DNA from: an uncultured Rhodospirillaceae bacterium
GTDB taxonomy: Bacteria; Pseudomonadota; Alphaproteobacteria; Rhodospirillales; Magnetospirillaceae
Assembly (NCBI GenBank): GCA_903901915.1
Contig: CAIUSV010000015.1
Location: forward strand, 1-64,000
Direction: 5' to 3'
DNA: 64,000 nt
Shown: in pieces, positions 1 to 64,000 of the stretch
Numbering within the stretch: the first letter of the stretch is position 1
Layout of the letters: each line of letters begins with the position of its first letter
The notes under the pieces: model-generated
What the model was told of the DNA's origin: nothing
What the model saw: the letters and a program-made list of their open reading frames with translations, nothing else
Database searches by the model: none
Position numbers and translations under genes: made by a program

Positions 1-141
1 GAGATGGTGATGCCGGGCGACAACGTGTCGATGGAAGTGCAGCTGATCTGCCCGATCGCCATGGATGAGGGCCTGCGTTTCGCCATCCGCGAGGGTGGCC
101 GGACCGTCGGCGCCGGCGTCGTGGCCAAGATCGTCGAGTAG
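1..141 (+). CDS. tuf: Elongation factor Tu, C-terminal end (5' truncated by window)
   Basis: The window opens in frame inside EF-Tu. The last 46 residues include the domain III stretch [14 protein letters not shown] and end in GVVAKIVE before TAG, which is the standard EF-Tu C terminus. EF-Tu delivers aminoacyl-tRNA to the ribosome as a GTP complex. Its position just before rpsJ is the usual str/S10 junction of proteobacteria. It is separated from rpsJ by its own terminator and about 300 nt, so the S10 operon probably starts independently. Confidence 0.95.
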
Positions 142-166
142 TTTTCGGCCTTGGGGCTGAAGGGGC

Positions 167-201
167 GACGCCCGGGGGAAACCCCGGGCGTCGTCGTTTT
201 T
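167..201 (+). terminator. Rho-independent terminator of tuf
   Basis: An 11-bp perfect GC-rich stem (GACGCCCGGGG, loop GAAA, CCCCGGGCGTC) is followed after four bases by five T. It lies 25 nt after the tuf stop codon and separates tuf from the S10 promoter. Confidence 0.9.
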
Positions 202-265
202 CCGGACGTGGGCGGGGCGGGGGAGGCCTGTCCTCATTGAGTCGGGGCCGGGTGTCGAATCTGCC

Positions 266-294
266 TTGCCACACTCCACCTTCCCCTGTATAAG
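266..294 (+). promoter_or_regulatory. Sigma-70 promoter of the S10 operon
   Basis: TTGCCA (266-271) and TATAAG (289-294) are separated by exactly 17 bp. Each matches five of the six bases of the -35 and -10 consensus. Transcription would start near 301, giving an untranslated leader of about 140 nt before rpsJ. Spacing and placement between the tuf terminator and rpsJ support it; no experiment is implied. Confidence 0.7.
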
Positions 295-439
295 ACCGGC
301 CTTCGGCTTCGGCCTCGTTTCCGTAAGAGCGGCCCCGTCACGGCGGGGAGGCTTACTGCGGGAGGCTCTTTGAACTGAACCTGATTCACCGATCGGCGCC
401 CCGATGGGGCGTCGATCCGATTTGACGGATGACTTGACC
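295..439 (+). other. S10 operon 5' leader with a hairpin next to the rpsJ start
   Basis: This non-coding stretch carries several GC-rich inverted repeats. The clearest is 391-417: GATCGGCGCCCC, loop GATG, GGGCGTCGATC, one mismatch in the stem. It ends 22 nt before the rpsJ ATG, and no good Shine-Dalgarno sequence is visible there. The leader may be structured for translational control, but no known S10-leader (L4-binding) fold was recognised. Confidence 0.4.
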
Positions 440-748
<309 letters not shown>

Positions 749-760
749 GGATACCAAACG

Positions 761-1483
761 ATGCGATCCGGTCTCATCGCCCAGAAGGTCGGCATGACGA
801 GGATCTTCACCGAGGACGGCACTCATGTGCCCGTCACCGTGCTGAAGGTCGACACCTGTCAGGTGGTCTCGACCCGCTCTGTGGAAACCGACGGCTATGT
901 GGCCGTCCAGCTCGGCGCTGGCGTTGCCAAGGTGAAGAACGTGAGCAAGGCCGCTCGCGCCAACTTCGCCAAGGCCAAGGTCGAGCCGAAAAAGAAGCTC
1001 GTCGAATTCCGCGTGTCGGTCGAGAACCTTCTCGACGTCGGCACCGAACTTTCGGCCGCGCATTTCATCCCCGGCCAGTTCGTGGATGTCACCGCCACCA
1101 CCATCGGCAAGGGCTTCGCCGGCGGCATGAAGCGCTGGAACTTCCGGGGTCTCGAAGCGACCCACGGCGTTTCGGTGTCGCACCGCTCGCACGGCTCCAC
1201 CGGCCAGCGCCAGGACCCCGGCAAGGTGTTCAAAGGCAAGAAGATGGCCGGTCACATGGGTGACACGCAGGTGACCACTCAGAACCTCAAGGTGGTTTCC
1301 ACCGATGCCGACCGCGGTCTGATCCTGATCAAGGGATCGGTGCCCGGCCACGAAGGGACCTGGGTGCTGATCAAGGACGCGATCAAGCGCAAGCTGCCCG
1401 ACGGCGTGCCGTTCCCGGCCGGCGTCAAGGCGAGCGCCGCCGCCCCGGCTGCCGAGGCCCCCGCCGCCGATGCCGGCGAGTAA
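761..1483 (+). CDS. rplC: 50S ribosomal protein L3
   Basis: L3 (240 aa) is an early 23S rRNA assembly protein reaching towards the peptidyl-transferase centre. It starts [16 protein letters not shown]. The loop region with [21 protein letters not shown] is the conserved segment whose glutamine is methylated by PrmB in other bacteria. The C terminus ends in an Ala/Pro-rich tail (about 17 residues) longer than the enterobacterial protein, common in alphaproteobacteria. Confidence 0.97.
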
Positions 1484-1496
1484 AGGAATAACGGCG

Positions 1497-2117
1497 ATGA
1501 AGACCACCATTATCAGCCTGGACAACCAGAAGATCGGCGAAATCGATCTGGCCGACGACGTCTTCGGCCTGCCGGTTCGCACCGATATCCTGGCCCGCAT
1601 GGTCAACTGGCAGTTGGCCAAGCGCCGCTCCGGCAATCACAAGACCAAGGGGATCAGCGACATCTCCGGCACCACCAAGAAGCCGTTCGCCCAGAAGGGT
1701 GGCGGTCGTGCCCGCCAGGGTTCGTTGCGTAGCGCCCAGTTCCGTGGCGGCGCGACCATCTTCGGGCCGGTGGTGCGTTCCCACGCCCACGACCTGACCA
1801 AGAAGGTGCGCAAGCTGGCGCTGAAGACCGCGTTGTCGGCCAAGGTAGCTTCCGGCAAGCTGATCATCCTCGACGCCGCCAAGGCGACCTCGCCCAAGAC
1901 CAAGGAGCTGGCGGCGCGTCTGTCCAAGCTCGGCTGGTCGTCGGTGCTGGTCATCGACGGCGCCGCCGTGGACGGCAACTTCGCTCTGGCCAGCCGCAAC
2001 ATCCCCCATGTGGATGTGCTGCCGCAGGAAGGCGCCAACGTCTATGACATCCTGCGCCGCGACACCCTGGTCCTGACCACGGACGCGGTGCAAGCCCTGG
2101 AGGCTCGCCTGAAATGA
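1497..2117 (+). CDS. rplD: 50S ribosomal protein L4
   Basis: L4 (206 aa) binds 23S rRNA domain I and lines the exit tunnel; in E. coli it also represses its own operon. The start at [12 protein letters not shown] is chosen from the AAAGGA ribosome-binding site at about 1482, which would lie inside the N-terminal extension of the longer open frame. The tunnel loop with [15 protein letters not shown] is present. The stop overlaps the rplW ATG by four bases. Confidence 0.96.
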
Positions 2118-2422
2118 GCAAGCTCGTCATCAGCAAGGAGCGGATGTACGACGTCGTCCGCGCCCCCGTGATCACCGAAAAGGCGACCATGGGATCCGAG
2201 TTCCGCCAGGTGACCTTCAAGGTTCCGCTCGATGCCTCCAAGCCGGAGATCAAGGCCGCCGTCGAAGGCATCTTCGGGGTCAAGGTCACCGCGGTGAACA
2301 CCTTGATCACCAAGGGTAAGGTCAAGCGGTTCCGCGGTCGCATCGGCGTTCGCAGCGACGTCAAGAAGGCGATCGTTACCCTGGCCGAGGGCCACTCCAT
2401 CGACGTGACCACGGGAGTCTGA
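2114..2422 (+). CDS. rplW: 50S ribosomal protein L23
   Basis: L23 (102 aa) lies at the exit tunnel mouth and docks trigger factor and SRP. It overlaps rplD by ATGA, so the two are probably translationally coupled. The motif VIITEKA-like [12 protein letters not shown] and the C-terminal [16 protein letters not shown] are typical of the family. Confidence 0.96.
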
Positions 2423-2426
2423 CGCC

Positions 2427-3254
2427 ATGGCACTGAAGACGTTCAATCCGACGACCCCGGGCCAGCGCCAGCTGGTTCTGGTCGATCGTTCGGAGCTCTG
2501 GAAGGGCAAGCCCGAGAAGGCTCTGACCGAGGGCCTGCGCTCGAAGGGCGGCCGCAACAACACCGGCCGGATCACCATGCGCTGGCGTGGCGGCGGGCAC
2601 AAGCGCCGCTACCGCATCATCGATTTCAAGCGGAACAAGTTCGACGTGCCGGCGACGGTGGAGCGGCTGGAGTACGACCCCAATCGTACCGCCTTCATCG
2701 CCCTGATCGCCTTCGCCGACGGCGAGAAGCGCTACATCATCGCCCCGCAGCGCCTTGCGGTCGGTGACGTGGTGATCGCCGGCGAGAAGGCCGACATCAA
2801 GCCGGGCAACGCCATGCCGCTGAAGAACATCCCCGTCGGCACCATCGTCCACAACGTGGAGCTGAAGGTGGGTAAGGGCGGCCAGATGGCCCGTTCCGCC
2901 GGGACCTATGTCCAGTTGGTGGGCAAGGACCAGGGCTACGCCCAGCTCCGCCTGTCGTCGGGCGAACTGCGCATGGTCCGGGGCGAGTGCATGGCCACCA
3001 TCGGTGCCGTGTCCAACCCCGACCAGCAGAACGTATCGCTGGGCAAGGCCGGTCGCGCGGTGTGGCTCGGCCGTCGTCCCAGCGTCCGTGGCGTGGCCAT
3101 GAACCCGATCGACCACCCCCACGGTGGTGGCGAGGGGCGCACCTCGGGCGGCCGGCATCCGGTCACTCCTTGGGGCAAGCCGACCAAGGGCAAGAAGACT
3201 CGCAGCAACAAGAAGACGGACCGGCTGATCATGCGCCGCCGTCAGACTCAGTAG
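2427..3254 (+). CDS. rplB: 50S ribosomal protein L2
   Basis: L2 (275 aa) is needed for subunit joining and the peptidyl-transferase centre. It carries the conserved [14 protein letters not shown] segment, whose histidine is critical in E. coli L2, and a basic C terminus ([17 protein letters not shown]). Length matches the usual 273-278 aa. Confidence 0.97.
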
Positions 3255-3267
3255 GAGGGGCTGAAAC

Positions 3268-3546
3268 ATGGCTCGTTCCGTTTGGAAAGGCCCCTTCCTC
3301 GACGGCTACATGCTGGGCAAGGCCGACAAGGCCCGCGCCAGTGGCCGCAACGAGGTCATCAAGATCTGGTCGCGTCGTTCGACCATCCTGCCGCAGTTCG
3401 TCGGCTTGACCTTTGGCGTCTACAACGGCCAGAAGTTCATCCCCGTGCTGGTGACCGAGAACATGATCGGTCACAAGTTCGGTGAGTTCTCGCCGACCCG
3501 GACGTTCTACGGCCATGCGGTCGACAAGAAGGCGAAGAGGAAGTAA
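3268..3546 (+). CDS. rpsS: 30S ribosomal protein S19
   Basis: S19 (92 aa) binds the 3' domain of 16S rRNA with S13. It begins [16 protein letters not shown] and contains [17 protein letters not shown], both diagnostic. It has a GGAGG ribosome-binding site and is followed two bases later by rplV. Confidence 0.97.
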
Positions 3547-3548
3547 CC

Positions 3549-3935
3549 ATGGGCAAGAAACCCGCAGACCGGGTGTTGTCGGACACCGAGGCCAAGGCGT
3601 TCTCGGCCTCCATCCGCACCAGCCCGCGCAAGCTCAATCTGGTTGCCGAGAGCATCCGCGGCCTCAAGGCCGAGGTGGCGCTCAACGCGCTGACCTTCTC
3701 CAAGCGGCGGATCGCCGTCGAGGTGAGGAAGGTGCTTCAGTCGGCCATCGCCAATGCCGAGAACAACCACCAGCTCGACGTTGACCGGCTGTACGTGGCC
3801 GAGGCCCATGTGGGCAAGGCCATGGTAATGAAGCGCTTCGCCTCCCGCGCTCGCGGCCGGTCGAGCCGGATCGAGAAGCCGTTCAGCAATCTGACCGTCA
3901 TCGTGCGCGAACGCGCCGAAGCGGCGGGGGAGTAA
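3549..3935 (+). CDS. rplV: 50S ribosomal protein L22
   Basis: L22 (128 aa) contacts all 23S domains and forms part of the tunnel constriction. The core begins [18 protein letters not shown]. Residues 1-18 or so form a short N-terminal extension relative to the 110-aa E. coli protein, as in other alphaproteobacteria. The beta-hairpin with [14 protein letters not shown] is intact. Confidence 0.96.
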
Positions 3936-3938
3936 CAG

Positions 3939-4622
3939 ATGGGTCAGAAAGTCAATCCGATCGGCCTTCGGGTCGGCATCAACCGCACCTGGGATTCCCG
4001 GTGGTTCGCCGACGACAGCTATTCCAAGCTGCTGCACGAGGACCTGAAGCTCAGGACCTACCTGCGCGAGAAGCTGGCCCAGGCCGGTGTGTCGCGTGTG
4101 GTCATCGAGCGTCCCGCCAAGAAGGCGCGCATCACCATCCATACCGCCCGTCCGGGCGTGGTGATCGGCAAGAAGGGCGCCGACATCGAGGTGCTGCGCA
4201 AGGAGCTGTCCAAGATGACCGGCGGTGAGGTTCACCTCAACATCGTCGAAATCAGGAAGCCCGAGCTGGACGCCCAGTTGGTCGCCGAATCCATCGGCCA
4301 GCAGTTGGAGCGCCGCGTTGCGTTCCGCCGCGCCATGAAGCGCGCCGTGCAGTCGGCCATGCGTCTGGGGGCCCAGGGCATCCGGATCAATTGCTCGGGC
4401 CGTCTCGGCGGCGCCGAAATCGCCCGCATGGAATGGTATCGCGAAGGTCGCGTGCCGCTGCATACGTTGCGGGCCGACGTGGATTACGGCGTGGCTACCG
4501 CCAAGACCACCTATGGCACCTGCGGCGTCAAGGTCTGGGTGTTCAAGGGTGAGATTCTCGCCCATGACCCCATGGCCCAGGACAAGCGCGCGGCGGGCGA
4601 AACCGCCCCGTCGGGCCGCTGA
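3939..4622 (+). CDS. rpsC: 30S ribosomal protein S3
   Basis: S3 (227 aa) is at the mRNA entry channel. It starts [14 protein letters not shown]. The type II KH domain has its GxxG loop as GKKG at residues 77-80. The C-terminal domain contains the [18 protein letters not shown] signature. Confidence 0.97.
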
Positions 4623-4640
4623 TCTGAGAGGGTTTGACAG

Positions 4641-5057
4641 ATGCTTTCGCCCAAGCGCACCAAGTACCGCAAGGCCCACAAGGGCCGGATCAAAGGCGTG
4701 ACCAAGGGCGGTTCCGCCCTGAATTTCGGCGCCTACGGCCTCAAGGCCCTGGAGCCGGAGCGGCTTACCGCCCGCCAGATCGAGGCCGCCCGTCGCGCCC
4801 TCACCCGTCACATGAAGCGTCAGGGCCGGGTGTGGATTCGCATCTTCCCGGACCTGCCGGTCTCCAGCAAGCCCGCCGAAGTCCGCATGGGCTCGGGCAA
4901 GGGTGCGCCGGAGTTCTGGGTGGCTCGTGTCGCCCCCGGCCGCATCCTGTTCGAGGTCGACGGCGTTGCCGAGGAGATCGCGCGTCACGGTTTCCTGTTG
5001 GCGGCCGCCAAGCTGCCGATCAAGACCAAGTTCGTCACCCGGATCGGGGAGATCTAA
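4641..5057 (+). CDS. rplP: 50S ribosomal protein L16
   Basis: L16 (138 aa) helps form the A-site tRNA pocket. The [19 protein letters not shown] start and [15 protein letters not shown] segment are typical. It is four bases ahead of rpmC. Confidence 0.97.
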
Positions 5058-5060
5058 GCC

Positions 5061-5264
5061 ATGGCGACCAAGGCAGCCGATCTGCGCCAGAAGACTCCGG
5101 ACCAGCTCAAGGAGCGGGTCGTCGAGCTCAAGAAGGAGCAGTTCAACCTTCGCTTCCAGCGGGCCTCCGGCCAGTTGGAGAACACCGCCCGGGTGCGTGA
5201 TGTGCGTCGCGAGATCGCGACCATCAAGACGCTGCTCGGCGAGCGCGCCAAAAGCGCGTCCTAA
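5061..5264 (+). CDS. rpmC: 50S ribosomal protein L29
   Basis: L29 (67 aa) is a two-helix protein beside L23 at the tunnel exit. [20 protein letters not shown] is the conserved helix-turn-helix hairpin. Length is normal. Confidence 0.95.
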
Positions 5265-5278
5265 GGAGACCACGCGAC

Positions 5279-5518
5279 ATGCCGAAGCGCATTCTTCAAG
5301 GGGTCGTGACGAGCGACAAGATGGAAAAGACCGTGGTGGTCCGCGTCGAGCGGCGCGTCATGCACCCGATCTACAAGAAGTTCATCCGTCGCTCCAAGAA
5401 GTATCACGCCCACGACGAAAACAACGTCTTCAAGATCGGCGATACCATTCGCATCCGCGAGTGCCGCCCGCTCTCGAAGAGTAAGTGCTGGGAAGTGATC
5501 GTCGAGCCCCAGGCTTGA
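5279..5518 (+). CDS. rpsQ: 30S ribosomal protein S17
   Basis: S17 (79 aa) is a primary 16S rRNA binding OB-fold protein. It starts [18 protein letters not shown] and has the [16 protein letters not shown] motif. The spacing and order (L29-S17-L14) are canonical. Confidence 0.96.
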
Positions 5519-5550
5519 TGGTCGCACTTCAGGAATAAGGAAGGCACATC

Positions 5551-5919
5551 ATGATCCAGATGCAAACCAACCTGGACGTCGCCGATAATTCGGGTGCCCG
5601 CCGGGTGCAGTGCATCAAGGTGCTGGGCGGGTCTCACCGGACCATCGCCCATGTGGGTGACGTCATCGTCGTTTCCATCAAGGAGGCGATTCCGCGCGGC
5701 CGTGTGAAGAAGGGTGACGTGCATCGCGCCGTCATCGTTCGCACCGCCAAGGAAATCCGTCGCGCTGATGGGTCGGCGATCCGCTTCGACACCAATGCCG
5801 CCGTGCTGATCAACAAGCAGGGCGAGCCCATCGGCACCCGTATCTTCGGGCCGGTCACCCGTGAGCTTCGCGGCAAGAAGTTCATGAAGATCATCTCCCT
5901 GGCGCCGGAGGTCCTCTAA
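5551..5919 (+). CDS. rplN: 50S ribosomal protein L14
   Basis: L14 (122 aa) forms an intersubunit bridge and is the docking site of RsfS. It starts [19 protein letters not shown], as nearly all L14 do, and ends in [11 protein letters not shown]. The stop abuts the rplX ATG directly. Confidence 0.97.
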
Positions 5920-6240
5920 ATGTCCGCCATGAACGTCAAGAAGGGCGACAAGGTCGTCGTCCTTGCCGGCAAGGACAAGGGCAAGAAGGGCGAAGTCATC
6001 TCCGCTCTGCCGTCCGAGCAGCGGGTCGTCGTCCAGGGTGTCAACCTGGTGAAGCGTCACACCCGGCCGTCCGCCACCAATCAGGGCGGTATCGTCGAGA
6101 AGGAGGCGTCCATCCACGTCTCCAACGTCGCCCACCAGGACCCCAAGGACGGCAAGCCGACCCGTATCGGTCACAAGGTCCTCGAAGACGGCCGGAAGGT
6201 GCGCGTGGCGCGCCGCTCCGGCGAAGTCATCGACCGGTAA
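5920..6240 (+). CDS. rplX: 50S ribosomal protein L24
   Basis: L24 (106 aa) starts 50S assembly. A KOW motif ([20 protein letters not shown]) lies at the N terminus. The ribosome-binding site GGAGG falls inside the end of rplN. An alternative start four codons later (MNVKKGDK) is possible. Confidence 0.95.
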
Positions 6241-6257
6241 GGAAAAGGGACAGTCAG

Positions 6258-6797
6258 ATGGCACGCTTGCACAAGCACTACGAGACGGTCATTCGGCCGG
6301 CGCTGCAACAGGAGTTCTCTTATAGGAACCCGATGCAGGTGCCGAAGCTGGAAAAGATCGTCATCAACATGGGCGTCGGTGAAGCCGCCCAGGATGCTAA
6401 GAAGATCGAGTCGGCGGTTGCCGAGTTGACCCTGATCGCCGGTCAGAAGCCGGTGGTGACCCGGGCCAAGAAGTCCATCGCCCAGTTCAAGCTGCGTGAG
6501 GGACAGGTGGTGGGCTGCAAGGTAACGTTGCGGGCTGACCGCATGTACGAATTCCTTGACCGCCTGATCAACATCGCCCTGCCGCGCGTCCGCGATTTCC
6601 GCGGCATTCCCGGCAAGAGCTTCGACGGCCGCGGCAATTACTCGCTGGGCCTCAAGGAACAGATCGTCTTCCCCGAGATCAACTACGACAAGGTTGAGAC
6701 CGTCCGGGGCATGGACATCATCTTTGTCACGACCGCCAAGTCCAACGAGGAGGCCAAGGCGCTTCTCAAGGGCTTCGACATGCCGTTCGTGGCTTGA
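6258..6797 (+). CDS. rplE: 50S ribosomal protein L5
   Basis: L5 (179 aa) binds 5S rRNA and contacts P-site tRNA. It contains [19 protein letters not shown] and [18 protein letters not shown], both family signatures, at the usual length of 179 aa. Confidence 0.97.
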
Positions 6798-6813
6798 GTG
6801 GAGAATTCAGGCA

Positions 6814-7119
6814 ATGGCTAAGATTAGCTCGGTCGAACGCAACAAGAAGCGGGAGCGCATGGCGAAGCAGTTCGCCGCCCGCCGCGTCAAGTTGAAGGCG
6901 GTCGCCAACGACCGCGAGGCCAGCCCCGAGGAACGCTTTGAAGCGACCTTGAAACTGGCGCAGCTGCCCCGTAACTCCGCCAAGATCCGCGTGCGTCTGC
7001 GTTGCGAGATCACTGGGCGGTCACGCGGCAACTATCGCAAATTCAAACTGTGCCGGAACAAGCTCCGCGAGCTCGCCTCGCAGGGTCAGATTCCCGGCAT
7101 GGTCAAGTCCAGCTGGTAA
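6814..7119 (+). CDS. rpsN: 30S ribosomal protein S14 (zinc-independent long form)
   Basis: S14 (101 aa) is in the 30S head. The start at [14 protein letters not shown] is chosen over an in-frame ATG 120 nt upstream inside rplE. It is the long C-minus form: the C terminus ([20 protein letters not shown]) lacks the paired CxxC zinc motif. Confidence 0.95.
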
Positions 7120-7134
7120 GGGAGGGCTCAGTCC

Positions 7135-7533
7135 ATGTCCATGACCGATCCTCTCGGCGATATGCTCACCCGCATCCGTAACGGGCAGCGGGCGAACAAG
7201 GCCACCATCAAGTCGCCGGCGTCGTCATTGCGCGCCAACGTCCTCGATGTGTTGCAGCGCGAGGGCTACATTCGCGGCTACAACCGTGTGGATGTGCGCC
7301 CCGGTGTCGCCGAGCTTAGCATCGAACTCAAGTATCACGAGGGTCAGCCGGTGATCCGGGAGATCAGCCGCGTGTCCACTCCGGGCCGCCGCGTCTACTC
7401 CAAGATCGCCGACCTTCGCCGCGTCGCCAACGGGCTGGGGATTTCCATCCTCTCGACCCCGCGGGGCGTAATGTCCGACGTCGAGGCTCGCGCCCAGAAC
7501 GTCGGCGGCGAAGTCCTCTGCGAAGTGTTCTAA
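7135..7533 (+). CDS. rpsH: 30S ribosomal protein S8
   Basis: S8 (132 aa) binds the central 16S domain. It starts [18 protein letters not shown] and ends with the conserved [20 protein letters not shown] region. The second ATG two codons in is an equally possible start. Confidence 0.96.
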
Positions 7534-7547
7534 CGGAGGTCTCTCAC

Positions 7548-8081
7548 ATGTCGCGAGTCGGCAAATACCCCGTCTCGGTGCCGTCGGGGGTCACCGTTCA
7601 GATTACCGGGCCCGACATCACCGTCAAAGGCAAGCTGGGCGAGTCCCACTTGACCACCAGGGACAACGTCGAGGTCACCCTTGACGGCAGCCTGTTGTGG
7701 GTCAAGCCCCGCAACGAATCCAAGGAAGCCCGCATGATGTGGGGCACCACCCGGGCCCTGCTGAACAACATGGTCAAGGGCGTGTCCGACGGGTTCACCG
7801 TCAATCTTGAGATCAACGGCGTCGGCTATCGTGCCGCGGTCGAAGGCAAGAATCTCAAGTTGCAGCTTGGCTATTCGCATGACATCGACTATCCGATCCC
7901 GGCCGATGTCTCGATGAAGTGCGATAAGCCCACCGCCATCTCGATCACCGGCCGCGACCGTCAGCGCGTGGGCCAGATCGCGGCGGAGATCCGCTCTTTC
8001 CGTGGTCCCGAGCCCTATAAGGGCAAGGGTATCAAGTACGAAACCGAGACCATCCTCCGCAAGGAAGGTAAGAAGAAGTAA
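7548..8081 (+). CDS. rplF: 50S ribosomal protein L6
   Basis: L6 (177 aa) lies near the sarcin-ricin loop. It starts [15 protein letters not shown] and ends with the [17 protein letters not shown] signature and a lysine-rich tail. Confidence 0.97.
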
Positions 8082-8092
8082 GGAACACCGCC

Positions 8093-8455
8093 ATGATGAC
8101 GCCGAAGGATCTATTCGAGCGCCGCAAGCGGCGCTCCCGCCAGAGCCTCAGAGAGAAGAGCCACGGCCGCGTGCGGCTGTCGGTCTTCCGCTCCGGCAAG
8201 AACATCTACGTCCAGGTTATCGACGACAGCAATGGCGTCACCCTGGCCGCCGCCTCGACGCTCGACAAGGAGCTGAAGGGCACGTTGAAGACCGGCGCCG
8301 ACAAGGCGGCTGCGGCCGCCGTCGGCAAGCTGATCGCCGAGCGGGCCAAGGCGGCCGGCATCACCGAGGTGGTGTTCGACCGCGGCGGCTACATCTACCA
8401 CGGTCGGGTCAAGGCCCTGGCCGACGCGGCCCGCGAAGGCGGCCTGGCTTTTTGA
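8093..8455 (+). CDS. rplR: 50S ribosomal protein L18
   Basis: L18 (120 aa) binds 5S rRNA with L5 and L25. It has [18 protein letters not shown] and the C-terminal [19 protein letters not shown] motif. Confidence 0.96.
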
Positions 8456-8467
8456 GGATGATGAGCA

Positions 8468-9097
8468 ATGGCACGTACTCCCTCTTCTGATCGGCCCGAG
8501 CGGGGTCGCGGCGGCGAGCGCGGCGATCGGCCTCAGCGGGGTCGTGGTGGAGATCAGTCTCCCCGTGACCGCGAGGAATCCGAATTCGTCGACAAGCTGG
8601 TCCATATCAACCGCGTCGCCAAGGTGGTGAAGGGTGGCCGTCGCTTCGCCTTTGCCGCTCTGGTCGTGGTCGGTGACGCCAAGGGCCGGGTCGGCTACGG
8701 CTCCGGCAAGGCCCGCGAGGTTCCCGAAGCCATCCGCAAGGCCACCGAGCAGGCCAAGCGCAACATGGTCAAGATCGCGCTCCGCGAGGGTCGCACCCTG
8801 CATCACGACGCCTTCGGCCGTTTCGGTGCCGGTCGCGTGGTGCTGCGGGCGGCTCCGGCCGGTACCGGCATCATCGCCGGCGGTCCGATGCGCGCCGTGT
8901 TCGAGACCATGGGGGTCCAGGACGTGGTGGCCAAGTGCCTCGGCACCTCCAATCCCCACAACATGATCAAGGCGACCTTCGCCGCGCTGGTCAACATGGC
9001 GTCGCCGCGCTCGGTCGCCGCCAAGCGTGGCAAGAAGGTGGGTGAGATCATCGGTCGTCGCGACGGTGCCGCCGCCGCGGCTGCCGCCGGCGCTTAA
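8468..9097 (+). CDS. rpsE: 30S ribosomal protein S5 with R/G/D-rich N-terminal extension
   Basis: S5 (209 aa) controls decoding fidelity and mRNA unwinding. The core begins near residue 37 ([19 protein letters not shown]). The preceding 36 residues are low-complexity R/G/E/D repeats ([16 protein letters not shown]), longer than in E. coli S5 but seen in other alphaproteobacteria. The C terminus ends in an alanine run. Confidence 0.96.
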
Positions 9098-9111
9098 GGA
9101 GGGCTTTTACC

Positions 9112-9315
9112 ATGGCCGCCAAAAAGAACGCCGCCGCGAAGGCGACCGTCAAGGTCACCCAGGTGGGAAGCCCGATCGGCCGTCCGGCCGATCAGCGCGC
9201 CACCCTGGTCGGGCTGGGCCTGAACAAGATGCGTCGTACCCGCGAGTTGGAGGATACTCCGGCGGTGCGGGGCATGATTGCCAAGGTCCGCCACCTGTTG
9301 CAGGTGGAAGAGTAG
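9112..9315 (+). CDS. rpmD: 50S ribosomal protein L30
   Basis: L30 (67 aa), preceded by GGAGGG. The core [19 protein letters not shown] and [19 protein letters not shown] are typical. The N terminus is a short Lys/Ala extension. Confidence 0.95.
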
Positions 9316-9370
9316 GATTTTCCGGAAGTCCGGGGGCGACCCCGGCTTTCGTTCGCGAGGACGGATGACA

Positions 9371-9859
9371 ATGAAGCTGAATCAACTGCGCGACAACGAG
9401 GGCGCGCACTACAAGGCCAAGCGGGTCGGCCGCGGTATCGGCTCGGGCAAGGGCAAGACCTCCGGGTCGGGCGTCAAGGGACAGTCGTCGCGGACCGGCG
9501 TGGCCATCAACGGCTTCGAGGGCGGTCAGATGCCGATCTACCGCCGTCTGCCCAAGCGTGGCTTCCACGTTCCGTTTCCGAAGGAGTTCGCCGAGGTCAA
9601 TCTCGGCCGGATTCAGTCCGCCATCGACACCAAGCGCCTTGACGCCGGAAAGACCATCACCGCCGAAATCCTGCTGGCGGCTGGCCTGATCGGCAAGATA
9701 CTGGACGGTGTCCGGCTGCTGGGGCGTGGTGAGATCACCTCCAAGGTGACGATCGAGGTCGTCGGGGCTTCGGCCGCCGCCGTCGCCGCCGTCGAGAAGG
9801 CCGGTGGCACGGTCACGGTGATCGAGGCCAAGGCCAAGGCCGTTCCGGCCGAAGCCTGA
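9371..9859 (+). CDS. rplO: 50S ribosomal protein L15
   Basis: L15 (162 aa) is a late assembly protein of 50S. The start [18 protein letters not shown] is the usual L15 N terminus and lies nine bases after GAGGA. An ATG two codons earlier (9365) is the alternative. The Gly-rich [19 protein letters not shown] segment is conserved. Confidence 0.95.
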
Positions 9860-9921
9860 CACGGGACGGGTCCACCCGGACCCGCTTCCATCGTCCGCAG
9901 TCCTGGAACCCGGAGTAGGGC

Positions 9922-11265
9922 ATGGCATCCGCCGCCGAGCAGCTTGCCGCGAACTTGAACTTTGGCGTTATCGCCAAGGCGACCGACCTGAAGAAGAGGA
10001 TCTGGTTCACCCTTGGTGCGCTGATCGTCTATCGCCTGGGCACCTGGATTCCATTGCCCGGCGTCGATCCGCATGTGTTGGGCGACCTGTTCAAGCAGAG
10101 CGGCGGCGGCATTCTCGGCATGTTCGACATGCTGGCCGGCGGCGCGCTTCACCGCATGACCATCTTCGCGCTCAACATCATGCCGTATATTTCGGCCTCC
10201 ATCATCCTTCAGCTGATGACCACCGTCGTCCCCAGCCTGGAGGCGGTGAAGAAGGAGGGCGAGGCCGGGCGTAAGAAGATCAATCAGTACACCCGTTACC
10301 TCACCGTGGTGATCGCCGCGTTCCAGGCCTTCGGCATCGCCTCGGGACTGGAAAGCATGAGCGGCACCCGCGGCCCCGCGGTGATGATGGAAAATCATAT
10401 GCTGTTCCGCTTCACCGCCGTGGTGACGCTGACCGGCGGCACCCTGTTCCTGATGTGGCTGGGCGAGCAGATTACGGCGCGCGGTATCGGTCAGGGCACC
10501 TCGCTGATCATCATGGCGGGCATCGTGGCCGAACTGCCGGTGGCGATCCGCAACACCCTGGAGCTGGGCCGTACCGGCGCGCTGCCGGTGCTGGTGATCC
10601 TTGGCATCCTGGTGATGGCGGTGGTGGTGATCGGCGTCATCGTCTTCGTCGAACGCGCCCAACGGCGCATCATCGTCCAGTATCCCAAGCGCCAGGTCGG
10701 GAACAAGATGTTCGGCGGCGAGTCCTCGCACCTGCCGCTGAAGGTCAACACCTCGGGCGTCATTCCGCCCATCTTCGCCAGCTCGATCCTGCTGATGCCG
10801 GTGACCATCGCCCAGTTCGCCTCGCAGGGCGGCCCGGAGTGGCTGACCACCTTCACCGCCATCATGGGGCGGGGGCAGCCGGCCTATATCGCGCTGTATC
10901 TGGCGCTGATCGTGTTTTTCTCCTTCTTCTATACGGCGGTGGTGTTCAACCCGGTCGATACCGCCGACAACCTGAAGAAGTACGGTGGCTTCATTCCCGG
11001 CATCCGTCCCGGCAAGAACACCGCCGACTATCTTGACTACGTGCTGACGCGACTGACCGTGGTGGGCGCGTTCTACCTCTCGGTGCTGTCGATCCTGCCC
11101 GAACTGTTGATCAGCAAGTTCTCGGTTCCGTTCTACTTCGGCGGCACCAGCCTGCTGATCGTGGTGTCGGTGACCATGGACACCGTGGCGCAGATCCAGT
11201 CCCACCTTTTGGCCCATCAGTACGAGGGACTCATCAAGAAGTCCCGGCTGAGGGGACGGCGATAA
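9922..11265 (+). CDS. secY: Protein translocase subunit SecY
   Basis: SecY (447 aa) is the channel of the Sec translocon in the inner membrane. Ten membrane segments are visible, from WFTLGALIVYRLGTWIPLPGV to VSVTMDTVAQIQSHLLAHQY. The cytosolic loop EGEAGRKKINQYTRYLT and the pore region PYISASIILQL are typical. It follows rplO in the spc operon. Confidence 0.98.
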   Translation: MASAAEQLAANLNFGVIAKATDLKKRIWFTLGALIVYRLGTWIPLPGVDPHVLGDLFKQSGGGILGMFDMLAGGALHRMTIFALNIMPYISASIILQLMTTVVPSLEAVKKEGEAGRKKINQYTRYLTVVIAAFQAFGIASGLESMSGTRGPAVMMENHMLFRFTAVVTLTGGTLFLMWLGEQITARGIGQGTSLIIMAGIVAELPVAIRNTLELGRTGALPVLVILGILVMAVVVIGVIVFVERAQRRIIVQYPKRQVGNKMFGGESSHLPLKVNTSGVIPPIFASSILLMPVTIAQFASQGGPEWLTTFTAIMGRGQPAYIALYLALIVFFSFFYTAVVFNPVDTADNLKKYGGFIPGIRPGKNTADYLDYVLTRLTVVGAFYLSVLSILPELLISKFSVPFYFGGTSLLIVVSVTMDTVAQIQSHLLAHQYEGLIKKSRLRGRR

Positions 11266-11288
11266 GAAACTTGAGGAGACGAAAGCAG

Positions 11289-11942
11289 ATGAATCTCGTT
11301 CTGTTGGGGCCGCCCGGCGGCGGCAAGGGCACTCAGGCGAAGCGTCTTCAGGACAAGTACGGCCTGGTCCAGCTTTCAACCGGCGACATGCTACGCGCCG
11401 CTGTCGCCTCGGGGTCCGAGGTCGGCCGCAAGGCCAAGGCGGTGATGGATGCCGGCCAGCTGGTGTCGGACGACATCGTCATTGCCATCATCGACGAGCG
11501 GCTGGATCAGCCCGATGTCGCCAAGGGCGCCATTTTCGACGGCTTTCCCCGCACCGTCGCGCAAGCCGAGGCGCTTGACGCCATGATGACGCGCAAGGGC
11601 AAGTCGCTGGATTTCGCCATCGAGATCCGGGTTCCCGACGCCTACATCGTCGAGCGTATCACCGGCCGCTATACCTGCGCCAAGTGCGGCGCCGGCTACC
11701 ATGACAAGTTTCAACTGCCCAAGGTCGCCGGCAAGTGCGATTCCTGTGGCGGTACCGAGTTCGCCCGTCGCCCCGACGACAACGTCGAGACGGTGACCAA
11801 GCGGCTCGACGCCTATCACGCCCAAACCGCGCCGCTGCTGCCCTACTATGATAAGAAGGGCACGTTGAAGCTGGTGGACGGCACTCTCGACATCGCCCTG
11901 GTTACCAAGGCGCTTGAGGGGATTCTCGACGCGGCGAAGTAG
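11289..11942 (+). CDS. adk: Adenylate kinase, Cys4 zinc-type lid
   Basis: Adenylate kinase (217 aa) interconverts AMP, ADP and ATP in the cytosol. The P-loop is GPPGGGKGT (residues 7-15). The lid domain has four cysteines (C130, C133, C150, C153), which marks the zinc-binding class otherwise typical of Gram-positives and many alphaproteobacteria. The start is set by the P-loop and by an AGGAGA site upstream. Its position between secY and rpsM is an alphaproteobacterial arrangement. Confidence 0.97.
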   Translation: MNLVLLGPPGGGKGTQAKRLQDKYGLVQLSTGDMLRAAVASGSEVGRKAKAVMDAGQLVSDDIVIAIIDERLDQPDVAKGAIFDGFPRTVAQAEALDAMMTRKGKSLDFAIEIRVPDAYIVERITGRYTCAKCGAGYHDKFQLPKVAGKCDSCGGTEFARRPDDNVETVTKRLDAYHAQTAPLLPYYDKKGTLKLVDGTLDIALVTKALEGILDAAK

Positions 11943-11977
11943 CCGTCGGCGAGGCTTAATTCGGTTGGGCGAAACGG

Positions 11978-12005
11978 TTGACTCTCGACCGAATCGCCCT
12001 ATAAT
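11978..12005 (+). promoter_or_regulatory. Strong sigma-70 promoter of the alpha operon
   Basis: TTGACT (11978-11983) and a perfect TATAAT (12000-12005) are 16 bp apart, just after adk. Transcription would start near 12012, ahead of rpsM-rpsK-rpoA-rplQ. So the alpha operon can be transcribed separately from the upstream S10-spc genes. Confidence 0.8.
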
Positions 12006-12023
12006 CCCGCACCTTCGGTTTCC

Positions 12024-12058
12024 CCCGCCCCGGGTGAGGCCCGGCAGGGTGTTTTTTT
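12024..12058 (+). terminator. Terminator-like hairpin in the rpsM leader (possible attenuator)
   Basis: CCGGG (12030-12034) pairs with CCCGG (12040-12044), extended by CCC/GGG across an internal loop, and is followed by seven T (12052-12058). It lies after the promoter at 11978-12005 and ends 22 nt before the rpsM start. It could end read-through from adk, attenuate the alpha operon, or both. Confidence 0.5.
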
Positions 12059-12079
12059 GTGGTGAAGGAGTAACCAGCT

Positions 12080-12457
12080 TTGGCTCGTATCGCTGGCGTC
12101 AATATTCCGACGAACAAGCGCGTTCTTATCGCGCTGACCTATATTCACGGCATTGGCCGCGCCAAGGCCCAGGAGATCACCAGCAAGCTGGGGATCCCCG
12201 AGGAACGCCGCGTCAATCAGTTGACCGACGATGAAGTGCTCAAGATCCGTGAGATGATCGACCGCGACTTCCAGGTCGAGGGCGATCTGCGCCGCACCGT
12301 CTCCATGAACATCAAGCGTCTGATGGACCTGGGCTGCTATCGCGGCCTGAGGCATCGTCGCGGCCTGCCGGTGCATGGCCAGCGGACCCATACGAACGCC
12401 CGTACCCGCAAGGGTCCGGCGAAGCCGATTGCCGGCAAGAAGAAAGTGACGAAGTAA
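12080..12457 (+). CDS. rpsM: 30S ribosomal protein S13 (TTG start)
   Basis: S13 (125 aa) contacts the 50S subunit and P-site tRNA. The start codon is TTG (reads [15 protein letters not shown]). It is preceded by GAAGGAG (12064-12070), and no ATG or GTG fits the family N terminus. The C terminus has [23 protein letters not shown] start may hold down translation of this first gene of the alpha operon. Confidence 0.96.
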
Positions 12458-12469
12458 GGAACACCTCCT

Positions 12470-12865
12470 ATGGCAAAGCCCGCTGCTGCCGCGCGTCCTC
12501 GTCGCCGCGAGCGCAAGAACATCACCTCGGGCGTGGCGCATGTAAACGCCACGTTCAACAATACCATGATCACCATCACCGACGCCCAGGGCAACACCAT
12601 CGCCTGGTCCTCGTCGGGCATGCAGGGCTTCAAGGGCTCGCGCAAGTCGACTCCGTACGCCGCGCAGGTCGCGGCCGAGGATGCCGGCCGCAAGGCGTCC
12701 GAGCACGGCATGCGCACCCTGGAGGTCGAGGTGAAGGGACCGGGAGCCGGCCGCGAGTCGGCGCTGCGCGCCTTGCAGGCGGTTGGCTTTCAGATCACCT
12801 CGATCCGCGATGTCACGCCGATCCCGCACAACGGGTGCCGGCCGCGCAAGCGCCGTCGCGTCTGA
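12470..12865 (+). CDS. rpsK: 30S ribosomal protein S11
   Basis: S11 (131 aa) forms part of the mRNA path in the platform. [18 protein letters not shown] and the C-terminal [18 protein letters not shown] are hallmark sequences. Confidence 0.97.
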
Positions 12866-12974
12866 TTGGGTCTTTCGTGGGACTTCGGCCTGCCGCCGGC
12901 CTCCTTGAACAGGGGAGGTTCGGTGGCACGGCCGTTCCTGAACTTTCATTCGTTCCTAGCATGAGGTCACACCC

Positions 12975-13991
12975 GTGATTCAAAAGAACTGGCAGGAACT
13001 GATCAAGCCGAACAAGCTCAATGTCGAGCCCGGGGCTGATCCGCAGCGCATCGCCACCGCCGTCGCCGAACCGCTGGAGCGTGGCTTCGGCATGACCCTG
13101 GGCAACTCGTTGCGTCGCGTGCTGTTGTCCTCGCTTCAGGGGGCGGCGGTCACCGCCATCCAGATCGACGGGGTTCTGCATGAATTCTCGTCGGTGCCGG
13201 GGGTGCGGGAAGATGTCACCGACATCATCCTCAACATCAAGACCCTGGGCCTGCGCATGCACGGCGAAGGGCCGAAGCGCATGCACCTGCGCGCCATCGG
13301 TCCGGGCGAGGTGACGGCGGGACTCATCGAGGTCGGCCACGACATCGAGATCATGGACCCCGATCTAGTGCTGTGCACTCTCGACGAGGGCGCTACCCTC
13401 AACATCGAGTTCACCGTCGAGACCGGCAAGGGCTATGTCCCGGCGTCGCAGAACCGCCCCGAGGATTCGCCCATCGGCCTGATCCCCATCGACGCCATTT
13501 TCTCGCCGGTGCGCAAGGTCGCCTATAAGGTCGAGAACACCCGCGTCGGTCAGGTCACCGACTATGACAAGCTGTCCATGTCCATCGAGACCAACGGGGC
13601 GGTGACCCCCGAGGATGCGGTGGCGCTGGCGGCGCGCATTCTTCAGGACCAGTTGCAGCTGTTCATCAACTTCGAGGAGCCGACTTCGGTCGTCGAGGAA
13701 GAGCGCAAGGACGAACTGCCGTTCAACAAGAATCTGCTGCGCAAGGTCGACGAGCTGGAGCTTTCGGTCCGCTCGGCCAACTGCTTGAAGAACGACAACA
13801 TCATCTACATCGGCGATCTGGTCCAAAAGACCGAGGCCGAGATGCTCCGCACCCCCAATTTCGGTCGCAAGTCGCTGAACGAGATCAAGGAAGTGCTGGC
13901 GCAGATGGGCCTCCATCTCGGCATGGAGATCCCCAACTGGCCGCCGGAGAACATCGAAGAGCTTGCCAAGAAATTGGAAGAGCCCTACTGA
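12975..13991 (+). CDS. rpoA: RNA polymerase alpha subunit (GTG start)
   Basis: RpoA (338 aa) nucleates RNA polymerase assembly. The N-terminal dimerisation domain (to about residue 235) includes [18 protein letters not shown]. The C-terminal domain contacts UP elements and activators and has [15 protein letters not shown] and the helix with [12 protein letters not shown]. It starts at GTG with GAGGT upstream (12963-12967). A 109-nt gap separates it from rpsK. Confidence 0.97.
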
Positions 13992-14159
13992 GCAAGACTG
14001 TTTCGTCGCTGTTGCCCCGAATGACCGGGGCGGCGGCGAAATAAAATTACCAGGGCCATGCCGGCCCGCCCGCGCCGTACTCCCCATAGCCATCGGGGAT
14101 GGCGTCGCGGCAACGCCATCGGTCTCGCCCGGCGAGGCCAAGCGACGAGGAGAGTTGTC
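13992..14159 (+). other. Non-coding spacer between rpoA and rplQ
   Basis: This 168-nt spacer has several small hairpins (for example GCCCCG, loop AATGAC, CGGGGC near 14021) but no T-tract. It may be an RNA processing or stability element. No gene is seen in it. Confidence 0.35.
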
Positions 14160-14579
14160 ATGCGTCATGGTATGTCCGGCCGTAAGCTGAACCGCGATAG
14201 TTCGGCCCGCAAGGCCCTGTTCGTCAGCTTGGCGAACGCCCTGCTGAAGCACGAGCAGATCAAGACCACCCTGCCCAAGGCCAAGGATCTGCGCCCGGTC
14301 GCCGAGCGTCTGATCACGCTGGGCAAGCGCGGAGATCTTCACGCCCGTCGCCAGGCCTACGCTTTCCTGCGCGATGACAAGGTGGTAGCCAAGCTGTTCG
14401 CCGTGATCGGCCCGCGCTATGCCGCTCGCAACGGCGGCTATTGCCGTGTGCTCAAGGCCGGTTTCCGCTATGGCGATTGTGCCCCGATGGCCATTATCGA
14501 GCTGGTGGATCGCGATGTCGCCGCCAAGGGCCTCGACTCCGGCCCGACCGCCGAAAAGAGTGCCGACACCGAGGAGTGA
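14160..14579 (+). CDS. rplQ: 50S ribosomal protein L17
   Basis: L17 (139 aa) ends the alpha operon. The start [18 protein letters not shown] is the family N terminus and has GAGGAG upstream; the longer open frame is not used. The C-terminal 20 residues are a short acidic extension. A strong terminator follows 25 nt later. Confidence 0.96.
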
Positions 14580-14603
14580 TCTCCTCGTAAGTTCCCGTCG
14601 ATC

Positions 14604-14632
14604 AAGGGCCGCCCCCAGGGGCGGCCCTTTTT
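14604..14632 (+). terminator. Rho-independent terminator of the S10-spc-alpha superoperon
   Basis: AAGGGCCGCC pairs with GGCGGCCCTT around a CCCAGG-type loop, giving a stem of about nine GC pairs plus A-T pairs. The T-run TTTTTC follows. It closes the ribosomal block. Confidence 0.9.
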
Positions 14633-14825
14633 CTTTGGCCCGATTGTGGAAAGCCGTGGGTCGTCAGCGGCTTTGCAATTCGGGTAATATTCTTCCACGC
14701 ACTTTTTGCTGAAGCCCGGGCATCCGGTTTGGCCGTCGTCCGGGAACGCCAAACTGAGACCTCGACCCGCCGTTGGAGAACAATCCAACGGAGCAGGGCG
14801 GGGCGTGTCACGAAGGGAGCTATCA
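14633..14825 (+). other. Intergenic region upstream of the 2-oxoacid oxidoreductase operon
   Basis: No gene is seen. An A/T-richer patch near 14673-14700 (TTGCAA, TAATAT) may contain the operon promoter, but the two elements are not correctly spaced, so no -35/-10 pair is called. The inverted pair CGTTGGA/TCCAACG occurs near 14772-14791. Confidence 0.3.
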
Positions 14826-15407
14826 GTGTTCCAGGTCCGCATTCATGGGCGCGGAGGACAGGGCGTGGTCACGGGAGCGGAAATGCTCTCGATCGCGGCC
14901 TTCCTCGAAGGACGCCATGCCCAGGCGTTTCCCAGTTTCGGCTCCGAGCGCACCGGTGCGCCGGTGGTCGCCTACTGTCGTATCGACGACAAGGAAATCA
15001 GGCTACGCGAACCGATCATGGCCCCCGATGCCCTGATCATCCAGGACCCGACCCTGTTCCATCAGGTGGATGTCTTCGCCGGGTTGATGGACGACGGTTA
15101 CATCCTGGTCAACACCAGCCGCAGCTTTGCCGAACTGGGCATCGCCGACGTGGTGGCGGGGCGCGATGCCCGGCGACTGTGCACGGTGCCGGCGACCGAG
15201 CTGGCGATCAAGCATGTCGGCCGTCCGGTTCCCAACGTGCCGCTACTGGGGGCGTTCGCGGCGATTTCGGGGATGTTCTCGCTGGAGTCGGTGGCCAAGG
15301 CCATCGGCGAGAAGTTCTCCGGCAAGGTTGCCGAAGGCAACATCGCCGCCGCCACCGAGGCTTATGAAACCGCCCGCCGCGCCACGAAGGAGCCCGCCCA
15401 TGCTTAA
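14826..15407 (+). CDS. 2-oxoacid:ferredoxin oxidoreductase, gamma subunit
   Basis: This is the gamma subunit (193 aa) of a four-component 2-oxoacid:acceptor oxidoreductase, which oxidatively decarboxylates a 2-oxoacid to an acyl-CoA. The family motif HGRGGQGVVTGAEML is at the N terminus, followed by FPSFGSERTGAPV. The start is GTG at 14826, 6 nt after GAAGGGAGC. An upstream in-frame ATG would add 40 unrelated residues. It overlaps the alpha-subunit gene by 8 nt. The substrate cannot be read from sequence: pyruvate is the default, phenylglyoxylate a real alternative given the GltD-like partner. Confidence 0.9.
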   Translation: MFQVRIHGRGGQGVVTGAEMLSIAAFLEGRHAQAFPSFGSERTGAPVVAYCRIDDKEIRLREPIMAPDALIIQDPTLFHQVDVFAGLMDDGYILVNTSRSFAELGIADVVAGRDARRLCTVPATELAIKHVGRPVPNVPLLGAFAAISGMFSLESVAKAIGEKFSGKVAEGNIAAATEAYETARRATKEPAHA

Positions 15408-16656
15408 GCAGACCGAAGGATCGCACGCGGTCGCCGAGGCGGTGGCGCTGTGCCGGCCGGAAGTGATCTGTGCCTATCCCATTTCGCCGCAGACCCATAT
15501 CGTCGAAGGCCTGGGCGAGATGGTCAAGGCCGGCGAGATCAAGGATTGCGAGTTCATCAACGTCGAATCCGAATTCGCCGCCATGAGCGTGGCGATCGGC
15601 TCGTCGGCCGCTGGTGCCCGCACCTATACCGCTACCGCCAGCCAGGGGCTGTTGTTCATGGTCGAGGCGGTCTACAACGCTGCCGGCCTGGGCCTGCCCA
15701 TCGTCATGACCGTGGCCAACCGGGCGCTGGGCGCGCCGATCAACATCTGGAACGATCATTCCGATTCCATGAGCCAGCGCGATTGCGGCTGGATTCAGCT
15801 GTTCGCCGAGACCAATCAGGAAGCGGTGGATCTGCACATCCAAGGCTTCAAGCTGGCCGAGGAACTGTCCATGCCGGTGATGGTGTGCATGGACGGCTTC
15901 ATCCTGACGCACGCCTATGAGCGGGTGGACATGCCGACCCAGGAGCAGGTCGACGCCTTCTTGCCCAAGTTCGAGCCGCGTCAGGTGCTCGATCCGGCCG
16001 AGCCGCTGTCCATCGGCGCCATGGTCGGTCCCGAGGCCTATACCGAGGTGCGCTATCTCGCCCACGCCAAGCAGATGCAGGCGCTTGAACTGATCCCGCA
16101 GCTGGGCCGCGAGTTCCAGGAGGCCTTCGGCCGCGACTCCGGGGGGCTGATCCGCAGCTATCGCATGGATGATGCCGAGGTGGCGGTGATCGCGCTGGGG
16201 TCGGTGCTCGGCACCATCAAGGACACCATCGACGAGATGCGCGAGCAGGGCGTCAAGATCGGCGTGGTGGGCATCTGCTCCTTCCGCCCCTTCCCTCTGG
16301 CCGAAGTCCGCGAGGCGCTGGCCCGGGTCCGCTCCTACGTGGTGGTGGAAAAGAGCCTGGCGGTCGGTCTTGGCGGGGTCGTCGCCAGCAACGTCCGCAT
16401 GGCCCTGGCCGGGCGGCTGCACATGCGCGGTCATACCGTCATCGCCGGCCTGGGTGGTCGAGCCATCACCAAGGTCAGCCTGCACCGCGCCTTTGCCGGG
16501 GTGGTGTCGGGTGAACTGGAACGGGTGCACTTTCTCGACCTCGACACCAACGCGGTCAATGCCGTGCTGGAGCATGAGAAGACGGTGCGCCGGTCAGGCC
16601 CCATCGCCGAGAACGTGCTTCGCACCATGCGCCTCGTCGGCGCCAAGATCCTTTAA
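15400..16656 (+). CDS. 2-oxoacid:ferredoxin oxidoreductase, alpha subunit
   Basis: The alpha subunit (418 aa) carries the thiamine-pyrophosphate pyrimidine-binding domain (CAYPISPQTHIVEGLGEM), the glutamate-containing FINVESEFAAMSVAIGSSAA and the TATASQGLLFMVEAVYNAAG segment. A transketolase C-terminal-like domain follows. The short separate alpha and gamma subunits place it in the PorA-type four-subunit class, not the fused KorA class. The ATG lies inside the end of the gamma gene. Confidence 0.9.
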   Translation: MLKQTEGSHAVAEAVALCRPEVICAYPISPQTHIVEGLGEMVKAGEIKDCEFINVESEFAAMSVAIGSSAAGARTYTATASQGLLFMVEAVYNAAGLGLPIVMTVANRALGAPINIWNDHSDSMSQRDCGWIQLFAETNQEAVDLHIQGFKLAEELSMPVMVCMDGFILTHAYERVDMPTQEQVDAFLPKFEPRQVLDPAEPLSIGAMVGPEAYTEVRYLAHAKQMQALELIPQLGREFQEAFGRDSGGLIRSYRMDDAEVAVIALGSVLGTIKDTIDEMREQGVKIGVVGICSFRPFPLAEVREALARVRSYVVVEKSLAVGLGGVVASNVRMALAGRLHMRGHTVIAGLGGRAITKVSLHRAFAGVVSGELERVHFLDLDTNAVNAVLEHEKTVRRSGPIAENVLRTMRLVGAKIL

Positions 16657-16668
16657 GGGGGGCGAGCC

Positions 16669-17667
16669 ATGAACCAGCAAGTCAAGTTCTACCAGACGGG
16701 GACCCGCACGGTCGGCAACCGTCTGCTCGCCCCCGAGCAGCGGGCGATCCAGGCCGATATCGAGCGGACCAATTCGCTGAACTGCGGCCACCGGGCCTGC
16801 CAGGGCTGCGGCGAGGCGTTGGGGGCCCGCTATGCCATCGACGCCGCCATGCGCGCCGCCAACAACCAGTTGATCGCCGCCAACGCCACCGGCTGTCTGG
16901 AGGTGTTTTCCACCCCCTATCCGGAAACCTCGTGGCAGGTGCCGTGGATTCATTCGCTGTTCGGCAACGCCGCCGCGGTGGCCACCGGCATCGCCGCCGC
17001 CATGCGGGTCAAGGGCAAGCCTGACGTGCGCGTGGTCGCCCAGGGCGGCGATGGCGGTACTACAGACATCGGCTTCGGCTGCCTGTCGGGCATGTTCGAG
17101 CGCAACGACGACGTGCTTTATATCTGTTACGACAACGAAGCCTACATGAACACCGGGGTACAGCGGTCCTCGGCCACTCCGGGGGGGGCGCGCACCGCCA
17201 CCACCATGCCGCTGGGCGAGCATCCCGGCAATCCGTTCGGCCAGGGCAAGAGCGTGCCGCTGATCGCCATGGCGCACGAAATCCCTTATGTCGCCACCGC
17301 CACCGTCGCCGATCTGCGCGACCTGGAAGCCAAGGTGACCAAGGCCATCGGTATCAGGGGCGCCAAGTACATGCAGGTGCTTGTACCGTGTCCGCTGGGC
17401 TGGGGGGCGGCGTCGCAAGACACCATCAAGCTGGCGCGGCTGGCCAAGGAATGCGGGCTGTTTCCGGTGTTCGAGGCCGAGTTCGGCGAGATCACCGGGG
17501 TCTCCAAGATTCGCTCGAAGGTGCCGGTCGAGGAGTATCTCAGGCCCCAGCGCCGCTATGCCCATCTGTTCGGCAAGACCCCCCGGGCCGAGGACATCGC
17601 CCGCATTCAGGCCAAGGCCGACCGCAACATCAAGAAGTTCGGACTTCTCGATCAGGGAGAAGCGTGA
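16669..17667 (+). CDS. 2-oxoacid:ferredoxin oxidoreductase, beta subunit
   Basis: The beta subunit (332 aa) binds TPP pyrophosphate and one [4Fe-4S] cluster. The TPP motif is GGDGGTTD at residues 126-133. Cysteines C39, C44 and C47 (CGHRACQGCG) start the cluster ligands. A GGGG-rich ribosome-binding site precedes the ATG. Its stop overlaps the next gene by one base. Confidence 0.92.
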   Translation: MNQQVKFYQTGTRTVGNRLLAPEQRAIQADIERTNSLNCGHRACQGCGEALGARYAIDAAMRAANNQLIAANATGCLEVFSTPYPETSWQVPWIHSLFGNAAAVATGIAAAMRVKGKPDVRVVAQGGDGGTTDIGFGCLSGMFERNDDVLYICYDNEAYMNTGVQRSSATPGGARTATTMPLGEHPGNPFGQGKSVPLIAMAHEIPYVATATVADLRDLEAKVTKAIGIRGAKYMQVLVPCPLGWGAASQDTIKLARLAKECGLFPVFEAEFGEITGVSKIRSKVPVEEYLRPQRRYAHLFGKTPRAEDIARIQAKADRNIKKFGLLDQGEA

Positions 17668-19292
17668 TGAACAAGCCTTTCGCCATTACACTCGACCCCG
17701 GCTCGTCGCTGGCCAATCACACCGGCTCGTGGCGCACCCTGAAGCCGGTCTACGGCGACCGGCTGCCGCCTTGCAATCAGGCCTGCCCGGCCGGCGAGAA
17801 TACCCAGGGCTGGCTGTACCACGCCGAATCGGGCGATTACGAAGCGGCGTGGCGGGTGCTGACCCAAGACAACCCCATGCCGGCGGTGATGGGACGGGTG
17901 TGCTATCACCCCTGCGAGGGCGCCTGTAACCGGGGCGAGCTGGATTCCGCCGTCGGCATCAACTCGGTGGAACGTTTCCTTGGTGACGAAGCCATCAAGC
18001 GGGGCTGGGCATTCGAGGGTCAGGCGGCGGCTTCGGGCAAGACGGTGCTGGTGGTCGGCGCCGGGCCGTCGGGCCTGTCGGCCGCTTACCATCTCGCCAT
18101 GCTGGGCCATGCCGTCACCATCAAGGAGGCGGGGCCGCTGCCCGGCGGCATGATGCGTTTCGGCATTCCCATGTACCGGCTGCCGCGTGAGGTGCTTGAC
18201 GCCGAGGTCGCTCGCATCGCCGCCCTCGGCGTCAAGATCGAGTACAACGCCAAGGTGGCCAACATCAAGGAGGCCATGACCCAGGGCGGCTTTGACGCCG
18301 CTTTCCTGGCGGTGGGCGCCCATATCGCCAAGCGGGCCAAGATTCCCGCCGGTGATGCCGCCCGCATCCTCGATGCGGTATCGGTGCTGCGCTCGATGGA
18401 GGGGGAGGAGAAGCCGCTGCTCGGGCGCAAGGTGGTGGTCTACGGTGGCGGCAACACCGCCATCGACGTTGCCCGCACCGCCAAACGTCTGGGCGCCACC
18501 GAATCCATCATCGTCTATCGCCGTAACCGCGAGAAGATGCCCGCCCACGACTTCGAGGTCGAGGAGGCGCTTCAGGAAGGCGTGATGATCAAGTGGCTGT
18601 CCACCATCACCCAGGCGGACGGCGGCAGCATCACCGTCGAGAAGATGGAACTGGACGCCAAGGGCTTTCCCCAGCCCACCGGCCAGTTCGAGACCATGGA
18701 GGCCGATTCGGTGGTGCTGGCGCTGGGCCAGGACGTCGATCTGTCGTTGCTGGACGGCGTGCCGGGGCTGGAGATCGCCGACGGCGTGGTCAAGGTCGGC
18801 GCCAACATGATGACCGGCGCCTCCGGCATCTTCGCCGGCGGCGACATGGTGCCGTCGGAACGTACCGTCACCGTGGCGGTGGGACACGGCAAGAAGGCGG
18901 CGCGCCATATCGACGCCTGGCTGCGCGGATCGGTCTATGAACCGGCCGCCAAGCACGAGCCGGCGCCCTTTGGCCGCCTCAACACCTGGTACTACTCGGA
19001 CGCGCCCAAGACCATGCGGCCGATGCTCGACACGGTGCGGCGCCAGTCCACGTTCGACGAGGTCCAAGGCGGCCTGGACGAGTCCACCGCCCTGTTCGAG
19101 GCGAGGCGTTGCCTGTCCTGCGGCAATTGCTTCGAGTGCGACAATTGCTATGGCGTCTGCCCCGACAATGCGGTGGTCAAGCTGGGGCCGGGGCAGCGGT
19201 ATCGCTTCGACTACGACTACTGCAAGGGCTGCGGTGTCTGTGCCGCCGAGTGCCCCTGCGGCGCCATCACCATGGTGCCGGAGGCGATCTGA
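17667..19292 (+). CDS. GltD-like FAD/NAD(P)H oxidoreductase fused to a two-cluster ferredoxin (OFOR electron-transfer subunit)
   Basis: This 541-aa fusion probably passes electrons between the oxidoreductase and NAD(P)H. Residues 30-110 hold glutamate-synthase-beta-type Fe-S cysteines (C36, C40, C79, C83, C87). GAGPSG (131-136) binds FAD, and YGGGNTAIDVARTAKRLGA binds NAD(P)H. The last 60 residues are a ferredoxin domain with CLSCGNCFECDNCYGVCP and CKGCGVCAAECPCG, replacing the separate delta subunit. The architecture resembles the NAD-linked phenylglyoxylate oxidoreductase system described in Azoarcus, but the substrate here is not established. Confidence 0.85.
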   Translation: MNKPFAITLDPGSSLANHTGSWRTLKPVYGDRLPPCNQACPAGENTQGWLYHAESGDYEAAWRVLTQDNPMPAVMGRVCYHPCEGACNRGELDSAVGINSVERFLGDEAIKRGWAFEGQAAASGKTVLVVGAGPSGLSAAYHLAMLGHAVTIKEAGPLPGGMMRFGIPMYRLPREVLDAEVARIAALGVKIEYNAKVANIKEAMTQGGFDAAFLAVGAHIAKRAKIPAGDAARILDAVSVLRSMEGEEKPLLGRKVVVYGGGNTAIDVARTAKRLGATESIIVYRRNREKMPAHDFEVEEALQEGVMIKWLSTITQADGGSITVEKMELDAKGFPQPTGQFETMEADSVVLALGQDVDLSLLDGVPGLEIADGVVKVGANMMTGASGIFAGGDMVPSERTVTVAVGHGKKAARHIDAWLRGSVYEPAAKHEPAPFGRLNTWYYSDAPKTMRPMLDTVRRQSTFDEVQGGLDESTALFEARRCLSCGNCFECDNCYGVCPDNAVVKLGPGQRYRFDYDYCKGCGVCAAECPCGAITMVPEAI

Positions 19293-19301
19293 CGAAAGGT
19301 T

Positions 19302-19340
19302 CCCCCTTCCCGCCCGAGCGTGTTCGGACGGGGAGGGGGG
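19302..19340. terminator. Hairpin between convergent genes (likely bidirectional terminator)
   Basis: CCCCCTTCCC pairs with GGGGAGGGGG around a partly paired loop that itself can fold. It sits between the end of the oxidoreductase operon and the end of the convergent transporter gene. T-tracts on both sides are weak, hence moderate confidence. Confidence 0.5.
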
Positions 19341-19349
19341 ATTTCCCTT

Positions 19350-20684
19350 CTATGTCGTGATCGCCGAGTGCTTCTTGGTATCGCGCATGAAGGTGTAGAC
19401 CAGCAGCGAACAGGCGATGCAGCCGGTCAGGTAGAAGTAGAACCAGTTCTCGTGCCCGATGGACTTGAACCACAGGGCGATGGATTCAGCGGTGCCGCCG
19501 AAGATCGAGACGGTCAGCGCATAGGGCACGCCGACGCCGGTGGCGCGCACTCCCGCCGGGAACAGCTCGGCCTTGACCACGGCGTTGATCGAGGTATAGC
19601 CCGACACGATCATCCATGCCGCCGCGATCAGCAGGAAGGCGGTCATGGCGTCGTGGGTCGCCTGCAATGCGCTCAGCAACGGGATGGTGAACAAGGTGCC
19701 GCAGACACCGAAGCCGATCAGCAGCCACTTGCGGCCGATACGGTCGGAAATGGCGCCGTAGATCGGTTGCAGGATCAGAGCCAGCAGCAGCGACGAGGCG
19801 GTGACGGTGGTGGTCTGGGTGTCGGTCAGCTTGACCGACAGCTTCAGAAACTTCTGCATGTAGGTGGTGTAGGTGTAGAAGGCGGCGGTGCCGCCCATGG
19901 TCAGGCCCACCACCAGGATCACTTCGCGCGGATAGCGGAACATCTCGCGGATCGAGCTTTCGCCGGTCTGCTTCTTCTTGGCTTCGATGAACGACTCGGT
20001 CTCGTGCAGGTTGCGCCGCATCACCGCCGCGATGATGGCCAGCAGGCCGCCGATGGCGAACGGAATGCGCCAGCCCCAGGCCCGCAGTTGCTCGGGGGTG
20101 AGGAACAGCTGTTGCAGCGCCATCAGCACCATGATGGCGCAAAGCTGACCGCCGATCAGGGTGACGTACTGGAAACTGGAATAAAAGCCACGGTTCTTTT
20201 CGTCGGCGACCTCGGAAAGGTAGGTGGCGCTGGTGCCGTATTCACCGCCCAGGCTGAGACCCTGGAGGATGCGGGCAAAGCCCAGGATGACCGGCGCGGC
20301 GAAGCCGATGGTGTCGTAGTTGGGTGTCAGCGCGATGACCATCGAGCCCAGGCACATCAGGGCGACCGAAAGGGTCAGCGATGTCCGACGGCCGTAACGG
20401 TCGGCGATGTGGCCGAACAGCCAGCCCCCCAGCGGCCGCACGATGAATCCGGCGGCGAACAGCAGGGCGGCGTTGAGCTGCTGAACCAGCTCGTCGCCGG
20501 CGGGAAAGAACGACTTGGCGAAATACAGCGCGAAGGCGGCATAGGCGTAGAAGTCGTACCACTCCACCAGATTGCCGACCGAGCCGATGAAGATCGCCTT
20601 GATCCGCCGCCGCATGTCGGCCAAGCCGCCGGGTTCGCCGGCGGGGGCGAGTTCCGCGACCGCTGCTGCGCTAGATGGTTCCAT
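19350..20684 (-). CDS. kgtP: KgtP-like 2-oxoglutarate/dicarboxylate:H+ symporter (MFS, MHS family)
   Basis: This 444-aa inner-membrane protein has twelve predicted segments. It closely follows E. coli KgtP: NLVEWYDFYAYAAFALYFAK, the RPLGGWLFGHIADRYGRR loop, GLSLGGEYGTSATYLSEVA and ASFQYVTLIGGQL-like SFQYVTLIGGQL are all shared. The start is the ATG with GGAGGGAGGAA ideally spaced upstream; the 22-residue upstream extension of the open frame is discarded. A sigma-54 promoter lies about 50 nt upstream and the DctBD pair is next door on the same strand, so it is likely nitrogen-type-sigma dependent and induced by its dicarboxylate substrate. Confidence 0.88.
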   Translation of the reverse strand: MEPSSAAAVAELAPAGEPGGLADMRRRIKAIFIGSVGNLVEWYDFYAYAAFALYFAKSFFPAGDELVQQLNAALLFAAGFIVRPLGGWLFGHIADRYGRRTSLTLSVALMCLGSMVIALTPNYDTIGFAAPVILGFARILQGLSLGGEYGTSATYLSEVADEKNRGFYSSFQYVTLIGGQLCAIMVLMALQQLFLTPEQLRAWGWRIPFAIGGLLAIIAAVMRRNLHETESFIEAKKKQTGESSIREMFRYPREVILVVGLTMGGTAAFYTYTTYMQKFLKLSVKLTDTQTTTVTASSLLLALILQPIYGAISDRIGRKWLLIGFGVCGTLFTIPLLSALQATHDAMTAFLLIAAAWMIVSGYTSINAVVKAELFPAGVRATGVGVPYALTVSIFGGTAESIALWFKSIGHENWFYFYLTGCIACSLLVYTFMRDTKKHSAITT

Positions 20685-20733
20685 GGTTCCTCCCTCCGAA
20701 TTGTTGACGGCATTTCTCGGCCGGTTACTAAAC

Positions 20734-20749
20734 AGCAAAATCCGGGCCA
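20734..20749 (-). promoter_or_regulatory. Sigma-54 (-24/-12) promoter of kgtP
   Basis: On the minus strand the sequence TGGCCCG-GATT-TTGCT matches the sigma-54 consensus TGGCACG-N4-TTGCW at every position but one. The GG and GC dinucleotides have the correct spacing. It lies 50 nt upstream of the kgtP start, next to a gene for a GAFTGA-containing activator. Confidence 0.85.
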
Positions 20750-20811
20750 CCCATCACAATGGTGTCAATGACTTGATTCGGGCTGGAAAATCCCGGATGG
20801 AACAATGACCG

Positions 20812-20829
20812 TCGGCGGGAACCCGCCGA
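20812..20829. promoter_or_regulatory. Inverted repeat, likely activator (DctD-type) binding site
   Basis: Two perfect 8-bp arms, TCGGCGGG and CCCGCCGA, flank two bases. The site is about 65-80 bp upstream of the -24/-12 element, a usual distance for enhancer sites of sigma-54 activators. It follows the dctD stop codon but has no T-tract, which argues against a terminator. Confidence 0.5.
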
Positions 20830-20858
20830 ATGTCGCCGGGCCATCGGCGGAATTCCGC

Positions 20859-22217
20859 TCAGTCGGGCAGGAAGCGGCGGCGATCGATACCGTAGCGGCC
20901 CATCTTCTCGTTCAGGGTGCGCCGGGGAAGGTCAAGCATCCCCATCACCCGGGCGACGTCGCCGCGGCAGATGGCGAAGGCCTGTTCGATGGTCCGGCGC
21001 TCGAAATCGGCAACCTGGGCGGCGAGGGCGATGCCGGGGACGGTGGCGGGCGGCGGAGTTTCTCCCCGGGGCACGCCGATGGTTCCCAGGCCGAGGGCGA
21101 ACCGCTCGGCGGCATTCTTCAGCTCGCGGACATTGCCGGGCCAGGGGTGGCCAAGCAACAGGCCGAGATCGTCGCCGCCCAGCGGCCGGGGCTGGCGGCC
21201 ATGGGCCAGGGCCGCTTCGCCGGCAAAGAACTCGAACAGCAGGGGGATGTCCTCCGGGCGTTGGCGTAGCGGCGGTACCTCGATTTCGGCGACGCCCAGG
21301 CGGTAATAGAGATCCTCGCGGAACGATCCCTCGCGCACCGCGCCCAGCAGATCGACCTTGGCGGCGACGACGGTGCGGATGTCGACGGCGATGCTCTGGT
21401 GCGATCCCAACCGCTCGATCGATCGTTCCTGCAACGCCCGCAGCAGCTTGACCTGAAGCGCCGGCGGCATACTTTCGATCTCGTCGAGGAACAAGGTGCC
21501 GCGATGGGCGTATTCCAGCCTTCCGGTGCGGCGCCCCACCGCGCCGGTGAAGGCTCCGGGCTCGTGACCGAAGAACTCGGCCTCGAACATGGTTTCGGGG
21601 ATGGCGCCGCAATTGACCGCGACGAAGGGGTGGGCGGCGCGGGGGCCGAAATCGTGCAGGCAGCGGGCGACCAGTTCCTTGCCGCTGCCGGTTTCCCCTC
21701 GGATGACCACGCTGACGCTGGTGGCGGCAAGGTCGAGGATATCGCCGCGCAGTCGCTGCATCGCCGCCGAGGTGCCCAGCAAACGCGCGGCGATATCGCC
21801 GCCGGTCGAGACCCGTTGGCGCAGCCGGCGATTTTCCATGATCAGCCGACGCTTCTCGCAGGCGCGGCGGATGGTTTCGACCAGCCGCTCGGGGGCGAAG
21901 GGCTTTTCGATGAAGTCGTAGGCGCCCTGGCGCATGGCATCGACCGCCATGGCGACGTCGCCATGGCCGGTGACCAGCACCACCGGTAGGTCGCGATCCA
22001 ACTCCAACGAGCGGCGCAGGAGATCCAGTCCACCCAAGCCCGGCATCCGGACGTCGGTGACCAGGACCCCTTCGCAATCGGGGCCGAGATGGGGCAATGC
22101 CGCTTCGGCCCCGGCCAGGGTGGTGACGGACATTCCGGCCAGGCCCAGCCATTGCTTGACGGCGATGCGGACCGCTTGGTCGTCATCGACGAAGAAGACC
22201 TGACAGGGGGTGGTCAT
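20859..22217 (-). CDS. dctD: Sigma-54-dependent response regulator, DctD family
   Basis: This 452-aa NtrC-class activator has a receiver domain (phospho-acceptor D55 in VTDVRMPG), an AAA+ domain with Walker A GETGSGKE (174-181) and the sigma-54-contacting GAFTGA loop (221-226), and a C-terminal Fis-type helix-turn-helix (GDVARVMGMLDLPRRTLNEK). Its ATG overlaps the dctB stop by four bases. The adjacent sigma-54 promoter of kgtP is the obvious target. Confidence 0.88.
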   Translation of the reverse strand: MTTPCQVFFVDDDQAVRIAVKQWLGLAGMSVTTLAGAEAALPHLGPDCEGVLVTDVRMPGLGGLDLLRRSLELDRDLPVVLVTGHGDVAMAVDAMRQGAYDFIEKPFAPERLVETIRRACEKRRLIMENRRLRQRVSTGGDIAARLLGTSAAMQRLRGDILDLAATSVSVVIRGETGSGKELVARCLHDFGPRAAHPFVAVNCGAIPETMFEAEFFGHEPGAFTGAVGRRTGRLEYAHRGTLFLDEIESMPPALQVKLLRALQERSIERLGSHQSIAVDIRTVVAAKVDLLGAVREGSFREDLYYRLGVAEIEVPPLRQRPEDIPLLFEFFAGEAALAHGRQPRPLGGDDLGLLLGHPWPGNVRELKNAAERFALGLGTIGVPRGETPPPATVPGIALAAQVADFERRTIEQAFAICRGDVARVMGMLDLPRRTLNEKMGRYGIDRRRFLPD

Positions 22218-24034
22218 GGCGCGGTCTCGGGCTGGGGTGGGGGGGGCTGGGGTGGGGGGGCCTTGGGCAGCTGGACTACGAAGGCGGCGCCGCCGTCCGG
22301 GTTGTTCTCCGCCCGGATGCTACCGCCGAAATCGCGGACGATGCCATAGGACAGCGACAGGCCGAGGCCCAGTCCCTGACCGACCTCCTTGGTGGAAAAG
22401 AACGGATCGAACAGCTTGTCGATATCGGCGACGGCGATGCCAGTGCCGGTATCGGCCACCCGTACCGTCCAAAAGGCGGTGTCGGCATCGGTCACGGTGA
22501 CGGACAGGCGGCGGGGCTCGCCGCCCTTCATGGCGTCGGCGGCATTGCGCAGCAGGTTGACGAACACCTGTTCCAGCCGGATTTCGTCACCCAGCATCCA
22601 GGCGGACTCGGGAATGTCGCGCGTCACCTGGACGCCATCCTGGCGTAACGAGGAGTCTACCAGCATCAGGGCGCGTTCGACGGTGCGGGCGATGGAGACG
22701 GGCTGGCGCCGGCCGGGGGTTTTGCGGGCGAAGGTCTTGAGGTGGCCGGTGATTTCGGCCATACGCCGGGTGAGGTCGTCAATCATGGCCAGATTCTCGG
22801 CCACGGTGGCGGTGTCGCCGCGCTCGGCGAAGATCCGGGTGCTGGCGACGAAGGTCTGGATGGCGGCCAGCGGCTGGTTGAGTTCGTGGGCGATGGCCGC
22901 CGACATCTGGCCCAGCGCCGCCATCTTGCCGGCGTGGATCAAGCCTTCCTGGGCCTCCATCAGATCGGCGGTGCGTTCCTCGACCTTGCGCTCCAGCTCG
23001 TCGCGGGCACGACGGAGCGCATCGGCGACGGCGGCGCCGGTTTCCATTTCGGCGCGCAGGCGCAGGCGGCGCTGGCGCAGGTACAGCACCAGCAGGCTGA
23101 CCGCCAGCGATGCCGCCGCCGCCATGACGGTGGCGTCGCGCTGGCGCTGTTCGACCGGGGCGAGGTCGCCGAGGTAGTGGATGGTCCAGCCTTCCTCGGG
23201 CAGGTGGCGCGACAGCATCAGATAATTGTGCCGGGTAGCCCTGACGATGACCGCGTCGGACGACAGCCGCTCCACCTCGTGGAAGCGCAGCGGATGCAGC
23301 ACGGCGTTGGCATATTGCTGGGTCGAGGTCATCGCGGCGGCGGCCTCGGGGGTGGGATCGACCAGGGTGCCGTATTTCCAGTCGGGGCGGCTGGACAGGA
23401 TGGCAACCTGATTGGCATCGGTCACCATCACCAACTCGCCGCCGCTGGCCCATTCGCGTTGCAGCGGTTCGAGATCGACCTTGACCACCACGACGCCAAG
23501 CACCGTTCCCCCCGCCATCGCCGCCCGGGCGATGAAATAGCCGGGCAACTGGGTGGTGACGCCGACGCCGTAATAGCGGCCGCCACCCGACGCGGCGGCT
23601 TGTAGGAAATAGGGGCGGAAGCCATAGAAGTGGCCGACGAACGAGGTCGGTTCGGCCCAGTTGCTGGCCGCCAGCCCCAGCCCCTTGGCGTCGAGCACGT
23701 AAAGATAGCCCGACTTGGCGTCGGCGTTGGTCTGTTCCAGTTCGCGATTGACCAGATCGGCCCGCCGGCGGTCATTGGGGGCCGCCAGCAGGGCGCGGAC
23801 GTTCTTGTCGCGGGTCAGCACCGTGGGCAGGTAGGCGTATTTTTCCAGCGCGGTGGAAATGGTGCCGGCATAGAGGTCGAGACGCTGATAGCCGGCGCTC
23901 TCGATTTCGGCCATGGCACGGGCACGGACCACCTGACCCAGCTGCCACACCACACCGGCCGCCACCAGGGCCAGCAGGGCGATGGTGGTGGCCGGTCCGC
24001 CGCCACGGCCCGCGCGCGGCGGCGGTTTGCCCAC
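22214..24034 (-). CDS. dctB: Sensor histidine kinase, DctB family (GTG start)
   Basis: This 606-aa membrane kinase has TM1 at about 17-32, a periplasmic PDC/Cache sensor (about 40-295) with the WAEPTSFVGHFYGFRPYF region typical of DctB, TM2 at about 303-318, a coiled linker, the phospho-histidine H383 in IAHELNQPLAAIQT, and an ATPase domain with N and G boxes (NLLRNAADAM, GTGI, GLGLGLS). The C terminus is a proline-rich tail. It starts one base after the upstream glycosyltransferase gene, with no clear ribosome-binding site, so translational coupling is likely. Expected ligands are C4-dicarboxylates. Confidence 0.87.
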   Translation of the reverse strand: MGKPPPRAGRGGGPATTIALLALVAAGVVWQLGQVVRARAMAEIESAGYQRLDLYAGTISTALEKYAYLPTVLTRDKNVRALLAAPNDRRRADLVNRELEQTNADAKSGYLYVLDAKGLGLAASNWAEPTSFVGHFYGFRPYFLQAAASGGGRYYGVGVTTQLPGYFIARAAMAGGTVLGVVVVKVDLEPLQREWASGGELVMVTDANQVAILSSRPDWKYGTLVDPTPEAAAAMTSTQQYANAVLHPLRFHEVERLSSDAVIVRATRHNYLMLSRHLPEEGWTIHYLGDLAPVEQRQRDATVMAAAASLAVSLLVLYLRQRRLRLRAEMETGAAVADALRRARDELERKVEERTADLMEAQEGLIHAGKMAALGQMSAAIAHELNQPLAAIQTFVASTRIFAERGDTATVAENLAMIDDLTRRMAEITGHLKTFARKTPGRRQPVSIARTVERALMLVDSSLRQDGVQVTRDIPESAWMLGDEIRLEQVFVNLLRNAADAMKGGEPRRLSVTVTDADTAFWTVRVADTGTGIAVADIDKLFDPFFSTKEVGQGLGLGLSLSYGIVRDFGGSIRAENNPDGGAAFVVQLPKAPPPQPPPPQPETAP

Positions 24035-24035
24035 C

Positions 24036-26675
24036 CTACTTGGCCGTCGAGGCCGCCGGAGTGGCGGCCGGCTGCGCCGGCGCCTTGGACGGCATGACGC
24101 TGATCAGCGAGGTGATCAATGCCGCCAGGAACGGCATGGCCTGGACCACCAGCACCATCGACCACAGCCGCACGTCGGGATCGTAGAAGTTATTCTTGGG
24201 CAACAGCACCGCCACGGCGGCGATGTATTGCAGCAGCATCAAGGTGGCTTCTTCCGACGCCATCAGGAAGCCCTGGGTGAAGGCCGCCTTGTTGGCCATC
24301 TTGGGGGTGCGCATGAACGGCGTCGATTTGGTGAAGATGCCCTGCCACATCGCCCAGGCGATGGAATAGGTCAGTCCCATGCCGGCGACGGCGGCCAGCG
24401 CCCGTTGCCGCAAGGTGCATTTCACCCGGGTGCCGTAAAGGAAAAAGTGGTGGAAGATCTTGGCGACGAACACCCCCACCGTCGGCAGGGTGAAGACCGC
24501 CAGCGGCGTGCTGAAATAGCGCGGCGCCACCACCATGCCCAGTGACCACAACACGCTGGCGGCGACGAACAGCAGGTAGAGGCCATCGACGATCCACGGC
24601 AACCAGCCGGAGATGAAGTGGTATTTCTGGCCGCTGGTCAGGCCGCTTTCGGCGAAGGGCGCCAGGGCGCGCCAGTGGGCCTTGAGGATCTGGACCGCGC
24701 CGTAGGCCCAGCGGAACCGCTGCTTCTTGTAGGCCATGAAGCTGTCGGGAACCAGTCCGTGGCCGAGGCGGTCGGGAACATAGACCGACTCATAGCCTTC
24801 CTTCATGAAGCGCAGGCCCAGCTCGGCGTCCTCGACGATGCACCACTCGCCCCAGCGCCCGGCCTTTTCCAGCGTCTCCTTGCGGATCAGGGTCATGGTG
24901 CCGTGCTGGATGATGGCGTTGGCCTCGTTGCGATAGACCATGCCGATGTCGAAGAAGCCGGCATACTCCCAGTTGATCATTTCCTTGAACAGGTCGTGTT
25001 CCCATTCCCGGTGGTCCTGGGGCGCCTGGACGTGGCCGACCTTGGGATTCTCGAAATAGGGCACCAGCCCCTTCAGCCAGTTCTTGTCGACGATATAGTC
25101 GGAATCGACCACGCCGATGATTTCGGCGTCGGGCGCGGTGGCGGTCAGGCCGAAGTTGAGCGCGCCGGCCTTGGCGCCGGGCCAGGGGGCCAGATGGAAG
25201 AACTTGATGCGCTCGCCCAGGCTTTCGCAATATTCCTTCACCGGCTCCCACACCTTGGGATCCTTGGTGTTGTTGTCGAGAACCAGCACCTCGAAATTGG
25301 GGTAGTCCAGCGCCATCAGCGAATCGATGGTCAGCTTCACCATCGCCGGCGGTTCGTTGTAGCAGGGCAGGTGCAGCGACACCTTGGGGAAACGCTTGCA
25401 CTCTTCCGGCGGCAGGGCGTGGAACTTGCGCTTGAAGCGGCTGGCCCAGGTCAGTTCCGTCACTTCGATGCCGGCGATCAGCACCACGAACAGCAACAGC
25501 AGTTGCGCCGGCAGCAGCAGGCCCAGCATCAGCCCGGTGCCGGGCGCCACGTCCTTGATCACCGGCGTCGACATGGTCCAGATCACCAAGGTGGCGGCGA
25601 ACTGGACCAGGACGCCGAAGAAGATCTTGCCCGGCAGGCGCAGGGTGCGCCACTTGAACAGGAACCACCCCACCGGCAACAGGGCGATCAGGGTGGCGGC
25701 GGCGGCCTGGAACGGCCATTCCTCGAACTCGATCACCGGGCCGATCCAACTGAACTTGGGCAGGCGCTCGACGGTGTAAAGCCCCCAGTGCTTTTCCACC
25801 GGGCCGCCTTCGAGGCGCCACTTCCACGGCTGGTCGAAGGCTTCGACCACGTTGTAGTCCAGGTTTTCCTCGTGCGCCCAATTGAGGAAATGGCGCAGGA
25901 ACAGCGCCTGATTGACCAGCGACGGCTCGGCGGCGCCGAACGACTTGCCCGCCGACGGCCAGCCGACTTCACCGATGAAGATGTGCTTGTCGGGATAGGC
26001 ATCCTTGACCGCCGTCATCTTCTCCTTGATGAAGGCCAGCGCGGTGTCCACGTCCTGGCGTTCCCAATAGGGCAGGGTATGGATGGTGATGAAGTCAACC
26101 TCGCGCACCAGCTCGGGATAGGCCAGCCAGACATGCCAGCCCTCGGCGGTGCTGACCTTGATCCGGTCGGGGACGGCGGCCCGCACCCGGCGGATGTAGC
26201 GGATAAGCTGCTCCACCGACATGCGGCCCAGGGTGAGGTTCTCGTTGCCGACCATGATGCGATCGACGTTGGGGTTGTCGCGGGCCAGACGGATGATGCG
26301 CTCGATCTCGACCTCGTTTTTGCCCAGGCGGTGATCGACCCAGGCGCCGGGCAGGGCCTTGAGCCCATACTTGGCGGCCAGTTCGGGAACCCGGTCCAGC
26401 CCTTCCAGGGTGGAATAGGTGCGCACGGTCTCGACCTTGCCGGCCAGCAGTTGCAGGTCGCGCTCGATATCCTCGGCGGACGGAAGCTTTTCGTCCTCCA
26501 ATTGCGGGTTCTGCTCCACCGCGATGGGGTCGTGTTCAGCCTGAAACGGACTGAACGACACGCTCATGATGGTGCCCGACCACGGAAGGCCGGTCTGGGG
26601 GCGGTTCATCGACGCCCAAAAGCCCAGGTTGCCCAGAACGATCAGAAACAGAACCACGATACCGGAAAGACGCAT
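24036..26675 (-). CDS. GH17-GT2 membrane beta-glucan synthase (NdvC-like)
   Basis: This 879-aa protein has a single N-terminal membrane anchor, a glycoside hydrolase family 17 domain (about 35-330) with catalytic glutamates in MVGNENL (E145) and IGEVGWPS (E236), and a set of central membrane helices. A GT2 transferase follows, with LPCYNEPP, VDSDYIV, WCIVEDAELGLRF and QRFRWAYG, then C-terminal helices. The arrangement matches NdvC-type proteins for beta-1,3/1,6-glucans in Bradyrhizobium. The transferase makes the chain in the membrane and the periplasmic GH17 domain may cut, branch or cyclise it. Confidence 0.85.
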   Translation of the reverse strand: MRLSGIVVLFLIVLGNLGFWASMNRPQTGLPWSGTIMSVSFSPFQAEHDPIAVEQNPQLEDEKLPSAEDIERDLQLLAGKVETVRTYSTLEGLDRVPELAAKYGLKALPGAWVDHRLGKNEVEIERIIRLARDNPNVDRIMVGNENLTLGRMSVEQLIRYIRRVRAAVPDRIKVSTAEGWHVWLAYPELVREVDFITIHTLPYWERQDVDTALAFIKEKMTAVKDAYPDKHIFIGEVGWPSAGKSFGAAEPSLVNQALFLRHFLNWAHEENLDYNVVEAFDQPWKWRLEGGPVEKHWGLYTVERLPKFSWIGPVIEFEEWPFQAAAATLIALLPVGWFLFKWRTLRLPGKIFFGVLVQFAATLVIWTMSTPVIKDVAPGTGLMLGLLLPAQLLLLFVVLIAGIEVTELTWASRFKRKFHALPPEECKRFPKVSLHLPCYNEPPAMVKLTIDSLMALDYPNFEVLVLDNNTKDPKVWEPVKEYCESLGERIKFFHLAPWPGAKAGALNFGLTATAPDAEIIGVVDSDYIVDKNWLKGLVPYFENPKVGHVQAPQDHREWEHDLFKEMINWEYAGFFDIGMVYRNEANAIIQHGTMTLIRKETLEKAGRWGEWCIVEDAELGLRFMKEGYESVYVPDRLGHGLVPDSFMAYKKQRFRWAYGAVQILKAHWRALAPFAESGLTSGQKYHFISGWLPWIVDGLYLLFVAASVLWSLGMVVAPRYFSTPLAVFTLPTVGVFVAKIFHHFFLYGTRVKCTLRQRALAAVAGMGLTYSIAWAMWQGIFTKSTPFMRTPKMANKAAFTQGFLMASEEATLMLLQYIAAVAVLLPKNNFYDPDVRLWSMVLVVQAMPFLAALITSLISVMPSKAPAQPAATPAASTAK

Positions 26676-26792
26676 GATGGCTGCGATGTCCGCATGGAGG
26701 TGGGGGGATTGCGGCGGCGGCTCCGCTTGCGGCCCGAATGGCCGTACCGGGGTTGGGCGTAAGCCGTGTGAATCCCTTGAAGATCGTCTGGA

Positions 26793-26821
26793 TTATTATC
26801 CCAGCGCCCGCCCTCTGTCCA
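26793..26821 (-). promoter_or_regulatory. Possible promoter of the GH17-GT2/dctBD transcript
   Basis: On the minus strand TGGACA and an A/T-rich TAATAA are 17 bp apart (or GATAAT at 15 bp). It is the only A/T-rich stretch in the 165-nt gap before the gene. Match to consensus is moderate. Confidence 0.4.
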
Positions 26822-26840
26822 TGGGGGCGCTTGCCGCCGC

Positions 26841-28619
26841 TCACTTTCCGGATTCGGCCTCGATCGTCCGGTATCCGGAGAGATCGCGGGCGATGGACAG
26901 CACCACGGTCATGCCCTGGACGTCCAGCAGATGGGCGCTGATTTCCACCGGGATGTCCCGGCCATCCTTGGCGAGCAGGGTCCGCCGGCTGGTCGCCGTT
27001 CCGCCGCCTTGCCGGAGCGCGGCGATGGTGTCCGTCCGGTCGCCGGCGATATCGGCCGGTGTCAGGGCGAGCAGCTCGTCTCGGCTGTAGCCGAGGCGCC
27101 GGCAGGCGACATCGTTGACCTCGATGAAATGCTCCGGCGCTCCGGCGGCGGCGGAATCCGCGCCATGTACGGTGATGACGTCGGAGCAGTTGTTGAACAG
27201 CAGGCGGTAGCGCGCCTCGCTGTCCTGGAGCGCGGTTTCGGTGTCCCGGATCGAGGTGATGTCCGACACCAGGGCATAGAAGCCAACGGTTTCGCCGTGG
27301 CGGAAATCGGGAACGAAGTGAACCAGCGCATGCCGCCGGTCCTTGCCGTCGGGAGTGGGAATGATGTGCTCGAACACCTGCGCCTCGCCGTTCAGAACCC
27401 CTTCGATATGGGGCTGGGCGGCGCGGTAAAGGTCTTCACCGATCACCTCGCGGATGTGGCGACCGCGCATGCGTTCCGGGTCGACGCCCAACCATTGCCG
27501 GTAGGCGTGGTTGCCGAACCGGTTGCGTAGCGCCCGGTCCCAATAGCTGATGGGTGACGGCAGACCGTCCAGGATGGCTTGCAGGTCGCGCCGATGCTGG
27601 CGAAGCTCCTCCTCGGCGGTCTCGATCTGGCGGAGGTTTAGGTACTGGCGGCGCTGATAGGTGGCCAGCGCCACGATGGACAGGAGCGCGACGAGGGCGA
27701 CACCGCCGCCTTCATTCCGGGCGGTTCGCCGCCATGAGGCGGTGATGGTGTCAAGATCACGGCTGACGCCGACCACCAGCGGGCTGTCCATGGGCAAGGT
27801 GGCCGGCCGGACGGTGATGGTCGCCATCATCCGTTCCTCGCCGGTGGCGAAGACCGTGCCGGTTTGAACGTTTTCACTCTGGCCGCTTGCGATATGGCGG
27901 AAAAAAAACGACCCCGGCTGCGCCAGATTCTTGCCGGATTGGCCTTCGCGTTCGGGGATCAGCACGAACTGGGTGCCGTCGCCATGGGCCAGCGCGGTCC
28001 ACATGTCGGGGGCATAAATCACCGACTTCAGCAGGGTGCGGAAATATTGCGGGTCGAGGGTGGCGATCACCAGACCGGCGAACGAGCCGTCGGCCCTGGT
28101 CAACGCGCGGCTGATGGTCATGGCAAAGACATTCAGCCGGGTGACGAAGGGGGGCGAGACGTAAAGCCGGCTCGGATTGGGATGTTCGGCCGCCGTCCGG
28201 AAATATTGCCGGCCGCGCACATCGGCGTTCAGCAGTTCATCGCGGCTGGATAGTTTGACGATGCCGTCGGCGTCGGCGACGGCAAAGGTGCGGATTCCGG
28301 GCATGACGCGCTCAAGCGCCCGCAGGCGTCCGGGGGCGTCGGGCGACCATCCGGTCGGGCCGCGCCAGCCGTCCAGGTCGGCGATGATGTTTCGTAGGGC
28401 GGCGTCGGTGGCGGCGATCTGCTGCGCCAGGTTTTCGTTGATGACGCGGGCTTGGGTCAGCAGTCTGTTGCGTTCCCTGGCATCGGTGGCCATCCGCTCG
28501 TCATAGAGAGTATAACCGACATAGCCGCCCACCAGCGCAATGCCAAGGCAGAGGATCAGCCACTGGGTCAGGAACGTCGCCCGCAAAAGCCTTCCGGGTC
28601 GAGGAGGCTGGATCGCCAC
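26841..28619 (-). CDS. Membrane Cache-PAS-PAS sensor protein without a visible output domain
   Basis: This 592-aa protein has TM1 (about 15-38), an extracytoplasmic dCache-type domain (DGIVKLSSRDELLNADVRGR, then YVSPPFVTRLNVFAMTISRA), TM2 (about 305-325) and two PAS domains: LQAILDGLPSPISYWD onward, and SEARYRLLFNNCSDVITVHG onward. It stops at SGYRTIEAESGK just after the second PAS. No histidine kinase, GGDEF, EAL or MA domain follows, and none is encoded in the 165 nt downstream. Either it signals through a partner or it is a truncated relic of a larger kinase or cyclase. Confidence 0.8.
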   Translation of the reverse strand: MAIQPPRPGRLLRATFLTQWLILCLGIALVGGYVGYTLYDERMATDARERNRLLTQARVINENLAQQIAATDAALRNIIADLDGWRGPTGWSPDAPGRLRALERVMPGIRTFAVADADGIVKLSSRDELLNADVRGRQYFRTAAEHPNPSRLYVSPPFVTRLNVFAMTISRALTRADGSFAGLVIATLDPQYFRTLLKSVIYAPDMWTALAHGDGTQFVLIPEREGQSGKNLAQPGSFFFRHIASGQSENVQTGTVFATGEERMMATITVRPATLPMDSPLVVGVSRDLDTITASWRRTARNEGGGVALVALLSIVALATYQRRQYLNLRQIETAEEELRQHRRDLQAILDGLPSPISYWDRALRNRFGNHAYRQWLGVDPERMRGRHIREVIGEDLYRAAQPHIEGVLNGEAQVFEHIIPTPDGKDRRHALVHFVPDFRHGETVGFYALVSDITSIRDTETALQDSEARYRLLFNNCSDVITVHGADSAAAGAPEHFIEVNDVACRRLGYSRDELLALTPADIAGDRTDTIAALRQGGGTATSRRTLLAKDGRDIPVEISAHLLDVQGMTVVLSIARDLSGYRTIEAESGK

Positions 28620-28718
28620 GCGGAAACCCTCATCCTATTTCACGCGAAGTATCGCCTGTCCCGATGGTGTCGGGCAATCCGTTAAACTCATGGCAGCGCT
28701 AAAGGAATAGGATATCCG

Positions 28719-29051
28719 ATGGTTGCCGAAGCCCCCCCGCCGCTGATCAATACCCGTCGGTTCGGCCTCGCCGTCGCCGATGACGGCCGCGCCGCCGCCG
28801 CGATTGGCGCGATGCCCGGTGTACTGGAAGCGGTGACGTCAGGTGAAGGACGGCGGATGACCGTGACCTACGATCTGCGTCGGGTGGGGGGCGAGGACAT
28901 CGAGCGGCGGTTGGACGAGGTCGGTGCCCGGCCGGCGCCCGGTCCGCTTGAAACGCTGCGCCGCCGCTTCGCCCGGTTTACCGAGGCGAACCTGCTGGAC
29001 CAGTCCCGCCTCGAACATCATTGCTGTAGCCAGCCCCCCGACGGTCGATGA
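28719..29051 (+). CDS. Small HMA-like protein with His/Cys C terminus
   Basis: This 110-aa protein is not confidently recognised. The first 75 residues fit a beta-alpha-beta-beta-alpha-beta ferredoxin fold like heavy-metal-associated domains (GRAAAAIGAMPGVLEAVTSG, then MTVTYDLRRVGGEDIERRLDEVG), but the CxxC metal motif is absent. The C terminus carries HHCCSQPP, which could bind metal. AAGGAATAGGAT precedes the ATG. It is divergent from the PAS sensor and does not obviously belong to the polyene cluster. Confidence 0.65.
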   Translation: MVAEAPPPLINTRRFGLAVADDGRAAAAIGAMPGVLEAVTSGEGRRMTVTYDLRRVGGEDIERRLDEVGARPAPGPLETLRRRFARFTEANLLDQSRLEHHCCSQPPDGR

Positions 29052-29214
29052 AAGCCGGTATCGTCTTCAAGCGGTTGCCCTGAGGCGATTGAGACAATTA
29101 CTTTGCTCGCCTTCCCGGTCATGCTACCCATCGTGTATTGTTCGTCGCGTGTCCGGGGAAGCGGCGGTGGTCGCTTCACATCCCCGGGGACCGGAACGCC
29201 GTTCATAAGCCGCC

Positions 29215-29865
29215 ATGACCGCAAGCATCGAACTCCGCGTCGCCGCCTGGACCACCGTACCGCCGGCCTCGGCCGCGACGCTGCCGCTGTCGGTGCGCCG
29301 CCGGGTCACGCCCCTGGGGCGCCGCGCGCTCGAGGCGGCGATGGCGGTGCTGCCCCGGGGGGTGTCGCCCCGCCTGGTCTTCAGCTCACGTCATGGCGAG
29401 AATTCCCGCACCCTGGGGCTGCTTCAATCTCTGGTGGAGGAGGGGACGGTATCGCCGGCCGAGTTCAGTATGTCGGTCCATCACGCCCTGGCCGGTCTGT
29501 TGTCCATTGCCACCGGCAACCATGCCGGGCACACCGCCGTCGCCGCCGGACGGGAATCGTTCTGCTACGGCCTGCTGGAGGCGGCAGCGGCGGCGGCCGA
29601 GGATGGGGCGCCGGTGGTGCTGGTGCATTTCGACGAGGCGTTGCCCGAAATTTTCGACGCGGTGACGGCATCGCCGTCCCCCGGCGTGATCCTGGCCCTG
29701 TTGCTTGACGGTTCGGGCGAGCCGATCACCCTGACGCTGGAGCCGGCGGCGGCTCCGGGAACCGATGACCCGGCGTCGCGTTTCCTCGACTTTCTGCGGT
29801 CCGGCGCGGACGAGGGGGAGGCGACGGGCGAGCGCATGGCCTGGAGATGGCGTCGTGTCGCTTGA
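29215..29865 (+). CDS. Beta-ketoacyl synthase-like chain-length factor (aryl-polyene cluster)
   Basis: This 216-aa protein matches the short ketosynthase N-domain-like protein found at the head of aryl polyene and flexirubin clusters. It has VSPRLVFSSRHGENSRTLGLL and SPAEFSMSVHHALAGLLSIA, but no catalytic Cys-His-His triad, so it probably pairs with an active ketosynthase. It overlaps the next gene by 11 nt. No strong ribosome-binding site is seen, so the start is approximate. Confidence 0.75.
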   Translation: MTASIELRVAAWTTVPPASAATLPLSVRRRVTPLGRRALEAAMAVLPRGVSPRLVFSSRHGENSRTLGLLQSLVEEGTVSPAEFSMSVHHALAGLLSIATGNHAGHTAVAAGRESFCYGLLEAAAAAAEDGAPVVLVHFDEALPEIFDAVTASPSPGVILALLLDGSGEPITLTLEPAAAPGTDDPASRFLDFLRSGADEGEATGERMAWRWRRVA

Positions 29866-30694
29866 CCGTCTGGAGCGGCTGTGGCGGGGGTTCGGCGTCG
29901 GCCTGTTTCTCGCCGTCATCGGTCTGGGCGGCTCGCTGCTGGCATTGAGCGTGTTTCCGCTGATCGCCCTGGCCACCCGCGACCCGACGCGGCGGCAACG
30001 GCGGATACAATGGGTGATGCATCTCAGCTTCAGACTGTACTGCGCCGCCATCCACGTCCTGAGAGTCGCCGATGTCGAGATGCGGGGCGCCGAGCGGCTG
30101 CGCGGCCTCGCCGGCTGCCTGATCGTCGCCAACCACCCGTCGTTGCTGGACGTGGTGATGATCATGGCGATGGTTCCCCGGGTGCAGTGCATCGTCAAGG
30201 GGGCGCTGTGGCGCCATCCATTCTTCCGCCTGACGGTGGGCGGTGCCGGCTATATCCGCAACGACCTGGAGCCGGAAGCGTTGATGCGGGCCTGTGCCGA
30301 GACCCTGGCCGCCGGCAACAATCTGATCGTCTTTCCCGAAGGGACCCGTACCGTTCCCGGCGCAAGGCCCCAATTCCAGCGCGGCTTCGCCAACATCGCC
30401 ACCCTGGCCGGGGCCGATCTTCAATTGATCTTCGTCACCTGCCGGCCGCCGATCCTGCATAAGGGCAATCCGTGGTGGCGGGTGCCGCCGCGACGGACGG
30501 TCTTCGCCCTGGAGGTGGGGGAGCGGCTGGACATCGGCCGTTTCTTGCGCTATCGATCGCGGCCACTGGCGGCGCGCAAGCTGGTTGAATTTCTCGAAAA
30601 TCTCTATTCGGAAAAGCTCGGGCATGGAAGCGTTGGAAGCGGAGCTGAAGCGGCTGATCATTTCAGCGCTGAAGCTGGAAGATCTGTCGCCTGA
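29855..30694 (+). CDS. Lysophospholipid acyltransferase-family protein (PlsC-like)
   Basis: This 279-aa membrane-anchored acyltransferase has an N-terminal hydrophobic helix and the PlsC motifs VANHPSLLDVVMIM (HX4D) and FPEGTRTVPG. It probably transfers the polyene acyl chain to a lipid acceptor. The start is GTG at 29855, inside the previous gene. Its C-terminal 23 codons overlap the next gene (ACP) by 71 nt, an unusually long overlap. Confidence 0.82.
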   Translation: MSLDRLERLWRGFGVGLFLAVIGLGGSLLALSVFPLIALATRDPTRRQRRIQWVMHLSFRLYCAAIHVLRVADVEMRGAERLRGLAGCLIVANHPSLLDVVMIMAMVPRVQCIVKGALWRHPFFRLTVGGAGYIRNDLEPEALMRACAETLAAGNNLIVFPEGTRTVPGARPQFQRGFANIATLAGADLQLIFVTCRPPILHKGNPWWRVPPRRTVFALEVGERLDIGRFLRYRSRPLAARKLVEFLENLYSEKLGHGSVGSGAEAADHFSAEAGRSVA

Positions 30695-30899
30695 GGATAT
30701 CGCTTCCGACGAGGCGCTGTTCGGCGAATCCGGCCTGGGGCTCGATTCCATCGACGCCCTCGAACTGGGAGTGGCGCTGCGCAAGACCTACGGTCTCAAG
30801 GTCGAGACGGTGACCGACGAGGTCCGCGCCAGCTTCGCCACCGTCGCCAGCCTTGCCCGTTTTATCGCCGCGCAACCCGAGAGTGGGGACGGGCCATGA
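30624..30899 (+). CDS. Acyl carrier protein 1 (aryl-polyene type)
   Basis: This 91-aa ACP has the phosphopantetheine serine in GLGLDSIDALELG (S42). The start MEALEAELKRLIISAL fits helix 1 of such ACPs; the open frame extends 13 codons upstream but that part is unlikely to be used. It carries the growing polyene chain. It overlaps the following ACP gene by four bases (ATGA). Confidence 0.85.
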   Translation: MEALEAELKRLIISALKLEDLSPEDIASDEALFGESGLGLDSIDALELGVALRKTYGLKVETVTDEVRASFATVASLARFIAAQPESGDGP

Positions 30900-31141
30900 C
30901 CCGCGACGAGATTTTCACCGCGCTTTCCGGCTATCTCCAGGATCTGTTCGAGGTCCCCGCCGACAGCATCACTCCCGAGGCCCGCCTGTTCGAGGACCTC
31001 GACCTCGACAGCATCGATGCCGTCGATCTGGTGGTGAAGCTTCAGGACCTGACCGGCAGAAAGATCAAGCCCGACCAGTTCAAGACGGTGCGCACGGTGG
31101 GCGATGTGATCGACCGCGTGCATGACCTTCTCGCCGAATAG
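30896..31141 (+). CDS. Acyl carrier protein 2 (aryl-polyene type)
   Basis: This 81-aa ACP has its attachment serine in DLDLDSIDAVDLV (S39). Paired, dissimilar ACPs are a standard feature of aryl-polyene clusters. It overlaps the next gene by 20 nt. Confidence 0.88.
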   Translation: MTRDEIFTALSGYLQDLFEVPADSITPEARLFEDLDLDSIDAVDLVVKLQDLTGRKIKPDQFKTVRTVGDVIDRVHDLLAE

Positions 31142-31703
31142 CCGCCCGCTGCTGCCGGTCATCGCGGTGCTGGGGGGCGCCGCCTATCCGTTCATCGTCT
31201 ATGCCCTACTGGGACGGGTTCCCGCCGGCGGTCTGGTGCTGGCGGCGCTGGCCCTGGTGGCGGCGCGGCTGGTCGGTCTGCGCGGCTCGGCGCTGGCGCG
31301 GCCGCTGCTGTTGCCGCTGGCGGCGGTCGCGGCGCTGATGGCGGCGCTTGGGCTGGTGGACGGCTCGGCCGCCGCCCAGGCCTATCCCATCGTCATGAGC
31401 CTGGGCATGGCCGCCGCCTTCGGCCTGTCGCTGCTGCGCCCACCTTGTCTGGTGGAATGTTTCGCCGCCGTGGTCGAGCCGACCCCCACCGAAGCGGCGC
31501 GGGCCTACATGCGCCGCGTCACCTGGGTCTGGTTCGGCTTCCTGCTGGGCAATGCCGCCCTGTCGGCGGCCAGTCTCGCCAGCGGCAGTCTGGAGCTGTG
31601 GACGCTGTACAACGGCTTAGTGTCGTACCTGCTGATGGCGGCGCTGTTCGGCGGCGAGTGGCTGGTGCGTCGCCGGGTGCGGCGGCGGGAGGCGGGGCGG
31701 TGA
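31122..31703 (+). CDS. Polytopic membrane protein (COG4648-like)
   Basis: This 193-aa protein has about six hydrophobic segments, conserved ARAYMRRVTWVWFGFLLGN in the middle and an Arg-rich cytoplasmic end (RRRVRRREAGR). It resembles the small membrane protein of unknown role that recurs in aryl-polyene clusters. Its stop overlaps the following GTG start. Confidence 0.75.
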   Translation: MTFSPNSRPLLPVIAVLGGAAYPFIVYALLGRVPAGGLVLAALALVAARLVGLRGSALARPLLLPLAAVAALMAALGLVDGSAAAQAYPIVMSLGMAAAFGLSLLRPPCLVECFAAVVEPTPTEAARAYMRRVTWVWFGFLLGNAALSAASLASGSLELWTLYNGLVSYLLMAALFGGEWLVRRRVRRREAGR

Positions 31704-33334
31704 TCGCCCCCGATTCCCGCCGTACCGTCGCCCTGCGTGGCGGCACGCCGGTCAGCGCCGACCGTTTTCGCGCCGATGTCGGCTTTACCGCCGCCGACCT
31801 TCGCCGCCGTGGCTGTCGTCGCGCCGCTTTGGTGGAGGCGGATGGCTATCTGTTCGCCGTCGGTCTGTTCGGCCTGCTGGCGGCAGGCGCCGAAGTGGTG
31901 TTGCCGGCCAACGGCCAGAAGGCCACTCTGGCGGCGCTGGTGGGAGAGGTCGATCTGCTGGTGGGTGGCGACGGGTTGGCCATCACCGGCGGGGACGGTG
32001 TTTGGGACGGTGGGCTGGACGCCGCCGCCTGCCGGCTGGAATTCTTCACCTCCGGGTCCAGCGGCGCCACCAAGCGGGTGGTCCGCACCCTGGCCGAACT
32101 GCTGGGCGAGGTGGCGGTGCTGGAGGCGATGTGGGGCGTCGAACTGGGGGCCGCCCCGGTTTTTGCCACCGTGTCGCACCAACACATCTTCGGCCTGACT
32201 TTCCGGCTGCTGTGGCCGCTGGTCGCCGGCCGTCCCTTCGCCGCCGAAATCCAAGATCTGTGGGAAGGATTGCTGGCGGCGCTGCCCGACGGCGCCGCGC
32301 TGATTTCCAGTCCGGCCCATCTCGGCCGGCTGGGTGGTCTGGCGCCGTCGCGGCGGATGGTGGCGGTGTTCTCGGCCGGGGCGCCGCTGTCGGCGGCGGC
32401 GGCGGCGGACGCCGCGCGGGTTCTGGGTGCCCCGCCGATCGAGATCTACGGCAGCACCGAGACCGGCGCCATCGCCAGCCGCCGCCGTCACCAGGACGAT
32501 CCACCGTGGACGCCGTTGCCGGGCAACCGGGTGACGATCGGCGGTGACGGGCGGTTGCGCCTTCGCTCGCCCTATGTCGGCGACGGCGGCTGGGTTGAGA
32601 CCCAGGACCGTGCCGAGCCGTCGGGCGACGGCTTTCGCCTGCTGGGGCGCGCCGACCGTGTCGCCAAGATCGAGGGCAAGCGTATCGGCCTGGACGAGGT
32701 CGAGGCGGCGTTGGCCGCGTTACCCGAAGTGGCCGAGGCGGCGGTGACGATTCTGGACGAGGGTCGCGACGTGCTGGCGGCGGTGGTGGTGCCCAGCGCC
32801 GCCGGGCGGGCGGAACTGGTCCGTCTGGGGGCGTTCCGTCTGTCGCGGCGGTTGCGGGCGGCGTTGGCGGCAAGCCAGGACCCGGCGGGGCGGCCGCGCC
32901 GCTGGCGCTTCGTCGAGGCCATTCCCGCCGGGGCCATGGGCAAGCGGACGGCCGCCGTTCTGGCGGCGGCGTTTCAGCCGACGGAGCGGCCCAAGCAGCC
33001 TCGGGTCACGGCGGTTCGTCCTTCGGCCGGGGCGGTCGAGATCGATCTGGCCATCGAAGCCGATCTGTTTTGGTTCGACGGCCATTTCCCCGGCGACCCC
33101 ATTCTGCCCGGCGTAGTCCAGCTTGACTGGGCGATGGCGTTCGCCCGCAGCCATCTCGGCCTGACCCAGCCGGCGGCGCGGCGCTTTCAGATCAAGTTCA
33201 AGGCGACCATCCGTCCGGGTGAAGCGGTGACGCTGGCGTTGCGGCTGGATGCCGTCCGAGGGCGGCTGGGGTTCGACTACCGGCGCGGCGGCGCGGTGTG
33301 CTCGACCGGCACCGTCACCCTGGAGAGACCATGA
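31700..33334 (+). CDS. AMP-dependent ligase fused to a hot-dog dehydratase (aryl-polyene starter activation)
   Basis: This 544-aa fusion starts at GTG overlapping the previous stop. The acyl-CoA/ACP ligase part has the P-loop FFTSGSSGATKRV (about 125-137), the IYGSTETGAIASRR adenylate motif and GKRIGLDEVEAAL. The last 100 or so residues are a FabA/FabZ-like hot-dog domain (FDGHFPGDPILPGVVQLDW). In aryl-polyene pathways the ligase activates the aromatic starter (for example 4-hydroxycinnamate) and the dehydratase acts in chain extension. Confidence 0.85.
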   Translation: MIAPDSRRTVALRGGTPVSADRFRADVGFTAADLRRRGCRRAALVEADGYLFAVGLFGLLAAGAEVVLPANGQKATLAALVGEVDLLVGGDGLAITGGDGVWDGGLDAAACRLEFFTSGSSGATKRVVRTLAELLGEVAVLEAMWGVELGAAPVFATVSHQHIFGLTFRLLWPLVAGRPFAAEIQDLWEGLLAALPDGAALISSPAHLGRLGGLAPSRRMVAVFSAGAPLSAAAAADAARVLGAPPIEIYGSTETGAIASRRRHQDDPPWTPLPGNRVTIGGDGRLRLRSPYVGDGGWVETQDRAEPSGDGFRLLGRADRVAKIEGKRIGLDEVEAALAALPEVAEAAVTILDEGRDVLAAVVVPSAAGRAELVRLGAFRLSRRLRAALAASQDPAGRPRRWRFVEAIPAGAMGKRTAAVLAAAFQPTERPKQPRVTAVRPSAGAVEIDLAIEADLFWFDGHFPGDPILPGVVQLDWAMAFARSHLGLTQPAARRFQIKFKATIRPGEAVTLALRLDAVRGRLGFDYRRGGAVCSTGTVTLERP

Positions 33335-34965
33335 CCTTCAATCCCTGCGCCGTCATTCCCAGCCACGATCACTGGACGGCACTGCCCGGCGTGGTGGCGG
33401 CGGCACGTGGCCAGGGGCTTGCCGTCTTCATCATCGATGATGGCAGCGGCGAACCGGCCGCCGCCGCCATCGCCTCGCTGCACCGGCCCGCCGCGGGCGT
33501 CACCGTGGTGCGGCTGCCGGATAACCGGGGCAAGGGTGGGGCGGTGTGCGAGGGCTTTCGTCTTGCCGCCGAAGCCGGTTTCACCCATGTGGTGCAGATC
33601 GACGCCGACGGCCAGCACGATCTTGATGCCCTGCCCGAACTGCTGGCCCAGGCGCGGGCAAGGCCCAAGGCGCTGGTCAGCGGCGAGCCGGTCTATGATG
33701 CGACCATGCCGTGGGGGCGGCGGATCGGCCGCTGGATCACCCATCTCTGGGTATTCGTCGAAACCTTGAGTTTCAGCATCACCGACAGCATGTGCGGCCT
33801 GCGGGTCTATCCGCTGGCGGCGGTGACGGAGCTGCTGGCCGGAGAAGGCGTCGGCGCCGGCATGGATTTCGATACCGACATCATGGTGCGACTGTTCTGG
33901 CGCAAGGTGGAACCGGTGATGGTGCCGGTGCGGGTGACCTATCCGCCCGGCAACAGCTCCAATTTCCACATGGTGCGCGACAACTGGAAGATCACCCGCA
34001 TGCATACGAGGCTGGTGCTGACCATGCTGGTCCGCCGGCTGACCGGTGCAACGGCGCCGCCGCGCCACTGGGCCGGGCTGGCCGAACGCGGTGCCCTGTG
34101 GGGTTTGCGCTTCGTCGTCGCCGCCCATCGCCTGCTGGGGCGGCGGGGATGCATGGCGGTGATGGCGCCCATCGTGCTGTACTTCTATCTCACCGGCGCC
34201 GAGCAGCGCCGCGCCTCGCAACGTTTCCTCGGTCGGGCGCTGGGGCGGCAGCCGGGGCGGCTGGACGGTTTGCGCCATTTCATGGACTTCGCCGGCCGTG
34301 CCCTTGACGCCTTTGCCGCCTGGAGTGGGACGCTGCCGCCCGTCGCCGTGACCTGCGACACCCCCGACGCGTTCGCCCGCATCGCCGCCGATCGGCGCGG
34401 CGCTCTGCTGGTGGTGTCGCATCTGGGCAATGTCGAGCTGTCGCGCGCCCTGATGGCACCGGCGCTGCGACAGCGCCTGACCCTGCTGGCCCACACTCGC
34501 CACGCCGAGAACTACGGCCGCCTGCTGCGCGAGTTTCGTCCCGAGGCGGCGGCGCGGGTGATCCAGGTTACCGACATCGGCCCCGCCACCGCCATCACCC
34601 TGCAAGAGGCGATCGAGCGCGGCGAGTGGCTGTCCATCGCCGGCGACCGGGTGCCGGTGCTGTCGAAGGATCGGGTGGTGCCGGTGCCGTTCCTGGGCAA
34701 GTCGGCGGAGTTTTCCGAGGGGCCATGGCTGCTGGCCGGGTTGCTGGGCTGTCCGGTCCATCTGCTGTTCTGCCGCCGCTGCGACGAGGGCGGCTGGGCG
34801 GTGTCGCTGGAACCCTTCGCCGAGCGGGTGGAACTGCCGCGCGGCCGGCGCGTCGAGGCCATCGCCGAACTGGCCGCCCGTTATGCCCGGCGGCTGGAGG
34901 CGGAGTGTCGCCGCGACCCGTTCCAGTGGTACAACTTCTTCGATTTCTGGAGGGAGGGGGCATGA
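33331..34965 (+). CDS. GT2 glycosyltransferase fused to an LpxL/HtrB-like acyltransferase
   Basis: This 544-aa protein has a GT-A domain (about 1-230) with AVFIIDDGSG and the metal-binding QIDADGQHDLDAL, joined to a lysophospholipid-type acyltransferase (about 270-540) with VVSHLGNVELSRAL (HX4E), IAGDRVPVL and FQWYNFFDFW. This bifunctional enzyme is characteristic of aryl-polyene clusters and should link the polyene to a lipid/sugar anchor. ATGA overlap with the gene before. Confidence 0.85.
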   Translation: MTFNPCAVIPSHDHWTALPGVVAAARGQGLAVFIIDDGSGEPAAAAIASLHRPAAGVTVVRLPDNRGKGGAVCEGFRLAAEAGFTHVVQIDADGQHDLDALPELLAQARARPKALVSGEPVYDATMPWGRRIGRWITHLWVFVETLSFSITDSMCGLRVYPLAAVTELLAGEGVGAGMDFDTDIMVRLFWRKVEPVMVPVRVTYPPGNSSNFHMVRDNWKITRMHTRLVLTMLVRRLTGATAPPRHWAGLAERGALWGLRFVVAAHRLLGRRGCMAVMAPIVLYFYLTGAEQRRASQRFLGRALGRQPGRLDGLRHFMDFAGRALDAFAAWSGTLPPVAVTCDTPDAFARIAADRRGALLVVSHLGNVELSRALMAPALRQRLTLLAHTRHAENYGRLLREFRPEAAARVIQVTDIGPATAITLQEAIERGEWLSIAGDRVPVLSKDRVVPVPFLGKSAEFSEGPWLLAGLLGCPVHLLFCRRCDEGGWAVSLEPFAERVELPRGRRVEAIAELAARYARRLEAECRRDPFQWYNFFDFWREGA

Positions 34966-35372
34966 TCACCGCCGAAGTGGCGTGCAAGGCGCAATTCTAT
35001 GATCTCGATCCCATGCAGGTGGTATGGCACGGCAACTATCCCCGCTTCCTGGAGGAGGCGCGGTGCGCCCTGCTCGACCGCATCGGCTACAACTATCCCG
35101 AGATGGAATCGTCGGGCTATCTGTGGCCCATCGTCGATCTGCGTATCAAATATGTCCGTGCCATCCGCTTCGGCCAGGAAATCCGGGTGGTGGCCACCCT
35201 GGCGGAGTACGAGAACCGCCTGCGCATTGACTATCGCATTCTCGACGCCGTTTCGGGCGAGGTGTTGACCAAGGCCCAGACCACCCAGGTGGCGGTGGAG
35301 GCGGCCAGCGGCGATCTCTGCCTGGAAAGCCCGCCGGCGCTGGTGGAGCGGGTGCGGGGAGCACGGCCATGA
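34962..35372 (+). CDS. Acyl-CoA/ACP thioesterase (4HBT hot-dog)
   Basis: This 136-aa thioesterase has the YbgC/4HBT motif FYDLDPMQVVWHGNYPRFLE, with the catalytic aspartate followed by the HGNY signature. A good AGGGAGGGGG site precedes the ATG. It is placed to release or edit chains on the ACPs. Overlaps both neighbours by four bases. Confidence 0.85.
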   Translation: MITAEVACKAQFYDLDPMQVVWHGNYPRFLEEARCALLDRIGYNYPEMESSGYLWPIVDLRIKYVRAIRFGQEIRVVATLAEYENRLRIDYRILDAVSGEVLTKAQTTQVAVEAASGDLCLESPPALVERVRGARP

Positions 35373-35965
35373 GATGGCTGGCCGTGCTGTCGGCGCTGCT
35401 GGCATCCTTTGCCGCGATGGCGGTCGAGCCGGCGACCCTGGCCGAGGGGCAGGTGTTGCGCGGCCGCTTCGTCCAGGAGCGCCATCTTCAAGGGTTCGCC
35501 CAACCGGTGCGGTCCGAGGGCAGTTTTCTGCTGGCCCCCGGTCGCGGCCTGATCTGGGCAGCGGAACAGCCGTTTGCGGTTACCACCGTGGTCACCGCCG
35601 CCGGGCTGGTGCAGAGCGTCGGTGGCGCCGAGACGGTGCGGCTGGCGGCGGCGCGGCTGCCGGTGCTGTCGCGGCTGCATGCCATGATGGCCGGTGCCCT
35701 GGCTGGCGACTGGCGGGCGCTGGAGGCCGAGTTCGAGGTGATCCGCGAGCCGGCGGGACCGCGCCAGCGTATCATCCTGACCCCCCGTCGCGCCCAGGAC
35801 AACGCGCCGTCGCGCATCGTCGCCCTGGTCGGACGCTTCGTCGACGAGGTCGATATCGAACGGTCCGGCGGCGACCGCGACCACCTTGCCTTCAACGGTC
35901 AGGTCTTATCCGCCGGGCCGCTTCGTGCCGACGAGGCCAAGGCGTTGGCGGCGGCGGCGCCATGA
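35369..35965 (+). CDS. LolA-like outer-membrane lipoprotein carrier
   Basis: This 198-aa protein has a signal peptide (MRWLAVLSALLASFAAMA), so it is periplasmic. The body has the LolA-like strands LRGRFVQERHLQGFAQPV and GSFLLAPGRGLIWAAEQPF. In aryl-polyene clusters it is thought to ferry the lipid-linked pigment to the outer membrane with the MMPL exporter. Confidence 0.82.
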   Translation: MRWLAVLSALLASFAAMAVEPATLAEGQVLRGRFVQERHLQGFAQPVRSEGSFLLAPGRGLIWAAEQPFAVTTVVTAAGLVQSVGGAETVRLAAARLPVLSRLHAMMAGALAGDWRALEAEFEVIREPAGPRQRIILTPRRAQDNAPSRIVALVGRFVDEVDIERSGGDRDHLAFNGQVLSAGPLRADEAKALAAAAP

Positions 35966-38235
35966 TCCGCGCCGCCGCGCTGTTGTGGCTGATCCTGGTG
36001 GTTGCCGCCGCCCTCCATGTCGGGGCGGCGACCCTTCGCGGCTTGCCGTTGCAGACCGATCTGATGGCGCTGCTGCCGCGCGAGGACCGCGACCCGGTGG
36101 TGCAGCGGGCCAAGGACGTGGCCAATGCGGCGTTGTCGCGGCGGGTGCTGCTGCTGGTGGGGCACGCCGAACCTGGCCGGGCGCGGGCGGCGGCGGCTGA
36201 ACTGGAGCGCGCCCTGGCCGGGCCGGGCCTGCTGTTGCCGTCGGGGGACGTGCCGCCGGCCGATGCGCTGAAGCGGCTGGGGGCGGCCTATTTCCCCCAT
36301 CGTGCCGGACTGCTGGCCGAGGACGACCGCCGCCGTCTGCAAGAAGGACGTGGCGAGGAACTGGTCACGCGCGCGCTGTCGCAGGTGTTCGGCTTTGCCG
36401 GGTTCGCCGATGGCCGGTTGCTGGCGCGCGACCCGTTGCTGCTGTTTCCCGCCTTTCTTGCCGCCCTGCCGGTGCCGGCCAGCCGCCTGATCCTGGAGGA
36501 CGGCCGTCCGACCATCACCGAGAATGGCGTCACCTGGGTCCTGCTCAGCGGCCTGTTGCCGGGCGAGGCTACCCAGCTGGCGTTGCAACGCCGCTTCGTT
36601 ACAGTGCTGGCGGCGGCCGAGGCCGGGCTTGATCCCGGCGTGCGGCTGTTGCGGCTGGGGACGTTGTTCTACGCCCAGGCCGGGGCCGAGCGGGCGATGG
36701 CCGAAACCTCGCGCATCGGGCTGATCTCGCTGGCCGGTACCGCCCTGCTGCTGGTGGCGGCGTTCCGCGCGCTGCGGCCGCTGTTGCTGGGGCTGCTGTC
36801 GGTGACGGTGGGGCTGGTGACGGCGCTGTCGGTCTGCCTGCTGCTGTTCGGGGAACTGCATGTGGCGGCCCAGTTGTTCGGGGCCTCGCTGATCGGCATC
36901 GCCGCCGATTACGCCCTACTGTATTTCGCCCAGATGTTTTCACCCGAGGCCGATCCGCGTCGGCGGCTGCGCCAGGTTCTGCCCGGCATCGTTCTCGGCG
37001 TGGCCACCACGGTGGTGGGGTATCTCAGCCTGATGTTCTCGCCGTTTCCCGGCCTGCATCAGGTGGCGGTGTTCTCGGCGGTGGGGCTGGTGGGATCGTT
37101 TCTGACGGTGGTGCTGTGGCTGCCGGCGCTGGATCGCGCCCGGCCGGCGGACCTTGGGCGGCGATCCAAGGCCCTGGCGGCGGGGATGTGGGCGCTGTGG
37201 TCGGGGCGGCGGCGGTGGGTGTTGTTCGGGGTTGGGCTGGCGGTGGCGGCGGTCGGCCATGGTCGGCTGACGGTGGATGACGACGTGCGGCGCCAACAGC
37301 CGCTCGATCCCGGTCTCGCCGCCCAACAGGCCGAGATCATGCGCCTGACCGGGTTCGGTCACAGCGGGCAGTTCCTGGTGGTTGAAGGCGTCGATTCCGA
37401 ACAGACCCTGCGCCGCGAGGAGGAATTGGGCGGACGATTGGCGGCGGTGGTCGCCGATGGCGGGTTGGCCGGCTGGCAGGCGGTGGCGCGTTTCGTGCCT
37501 TCGCTGGCGCGCCAAGCCGAGAACCGCGCCCTGGTGGCCGAGCGGTTGACCGGACCGTATCTTGGCGGCTACCGCGCCCGTCTGGGGTTGGCCGGGGCGG
37601 TGGCAGCGGAGCCCGAGCCGGGGCCGTTGACCCCTCGGCCGGTGATCGCTAGCGGCGCCCTGCCCCTGCTTGCCACCCTGGCGCCCGAGCCGGGGTTGCA
37701 TCTGGTGCTGTTGGAGGGCGTGCGCGACCCGGCGGCGGTGCGGGCCGCGGTCGCCGGACTCGAAGGGGTGCGCTTCGTCGATTCCACCGCCGACGTTTCC
37801 GATCTGCTGGGAGCCTATCGCCGCCGCGCCGTCTGGTTGCTGGCGGTATCGGCGCTGCTGATGGCGCCGCTGCTGGCGTGGCGCTATGGCTGGCGCCGTC
37901 TGCCGGCGGTGCTGGGGCCGCCGGTGGCGGCGGTGGCGCTGACCCCGGCGGTGCTGGCGCTTGTCGGGTTGCCGTTCAGTTTCTTCTCGGCCATGGCGCT
38001 GGTGCTGGTGCTGTCCATCGGTGTCGACTACGCCGTATTCTGCGCCGAGGACCGTCGCCGCGACGCGGTGACGCTGACCGGGATCACTTTGGCCATGCTG
38101 ACCACTTTGCTGTCGTTCGGCTTGCTGGCCATGGGCGACGTCGCCGGTGTCCGCGCGTTTGGTGCCACCATGCTGGTCGGGGTGCCGCTGGCGTTGCTGC
38201 TGGCGCCCATGGCGGGCAAACCTTTCAGCCGATAG
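35962..38235 (+). CDS. MMPL/RND-family exporter
   Basis: This 757-aa inner-membrane protein has a first TM helix, a large periplasmic domain, a cluster of five helices (IGLISLAGTALLLVAAFRAL onward), a second periplasmic domain and a second cluster (ALVLVLSIGVDYAVFCAEDR onward). The two-fold RND/MMPL layout is clear. GIAADYALLYFAQM and IGVDYAVF are the paired TM4-type motifs with conserved Asp-Tyr. It likely exports the finished polyene lipid. The ATG is at the previous stop. Confidence 0.85.
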   Translation: MIRAAALLWLILVVAAALHVGAATLRGLPLQTDLMALLPREDRDPVVQRAKDVANAALSRRVLLLVGHAEPGRARAAAAELERALAGPGLLLPSGDVPPADALKRLGAAYFPHRAGLLAEDDRRRLQEGRGEELVTRALSQVFGFAGFADGRLLARDPLLLFPAFLAALPVPASRLILEDGRPTITENGVTWVLLSGLLPGEATQLALQRRFVTVLAAAEAGLDPGVRLLRLGTLFYAQAGAERAMAETSRIGLISLAGTALLLVAAFRALRPLLLGLLSVTVGLVTALSVCLLLFGELHVAAQLFGASLIGIAADYALLYFAQMFSPEADPRRRLRQVLPGIVLGVATTVVGYLSLMFSPFPGLHQVAVFSAVGLVGSFLTVVLWLPALDRARPADLGRRSKALAAGMWALWSGRRRWVLFGVGLAVAAVGHGRLTVDDDVRRQQPLDPGLAAQQAEIMRLTGFGHSGQFLVVEGVDSEQTLRREEELGGRLAAVVADGGLAGWQAVARFVPSLARQAENRALVAERLTGPYLGGYRARLGLAGAVAAEPEPGPLTPRPVIASGALPLLATLAPEPGLHLVLLEGVRDPAAVRAAVAGLEGVRFVDSTADVSDLLGAYRRRAVWLLAVSALLMAPLLAWRYGWRRLPAVLGPPVAAVALTPAVLALVGLPFSFFSAMALVLVLSIGVDYAVFCAEDRRRDAVTLTGITLAMLTTLLSFGLLAMGDVAGVRAFGATMLVGVPLALLLAPMAGKPFSR

Positions 38236-38269
38236 GACGTCGTAAAATTCCTGTGTATGTAGTGTCGTC

Positions 38270-38830
38270 ATGATTGCTCGATTTGTGGTTTTCGCCGCGC
38301 TTTTCGTCGTCGCCTGCGCCTCGCCGCCGCGAGGGGCGCAACGGGTTGCCGTGGCGCCGGGGGTGACGATGGAACTGCCGGCCCCGGCGGCGCTGGGGCG
38401 TTCGGTCGAGGCGGTGCAACTGGTGACCGCGCGCCGCGACGGCGAGATCTTCGCGTTCGAGGCGCGGCTGTCGGCCACGCCCGAGCGGCTGTTGCTGGTG
38501 GGGACCGATGCCATGGGGCGCCGGCTGATGCGGGTGGTGTGGCAGGATGGCGGCCTGAGCGTCGAGCGGGCCGACTGGCTGCCCGAGGCGGTGCGACCGG
38601 AAAACGTCCTGGCCGACGTCATGCTGTTGTACTGGCCGGAAGAGGCGTTGCGGCCGGGTCTGAGCGGCGCGGCGCTGGATGGCGGCTCCGGCCGCCACCT
38701 GCGCCGCGATGGCGAGGAGGTGGTGGTCATCGCCTATGACGGCGACCCCTGGCAGGGCGGCGCGGTGCTGCGCAACCTCGCTTGGGGCTACGAGATCGAG
38801 GTTCGCTCCGCTCTGGTGGGGCCGCCATGA
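38270..38830 (+). CDS. DUF3261-like lipoprotein
   Basis: This 186-aa protein has a lipoprotein signal peptide with the lipidated cysteine at residue 16 (VFAALFVVACASP). The body matches the small outer-membrane lipoprotein seen beside the LolA and MMPL genes in aryl-polyene clusters. Function is unknown, presumably receiving or anchoring the pigment. It is separated from the exporter by 34 nt and overlaps the next gene by ATGA. Confidence 0.72.
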   Translation: MIARFVVFAALFVVACASPPRGAQRVAVAPGVTMELPAPAALGRSVEAVQLVTARRDGEIFAFEARLSATPERLLLVGTDAMGRRLMRVVWQDGGLSVERADWLPEAVRPENVLADVMLLYWPEEALRPGLSGAALDGGSGRHLRRDGEEVVVIAYDGDPWQGGAVLRNLAWGYEIEVRSALVGPP

Positions 38831-39987
38831 GAATGTATCTGCCCGCCATGGCCGTCGCCACCTGCCTGGGAGCGGGCAAGGCCGCCACCGCCGCCGCGCT
38901 GTTCGCCGGACGCCGCGACGGCCTGCGGCCGCAGGCCGGCTTCGCCCCTCCGGTGGGGGCGGTTACCGTCGCGCTGCCCGACCTCGGCGGCCGTCAGGGC
39001 CGCAACAACCGTCTGCTGGCGCTGTTGCTGGACGAGATCGCCGCCCCCGTCGCCGCCGCGCGTGATCGCTTCGGGGCGGATCGCGTCGCCGTGGTGCTGG
39101 GGACCAGCACCTCGGGCATCGCCGAGGGCGAGGCGGCCATGGCCCATCGCCTGGCCACCGGGGCGTGGCCCGGGGACTTTCGCCATTCCGGGCAGGAGAC
39201 CGGCGACGCCGCCCTGTTCGCGGCCGATTATCTTGGACTGACCGGTCCGTCATATGTGGTTGCCACCGCCTGTTCGTCGGGGGCCAAGGTGTTCGCCAGC
39301 GCTCGGCGGCTGATCCGTCAGGGAGTGGTCGACGCGGCGGTGGTGGGGGGCGTCGATACCCTGTGCCGCCTGACCGTCGCCGGCTTCTCGGCACTGGAAT
39401 CGGTGGCGGCGGCGCCGTGCAATCCGTTCAGCATCAACCGCGCCGGCATCACCATCGGCGAGGGCGGCGCGGTGTTCCTGATGACCGCCGACCCTGCCGC
39501 CATCGCCCTGCTGGGGGTGGGGGAAAGCTCGGACGCCTACCATCTCAGCGCCCCCGACCCCACCGGGGCCGGGGCGTTGGCCGCCATGGTGGCGGCGCTG
39601 GAGGATGCCGGGCTGACGCCGTCGGACATCGCCTATGTCAACCTGCACGGCACTGCCACGCCGCTCAACGACGCCATGGAAGCCAAGGCGGTGCATGCCC
39701 TGTTCGGCGGCGGCGTGCCCTGTTCCTCGACCAAGGCCATGACCGGGCACACCCTGGGCGCCGCCGGGGCGGTCGAGGCCGCCTTCCTGTGGCTGACCCT
39801 GTCGCCGGAGTGGAACCGCGACGGGCTGTTGCCGCCGCATCTGTGGGACGGCATCGCCGATCCGGCGCTTCCGCCTCTGGCGCTGGCGCCGCCGGGATCT
39901 CGGTTGGCCGGGAGAGCGGGTCTCAGCAACTCCTTCGCCTTCGGTGGCAACAACTGCGCCGTGGTGCTGGGGAGGGGGGCGTCATGA
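38827..39987 (+). CDS. Beta-ketoacyl-ACP synthase I (cluster KS, first)
   Basis: This 386-aa thiolase-fold ketosynthase has the nucleophile C149 in VVATACSSGAKVF and the two histidines in NLHGTATPLND and GHTLGAAGAVEA, so it should be active. It probably elongates the polyene with malonyl-ACP. The start overlaps the lipoprotein stop. Confidence 0.87.
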   Translation: MRMYLPAMAVATCLGAGKAATAAALFAGRRDGLRPQAGFAPPVGAVTVALPDLGGRQGRNNRLLALLLDEIAAPVAAARDRFGADRVAVVLGTSTSGIAEGEAAMAHRLATGAWPGDFRHSGQETGDAALFAADYLGLTGPSYVVATACSSGAKVFASARRLIRQGVVDAAVVGGVDTLCRLTVAGFSALESVAAAPCNPFSINRAGITIGEGGAVFLMTADPAAIALLGVGESSDAYHLSAPDPTGAGALAAMVAALEDAGLTPSDIAYVNLHGTATPLNDAMEAKAVHALFGGGVPCSSTKAMTGHTLGAAGAVEAAFLWLTLSPEWNRDGLLPPHLWDGIADPALPPLALAPPGSRLAGRAGLSNSFAFGGNNCAVVLGRGAS

Positions 39988-40418
39988 CTCCCTGCCCGTG
40001 GACCATCGCCGAGGTGCTGCCCCACGCGCCGCCCATGGTGCTGCTGGACGAGGTCATCGCCTTTGACGCCGAGGCGGTGCTGGCGGCGGTGACCATTGGT
40101 TCCGATCATCCTTTCGCCACCGCCGAGGGCGTGCCGGTCCATGTCGGTATCGAACTGATGGCCCAGGCGTGCGGCGCCTATGCCGGGGTCCGGGCCTTGG
40201 CCGACGGCGAGCCGGTGCGGCTGGGCTATCTGCTGGGTACGCGATCGTTCCATGCCGTTCGCGACTGGCTGCGGCCGGGCGAGCGGCTGGAGGTTTCGGC
40301 GACGGTGGTGTTCCGCGATGACGGCATGGGGGTGTTCGACTGTCGCATCATCGCCGCCGATGGCGGGGTGGTGGCCGAGGCGCGGTTGAACCTGTTCCAG
40401 CCGAAGGGAGAGCCATGA
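39984..40418 (+). CDS. 3-hydroxyacyl-ACP dehydratase (hot-dog, FabZ-like)
   Basis: This 144-aa hot-dog protein has HAPPMVLLDEVIAFD at the N terminus and the helix VPVHVGIELMAQACGAYAG. It matches the stand-alone dehydratase of aryl-polyene clusters, which together with the fused dehydratase domain introduces the conjugated double bonds. Overlaps both neighbours by four bases. Confidence 0.82.
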   Translation: MTPCPWTIAEVLPHAPPMVLLDEVIAFDAEAVLAAVTIGSDHPFATAEGVPVHVGIELMAQACGAYAGVRALADGEPVRLGYLLGTRSFHAVRDWLRPGERLEVSATVVFRDDGMGVFDCRIIAADGGVVAEARLNLFQPKGEP

Positions 40419-41140
40419 CCAGGACCATTCTCGTCACCGGTGCCAGCAAGGGTATCGGCCGCGCCGTGGCGTTACGGCTGGCCCGCGACGGCTTTGCCAT
40501 CGTGGTGCACTACCACTCCGACGCCGCCGGCGCCGAGGAGACCCTGGACGGGGTCCGCGCCGCCGGCGCGGAGGGACGGCTGATCCGCTTCGATATCGCC
40601 GACCGCGCCCGGTGCCTGGAGGCGCTGGAGGCCGACATTGCCGCCCATGGCCCCTATTGGGGGGCGGTGCTTAACGCCGGCATCGCCCGCGACGCCGCCT
40701 TTCCCGCCATGACCGACGACGAGTGGGATGCGGTGCTGGGGACCAATCTCGACGGCTTCTACAACGTGCTGCGCCCCCTGGTGATGCCCATGGTCTCGGC
40801 GCGGCGGGGCGGGCGCATCGTTACCTTGTCGTCGGTGTCGGGACTGGTGGGCAATCGCGGACAGGTCAACTACTCCGCGGCCAAGGCCGGCATCATCGGC
40901 GCCACCAAGGCGCTGGCGCTGGAACTGGCCAAGCGGGCCATCACCGTCAATTGCGTCGCGCCGGGGGTGATCGACACCGCCATGCTGGATGGCCTGCCGC
41001 TGGACGAGGTGGTCAAGCTTGTTCCCATGCGCCGTCTGGGCCGCGTCGACGAGGTTGCCGGCGTGGTCGCCTTTCTGTGTTCGGACGAGGCCGGCTACGT
41101 TACCCGCCAAGTGATCTCGGTCAACGGAGGCATGGTATGA
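40415..41140 (+). CDS. 3-oxoacyl-ACP reductase (FabG-like SDR)
   Basis: This 241-aa short-chain dehydrogenase has the NADPH-binding TGASKGIG, NAG at about 88-90 and the catalytic set S139/S140, Y153 and K157 (LSSVSG, NYSAAKAG). It reduces the beta-keto group at each extension step. Confidence 0.9.
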   Translation: MTRTILVTGASKGIGRAVALRLARDGFAIVVHYHSDAAGAEETLDGVRAAGAEGRLIRFDIADRARCLEALEADIAAHGPYWGAVLNAGIARDAAFPAMTDDEWDAVLGTNLDGFYNVLRPLVMPMVSARRGGRIVTLSSVSGLVGNRGQVNYSAAKAGIIGATKALALELAKRAITVNCVAPGVIDTAMLDGLPLDEVVKLVPMRRLGRVDEVAGVVAFLCSDEAGYVTRQVISVNGGMV

Positions 41141-42363
41141 CGCGTCGCGTGGTGGTGACCGGGATGGGCGGCGTCACCGCCCTGGGCAATGACTGGCCGG
41201 CCATCCGCGCCAACCTGCTGGCGGGACGCACCGGCATCCGCCGCATGGCGGAGTGGGAGCGCTTCGAGGGCGTCAACACCCGGCTGGGGGCGCCGGTGGA
41301 CGGCTTTTCCGTCGAGGGGCGGTGGCCGCGCAAGAAGACCCGCACCATGGGGCCGGTGGCGCGGCTGGCGGTTTTCGCCGCCGAGCAGGCGTTGACCGAT
41401 GCCGGTCTGCTGGGCGACCCGGTGTTGACCTCGGGCCGGGCCGGGGTGGCGTTCGGCTCGTCGTTCGGCAGCCCGGATTCGGTGCTGGGGTTCTACGAGT
41501 TGAAGATGAACGGTGCGTCGCGCAATCTCAACGCCACCACCTACATCCAGATGATGGGCCACACCACGGCGGTGAACATCGGGCTGTTCTTCGGCCTGAC
41601 CGGCCGGGTGATTCCCACCTCCAGCGCCTGTACCTCGGGCAGCCAGGGCATCGGTTACGCCGCCGAGGCCATCCGCGCCGGCAAGGCCGACATCATGGTG
41701 GCCGGCGGGGCCGAGGAACTGGATATCACCGACGCCGCCGTGTTCGACACCCTGTTCGCCACCTCGACCCGCAACGACCGGCCCGGCACCACGCCGCAGC
41801 CCTATGACCGCGACCGTGACGGTCTGGTGATCGGCGAAGGTGCCGCCGCCTTGATATTGGAAGAGTATGACCACGCCAAGGCGCGGGGCGCCTCCATTCA
41901 TGCCGAGCTGGTCGGGTTCGGCAGCAATTCCGACGGCAACCACGTCACCCAACCCCAGGCGGCGACCATGGCGGTGGCGCTGCGGCTTGCCCTGGCCGAC
42001 GCCGATCTGCCGCCCGAGGCCGTCGGCATGGTCAACGGCCACGGCACCGCGACGGAATGGGGCGACATCGCCGAGACCCAGGCCACGGCGGCGGTGCTGG
42101 GCTCGGCCATGCCGATCCATTCGCTGAAAAGTTATTTCGGGCATTCGCTGGGCGCCTGCGGCGCCATCGAGGCGTGGCTGGGAATCGAGATGATGCGCGA
42201 AGGCTGGTTCTGTCCCACCGCCAACCTGACGAACATCGACGAGCGGTGCGCCGAACTGGACTACATCAAAGGCAGCGTGCTGCGGAAGAGTGTGGACCAT
42301 TTCATGTCCAACAATTTCGCCTTTGGCGGCATCAATACATCGTTGATTTTCAAGGCGGTTTGA
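41137..42363 (+). CDS. Beta-ketoacyl-ACP synthase II (FabF-like, cluster KS, second)
   Basis: This 408-aa ketosynthase has C165 in TSSACTSGSQGI and the histidines in NGHGTATEWGD and FGHSLGACGA. It is the last gene of the polyene cluster, overlapping the reductase gene by ATGA. The presence of two active-looking synthases plus the inactive-looking factor fits the aryl-polyene scheme of KS heterodimers. Confidence 0.9.
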   Translation: MTRRVVVTGMGGVTALGNDWPAIRANLLAGRTGIRRMAEWERFEGVNTRLGAPVDGFSVEGRWPRKKTRTMGPVARLAVFAAEQALTDAGLLGDPVLTSGRAGVAFGSSFGSPDSVLGFYELKMNGASRNLNATTYIQMMGHTTAVNIGLFFGLTGRVIPTSSACTSGSQGIGYAAEAIRAGKADIMVAGGAEELDITDAAVFDTLFATSTRNDRPGTTPQPYDRDRDGLVIGEGAAALILEEYDHAKARGASIHAELVGFGSNSDGNHVTQPQAATMAVALRLALADADLPPEAVGMVNGHGTATEWGDIAETQATAAVLGSAMPIHSLKSYFGHSLGACGAIEAWLGIEMMREGWFCPTANLTNIDERCAELDYIKGSVLRKSVDHFMSNNFAFGGINTSLIFKAV

Positions 42364-42397
42364 TGCCGGCGGGGAATTTCGTGACGCGATGAATAAG

Positions 42398-42431
42398 GCG
42401 CCTATTTTTGTGACGCGACAAAAATAGGCGC
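42398..42431. terminator. Perfect 14-bp inverted repeat after the polyene cluster
   Basis: GCGCCTATTTTTGT and ACAAAAATAGGCGC form an uninterrupted 14-bp stem around a 6-nt loop. It begins 35 nt after the cluster's last stop. There is no downstream T-tract, though the stem has T5/A5 runs. It is probably a terminator or RNA-stabilising hairpin; a protein-binding site is possible. The GTGACGCGA of the loop side also occurs just upstream at 42381. Confidence 0.55.
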
Positions 42432-42633
42432 TCGTGGTGGCGGGAATTTGTTTCCCGGTGGAGCGACGGCCGGGCAATTTCTGCCGGGTAGTCTCTGCCG
42501 TGTCACCGGGTATCCGACGCTGCAATCAACTAATAAATGAAGGAATTCCCGCCCTTTGGCGAGTTGGCATGAGGCGTGCGTGCCTGTATGACTTGCAGGA
42601 GATTTCCGGCGGCGATGATCGGAGCTATTGGCC

Positions 42634-45600
42634 GTGGCCTTGTCCATATCCTCTCTCAGCGAAGTGCAGATCGCACAACTGAGCAGTTCCGCCATCCAGG
42701 GACTGACGACGACGGATATCGGCAGCCTGGGTGCCAATCAGGTCGCCGCCTTCACCATTCCCCAGATCGAAGCGCTGAGCGGGACTCAGCTCGCGGCGCT
42801 GTCCACCACGGGTATGGGCGGGCTGACCGCGGCCCAGATCGGGGCGTTGAGCCCCAGCCAGATGGCGTTCAGCGGTACGCAGCTTGCGGTCCTGATCGAT
42901 GCCCAGATCGATGCCTTCGGGGTCGATGAGGTCGCGGCGCTCAGTACGCTTCAGATCAAGGGGCTGACCACCGGCGAGCTGGCGTCGCTGACCACCGCCC
43001 AGTTCCGGGTTCTGGCGCCGACCCAGCTGGCGGCGCTGAGTTCGGCCCAGATCAGGGGGTTGGCCCCCACCGAGCTGTCGGAGCTGACATCGACCCAGGT
43101 CGCCGGCCTGGGCAGTACCCAGATCGCCGCCCTGACCACCACCCAGGTCGGCAGCCTGTCCAACGAGGCGATCGCCGCGCTTACCGCCACCCAATTGGCG
43201 GGGCTGACCCTGGCCGATGCCCAGGCGCTGACGCTTTCGCAGCTTCATGTGCTCGGCACCACCCAGATGGCGGCGTTGACCACCACCCAGATCAGGGGAC
43301 TGGAATCCGAAGATATCAGTTCGCTGAGCGTCGAGCAGTTGGGGGCCCTGTCCGCCGTCCAGATGGGGGCGATCACCAATCTGGCGGCGCGCGGTGTGAC
43401 CGATACCCAGATCATGGGACTGACCTCGACCCAGGTGGCGGGCATCGGCGTCGGGCAGGTGGCCTTTCTCAGCGCCTCGGCGGTTACGGCGCTGACCGTT
43501 ACCCAGCTGGCGGCGCTGAGTCCATCGCAGATCCGGTCGCTGACCTCGGATCAGGTGGGGATCTTGGATCTTGCGCAGGTGCAGGGGCTTGGCACCAACC
43601 AGTTCTCCAGTCTGACCGCCACTCAGATGGCGGCGTTGAGTTCGGACCAGGTCCGCTATCTGACCGGATCCCAGTTGGCCGCTCTCAGCACCACCCAGAT
43701 CAGGACCCTGACCACCACCGCCGTGGCGGCGCTGGATGTCTCCCAGTTGGGCGGCCTGACTTCGACCCAGCTTGGCGCCCTGACCATCAACCAGATCGGC
43801 GCGCTTTCGACCGCCGATGTCGCCGCCCTCGACACCAACCAGATGAAGGGACTGAGTACCGTCGAACTGGCGGCGCTGTCGGCGGATCAGATGGCGGCCC
43901 TGTCCGAGACCCAGGTGGCCGGGCTGAGCGCCACCCAGGTCCAGGGACTGACCGCCACCGAGCTTGGCCAGCTGACCATCCCCCAGTTGGGGGCGCTGAG
44001 CGGAAATCAGGTGGCATCGTTGGCGCTGACCAGTCTTCGCGGATTGGAGCAGGCGCAGCTTCAGGCCCTGACCCCGACCCAACTGGCGGCGATCACCTCG
44101 ACGCAATTGGGATATCTGAGCGCCGATCAGATCGCCGGCCTGAGTGAAACCCAGGTCGCCGCCCTGTCCGTCACCCAGGTCAAGGGGTTGACCGCCAACG
44201 AGATGCAGGCGTTGAGCGACTCCCAACTGGCGGTGCTGGCGACGACCCAGCTGGCGTCGCTGAGCACGTTTGCCGTTCGCGGTCTGAGTGGGGGGCAGAT
44301 CGGCCAGTTGAGCACCACCCAGATCGGCGGTCTGAGTTCGACCCAGCTGTCCAGCCTTGCCACCACCCAGATCGCCAGTCTGGCCGACACCCAGGTGGCC
44401 GCCCTGAGCACCACCCAGGTCGCGTCGCTGACCGCCGCTCAATTGGGGGCGCTGAGCGACGGTCAGTTCAGCCAGTTGTTCCGCACCCAGATCACTTCGC
44501 TATCGACCACCCAGATCATGGGGTTGACCACCACCCAGTTGGGAAGCCTGACCGCCACCCAGCTGGCCGGACTGACGGTGACCCAGATCTCGGCGTTGAC
44601 GCCGGCCCAGATCAAGGGGTTCGGCGTCAGCGGGCTTGAAGCGTTGAACGCCACCCAGCTTGCCGCGATATCGACCAGCCAGATCGGTGCGCTGTCCGGT
44701 GACCAGATCGGCGGCCTGACCGCCACCATGCTGGACCGGTTGAGCGCCAGCCAGCTTGGCGGCCTGACGCTGGCCCAGGTCGCGGCGCTGAACTCGGACC
44801 AGATCGCCTCGCTGTCCGAGACGCAGATCAAGTCGCTGTCGGCCACCGGCATCAACGGATTGACCCAGGGCGAGATCGGCGGCTTCACCGCCACCCAGCT
44901 CACCGCCCTGACCGCGACTCAGCTCGCGGTCTTGACCGGCGCCGCGCTGGGCGGCCTGACGGCCAGTCAGGTCTCCCAGTTGGCGACCGGCCAGATCAAG
45001 GCGCTGGCCGACACCCAGCTTGCCGCCCTGTCCGATGACGGGTTGTCGGGTCTTACCCCGACCCAGTTGGCGGCCATGGGCGCGACGCAGCTCGGCCGGT
45101 TGAGTTCGACCCAGATCGGCGGCCTGAGCGGAACGCAGCTTGCCGCCCTGACCTCGACCCAAGTGGCTGCTTTGCGTACCACCCAGATCGTCGGCCTGAC
45201 CGAGGCGCAGATGGCGGGGTTGTCCACGGTTCAGGTCAAGGCGTTGACCATGACCCAGATTTCGGCCTTGCCCGACACCGCTATCGGCGCGTTGAGCGAA
45301 GCCGGTCTGGCGGCGCTCGGCACCCTTCAGATCAAGGGGTTGACCGCCGCCAATGTCGATACCCTGACCGAGACCCAGCTTGCCGGCCTGTCCACCACCC
45401 AGGTGGCGGCGTTGAATGTCGCCACGCTGAGGAGTCTGGCCGACACCCAGATCGCCGCGCTTGCCACCACGCAAGTGATGGCGTTGTCCGTCACCCAGAT
45501 CGGCGGGCTTGGCGTCCTCCAGGTCGGAGCGCTGACCACCCAACAGGTTGCCGCATTCACCGCCACCCAGGTGAAAAGCCTGTCGCCGGTTCTGCTGGCG

Positions 45601-48600
45601 GCGTTGGGTGCCGACCAGATCGGCAGCCTGACCACCGCCGAGGTCGCGGCGCTGAGCACCACCCAGATGCGCGGTCTGACCGCCACGGCGGTTTCCCAAT
45701 TGAGCGCCACCCAGCTCGGGGCGCTGTCGGCGGTGCAGATCGGCGCCCTGTCCACCACCGGTATCGGCGGACTGACCACCGATCAGTTGGGGGGGCTGAG
45801 CGCCACCCAGATCCACGCCTGGGCGTCGACTCAGATCGGGGCGCTGCCGGTGGAGCAGGTCGCCGCCCTGACCGCGACGGAACTGTCCATGCTGACCCGG
45901 ACCCAGCTTGGTGGTCTGACCGCCGCCCAGGTCGGCGCCCTGACCACCACTCAGATCGTCGGTCTCAGCGGGTCGCAGGTGGCGGCGCTGTCGTCGGCGG
46001 GCATTTCGGGGCTGAGCGAAACCCAGATGAATCTGCTGACGGCGACGCAGATCGGCGTGCTGTCCGCGACCCAGGTCAGCGGGCTTTCGGCCACCCAGAT
46101 CGACGCGCTGAGCAGCGACGGCCTGGCCGGCTTGACCACCACCCAGTTCCGTGGACTGACGGCGGCCGGGTTTTCCACCACCCAGCTCGGCGGCCTGGGG
46201 GTGACCCAGATCGCCGCCCTGGCCACCACCCAGCTTGCCGGTCTGGCCGCGACCCAGGTGGCGGCCCTGTCCGTCACCCAATTGGGCGCCCTGGCCACCA
46301 CCCAGCTTGCCGCCCTGGCGGTCGAGGCGATCGGTGGGTTGACCGCGACCCAGACCGCGGCCTTGACCACGTTTCAGGTCCGGGCGCTGACGCCGACCCA
46401 GGTGGCGGGGTTGACCGCCACCGGCATCGACGGTCTTTCCTCCGGCGACATGGCGGCGTTCTCCACCGGTCAGATCGCCGCCCTGACCGCCACCCAGATG
46501 GACGCGATGAGCGCCACCCAGCTCGGCGCCCTGGCGACCACCCAGATCGCCGCCCTGTCGGTCGCCGCGCTCAATGGTCTGCCGGGGGGGCGGATCGGCG
46601 GGCTTTCCACGGCGCAGCTGGGGGCGCTGACCATTACCCAGACCGCCGCGCTGACCGCGACCCAGTTGGCCGATCTGGGTACGTCGGCGATCGCCGCGCT
46701 GTCCACCAGCCAGATCCGGAGCCTGACCGCCACCCAGTTCGACGCCCTGTCGGCCGACCAGCTGGGCGCGCTGACCTCGACCGCCTTGGCGGCATTGTCC
46801 TCGTCGCAGATCCGCAGCCTGAGCGCCACCGTCGCCGCCGCCCTGACCACCACCCAGCTGGGACAGTTGACCGCCACCCAGGTCGGGGCGCTGTCCGCCA
46901 CCGGGATCGGCGGGCTGACCGCGCCCCAGATCGCGGCGTTGACCACGACCCAGCTTCATGCCTGGACCTCGACCCAGGTCGGCGCGCTGACCGGTACCCA
47001 GATGGCCGGCCTGACCCCCGAAGAGATGGCGGCGCTGACCACTACCCAGTTGGGCGGATTGACCGCCGATCAGCTGGGCGCGCTGACCATCACCGCCATC
47101 GGCGGGCTGACCACCAGCCAGATTGCGGCGTTGTCGGTGGCGGGAATCGGCGGGCTGGCCGACACCCAGGTCGGCGTCCTGAGCGCAACCCAGATTTCGG
47201 CCTTGTCCACCACCCAGATCGGCGGCCTGACCGACATCCAGTTGGCGGCTTTGACCGTGACGCAACTGGGCTCCATGACCTCGACCCAGGTCGCGGCGCT
47301 GCCGGTCGGCGGCATCGACGGCTTGACCGACAGCCAGATCGGGGCGTTGACCGCGACCCAGATCAAGGCACTGACCGTGGCGCAGATCGGGGCGCTGTCG
47401 GCCACCGGCATCGATGGCCTGACCGCCACCCAGTTGGGACAGCTGACCACCACCCAGATCAGGGGCCTGTCGGCCACCGAGGTGGAATCCATGACCACCG
47501 GCCAACTGGCGGCCCTGGCGACCACCCAGGTCGCCGCGCTGTCGATGGAGGCGTTGAGCGGTCTGGCCGACACCCAGGTCGGAGGTCTGAGCGCCGCGCA
47601 GGTGGCGGCGCTGTCCACCACCCAGCTCGGCGTCCTGGCCGACACCCAGGTCGGCGCCTTGAGCACCGCCCAGGTGGCGGCGTTGACCACCACCCAGATC
47701 AAGGGGTTGAGCGCCACCCAGCTTGCCGCGTTCGACACCACCCAGCTGGCGGGACTGGCCGACACCGGCATCGCCGCCCTGACCACCACCCAGATCGCCG
47801 GGCTGGCCGACACCCAGATGGAGGCGTTGACCGCGCTTCAGGTCGGCGTGCTGAGCGCGACCCAGATCGGCGCGTTGTCGGGTGACGGCATCGTCGGCCT
47901 GACCGCGACCCAGATCGCCGGCCTGACCGCCACCCAGCTGGGAGCGCTGACGCCGGCGCTGATCGGCGCCCTGACATCGACCCAGATCGGCGGCTTGACC
48001 GGTACGGTGTTCGCGTCGCTGACCACCGCGCAACTGGGCGGTCTGACCCCGACCCAGATCGAGGCGCTGTCCGTTACCCAGGTGGGGGCGCTGACCACCA
48101 CTCAGATCGGGGCGCTGTCCAACACCGCTTTGCAGGGGCTGACGGCGACCCAGGCGGCGACCCTGTCGGCCAGCCAGATCGCCGTTCTGGCGACGACCCA
48201 GATTGCGGGATTGTCGGGCACGGCGCTGCAAGGGCTGACGGCGACCCAGATGGCGGGGCTGTCCACCACTCAGCTTCGCAGCCTGACCGTTGGGCAGGTC
48301 GCGGCACTGAGCGCATCCCAGGTGTCGGGCCTGACCGGCACCGGCATCGCCGCGCTGACGGTGACCCAGATGGCCGGATTGGGGACGACGCAGACCGGCG
48401 CCCTATCCGCCCAGCAGGTCGCTGGACTGACCACCACCCAGCTTGCCGCCCTGTCCGTCACCGGGGTCGGCGGCCTGACGGCGACGCAGATTTTGGCGCT
48501 GAGCACCACCCAGTTGCGTGGTCTGGCGGCATCCCAGATCGGCGCCCTGTCCAGTGACGCCATCGACAGCCTGACCACCACCCAGATCGCCAATCTGTCG

Positions 48601-50847
48601 ACCACCCAGGTCCGGGGGCTGGTGGCGATCCAGTTGGAACAATTGAACGCCCCCCAGCTTGGGGCGCTGAATTCAACCCAGATCGGCGCGCTGTCCATCG
48701 ACGAGATCAATGGCCTGTCGGCGGACCAGATGGCGGCGCTGTCCGCCACCCAGTTGCGCGGCCTGAGTTCGACCCAGATCGCGGCGCTGGGCTATGACGA
48801 GGTCGGCGGCCTGACCGCGACCCAAGTCGCGTCGCTGACCACCACCCAGTTGAGGGGGCTAACGTGGGATCAGGTGTCGGCGCTGTCCGCCGACGAGATT
48901 ACCGGGTTGACCACCACCGAGATCGCGTCGCTGACCACCACCCAGCTCGCCGGCCTGACCGACGGGCAGGTGGCGGCGCTGTCCACCACCCAGTTGGCGC
49001 GACTGTCGGCCACCCAGATCGGTGGCCTGTCCACCACCGGCATCGGCGGCCTGTCGCTGCCTCAGATCGCGTCGCTGACCACTACCCAGCTGCGCGGGCT
49101 GACGGCGGCCCAGATGGGGGCGTTGACCACCGATCAGGTCAGCGGCATGACCGCGACCGAACTTTCGTCGCTGACCCTGAACCAGCTTGGCGCGTTGGCG
49201 TCGTCGGGGCTGGCGGCGTTGACCGCGACCCAGATCGGCGGCCTGACCACCAATCAGATCACGGCGCTGACCCCCACCCAGCTTGGTGGCCTGGACGACA
49301 TTCAGATGGCGGTGCTGACCGCGACGCAACTGGGCGGCTTCTCTCCGGTTCAGTTGGGCGCCCTGTCCACCACCGCCATGGCTGGACTCTCGGCGAGCCA
49401 GATGGCGGCATTGACCACCACCCAACTGCGGGGCTTGACCCCGACCCAGATGGGTGCCTTGGCCGACACCCAGATTCAAAGCCTGTCCACCTCGGACATC
49501 GCCGCCCTGGGCAATGCCCAGCTCGCCGGCCTGAGCGCCGCCGGTATCGAGGCGCTGGCGGCCACCCAATTGGGCCGTATGACCTCGACCCAGATGGCGG
49601 GGCTGTCCACCACCGGGCTTGGCGGCCTGACCGAGACGCAGGTGGCGGGATTGACCACCACTCAGATCCGGGGCTTGAGTCCGACCCAGCTCGGCGCGCT
49701 ATCGACCACCGCCGTGGGGGGGCTTGGCAACAGTCAGATCGGGTCGCTGACCATCACTCAGTTGCGCGGCCTGACCGCGCCGCAGATGGGGGCGTTGAGC
49801 GCCACCCAGATCGGCGGGCTGACCAATGCCGAGATCGCGGCCCTGACCGCCACCCAGTTGGGCGGCCTGTCCACCACCGGCATCGCGGCGCTGACCACCA
49901 CCCAGTTGCGCAGTCTGAGCGCGGCCCAGATCGGCTCGTTGTCCACCACCGGCATCGGCGGGTTGAGCGAAACGCAGATCGGCTCGCTGGCCTCGACCCA
50001 GATGCTCGGGTTGACCGTCACCCAGGTAGGGTCGCTGACCACCACCCAGATCGCCGGCCTGACCACCGCCGAGATCGGCACCCTGTCCTTCACCCAACTG
50101 GGAGGGCTGGCGGCTACCGGCGTCGCCGCGTTCAGTCCCACCCAGCTTGCCGGCCTCTCGACCACCCAGATCGCGGCGTTGTCGGGCGCGGGTATCGGCG
50201 GTCTGACCGCCACCGAGCTGCAATCGCTGACCGCCACCCAGTTGGCGGCATTAACGGCGACCCAGATCGGGGCGCTGTCCACCACCGGCATCGGCGGCCT
50301 GACCGCGACCCAGATCGGCGGGCTGAGTTCCACACAGTTCGCCAGCCTGACCGGCAGCCAGCTGGGGGCGCTGACCGCCACCGAAATCGCCGGCCTGACC
50401 ACCGCCCAGGTCCAGGCGCTGACCGCCACCCAGCTTGGCGCGTTGGCCAGGGTGCAGATCCGGGCGCTGACCACCACCCAGACCGGGGCGCTGACGGCGG
50501 TGCAGATCGGCTCGCTGTCCACCACCCAGGTGAGCAACCTGACCGCGGTGCAGTTGCAGGCGTTGAATGCCACCCAGTTCGGCGCTCTGAGCGCGACCCA
50601 GGTCGGCGCCATGACCACCACCCAGATCGGCAATCTGACGGCGACCGAGATGTCGTCGCTCAGCCCGGCGCAGCTGGGCGGCCTGACCACCACCCAGATT
50701 TCGTCGTTGCCGATCACCAGCGTCGGCGCCCTGACGTCGGATCAGATCCAATCGCTGACGGCGGCGCAGATCGACGCCTTCACCCCGACCCAGGTTGCCG
50801 GCATGACCGTGACCCAGGTGGCGGCGATGGCGGCGGCTCTGGCATGA
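42634..50847 (+). CDS. Giant octapeptide-repeat protein (about 2,737 aa)
   Basis: No named family was recognised. After seven residues the whole protein is tandem octads, L-[TS]-x-[TS]-Q-[ILVM]-x-[AGS], ending with MAAALA. There is no signal peptide, membrane segment, cysteine-bearing domain or secretion tail. Length arithmetic gives about 341 octads, with only two register breaks seen (a 7-residue and a 5-residue unit). Each octad matches a helix N-cap: Leu staple, Thr/Ser cap, Gln at N3, aliphatic at N4, so a solenoid of short helices is a fair inference. Composition is Thr/Ser/Gln/Ala/Leu-rich and nearly lacks Lys and Cys. The GTG start at 42634 is preferred, as GGAG (42621-42624) is 9 nt away; TTG at 42628 is too close. 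The GT41 gene follows after 34 nt. Confidence 0.85.
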   Translation: MALSISSLSEVQIAQLSSSAIQGLTTTDIGSLGANQVAAFTIPQIEALSGTQLAALSTTGMGGLTAAQIGALSPSQMAFSGTQLAVLIDAQIDAFGVDEVAALSTLQIKGLTTGELASLTTAQFRVLAPTQLAALSSAQIRGLAPTELSELTSTQVAGLGSTQIAALTTTQVGSLSNEAIAALTATQLAGLTLADAQALTLSQLHVLGTTQMAALTTTQIRGLESEDISSLSVEQLGALSAVQMGAITNLAARGVTDTQIMGLTSTQVAGIGVGQVAFLSASAVTALTVTQLAALSPSQIRSLTSDQVGILDLAQVQGLGTNQFSSLTATQMAALSSDQVRYLTGSQLAALSTTQIRTLTTTAVAALDVSQLGGLTSTQLGALTINQIGALSTADVAALDTNQMKGLSTVELAALSADQMAALSETQVAGLSATQVQGLTATELGQLTIPQLGALSGNQVASLALTSLRGLEQAQLQALTPTQLAAITSTQLGYLSADQIAGLSETQVAALSVTQVKGLTANEMQALSDSQLAVLATTQLASLSTFAVRGLSGGQIGQLSTTQIGGLSSTQLSSLATTQIASLADTQVAALSTTQVASLTAAQLGALSDGQFSQLFRTQITSLSTTQIMGLTTTQLGSLTATQLAGLTVTQISALTPAQIKGFGVSGLEALNATQLAAISTSQIGALSGDQIGGLTATMLDRLSASQLGGLTLAQVAALNSDQIASLSETQIKSLSATGINGLTQGEIGGFTATQLTALTATQLAVLTGAALGGLTASQVSQLATGQIKALADTQLAALSDDGLSGLTPTQLAAMGATQLGRLSSTQIGGLSGTQLAALTSTQVAALRTTQIVGLTEAQMAGLSTVQVKALTMTQISALPDTAIGALSEAGLAALGTLQIKGLTAANVDTLTETQLAGLSTTQVAALNVATLRSLADTQIAALATTQVMALSVTQIGGLGVLQVGALTTQQVAAFTATQVKSLSPVLLAALGADQIGSLTTAEVAALSTTQMRGLTATAVSQLSATQLGALSAVQIGALSTTGIGGLTTDQLGGLSATQIHAWASTQIGALPVEQVAALTATELSMLTRTQLGGLTAAQVGALTTTQIVGLSGSQVAALSSAGISGLSETQMNLLTATQIGVLSATQVSGLSATQIDALSSDGLAGLTTTQFRGLTAAGFSTTQLGGLGVTQIAALATTQLAGLAATQVAALSVTQLGALATTQLAALAVEAIGGLTATQTAALTTFQVRALTPTQVAGLTATGIDGLSSGDMAAFSTGQIAALTATQMDAMSATQLGALATTQIAALSVAALNGLPGGRIGGLSTAQLGALTITQTAALTATQLADLGTSAIAALSTSQIRSLTATQFDALSADQLGALTSTALAALSSSQIRSLSATVAAALTTTQLGQLTATQVGALSATGIGGLTAPQIAALTTTQLHAWTSTQVGALTGTQMAGLTPEEMAALTTTQLGGLTADQLGALTITAIGGLTTSQIAALSVAGIGGLADTQVGVLSATQISALSTTQIGGLTDIQLAALTVTQLGSMTSTQVAALPVGGIDGLTDSQIGALTATQIKALTVAQIGALSATGIDGLTATQLGQLTTTQIRGLSATEVESMTTGQLAALATTQVAALSMEALSGLADTQVGGLSAAQVAALSTTQLGVLADTQVGALSTAQVAALTTTQIKGLSATQLAAFDTTQLAGLADTGIAALTTTQIAGLADTQMEALTALQVGVLSATQIGALSGDGIVGLTATQIAGLTATQLGALTPALIGALTSTQIGGLTGTVFASLTTAQLGGLTPTQIEALSVTQVGALTTTQIGALSNTALQGLTATQAATLSASQIAVLATTQIAGLSGTALQGLTATQMAGLSTTQLRSLTVGQVAALSASQVSGLTGTGIAALTVTQMAGLGTTQTGALSAQQVAGLTTTQLAALSVTGVGGLTATQILALSTTQLRGLAASQIGALSSDAIDSLTTTQIANLSTTQVRGLVAIQLEQLNAPQLGALNSTQIGALSIDEINGLSADQMAALSATQLRGLSSTQIAALGYDEVGGLTATQVASLTTTQLRGLTWDQVSALSADEITGLTTTEIASLTTTQLAGLTDGQVAALSTTQLARLSATQIGGLSTTGIGGLSLPQIASLTTTQLRGLTAAQMGALTTDQVSGMTATELSSLTLNQLGALASSGLAALTATQIGGLTTNQITALTPTQLGGLDDIQMAVLTATQLGGFSPVQLGALSTTAMAGLSASQMAALTTTQLRGLTPTQMGALADTQIQSLSTSDIAALGNAQLAGLSAAGIEALAATQLGRMTSTQMAGLSTTGLGGLTETQVAGLTTTQIRGLSPTQLGALSTTAVGGLGNSQIGSLTITQLRGLTAPQMGALSATQIGGLTNAEIAALTATQLGGLSTTGIAALTTTQLRSLSAAQIGSLSTTGIGGLSETQIGSLASTQMLGLTVTQVGSLTTTQIAGLTTAEIGTLSFTQLGGLAATGVAAFSPTQLAGLSTTQIAALSGAGIGGLTATELQSLTATQLAALTATQIGALSTTGIGGLTATQIGGLSSTQFASLTGSQLGALTATEIAGLTTAQVQALTATQLGALARVQIRALTTTQTGALTAVQIGSLSTTQVSNLTAVQLQALNATQFGALSATQVGAMTTTQIGNLTATEMSSLSPAQLGGLTTTQISSLPITSVGALTSDQIQSLTAAQIDAFTPTQVAGMTVTQVAAMAAALA
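42655..50829 (+). repeat. Tandem 24-bp coding repeat array (about 341 copies)
   Basis: The array encodes the octapeptides. A common copy reads CTGACCACCACCCAGATCGG followed by four more bases. Copies differ mainly at the codon for residue 3 and at the last two codons, so the array is old enough to have diverged yet is kept in frame. Units that lose the Gln (for example LSTTGIGG, LSSDGLAG, LSVAGIGG) recur mostly every four to five octads, giving a loose 32-40-residue super-period. Stops are nearly absent from several other frames, so long spurious open frames lie on both strands. Confidence 0.9.
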
Positions 50848-50881
50848 TGCCCCGAAGGCCTGACGCGGTTTAGGAGTCCCA

Positions 50882-52900
50882 ATGGACAGCGAGATTTTGT
50901 CGTCGGCGATCGCCCAGGCCACCGACCGGGCGCTGAGCGTCATCGACCTGATTCGCGCGACCGAGCGTATCCGTCCGGTGGACGGCCCCGCCGCCGTGTT
51001 GCGGCTTTACGATGCCTGGACCCGGCATAACCGGGACAACCCGCTATTTTACGCGGTGCTGTTCAATTACAGCGTCGCCCTGATGGATGGCGGCGAACTG
51101 GAGCAGGCCCGCCAGTGCCTGGAACAGGCCATCGCCCTCAATCCCGAATTCATTCCGGCCCAGATCAACCTGGGCCGGCTGCATGAACGAACCGGGGCGG
51201 CGGGGGCGGCGGTGCTGCAATGGTCGGCGGCGGTGGAGCGGTTGGCGGCGGTGAGCGGAAGCGCCATCGCGCACAAGACCACCGCGCTCAACCAGATCGC
51301 CCGGGTCATGGAGGACAGCAACCAGGACGACGTCGCCGAAACCATGCTGCGCCAAAGCCTGGACATCGACCGCGATCAGCGCGAGGCATTGCAGCACTTC
51401 GTCGCTCTGCGGCAACGGCAATGCGAGTGGCCGGTGATCGACCCGTCCGAGCGGGTCGGGCGCGATTGTCTGGTTTCGGGCATGTCGCCCCTGTCCATCG
51501 CGGCCTACGCCGATGATCCCATGCTGCATCTGGCGGCGGCATGGAACTATAACCGGCTGGATGTCGGCCAGCCCGGCGCCGGCTTCGTCGAATCCCATTG
51601 GGCGGCGCGGGAAAGGGCGGCGGCCGGGCCGCTGCGCATCGGCTATCTCTCCTCGGATCTGCGCGAACACGCCGTCGGCCACCTGACCGCCGAGCTGTTC
51701 GAGGTACACGATCATGACGCGGTGGAGCTGTTCGCCTATTACAGCGGTGTGCCGGCGTCGGACCCGCTGCATCAGCGGATCAAGGGCAGCTTCGATCACT
51801 GGATCGACATCACCGCCCTCAGCGACGCCGATGCGGCGCGGCGGATCGCCGACGACGGCATCCAGATCCTGGTCGATCTCAACGGTTACACCAGGGACGG
51901 CCGCACCAAGCTGCTGGCGCTACGGCCGGCGCCGGTCATCGTCAACTGGCTGGGCTATCCCGGCACCACCGGCAGTCCCTATCACCACTACATCATCGCC
52001 GACGACTGGGTCATTCCGCCGGGCAGCGAAATCTATTATTCGGAAAAGGTGGTGCGGCTGCCGTGCTACCAGCCCAACGACCGGAAAAGGGTGGTGGCTC
52101 CGGCCCAGCCGGCGCGCCGTGACGTCGGCTTGCCCGACGAGGCGATGGTCTATTGCTGTTTCAACGGTCTGCATAAGCTCAACCGCTTCACCTTCCAGCG
52201 CTGGCTGACCATCCTGGAGCGGGTGCCCGACAGCGTGCTGTGGCTGCTCGGCGGCGCCGCGGGGGCCGAGCGGCGTCTGCGTGATTTCGCCGCCCAGCGG
52301 GGCATCGATCCGGCGCGGCTGGTGTTCGGCGACAAGCTGGCCAATCCCTTCCACCTCGCCCGTTATCCCCTGGCCGACCTGTTCCTCGACACCGCGCCCT
52401 ATGGCGCCCATACCACCGCGTCCGATGCCCTGTGGATGGGAGTGCCGGTGCTGACCCTCAGCGGCCATTCCTTCGCGTCCCGGGTCTGCGGCAGTCTGGT
52501 GCGTTCCGCCGGCCTGCCAGAATTGGGTTGCGAGTCCGCCGAGGAATACGTCGATCGCGCCGTGGCGCTGGGGCGCGACCGGCACAAGCTGCGCCGTTAC
52601 CGCGACCGGCTGGTCGAGCAGCGCGATACCTGCCGCCTGTTCGATACGCCGCTGCTGGCACGGCGGTTGGAGGAGCTTTACCGCCAGATGTGGCGCGACT
52701 TCGAGGCCGGCTTGCAGCCGTCTCCGGATCTGGCCAATCTCGATGTCTATCTTGAAGTCGGCATCAAGGCCGACCATGACGAGGTCGAGGCATTGGCACT
52801 TGCGGATTATGCCGGCTGGTGGCGGGAAAGGCTGGCCCGGCGCCATCGTTTCCGCCCCATCGCGCCCGATCACCGCATGTGGCCTGCCGCCACCGCCTGA
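50882..52900 (+). CDS. GT41 O-GlcNAc-transferase/SPINDLY-like glycosyltransferase with TPR N terminus
   Basis: This 672-aa protein has TPR-like helices (about 50-175, including CLEQAIALNPEFIPAQINLG) and a two-lobed GT41 catalytic region. Motifs: IGYLSSDLREHAVGHLT (H263/H267, matching the catalytic-region histidines of OGT), VDLNGYTRDGR, VNWLGYPGTTGSPYHHY, CCFNGLHKLNRFTFQRW, and LFLDTAPYGAHTTASDALWM with GVPVLTLSGHSFASR. These enzymes add GlcNAc or fucose to Ser/Thr, or hexose to Asn in HMW1C relatives. It has AGGAG six bases before the ATG. Linkage to the Thr/Ser-rich giant gene suggests that protein is its substrate. Donor sugar is unknown. Confidence 0.85.
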   Translation: MDSEILSSAIAQATDRALSVIDLIRATERIRPVDGPAAVLRLYDAWTRHNRDNPLFYAVLFNYSVALMDGGELEQARQCLEQAIALNPEFIPAQINLGRLHERTGAAGAAVLQWSAAVERLAAVSGSAIAHKTTALNQIARVMEDSNQDDVAETMLRQSLDIDRDQREALQHFVALRQRQCEWPVIDPSERVGRDCLVSGMSPLSIAAYADDPMLHLAAAWNYNRLDVGQPGAGFVESHWAARERAAAGPLRIGYLSSDLREHAVGHLTAELFEVHDHDAVELFAYYSGVPASDPLHQRIKGSFDHWIDITALSDADAARRIADDGIQILVDLNGYTRDGRTKLLALRPAPVIVNWLGYPGTTGSPYHHYIIADDWVIPPGSEIYYSEKVVRLPCYQPNDRKRVVAPAQPARRDVGLPDEAMVYCCFNGLHKLNRFTFQRWLTILERVPDSVLWLLGGAAGAERRLRDFAAQRGIDPARLVFGDKLANPFHLARYPLADLFLDTAPYGAHTTASDALWMGVPVLTLSGHSFASRVCGSLVRSAGLPELGCESAEEYVDRAVALGRDRHKLRRYRDRLVEQRDTCRLFDTPLLARRLEELYRQMWRDFEAGLQPSPDLANLDVYLEVGIKADHDEVEALALADYAGWWRERLARRHRFRPIAPDHRMWPAATA

Positions 52901-53104
52901 GCTCCCTTGCCGATCAGGACCGTGAGCGGCTCGATGCCGCATGGGCGGCTATGCCAAATGGCGTGGACCGGGCCATGACTATTGGATATGGTCATGGTGA
53001 CGCTGGGAGGAATGCCCCCCAACCCGGAGCTCCAGGCTTGGAAGGTCATGTGGGCTTTCCCGTTTAGCCCGACGCTCGTTCAAATCGGATGACGGGGAAC
53101 GCTG
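52901..53104 (+). other. Intergenic region before the chemoreceptor
   Basis: No gene, terminator or convincing promoter is seen in these 204 nt. GGGGAACG just before the next ATG serves as a weak ribosome-binding site. Confidence 0.4.
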
Positions 53105-54784
53105 ATGTCCATGACAGTCGCTCGTAAGATCTGGTCAAATCTGTTGCTGGGGATCGCGGGCATCGTCGTGACGGCCGCCATATCCTACTTCGGAATGGAA
53201 AAGCTCGGCACCATTCAGGATGACGGGGCTGGACGGGCGCTCAACGCCGTTCGCGTTACCGAAGGGGCGCTGATGGGGGCAAAAGCCTATCAGATCATCG
53301 CGGATGCCATCATCAATCGGCATCTCGACGAAACCCGCGTCGAGTGGCCAAAAATGCGCGCCGAGATGGAAGACGGCATAAAGGCGATCGCCGCCGTCGC
53401 CGAAACTCCCGAGCAACGCGATTGGGCGGCGAAGGGTGGCGCGGCGGCGAAACAACTGATCAAGCTGTTTGAAGCAGACGTGTTGCCCCTGTTGGCGAGC
53501 CCCCAGGCGGCTTCGTCCTGGGAGACCATTCGCGAGCTTGACGAACGGATGGATGAACAGAAGACCCTGATCGCCGACAACTACGCCAAGCTGGCAAATG
53601 CCCTGCGTTCCGAATCGGACGCGGCCGATCGCCGCTTCGACGACGCCAGATATTGGACCGACGTCATGATCTTGCTGATCGGCACGATTCTCGGAGCTGT
53701 CACCCTTTGCCTCGGTTGGATGATCATCCGTTCCATCGTCGGCCCGATCAACGCTTCGATCGCGGTGATGGAGCGTCTGGCCCGCAACGATACGTCGGTC
53801 GATGTCACCGGTTGCGAACGTAGCGACGAACTGGGCGCCATCGCCAGGACCGTCCAGGTATTCAAGGAAAACGCCATCCAGGTGAGCGAGCTTCGCCGCC
53901 AGCAGGAGAATGCCGCCATCCAGGCGACCGCCGAGCGCAAGCGGATAATGAACAAGATGGCGGACGAGTTTGAAAGCAATGTCATGGGTGTGGTGAACGA
54001 GGTCTCCTCGTCCTCCACCGAGATGCAGCGCACCGCCCAGACCCTTTCCGCCACCGCTTTGCAGGCCAGCACACAGGCGTCGACCGTGGCGGCGGCGGCG
54101 GAACAGGCGTCGGTCAACGTTCAGACGGTGGCGGCGGCCTCCGAGGAGTTGTCTGCATCCATTGCCGAGATCAGCCGCCAGGTCGCCGAGGCGGCGCGGA
54201 TTTCCACCGAGGCGTCCGCGGAGACGGTTCGCACCAACGAGATGGTCCAGGTGTTGGCGGTGGCCGCCGACAAAATCGGCGAGGTGGTCAACCTCATCAC
54301 CGACATCGCCAGCCAGACCAACCTGCTGGCACTGAACGCCACCATCGAGGCCGCCAGGGCCGGTGAAGCGGGTAAGGGCTTCGCCGTGGTCGCCAACGAG
54401 GTCAAGAACCTGGCCAACCAGACCGGGCGGGCGACCGAGGAAATCAGCAACCAGATTTCCACCGTGCAGGAGGAGACCCGGCGTGCCGTGACCGCCATCA
54501 GGACCATCGGCGACGTGATCGAGCAGGTTCGGCAGATTTCATCGGGTATCGCCTCGGCGGTGGAACAGCAGGGGGCTGCAACCCGCGGAATCGCCGAGAA
54601 CGTCCAGCAGGCGGCTTTGGGAACCCAGGAGGTGTCGGAAAATATCGGTGGCGTTACTCAGGCGGCCGAATCGACCGGCTCCGCCGCCGATCACGTCTTG
54701 TCGTCGGCGGTCGGATTGGCGAAGCATTCCGAGCGTCTGCATGATGAAGTCGCCAGGTTCTTGGCCAATGTCAGGGTGGGGTAG
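53105..54784 (+). CDS. Methyl-accepting chemotaxis protein
   Basis: This 559-aa chemoreceptor has TM1 (about 13-30), a periplasmic four-helix-type ligand domain (about 31-185), TM2 (about 190-212), a HAMP domain (about 213-265) and the MA signalling domain. The hairpin tip [20 protein letters not shown] is strongly conserved. No CheR/CheB-tethering pentapeptide is visible at the C terminus ([10 protein letters not shown]). The ligand is not predictable. A second ATG two codons in is an alternative start. Confidence 0.93.
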
Positions 54785-54803
54785 GCGAGCGGTAACCCGG
54801 CGT

Positions 54804-55235
54804 TCAGCTTTCGTCCGGCGATGGAGCTTGCGGCGTGGCGGCGGTCAACGAGCCGATGATCTGACATTCGGCGACGACCTGTCCGCAGCAATTCATCATG
54901 AGGCGCAGTTCGTCGCGCAGTAGGATCAGATCGGCGATTTTTCTGTCCACCTCCTCCAGGTGGCTGGCGACCATCCGGTCGGCGTCCCCGCATGGCAGGT
55001 CCGGCTGCTCCGCCAAGCTCAGCAGGGCGCGGATCGATTCGATGGAGAACCCCAGGTCTCGGCCGCGCCGGATGAACCGAAGCCGCCGGGCATGGGGTTC
55101 GCCATATTGGCGGTAGCCGCCCTGGGTTCGTGCCGGCGGCGGCAGCAGCGCGATCTTCTCGTAATACCGGATGGTCTCGATGTTGACCCCGGTCTGCCGG
55201 CTGAGCTGACCGATGCTGATCACTGAAAGGCTCAT
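54804..55235 (-). CDS. MerR-family metal-responsive regulator (ZntR/CadR type)
   Basis: This 143-aa regulator has the MerR helix-turn-helix (ISIGQLSRQTGVNIETIRYY), a dimerisation helix and metal ligands C82, C116, C117 and C124, the same layout as the ZntR/CadR cysteines. It is divergent from the P-type ATPase gene, with a typical MerR operator between them, so it should switch that promoter on when Zn, Cd or Pb is high. The open frame runs far upstream but only this part is family-like; the ATG at 55235 is the family start. Confidence 0.9.
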   Translation of the reverse strand: MSLSVISIGQLSRQTGVNIETIRYYEKIALLPPPARTQGGYRQYGEPHARRLRFIRRGRDLGFSIESIRALLSLAEQPDLPCGDADRMVASHLEEVDRKIADLILLRDELRLMMNCCGQVVAECQIIGSLTAATPQAPSPDES

Positions 55236-55244
55236 GGTTTTCCG

Positions 55245-55275
55245 TTGACTCTGTAGCGGCTCCAGGGTCCATGCT
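55245..55275 (+). promoter_or_regulatory. MerR-type promoter/operator of the P-type ATPase
   Basis: TTGACT (55245-55250) and CATGCT (55270-55275) are 19 bp apart, the overlong spacing that MerR activators correct. The spacer holds a dyad: ACTCTGTAGC, one base, GCTCCAGGGT (8 of 10 positions symmetrical), like ZntR/CadR sites. It lies between the divergent regulator and ATPase genes. Confidence 0.8.
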
Positions 55276-55334
55276 CGACCCGAATCGATCATTTGTCCAG
55301 GGTGATCGCTGGCCGAATCGGAGGGTAGTTCGCC

Positions 55335-57599
55335 ATGTCGGATACCGACACCTGTTGCAGCGGCAAGTGCTGTGGTTCCATCTCCACCCGGCCGCCCTCC
55401 GTCGTTTCGGCATCGACCCAGGCGTCGCGGTCCTTCCGGATTACCGGCATGTGCTGTGTGGAAGAAGTGCGAACGCTGAAGGCGGCGGTCGGGCCGCTGG
55501 CCGGAGGCGACGATGGCCTGATCTTCGATCTGCTCAATGGCAAGATGACCGTGCCGGCGGGACTTGACCCCGACAAGGTCATTGCCGCGGTCATTCGCAC
55601 CGGCATGCGGGCGGAATTGTGGGAGCGGTCCAGTGCATCCCAGCGTGACAAGGCCAATTCCTCGCGCCGGGGGTTTCAGGCCGCCCTCGCGGCGGTCAGC
55701 GGCGGCGGCGCCCTGCTGGGCCTGATTCTCGATCAGGGCTTCCAAATGGGGTTGGCCGCCCAGGCCGCCGAGGCCGCGGCCGTGGTGGTGGGGCTGTGGA
55801 TGGTGGTGCCCAAGGCGCTGCACGCCGCTCGTTCGCTTCGGCCGGACATGAACCTGCTGATGGCGGTGGCGGTGTTCGGGGCCATGGCGTTGGGCGACTG
55901 GATGGAGGCGGCCACGGTCTCGGCCCTGTTCGCCCTGTCGTTGGCGCTGGAGGGCTGGAGCGCCGAACGGGCGCGGCGCGCCATCGCCGCCCTGATGAAC
56001 CTCGCGCCGCCGTTGGCGCGGGTGAAGAGCGCTGATCGGGGTGAAGATCTGGTGCCGCCCGAGGATGTGGCGGTCGGCGCGGTCTTCGTCGTGTTGCCGG
56101 GCGAGCGGATACCGTTGGACGGACGGGTGCTGGTCGGACAAAGCCTGGTGGATCAGGCGCCGATCACCGGTGAAAGCGTGCCGGTGTCGAAATCTCCCGG
56201 TCAGGACGTCTTCGCCGGCACCATCAATGCCGATGGCGTGCTGGAGATCGAGAACCTTAAGCCGGCCGGCGACACCACCTTGGCCAAGGTCGCCCGTCTG
56301 GTGGAAGCCGCCCAGGGACAACGCTCCAAGGTCGAACGTTGGGTTGATCGCTTCGCCGCGATCTACACGCCGGTCGTCCTGGCCGGCGCGGTGGCGGTGG
56401 CGGTGCTGCCGCCGGTGTTGCTGGGGCTGGAATGGGCCGATTGGATCTACCGGGCCTTGGTGCTGCTGGTCATTTCCTGCCCGTGCGCCCTGGTGATCTC
56501 GACCCCGCTGACGGTGGTGGCCGCCATGGCCTCGGCGGCGCGGGCCGGGGTTCTGATCAAGGGCGGCGAACATCTCGAAGCGGCGTCCCGCCTTGCCGCC
56601 ATCGCCTTCGACAAGACCGGTACCATTACCGCCGGCCGTCCCGCCGTCGAGCGGGTCGTGGCGCTGGACGGGAAAGGCGAGGCCGCCATCCTGGCCATGG
56701 CGGCGGCGCTCGAGGCCCGCAGCACCCATCCCCTGGGCCGCGCCATCGTGGATTACGCCGCTGCCCGCGGCATTGCCGCCCGCCCGGCCGACGCCGTGCA
56801 GGCCCAGCCCGGCCGGGGGGTCAGCGGGATGATCGACGGGGCGATGGGGTGGCTGGGCTCGCACCGTTATGCGGTGGAACGCGGGGCGGAAACCCCGGCG
56901 GTGCGCGAGGTGGCGCTGGCCCTGGCCGAAGGCGGGCGATCCGTGGTGGCCGTCGGTGAAGAGGCCGGGGTGCGTGGCCTGATCGCCCTGTCCGATCCCA
57001 TTCGTCCCGAGGCGGCCACCGCCCTGGCGGCGCTGCGGCGGGTGGGGGTGAACACCTTGGTGATGCTGACCGGCGACAATACCGCGACCGCCGAGCGGGT
57101 GGCGGCGGCTCTCGGTTTCGACGCGGTGCGGGCCGAATTGCTTCCGGCGGAGAAAAGTGTTGCCATGGCTGATCTGGTCCAACGCTTCGGCTTGGTCGCC
57201 ATGGTGGGGGACGGCGTCAACGACGCGCCGGCCATGGCACGGTCGTCGCTGGGAGTGGCCATGGGGGCGGCGGGAACCGACACCGCAATCGAGACCTCGG
57301 ACCTGGCCTTGATGTCCGACGATCTGACCCGATTGGCCTGGCTGGTCGGCCATTCGCGGCGGATGATGGGCGTCATTCACCAGAATATAGGTTTCGCCAT
57401 CGTGGTGAAGGCGGTGTTCATGGCTTTGGCCATCCTGGATATCGCGACCCTGTGGGGCGCCATCGCCGCCGATACCGGGGCGGCTCTGCTGGTGGCGTTC
57501 AACGGATTGCGCCTGCTGAAGGCGGATGCCGGTTCCGGACTCGACACGGCGGTGGCAATCGCCCCGCCCGCAAGCGGACTGGGTCAAGAGATTGCCTGA
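55335..57599 (+). CDS. cadA: Zn2+/Cd2+/Pb2+-exporting P1B-type ATPase (CadA/ZntA)
   Basis: This 754-aa inner-membrane pump has an N-terminal HMA-like domain in which the metal motif is GMCCVEE (C40, C41) rather than GMTCxxC, preceded by CCSGKCC (C7, C8, C12, C13). Core motifs are all present: TGES (278-281), CPC in the membrane (382-384), the phosphorylated aspartate D426 in DKTGT, THPLG, and GDGVNDAP. CPC and the adjoining MerR regulator of the Zn/Cd/Pb class argue for divalent soft-metal export rather than Cu+. The dmeF gene follows after 15 nt. Confidence 0.92.
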   Translation: MSDTDTCCSGKCCGSISTRPPSVVSASTQASRSFRITGMCCVEEVRTLKAAVGPLAGGDDGLIFDLLNGKMTVPAGLDPDKVIAAVIRTGMRAELWERSSASQRDKANSSRRGFQAALAAVSGGGALLGLILDQGFQMGLAAQAAEAAAVVVGLWMVVPKALHAARSLRPDMNLLMAVAVFGAMALGDWMEAATVSALFALSLALEGWSAERARRAIAALMNLAPPLARVKSADRGEDLVPPEDVAVGAVFVVLPGERIPLDGRVLVGQSLVDQAPITGESVPVSKSPGQDVFAGTINADGVLEIENLKPAGDTTLAKVARLVEAAQGQRSKVERWVDRFAAIYTPVVLAGAVAVAVLPPVLLGLEWADWIYRALVLLVISCPCALVISTPLTVVAAMASAARAGVLIKGGEHLEAASRLAAIAFDKTGTITAGRPAVERVVALDGKGEAAILAMAAALEARSTHPLGRAIVDYAAARGIAARPADAVQAQPGRGVSGMIDGAMGWLGSHRYAVERGAETPAVREVALALAEGGRSVVAVGEEAGVRGLIALSDPIRPEAATALAALRRVGVNTLVMLTGDNTATAERVAAALGFDAVRAELLPAEKSVAMADLVQRFGLVAMVGDGVNDAPAMARSSLGVAMGAAGTDTAIETSDLALMSDDLTRLAWLVGHSRRMMGVIHQNIGFAIVVKAVFMALAILDIATLWGAIAADTGAALLVAFNGLRLLKADAGSGLDTAVAIAPPASGLGQEIA

Positions 57600-57614
57600 T
57601 GGAGAGTGACGACC

Positions 57615-58586
57615 ATGTCTTCGCACAATTTGTCGCCCTGGCGGCACACCCACCATTTTCAGTCCGGGATCGAGGCCTCGGCGGAACGCCGAACCCGGAT
57701 CGTGGTCGGCCTCACCGTCGTGATGATGGTGGCCGAAATCGCGGCGGGTACGATTTATAACTCCATGGCGCTGCTGGCCGACGGCTGGCACATGTCCACC
57801 CATGCCGGAGCGCTGGGCATTGCCGCCTTTGCCTATTGGTTCGCCCGCAAGCATGCCGATGATCCGCGCTTTACCTTCGGAACCGGCAAGGTCGGAACCC
57901 TCGGCGGCTTCACCAGCGCCATTATCCTGTGCATCGTCGCGCTGTTGATGGTGTGGGAGTCGGCGAACCGGCTGATGACGACCCAGACCATCGCCTTCGA
58001 CGAGGCCTTGTGGGTGGCTGTTATCGGCCTGGCCGTCAATCTTGTCAGCGCGTTTGTTCTGGGCGGGCAGGGCGACGACCATGATCATCATCACGGCCAT
58101 GGTCACCATCACGACCATCACGACCATAACCTTCAAGCCGCCTATATCCACGTCGTGGCCGACGCCTTCACCTCGGTGCTGGCCATCGCCGCCTTGCTGG
58201 TGGGGAAATATCTGGGATGGTGGTGGATGGACCCGATGATGGGGTTCGTCGGCGCGGCGGTGATCATCAACTGGTCATGGGGCCTGATGCGCAAAAGCGG
58301 CGACGTCTTGTTGGACCACGGCGATGACGGGGATCTGCGCGAGGAAATCCGTTCGGCCATCGAAGGCGGTGGCGACCGCTGGCTGTCCGATCTCCATCTC
58401 TGGCAGGTCGGGCCGGGCCACTGGGGCGCGATCATCTCCCTCGTCACCCATGACCCGCGCGATCCGGCCTACTACAAGGGGTTGCTGTCCGAGGTTCACG
58501 AGTTGAGTCATATCACCGTGGAGGTTCTTCCGTGTCGCGGAGAAGCCTGCGGCCAGCCACGCTTTCCGCTCCAGGGCGCGACGTGA
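57615..58586 (+). CDS. dmeF: Cation diffusion facilitator DmeF (Co/Ni/Cd-type efflux)
   Basis: This 323-aa CDF transporter has six membrane helices, the metal site ADGWHMSTHAGALG in TM2 and its TM5 partner HVVADAFTSVLA. A His-rich loop (about 150-175, GDDHDHHHGHGHHHDHHDHN) lies between them. N-terminal PWRHTHHF and overall sequence fit the DmeF branch. The ATG at 57615 has GGAG ten bases upstream and is preferred over GTG at 57606. It is probably co-transcribed with the ATPase, widening the metal range of the module. Confidence 0.9.
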   Translation: MSSHNLSPWRHTHHFQSGIEASAERRTRIVVGLTVVMMVAEIAAGTIYNSMALLADGWHMSTHAGALGIAAFAYWFARKHADDPRFTFGTGKVGTLGGFTSAIILCIVALLMVWESANRLMTTQTIAFDEALWVAVIGLAVNLVSAFVLGGQGDDHDHHHGHGHHHDHHDHNLQAAYIHVVADAFTSVLAIAALLVGKYLGWWWMDPMMGFVGAAVIINWSWGLMRKSGDVLLDHGDDGDLREEIRSAIEGGGDRWLSDLHLWQVGPGHWGAIISLVTHDPRDPAYYKGLLSEVHELSHITVEVLPCRGEACGQPRFPLQGAT

Positions 58587-58622
58587 CTTGTGGACCGTTC
58601 CAACCCATGTTCTCGCGCCGTT

Positions 58623-58644
58623 CGCCGAAATCGGCGGCTTCTTT
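58623..58644 (+). terminator. Weak terminator-like hairpin after dmeF
   Basis: CGCCG, loop AAAT, CGGCG is followed by GCTTCTTT. The stem is short, and the T-tract is interrupted. Confidence 0.35.
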
Positions 58645-58688
58645 GCGTTCTGGGCGCTGACCTGTCCCGCTACATCTCCAACGCTCCG

Positions 58689-58720
58689 GTTTCAATCCAC
58701 GCCCCCGCACGGGAGGCGAC
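58689..58720 (-). CRISPR. Solitary type I-C CRISPR repeat
   Basis: On the minus strand a 32-bp unit starts GTCGCCTCCCGTGCGGG and ends GGGCGTGGATTGAAAC. This matches the well-known type I-C repeat form, with the imperfect CCC/GGG palindrome and ATTGAAAC 3' end. No second copy is found 34-36 nt further on, so the array has shrunk to one repeat. It sits in the correct place and orientation after a leader and the cas2 remnant. Confidence 0.85.
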
Positions 58721-58827
58721 TGCGTCATGGTAACACCCTGATCTACCGAGAGGAATTACCCCCAATTCGTCGTCCTGGTTCGGCCGCGGCGGACTTTCCC
58801 GCCGGAGGTTGGCGGTGGTGGCCACGC
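58721..58827 (-). other. Probable CRISPR leader remnant
   Basis: These 107 nt lie between the ancestral cas2 stop and the single repeat, the normal site of the leader. Nothing codes here. No promoter is called. Confidence 0.45.
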
Positions 58828-59097
58828 TCAGAAGATCAGGGTTCAGGTCCAGTGGGGCCTTTGCCCCAATATGCTCGATCCGCCGATGGCCGTCGGTGCC
58901 GAGATCGTGGAACCGCAGTGAATCGGCGGTTTGGTCGAGGATGGCGAGTAGGCGGGCCTTGAGTTCGATCCGGCGGGCAGGGCTTATCTCGCACTCGAAC
59001 ACCGAGAAGCGTAATCCTGGCAGGCCTTGGCGATCTTGCGCAATCGACGGCGTCCGGCGGCATCCTCGGCATTCACGTCGTAGCTGAGCGCGAGGAA
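58828..59097 (-). pseudogene. cas2: Frameshifted cas2 remnant (type I-C)
   Basis: Three reading frames must be joined to give a Cas2. Frame one (59097 down to about 59012) reads FLALSYDVNAEDAAGRRRLR then KIAKACQDY, the Cas2 N-terminal half. About a dozen bases (residues GQRVQ in relatives) are lost, and frame two resumes as FSVFECEISPARRIELKARL and continues to RIEHIGAKAPLDLN. Roughly five bases are then missing, and the expected ending GPLIF-stop is found in a third frame with TGA at 58830-58828. No start codon is evident at the 5' end, and no cas1 lies upstream, where an integrase gene is found instead. The gene is dead. Confidence 0.85.
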
Positions 59098-59154
59098 CGG
59101 TCTAGCAAGATCGTGGTGACGATCACGGTAGAACAGAAGTAGAAAGTGTGTGGT

Positions 59155-59178
59155 GAAAAGCCCCCTTTCGGGGGTCTT
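59155..59178. terminator. Hairpin between the cas2 remnant and the integrase
   Basis: CCCCC, loop TTTC, GGGGG with an A-run on the left (GAAAAG) gives a minus-strand terminator shape (stem then CTTTTC). Its owner is unclear. Confidence 0.35.
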
Positions 59179-59206
59179 AACGCCTTGAAACGCTTGATTT
59201 TTAGGT

Positions 59207-59227
59207 GGTGGCGGAGGGGGCGGGACC
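59207..59227 (-). other. Possible attachment-site remnant resembling a tRNA 3' end
   Basis: Read on the minus strand, TCCCGCCCCCTCCGCCA resembles the T-arm/acceptor 3' end of a class II (Ser-type) tRNA ending in CCA. No rest of a tRNA is present upstream. It lies about 100 nt before the integrase start, where attachment sites often sit. This is suggestive only. Confidence 0.25.
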
Positions 59228-59324
59228 CGGCAAGACCTCGCTGGAAATCCGCAGCCCGCCTAAAACCCGCGTAAACCCTCACTTTTCTGCATTCCACTGG
59301 GACACACCGGTGGGACACAGAGCC

Positions 59325-61094
59325 ATGACCACAAGCCTCATGCGGCGGGGTGCCGCCTATTACTTTCGGCAACGAGTTCCGGTAGATTTGGTCGGTCGGT
59401 TCGGGTGCACTGAATTGAAGCGGAGCCTGGGCACGAACGACCCAAGGGAAGCCCGAAAGCGGTTGATCCGGGTCCGGGCCAGAGCCGACGAACTGTTTGA
59501 CGACTTGCGGCGGAAACCAATGATAACCGAAGACGATTGTCTGTCCTTTGCCCGGTGGTGGCACAAGGTCTGCGTCGATGAGAACTGGCACGCTCGCCAG
59601 CTCGCCCAGGTCCATCCGCAGGGCAAGGAGATCAATGACGGGTTCGTTGAAACGCGGGCCGAGGTCGAGCGCACTATCATCCGCGAATTGCAGAGCGGTG
59701 ACATTGGGCGCGTGATCTTCAATGCCCAGCTTGAACTTGAGGAATCTGGCCGGGCCGAGGATGCGGATGAAAACTCCCCGGATTTCCGGCGGCTGTGCGC
59801 CTACATGCTTCGCGGAGCCTTGGAAGCGACCCGCCGGGCCAAAGCCGAGGATGAAGGGGAATTCGGCTACACGGCCAGAGATCCACTCTTCAGGGATCAG
59901 CACATCATTCCAGGGGTGGTGACCGGAAACCTCCCTCAGCAGGGGGCCAATCCTCATCCATCCACCGCGCCTCCGGTGGCCTCGCCGCAGCCTGCGCCGG
60001 CGGGGCCGACCATCGGCGACTTGGTCGAACCGTTCATCTCGGAAAAGACGACGCGGGCCAAGGTCAGCACAAAGACCCAGGACGACTACCGGGCCAGCCT
60101 CCGTCTCTTCATGCAGGTGGTAGGGGCGGATCGCCCTGTCGCGGCCATCACCGACGAGGAGGTGGTCAAGTTCAAGGAATTGCTGCTGCAATGCCCGACC
60201 AACTTCCGCAAGCGGCTCAAGACCGACAACCTTGAGGAGGCGATCCGTCGCAACGGCGCGCTCCCCGAAAACAAGCGGCTCGACTGCCTCGACGGCAAGA
60301 CCATCAACGAAAAATATCTCAGCAACATCAAGACGTTTTTCACCTGGGCCAAGGCCAACAAGAAGGTGAAGGAATCGCCGGCCATCGGCGTTCGGGCCGA
60401 GCAGCCAGCGCGAGACGTCTCCGATGAGCGTGACCCGTTCAACCTCGATGATATGCGCGTGATTTTCGGAGCGCCGATTTTCACCGGATGCCGCTCCGCC
60501 CATTTTCGACATGAGCCAGGGGATCTCCGGCTCAACGACCATCATTTCTGGACGCCGTTGATCGCCGCCTTCTCTGGTTGCCGGATGAATGAGATTGGCC
60601 AACTCACCAAGGCGGACATCGTCCAGCTGAATGACATGCCGCATTTCCTCATCACCAACGCTGACGATGACCACAAAGTGAAAACCCGTGCTGGAAAGCG
60701 ATATATCCCTGTTCACGGCGAACTGATCGCCTTGGGCTTCCTTGATTTTGTCAATTCCATCAAGAGCGGCCGCCTGTTTCCCGAATGGGAGATGGGCCAG
60801 GACGGCTACTACTCGTCATCCTTCTCGAAGAAGTTCAGCCGCTTTCTCAAATCCATCGGTATCAAGACGGACAAGAAGTCATTCCATTCGTTCCGCCACT
60901 CGTTCAAGGACGCCATGCGCGCCGCCCGCTTGGACGGGCCGACCCAGGACTTATTCATGGGCCATGAAGACAGCACCGTGCAGCGCCGGTATGGCATTGG
61001 GACGCCCATCCAGGAGCAGTCGGAGGATTTTCTTCGCATCACCTACAAGGGGCTGGATCTCAGGTCACTGAAGCGTGTCATGCCGGGAAAATGA
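59325..61094 (+). CDS. Tyrosine recombinase/phage-type integrase
   Basis: This 589-aa integrase begins MTTSLMRRGAAYYFRQRVP, the short N-terminal domain of the DUF6538-type integrases, which is why this start is preferred to the in-frame ATG 120 nt upstream. A Pro/Ala-rich linker (about 210-230) leads to a core-binding domain and the catalytic domain: arginine in FSGCRMNEIGQL, HSFRHSFKDAM (HxxR), GHED and the tyrosine nucleophile in VQRRYGIG. All catalytic residues are present, so it may still be active. No other phage or island gene is seen beside it. Confidence 0.9.
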   Translation: MTTSLMRRGAAYYFRQRVPVDLVGRFGCTELKRSLGTNDPREARKRLIRVRARADELFDDLRRKPMITEDDCLSFARWWHKVCVDENWHARQLAQVHPQGKEINDGFVETRAEVERTIIRELQSGDIGRVIFNAQLELEESGRAEDADENSPDFRRLCAYMLRGALEATRRAKAEDEGEFGYTARDPLFRDQHIIPGVVTGNLPQQGANPHPSTAPPVASPQPAPAGPTIGDLVEPFISEKTTRAKVSTKTQDDYRASLRLFMQVVGADRPVAAITDEEVVKFKELLLQCPTNFRKRLKTDNLEEAIRRNGALPENKRLDCLDGKTINEKYLSNIKTFFTWAKANKKVKESPAIGVRAEQPARDVSDERDPFNLDDMRVIFGAPIFTGCRSAHFRHEPGDLRLNDHHFWTPLIAAFSGCRMNEIGQLTKADIVQLNDMPHFLITNADDDHKVKTRAGKRYIPVHGELIALGFLDFVNSIKSGRLFPEWEMGQDGYYSSSFSKKFSRFLKSIGIKTDKKSFHSFRHSFKDAMRAARLDGPTQDLFMGHEDSTVQRRYGIGTPIQEQSEDFLRITYKGLDLRSLKRVMPGK

Positions 61095-61349
61095 AAAATC
61101 CCGACCATCACTCATCGGGCGATGGCTGATTGAATGACTGCGTTTTCAGATAGCCGCCATTCGGCGGGAAAGTCCGCTACGGCCCCGTTGTGCCACAAGC
61201 CGTTCACCTCAAGCAATCCGCCAATCCTATGTAGTTTTGGTTTGAAGCCGGCTCTGCAACATAATTCCCGTCGGGGGGCGAGCTAGTCAATCCCGCAAGG
61301 GTGACCGGCCACCACAACCTGCACGGTCCCCAATCACCACCAATCACAG
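61095..61349. other. Intergenic region after the integrase
   Basis: About 255 nt without a gene. GC content looks lower than in the neighbouring genes. No terminator, repeat or attachment site copy was recognised. Confidence 0.35.
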
Positions 61350-62843
61350 TCACGTCTTCTGCAGCACACTGCGAAACTCGCGGACGTCTTTTACCTTCTC
61401 GATCCCGAGAATTTTATCGGCCAAGCTCGCGAAAGCCGCCTTGCCGAGAACCGGTTCGATCAGGTCGCGGCATTTCTGGACGACCTCATCTCGGGGCATC
61501 GGATTGTCGGCGGTGCCGCGCACATGCGCGACGTGATCGGACAGGACCGTTCCGTCGTTCAAGGTGATCTCGACGATGGCGTGGCGCTCCGGCTCCAGCT
61601 TTTCCATCTCATCGCTCGGGACAAGCTGCACTTTGGCACGCATGCGCAGAACATCCGGATCGTTCATACGGGGCTTGTCATGGGCCGCCTGGAACGAGGC
61701 GGTTTTGTCCAAAAGCATCACCGCGACCATGTGCTGAAGGCAGATGTCCGGCATCTCGCGATTATTGACGATACGCGCCTCGGTATGGGCGACGCGGACG
61801 ACGACGGTCTTCACCTCGTCGGCGGCGACGGGGCGCTTTTTCAGAATGTTGTCTATCGCATCGAGCGGCGCCTGGATCGGCGACCCCACCGTCCATTTCT
61901 TGATGTTGGTCCGAGCGATCTCGTAACGCTCACCGAGTTGCGCGATCAGCTCCGCTTGATTGGCATTGGGGGCATAGGCCAGGAAGTAGTTGTCCGCGCC
62001 CGAAAAGATGTCGTCGATGCCATTGAATCCGGAATGGACCAATAGCGCCGCGGTCACGCCGCTTCGCGCCGGCATTCCCGCGAAGACAAAGGACTTCTCG
62101 ATGTGCTCGACGTCCCGGGTCCAGGCCCCAATGCCCGAGGATTGTTGGGCGGTGTAATCGAGCAGCCAGCGCATTTGTTCCGCGTTCAGACTGGCGGCAC
62201 AGCCCGCCGCCGCCGCCGCGCCGAAAACACCGGCGATCGCATGTGTGCTCTTGTGACTGTTATTGCGATAATCCACCGCGCCGAAACTGAGGGTCACGCG
62301 CGGCCCGATATCGTACCCAAGCGTCACGGCGCGCAAAAATCGCGTTCCGTCGATGCCGAACTTTTCCCCCGCGGCCAGTGCCGCCGGCACCACCGCACAA
62401 CCGGGATGTGACTGCGAGTACTCGTTGGAATCATCGGTCTCGTCAGAGTGGGCAAGCATCCCGTTAATCAATGCCGCCTCAAGCGGACTGGTGGTCATGT
62501 TGGAAGCGACGATGGTCGCCGTTTTGTCCATCGCGTAATCACGGGCAAACTGCAAAGCGGCCCTTGCCGGGGGTAAGTCCGACCCGGATATCATGGCCGC
62601 GAACGTATCGAGGATGTGATGCTTTGCTTTTTCCACCACCTCGTCTGGGAGATCCCTGGTGCCCGCTTCACCCATGTACGCGCTGAGCTTGGCCATGACG
62701 GGGCTGATTTGGCCGGCGGCAAACACGCGGCTGGGAAGCGTTGCCGCCGCGATGGTCCAGCCCGCGTGTTGAAGCAGGCGTCGCCGCGCCATGACCAACC
62801 CATTTCGGACGTTTAGGCCTTTGAGAGTGCCATCGTTATCCAT
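61350..62843 (-). CDS. MmgE/PrpD-family protein with twin-arginine-like leader
   Basis: This 497-aa protein belongs to the MmgE/PrpD family (2-methylcitrate dehydratase, cis-aconitate decarboxylase, iminodisuccinate epimerase and others), with HILDTFAAMISGSDLPPAR, ALINGMLAHSDETDD and STHAIAGVFGAAAAAGC. The start is set by GGGAGC upstream of MDNDGTLKGL; the longer frame adds a nonsense Arg-rich stretch. Residues 18-42 read MARRRLLQHAGWTIAAATLP then SRVFA, which looks like a twin-arginine signal, unusual for this normally cytosolic family. Substrate unknown. Confidence 0.82.
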   Translation of the reverse strand: MDNDGTLKGLNVRNGLVMARRRLLQHAGWTIAAATLPSRVFAAGQISPVMAKLSAYMGEAGTRDLPDEVVEKAKHHILDTFAAMISGSDLPPARAALQFARDYAMDKTATIVASNMTTSPLEAALINGMLAHSDETDDSNEYSQSHPGCAVVPAALAAGEKFGIDGTRFLRAVTLGYDIGPRVTLSFGAVDYRNNSHKSTHAIAGVFGAAAAAGCAASLNAEQMRWLLDYTAQQSSGIGAWTRDVEHIEKSFVFAGMPARSGVTAALLVHSGFNGIDDIFSGADNYFLAYAPNANQAELIAQLGERYEIARTNIKKWTVGSPIQAPLDAIDNILKKRPVAADEVKTVVVRVAHTEARIVNNREMPDICLQHMVAVMLLDKTASFQAAHDKPRMNDPDVLRMRAKVQLVPSDEMEKLEPERHAIVEITLNDGTVLSDHVAHVRGTADNPMPRDEVVQKCRDLIEPVLGKAAFASLADKILGIEKVKDVREFRSVLQKT

Positions 62844-62875
62844 CGCTTTGCTCCCTATGCGATCTGTTGTCTTGC

Positions 62876-64000
62876 TCAGCTTCGAGCGCCGGCGGCGACG
62901 ATGTCGCCGGCGTTGGCCAAGCCCTCGACCTTCCAGCACAAATCCATCACCTTGCGCGCTTGCGCCGCCGGCAGAATGCCTTCGGCAAGGTCGATGAACT
63001 TGCGCTCAAGGTCGGTGTCGCTCATCGGCACCTCCAGGCTGCCGATGGCGTGCTCGATCCGCTTGTGCAGTTCGCGCCCGTCCGTCAGTTCGACGGTCAT
63101 ATCGACCTGCTCGGGCTTGATCGACGCATCGACAATCGGCTCGACCTTGCCGCGCAGATCGACGATCACCGGGTCGCGCACCGCCCGGTCGCTGAACTGC
63201 TTTTCGCCACCAGCGCCTTCGACCAGGGCGACGGCGACGGCATGATAGACGCTGAACTTGCCCTCAAGCCCTTCGTTCGGGGTCTTCTTGCCGGTCAACT
63301 CCAAGACCAGGGGATGTACCCGCATTCTCACCCGCTTGACCTGGGCCGCGGTCAAGTGGTGCTCGTTGCGCAGTTGGATGGCGGCATCGATGGCCGGATG
63401 GAGAACGATACCGCAGGCGAACGGCTTGTAGGTGTTGAGCGCGCTCTCGTAGCGCTGGCCAAGACCCTCGGTGATCTCGGCCCAATCCTGCTTGGTGCTG
63501 ATGGTGTTGGCCCAGCCGCGCTTGGCTTCGATCATGCCGTCGGAACTTGTGTAGTTCTTCGAGGCCAGAATGGCGGCGAACAGGCCGTTGCTGGCGGCGC
63601 GGCCGGGATTGAAACTCTTGTTCATCGAGCCGAAGGATTCGCGCAAACCCACTGGCTGCGAGGCGGCAAGGCCCAGCGCCCAGACCATCTGCTGTTCGTT
63701 CAACCCCATCAGCCGGCCGGCGGCGGCGGCGGCGCCGAACACGCCGGCGGTGCCAGTGATGTGCCAACCGACGTCGTAGTGGTTGGGATAAACGGCGTTG
63801 CCGATCCGGCACTCGGTCTCCACCCCCAGCACCAGGGCATTGAGGAAGTCACGACCGCTGACCGGGCTCATCTCGGCCAAGGCCAGAATCGCCGAGATCA
63901 CTGGTCCGCCCGGATGGATGATGGTCTTGAGGTGGGTGTCGTCGTAATCGAAGATGTGGCTGGAAACACCGTTGATGAAGGCAGCGTTCATGATGTCGAA
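62876..64000 (-). CDS. MmgE/PrpD-family protein, partial (5' end beyond window)
   Basis: The frame stays open to the window edge (FDIMNAAFINGVSSHIFDYD), so the first 80 or so residues are missing. Family signatures: HIFDYDDTHLKTIIHPGGPV, GVFGAAAAAGRLMGLNEQQM and the SMNKSFNPGRAASNG loop. It is only distantly similar to the downstream copy, so the pair is not a recent duplication. The gap to the next gene is 32 nt, suggesting one operon. Confidence 0.85.
   Translation of the reverse strand, partial: FDIMNAAFINGVSSHIFDYDDTHLKTIIHPGGPVISAILALAEMSPVSGRDFLNALVLGVETECRIGNAVYPNHYDVGWHITGTAGVFGAAAAAGRLMGLNEQQMVWALGLAASQPVGLRESFGSMNKSFNPGRAASNGLFAAILASKNYTSSDGMIEAKRGWANTISTKQDWAEITEGLGQRYESALNTYKPFACGIVLHPAIDAAIQLRNEHHLTAAQVKRVRMRVHPLVLELTGKKTPNEGLEGKFSVYHAVAVALVEGAGGEKQFSDRAVRDPVIVDLRGKVEPIVDASIKPEQVDMTVELTDGRELHKRIEHAIGSLEVPMSDTDLERKFIDLAEGILPAAQARKVMDLCWKVEGLANAGDIVAAGARS

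Follow-up and report, generated by a model that had tools for sequence, protein, structure and literature searches.

Genes for ALTTAQ octad-repeat proteins are usually paired with a gene for a GT41 glycosyltransferase in several bacterial groups, and one such pair lies on the forward strand of the window, the 64,000-nucleotide stretch of DNA analyzed here. The repeat gene (42634–50847) encodes a protein of 2,737 amino acids, and 34 bases after its end begins a gene (50882–52900) for a 672-aa TPR + GT41 (OGT/SPINDLY-like) glycosyltransferase. The first-pass annotation of this DNA described the giant repeat and missed the adjacent enzyme, the usual partner of ALTTAQ arrays. We consider it reasonably probable that the ALTTAQ protein is a rod that is O-glycosylated by its own GT41 enzyme and then probably exported; within this model, we infer the glycosylation, the sugar, the export, and the assembly.

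The repeat gene opens with a GTG codon, preceded at a distance of 9 bases by a possible ribosome-binding GGAG (42621–42624, forward strand; read from the sequence), and its frame translation runs through 2,737 residues to a stop with no internal stop. In an alignment with eight relatives, whose starts were cut by eye, homology extends back to the GTG and takes in a block of conserved N-terminal octads (42634–42933, forward strand; nine rows), which supports this start without proving it. A dynamic-programming cut resolves the protein into 339 octads, a single 7-mer, and a single 5-mer, flanked by a head of 7 residues and a tail of 6, bearing out the 341 units that had first been proposed. The 7-mer (residues 80–86; 42871–42891, forward strand) is present in eight of nine aligned rows and its signature was found in 21 of the 46 arrays that are complete at the 5′ end; as it is kept in relatives, it is hardly a sequence error. 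The 5-mer occupies residues 1175–1179 (46156–46170, forward strand). The octad motif had also been described as holding to the end of the protein: octads do run throughout, with a looser pattern covering a fraction of 0.99 of the residues, but the strict form L[TS]x[TS]Q[ILVM]x[AGS] was overstated, being matched by 107 of the 339 octads. Of all 339, 313 have L at position 1 and 256 have Q at position 5; Ser and Thr make up 702 of the 2,737 residues, with 28 Asn.

No signal peptide was seen by eye in the N-termini of the array proteins, that of the window included, and besides PF20080 no Pfam domain passes with a stretch of its own; both agree with the initial description. The C-terminal octads (50695–50844, forward strand) have a consensus that is widely common among 77 ends, a few of which are cut frames rather than true C-termini, and they may serve as a cap, as a docking site for the enzyme, or as an export signal. 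In the host genome, all 82 PF20080 matches (E 0.001) fall inside 42634–50847. The array is unlikely to be an assembly artefact, because similar open arrays occur in many other genomes, including the one-contig genomes G039 and G044; open array frames range from about 800 to 4,600 residues. Long antisense frames, e.g., 44500–48231, were taken as by-products of the repeat.

The unit had at first been thought to belong to no named family, which proved wrong: the window protein matches PF20080 (ALTTAQ_rpt) in 105 stretches, with 1087 bits against a curated cut-off of 26.4. A literature search found no paper naming ALTTAQ or giving its motif strings as this repeat, and one motif string occurs in a pullulanase N-terminal sequence. 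PF20080 is thus a family already named, yet undescribed as far as we found, for which the GT41 pairing, the 3.43-octad period, the charge stripes, and the AlphaFold2 (AF2) helix per octad reported below are new. Two further Pfam totals on the array were set aside as composition matches: LRR_EndoS (PF23952; 60.5 bits in total against a cut-off of 27.9, with no stretch passing) and CAAP1, for which likewise no stretch passes.

The adjacent enzyme belongs to GT41 (PF13844), with 283.8 bits against a cut-off of 25. Residues N428, K432, H510, T511, T512, and D515, which we take to be donor-site residues, are invariant in 13 rows, and the closest PDB relatives of the enzyme profile are OGT (444 bits), XcOGT (368 bits), and SPINDLY (293 bits). 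On these grounds, the window enzyme is a putative OGT-like protein O-glycosyltransferase that would attach a sugar to Ser/Thr. Its score against the HMW1C N-glycosyltransferase family (NCBIfam NF049992) was 33.4 bits, where the cut-off is 1000, and this assignment was rejected.

Among 20 flanking loci from host-family genomes, the enzyme lies directly downstream of the array in 18; the two exceptions are L052, which ends at the contig end, and L038, by coordinates the second array of a genome whose other array, L064, is paired. A search started from the enzyme covered the best 80 of 558 relatives, with a query profile made from paired enzymes, so that the same subfamily was sampled (L085 and L091 are near copies within this set). 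In 71 of the 80, an array precedes the enzyme on the same strand and lies no more than 280 bases from the enzyme match, and the addition by eye of L083 and L127 brings the loci with a same-strand ALTTAQ gene directly upstream to 73. Four more loci (L102, L105, L126, and L133) carry the array on the opposite strand, no more than 1.3 kb away; in L105 and L126 a decarboxylase-like gene separates it from the enzyme. L077 and L123, with 0 and 59 bases upstream, are too short to judge, which leaves an array beside the enzyme in 77 of 78 evaluable loci; the one enzyme of the 80 without an array, in L118, has none in the 525 bases upstream.

The same association holds at the level of genomes. With arrays called at E 1e-6 and the enzyme as the best match over 650 bits (the next stood at 399), the enzyme is present in 25 of 28 host-family genomes with ALTTAQ and in none of 27 without (Fisher p about 1e-12, kinship ignored). 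Within the host's genus, the corresponding counts are 13 of 13 and 0 of 4, again with kinship ignored. ALTTAQ genomes without the usual GT41 are G005, G006, G008, G086, and G174. Clustering of the neighbors in 88 loci placed the next real families in 7, 6, and 5 loci. Variants of the locus were also observed: a divergent 1,232-aa TPR + GT41 protein lies head to head with an array in G006 (L145, 8852–12550 and 12885–15749), and two tandem GT41 genes follow the array in L054, L055, L056, and L057.

In a solenoid of stacked octads, those that share a face would be expected to be alike. In 62 sequences, resemblance is raised at lags of 4, 6, 7, 10, 14, 17, 20, 24, 28, 34, 38, 41, 48, 58, and 62 octads, and weakly raised at 3, 18, and 31. 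Most of the raised lags are rounded multiples of 24/7, or 3.43, octads, although lags 6 and 20 are raised without being predicted by this value and the predicted lag 21 is not raised. A second period, of two octads, is present across the array proteins and is strongest at position 8 (G versus A); the 3.43-octad turn leaves it unexplained, and we suspect that it helps to raise lags 6 and 20. When 98 runs (19,746 octads in 69 sequences) were subjected to Fourier analysis, the mean peaks lay at 7/24 and 1/2, with lesser ones near 10/24 and 5/24. The 7/24 power of the longest run exceeded that of all 300 octad-order shuffles in 66 of 67 sequences, or in 64 of 65 once two genes that had been entered twice were reduced to one copy each. 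By taxonomic group, as assigned from record titles, this was so for the window (1/1), Alphaproteobacteria (49/49), Verrucomicrobiota (5/5), Myxococcota/delta (5/5), Desulfovibrionia (4/4), and Marinimicrobia bins (2/3), and both long runs of the window protein surpassed all 300 of their shuffles. In 48 of the 67 sequences the 7/24 peak is the tallest; in the other 19, including the window, another component is higher. Q at position 5 taken alone peaks at 7/24 in 46 of 98 runs.

Charged residues follow the same period. Across the 98 runs, D/E lie opposite K/R (phase 179 degrees, coherence 0.76; 200 shuffles gave a mean coherence of 0.15 and a maximum of 0.38), and the two are within 60 degrees of opposite in 77 runs, where one third would be expected. 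The two runs of the window protein have phases of -178 and 158 degrees. From sequence, we interpret the 24/7 period and the opposed charges as the mark of a solenoid in which 3.43 octads complete a turn and the charged residues form straight stripes. At the raised lags, like residues in the window protein show no excess of codon identity, which speaks against recent tandem duplication as the source of the period in that protein.

Modeling of 10 to 40 repeats with AlphaFold had been recommended in the first-pass annotation, and a 32-octad fragment (47707–48474, forward strand) was modeled by AF2 with a pLDDT of 92.6 and a pTM of 0.83, from an input alignment of nine other stretches of the window protein. 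The model has 30 helices of 4–6 residues and a final one of 11, so that nearly every octad is predicted to form one short helix. The N-terminal 260 residues, with eight relatives in the alignment, gave a pLDDT of 90.8. Octad positions 3–7 are helical in the 32-octad model, which puts T/S2 at the N-cap, Q/E5 at N3, and L1/I6 at N′/N4, in keeping with the hydrophobic staple and capping box foreseen earlier. The long solenoid that had been suggested along with these features fits both the AF2 model and, independently, the 3.43-octad period, while nothing was found for the suggested cytoskeletal role. An alpha-solenoid consists of helical repeats stacked with a regular superhelical turn; what was observed here is the AF2-predicted helices and a 3.43 period read from sequence, and the helix lengths in the 32-octad model lack the 7/24 period (p 0.46). 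AF2 can be over-confident on repeats (PMC11795689).

Foldseek comparison with viral proteins gave 4 of 278 matches at E 0.001 or better, with TM-scores of 0.15–0.26 by query. A phage protein (A0A6J7X2V1; 753 aa, uncultured Caudovirales) matches the 47707–48474 model over 101 columns at 40% identity, and octads may thus occur in phages.

Clues to export come from the neighborhoods of other arrays. A type I ABC transporter together with HlyD adjoins the array in 6 of 105 loci (L052, L114, L120, L130, L138, and L142), counting ABC proteins at least 58% identical to that of L138 and leaving out weaker matches (26–35%) in seven further loci; the 105 loci represent 93 distinct ones, with none of the twelve duplicates among the transporter or decarboxylase loci counted. 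Beside the window array no type I ABC + HlyD pair was found, and the host genome has an ABC relative of 50% identity unlinked to the array (G000:C87). Within the host family, an ABC relative at 700 bits or more is present in 8 of 28 ALTTAQ genomes versus 1 of 27 others. HlyD and MFS genes come after one of the arrays. Of the features of a type I substrate, namely ABC/HlyD neighbors and no N-terminal signal, such neighbors were seen in 6 of 105 loci and not at the window; export is likely for some array proteins and possible for that of the window. In one genome, ALTTAQ repeats are fused to a bacterial cadherin-like domain (L144, 7568–10990), and on a Rhizobium plasmid curlin and csgH genes lie close to an array-GT41 locus (L139, 15886–22238). 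A UDP-glucuronate decarboxylase-like gene neighbors the cassette in 11 of 105 loci; UDP-xylose as the donor, considered as a lead only, was set aside because a decarboxylase relative is present in 50 of 55 host-family genomes, with or without arrays.

Across the whole class, arrays occur in 7 of 387 genomes, and besides the host genome four of the six also have the enzyme. Five of 99 plasmid records with a relative of the enzyme were examined, and every one carries arrays in the 24 kb inspected; coordinates identify one of the five as the replicon of G198. A tree of 81 enzymes made by a quick method comprises Alphaproteobacteria, Verrucomicrobiota, Myxococcota, and Desulfovibrionaceae, and, as drawn, nests the latter three within the alphaproteobacterial spread. 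Two Marinimicrobia rows are placed among Rhodospirillaceae and may be misbinned. The tree looks like horizontal spread, although changes of label along it are no proof.

We propose that the first gene of the two-gene cassette would give rise to a rod in which every octad forms a single short, capped helix and about 3.43 octads (27 residues) complete each turn of an uninterrupted solenoid, so that 341 octads would make about 99 turns. Were the turns to stack at helix-packing distance, the rod would be roughly 0.1 micrometre long, with acidic residues on one face and basic residues on the opposite one. The cytoplasmic TPR + GT41 enzyme would attach sugar to Ser/Thr of the rod, and the modified rod would most likely be exported through a type I-like route, with no signal cleaved off, to serve as a surface or matrix filament.

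The evidence on pairing and export can be arranged differently. The glycosylated rod might stay in the cytoplasm as a scaffold or filament, with the few type I transporters found next to arrays being incidental; we hold this to be possible, if doubtful. GT41 enzymes of the TPR type act in the cytoplasm, as does the FlmG pathway, the array proteins have no signal peptide visible by eye, and a transporter lies beside only 6 of the 105 loci. The same six ABC + HlyD loci, the HlyD and MFS genes after one array, and the cadherin-like fusion elsewhere point instead to export, and type I secretion substrates also have no N-terminal signals. Modification of some other protein by the GT41 enzyme, with the repeat protein as a scaffold or regulator bound by the TPRs, seems quite unlikely: FlmG does modify flagellins in Caulobacter (PMC7591256), but no other family is as constant in the 88 loci, and a giant S/T-rich protein next to the enzyme in 77 of 78 evaluable loci is most simply read as the substrate. 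Taking the rod as the GT41 substrate would be the simplest account of the pairing.

The geometry, too, has other possible sources. An ancient duplication unit of 24 octads could have left the 24/7 period in place of a solenoid turn, and lag 24 has the strongest mean across the array proteins, matches recur every 576 bases in several genomes (by eye), and old duplications would likewise leave no codon signal. A bare 24-octad unit does not predict the raised lags 4, 7, 10, 14, and 17, however, whereas 3.43 does; L062, L072, and L125 show the shorter lags more than 24; and acid and base are opposite in phase, so that we regard this origin as unlikely. A solenoid that binds nucleic acid or peptide, as TALE, PUF, and armadillo proteins do, is very unlikely, since the armadillo and PUF proteins among the Foldseek matches score weakly (all above E 0.01, TM-score 0.32 or less by query length) and the GT41 linkage would be left unexplained. 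A glycosylated rod with a solenoid turn of 3.43 octads is the reading that we retain.

Under this reading, a repeat known as a Pfam name gains a predicted fold, a period read from its sequence, a partner enzyme, and a proposed function that can be tested, and an OGT-like enzyme comes with a giant candidate substrate next door. If the rod is real, it would be a solenoid of unusually short unit whose length is set by repeat number, which would be useful for protein design. More tentatively, these proteins could be glycosylated nanorods in which gene length sets rod length and the opposed charged faces pack rods into a sheath or bundle, forming a class of filaments that several phyla would build from an eight-residue unit with a dedicated OGT-like enzyme.

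Other genes surround the cassette in the window. Just upstream (29765–42363) is what we term an aryl-polyene-type cluster on the basis of its Pfam matches, with ketosynthases, ApeI/ApeP-like dehydratases, an AMP-binding enzyme, a thioesterase, an MMPL transporter, and acyltransferases. The GT41 gene is followed by a methyl-accepting chemotaxis protein (53105–54784), and chemotaxis genes also come after the arrays in L054, L057, and L143. An integrase-like gene (59205–61094; DUF6538, with phage integrase just under the cut-off) lies 6 kb downstream, and ARAGORN found no tRNA in the window.

In the PDB, the best sequence match of the array is HeliScrew4 (9zem), a 120-residue chain with in-register octads of the ALTTAQ kind (gapless phmmer, 116 residues, E 5.9e-16). 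It differs from the 341-unit window array in being short and in having Pro and Glu in most of the octads shown. Going by its name, it is perhaps a design; a literature search found no paper on HeliScrew. The likeness is one of sequence, and 9zem was not among the Foldseek rows listed (library to 2026-04-08). The next PDB sequence matches, LRR proteins, were taken as composition matches. By structure, the best PDB matches in Foldseek are to mesothelin (first row E 1.7e-4), with TM-scores of 0.2–0.3 and about 16% identity, which shows no kinship.

To our knowledge, few bacterial OGT-like enzymes have known substrates. The window enzyme shares the FN...K and HTT..D motifs of OGT, XcOGT, and SPINDLY, and has fewer TPRs than human OGT. 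The genes for HMW1 and HMW1C are neighbors, as are those of the cassette. HMW1, too, is large and has a GT41 enzyme of its own (PMC3012730). That enzyme, HMW1C, is an N-glycosyltransferase without TPRs, whereas the window enzyme has TPRs and Asn is rare in the window array. In FlmG, a TPR + glycosyltransferase protein that modifies the flagellins of Caulobacter crescentus, the substrate is flagellin, without an octad array, and the sugar is pseudaminic acid; as in the model proposed here, its O-glycosylation pathway is cytoplasmic, and this pathway affects how flagellin is exported (PMC7591256).
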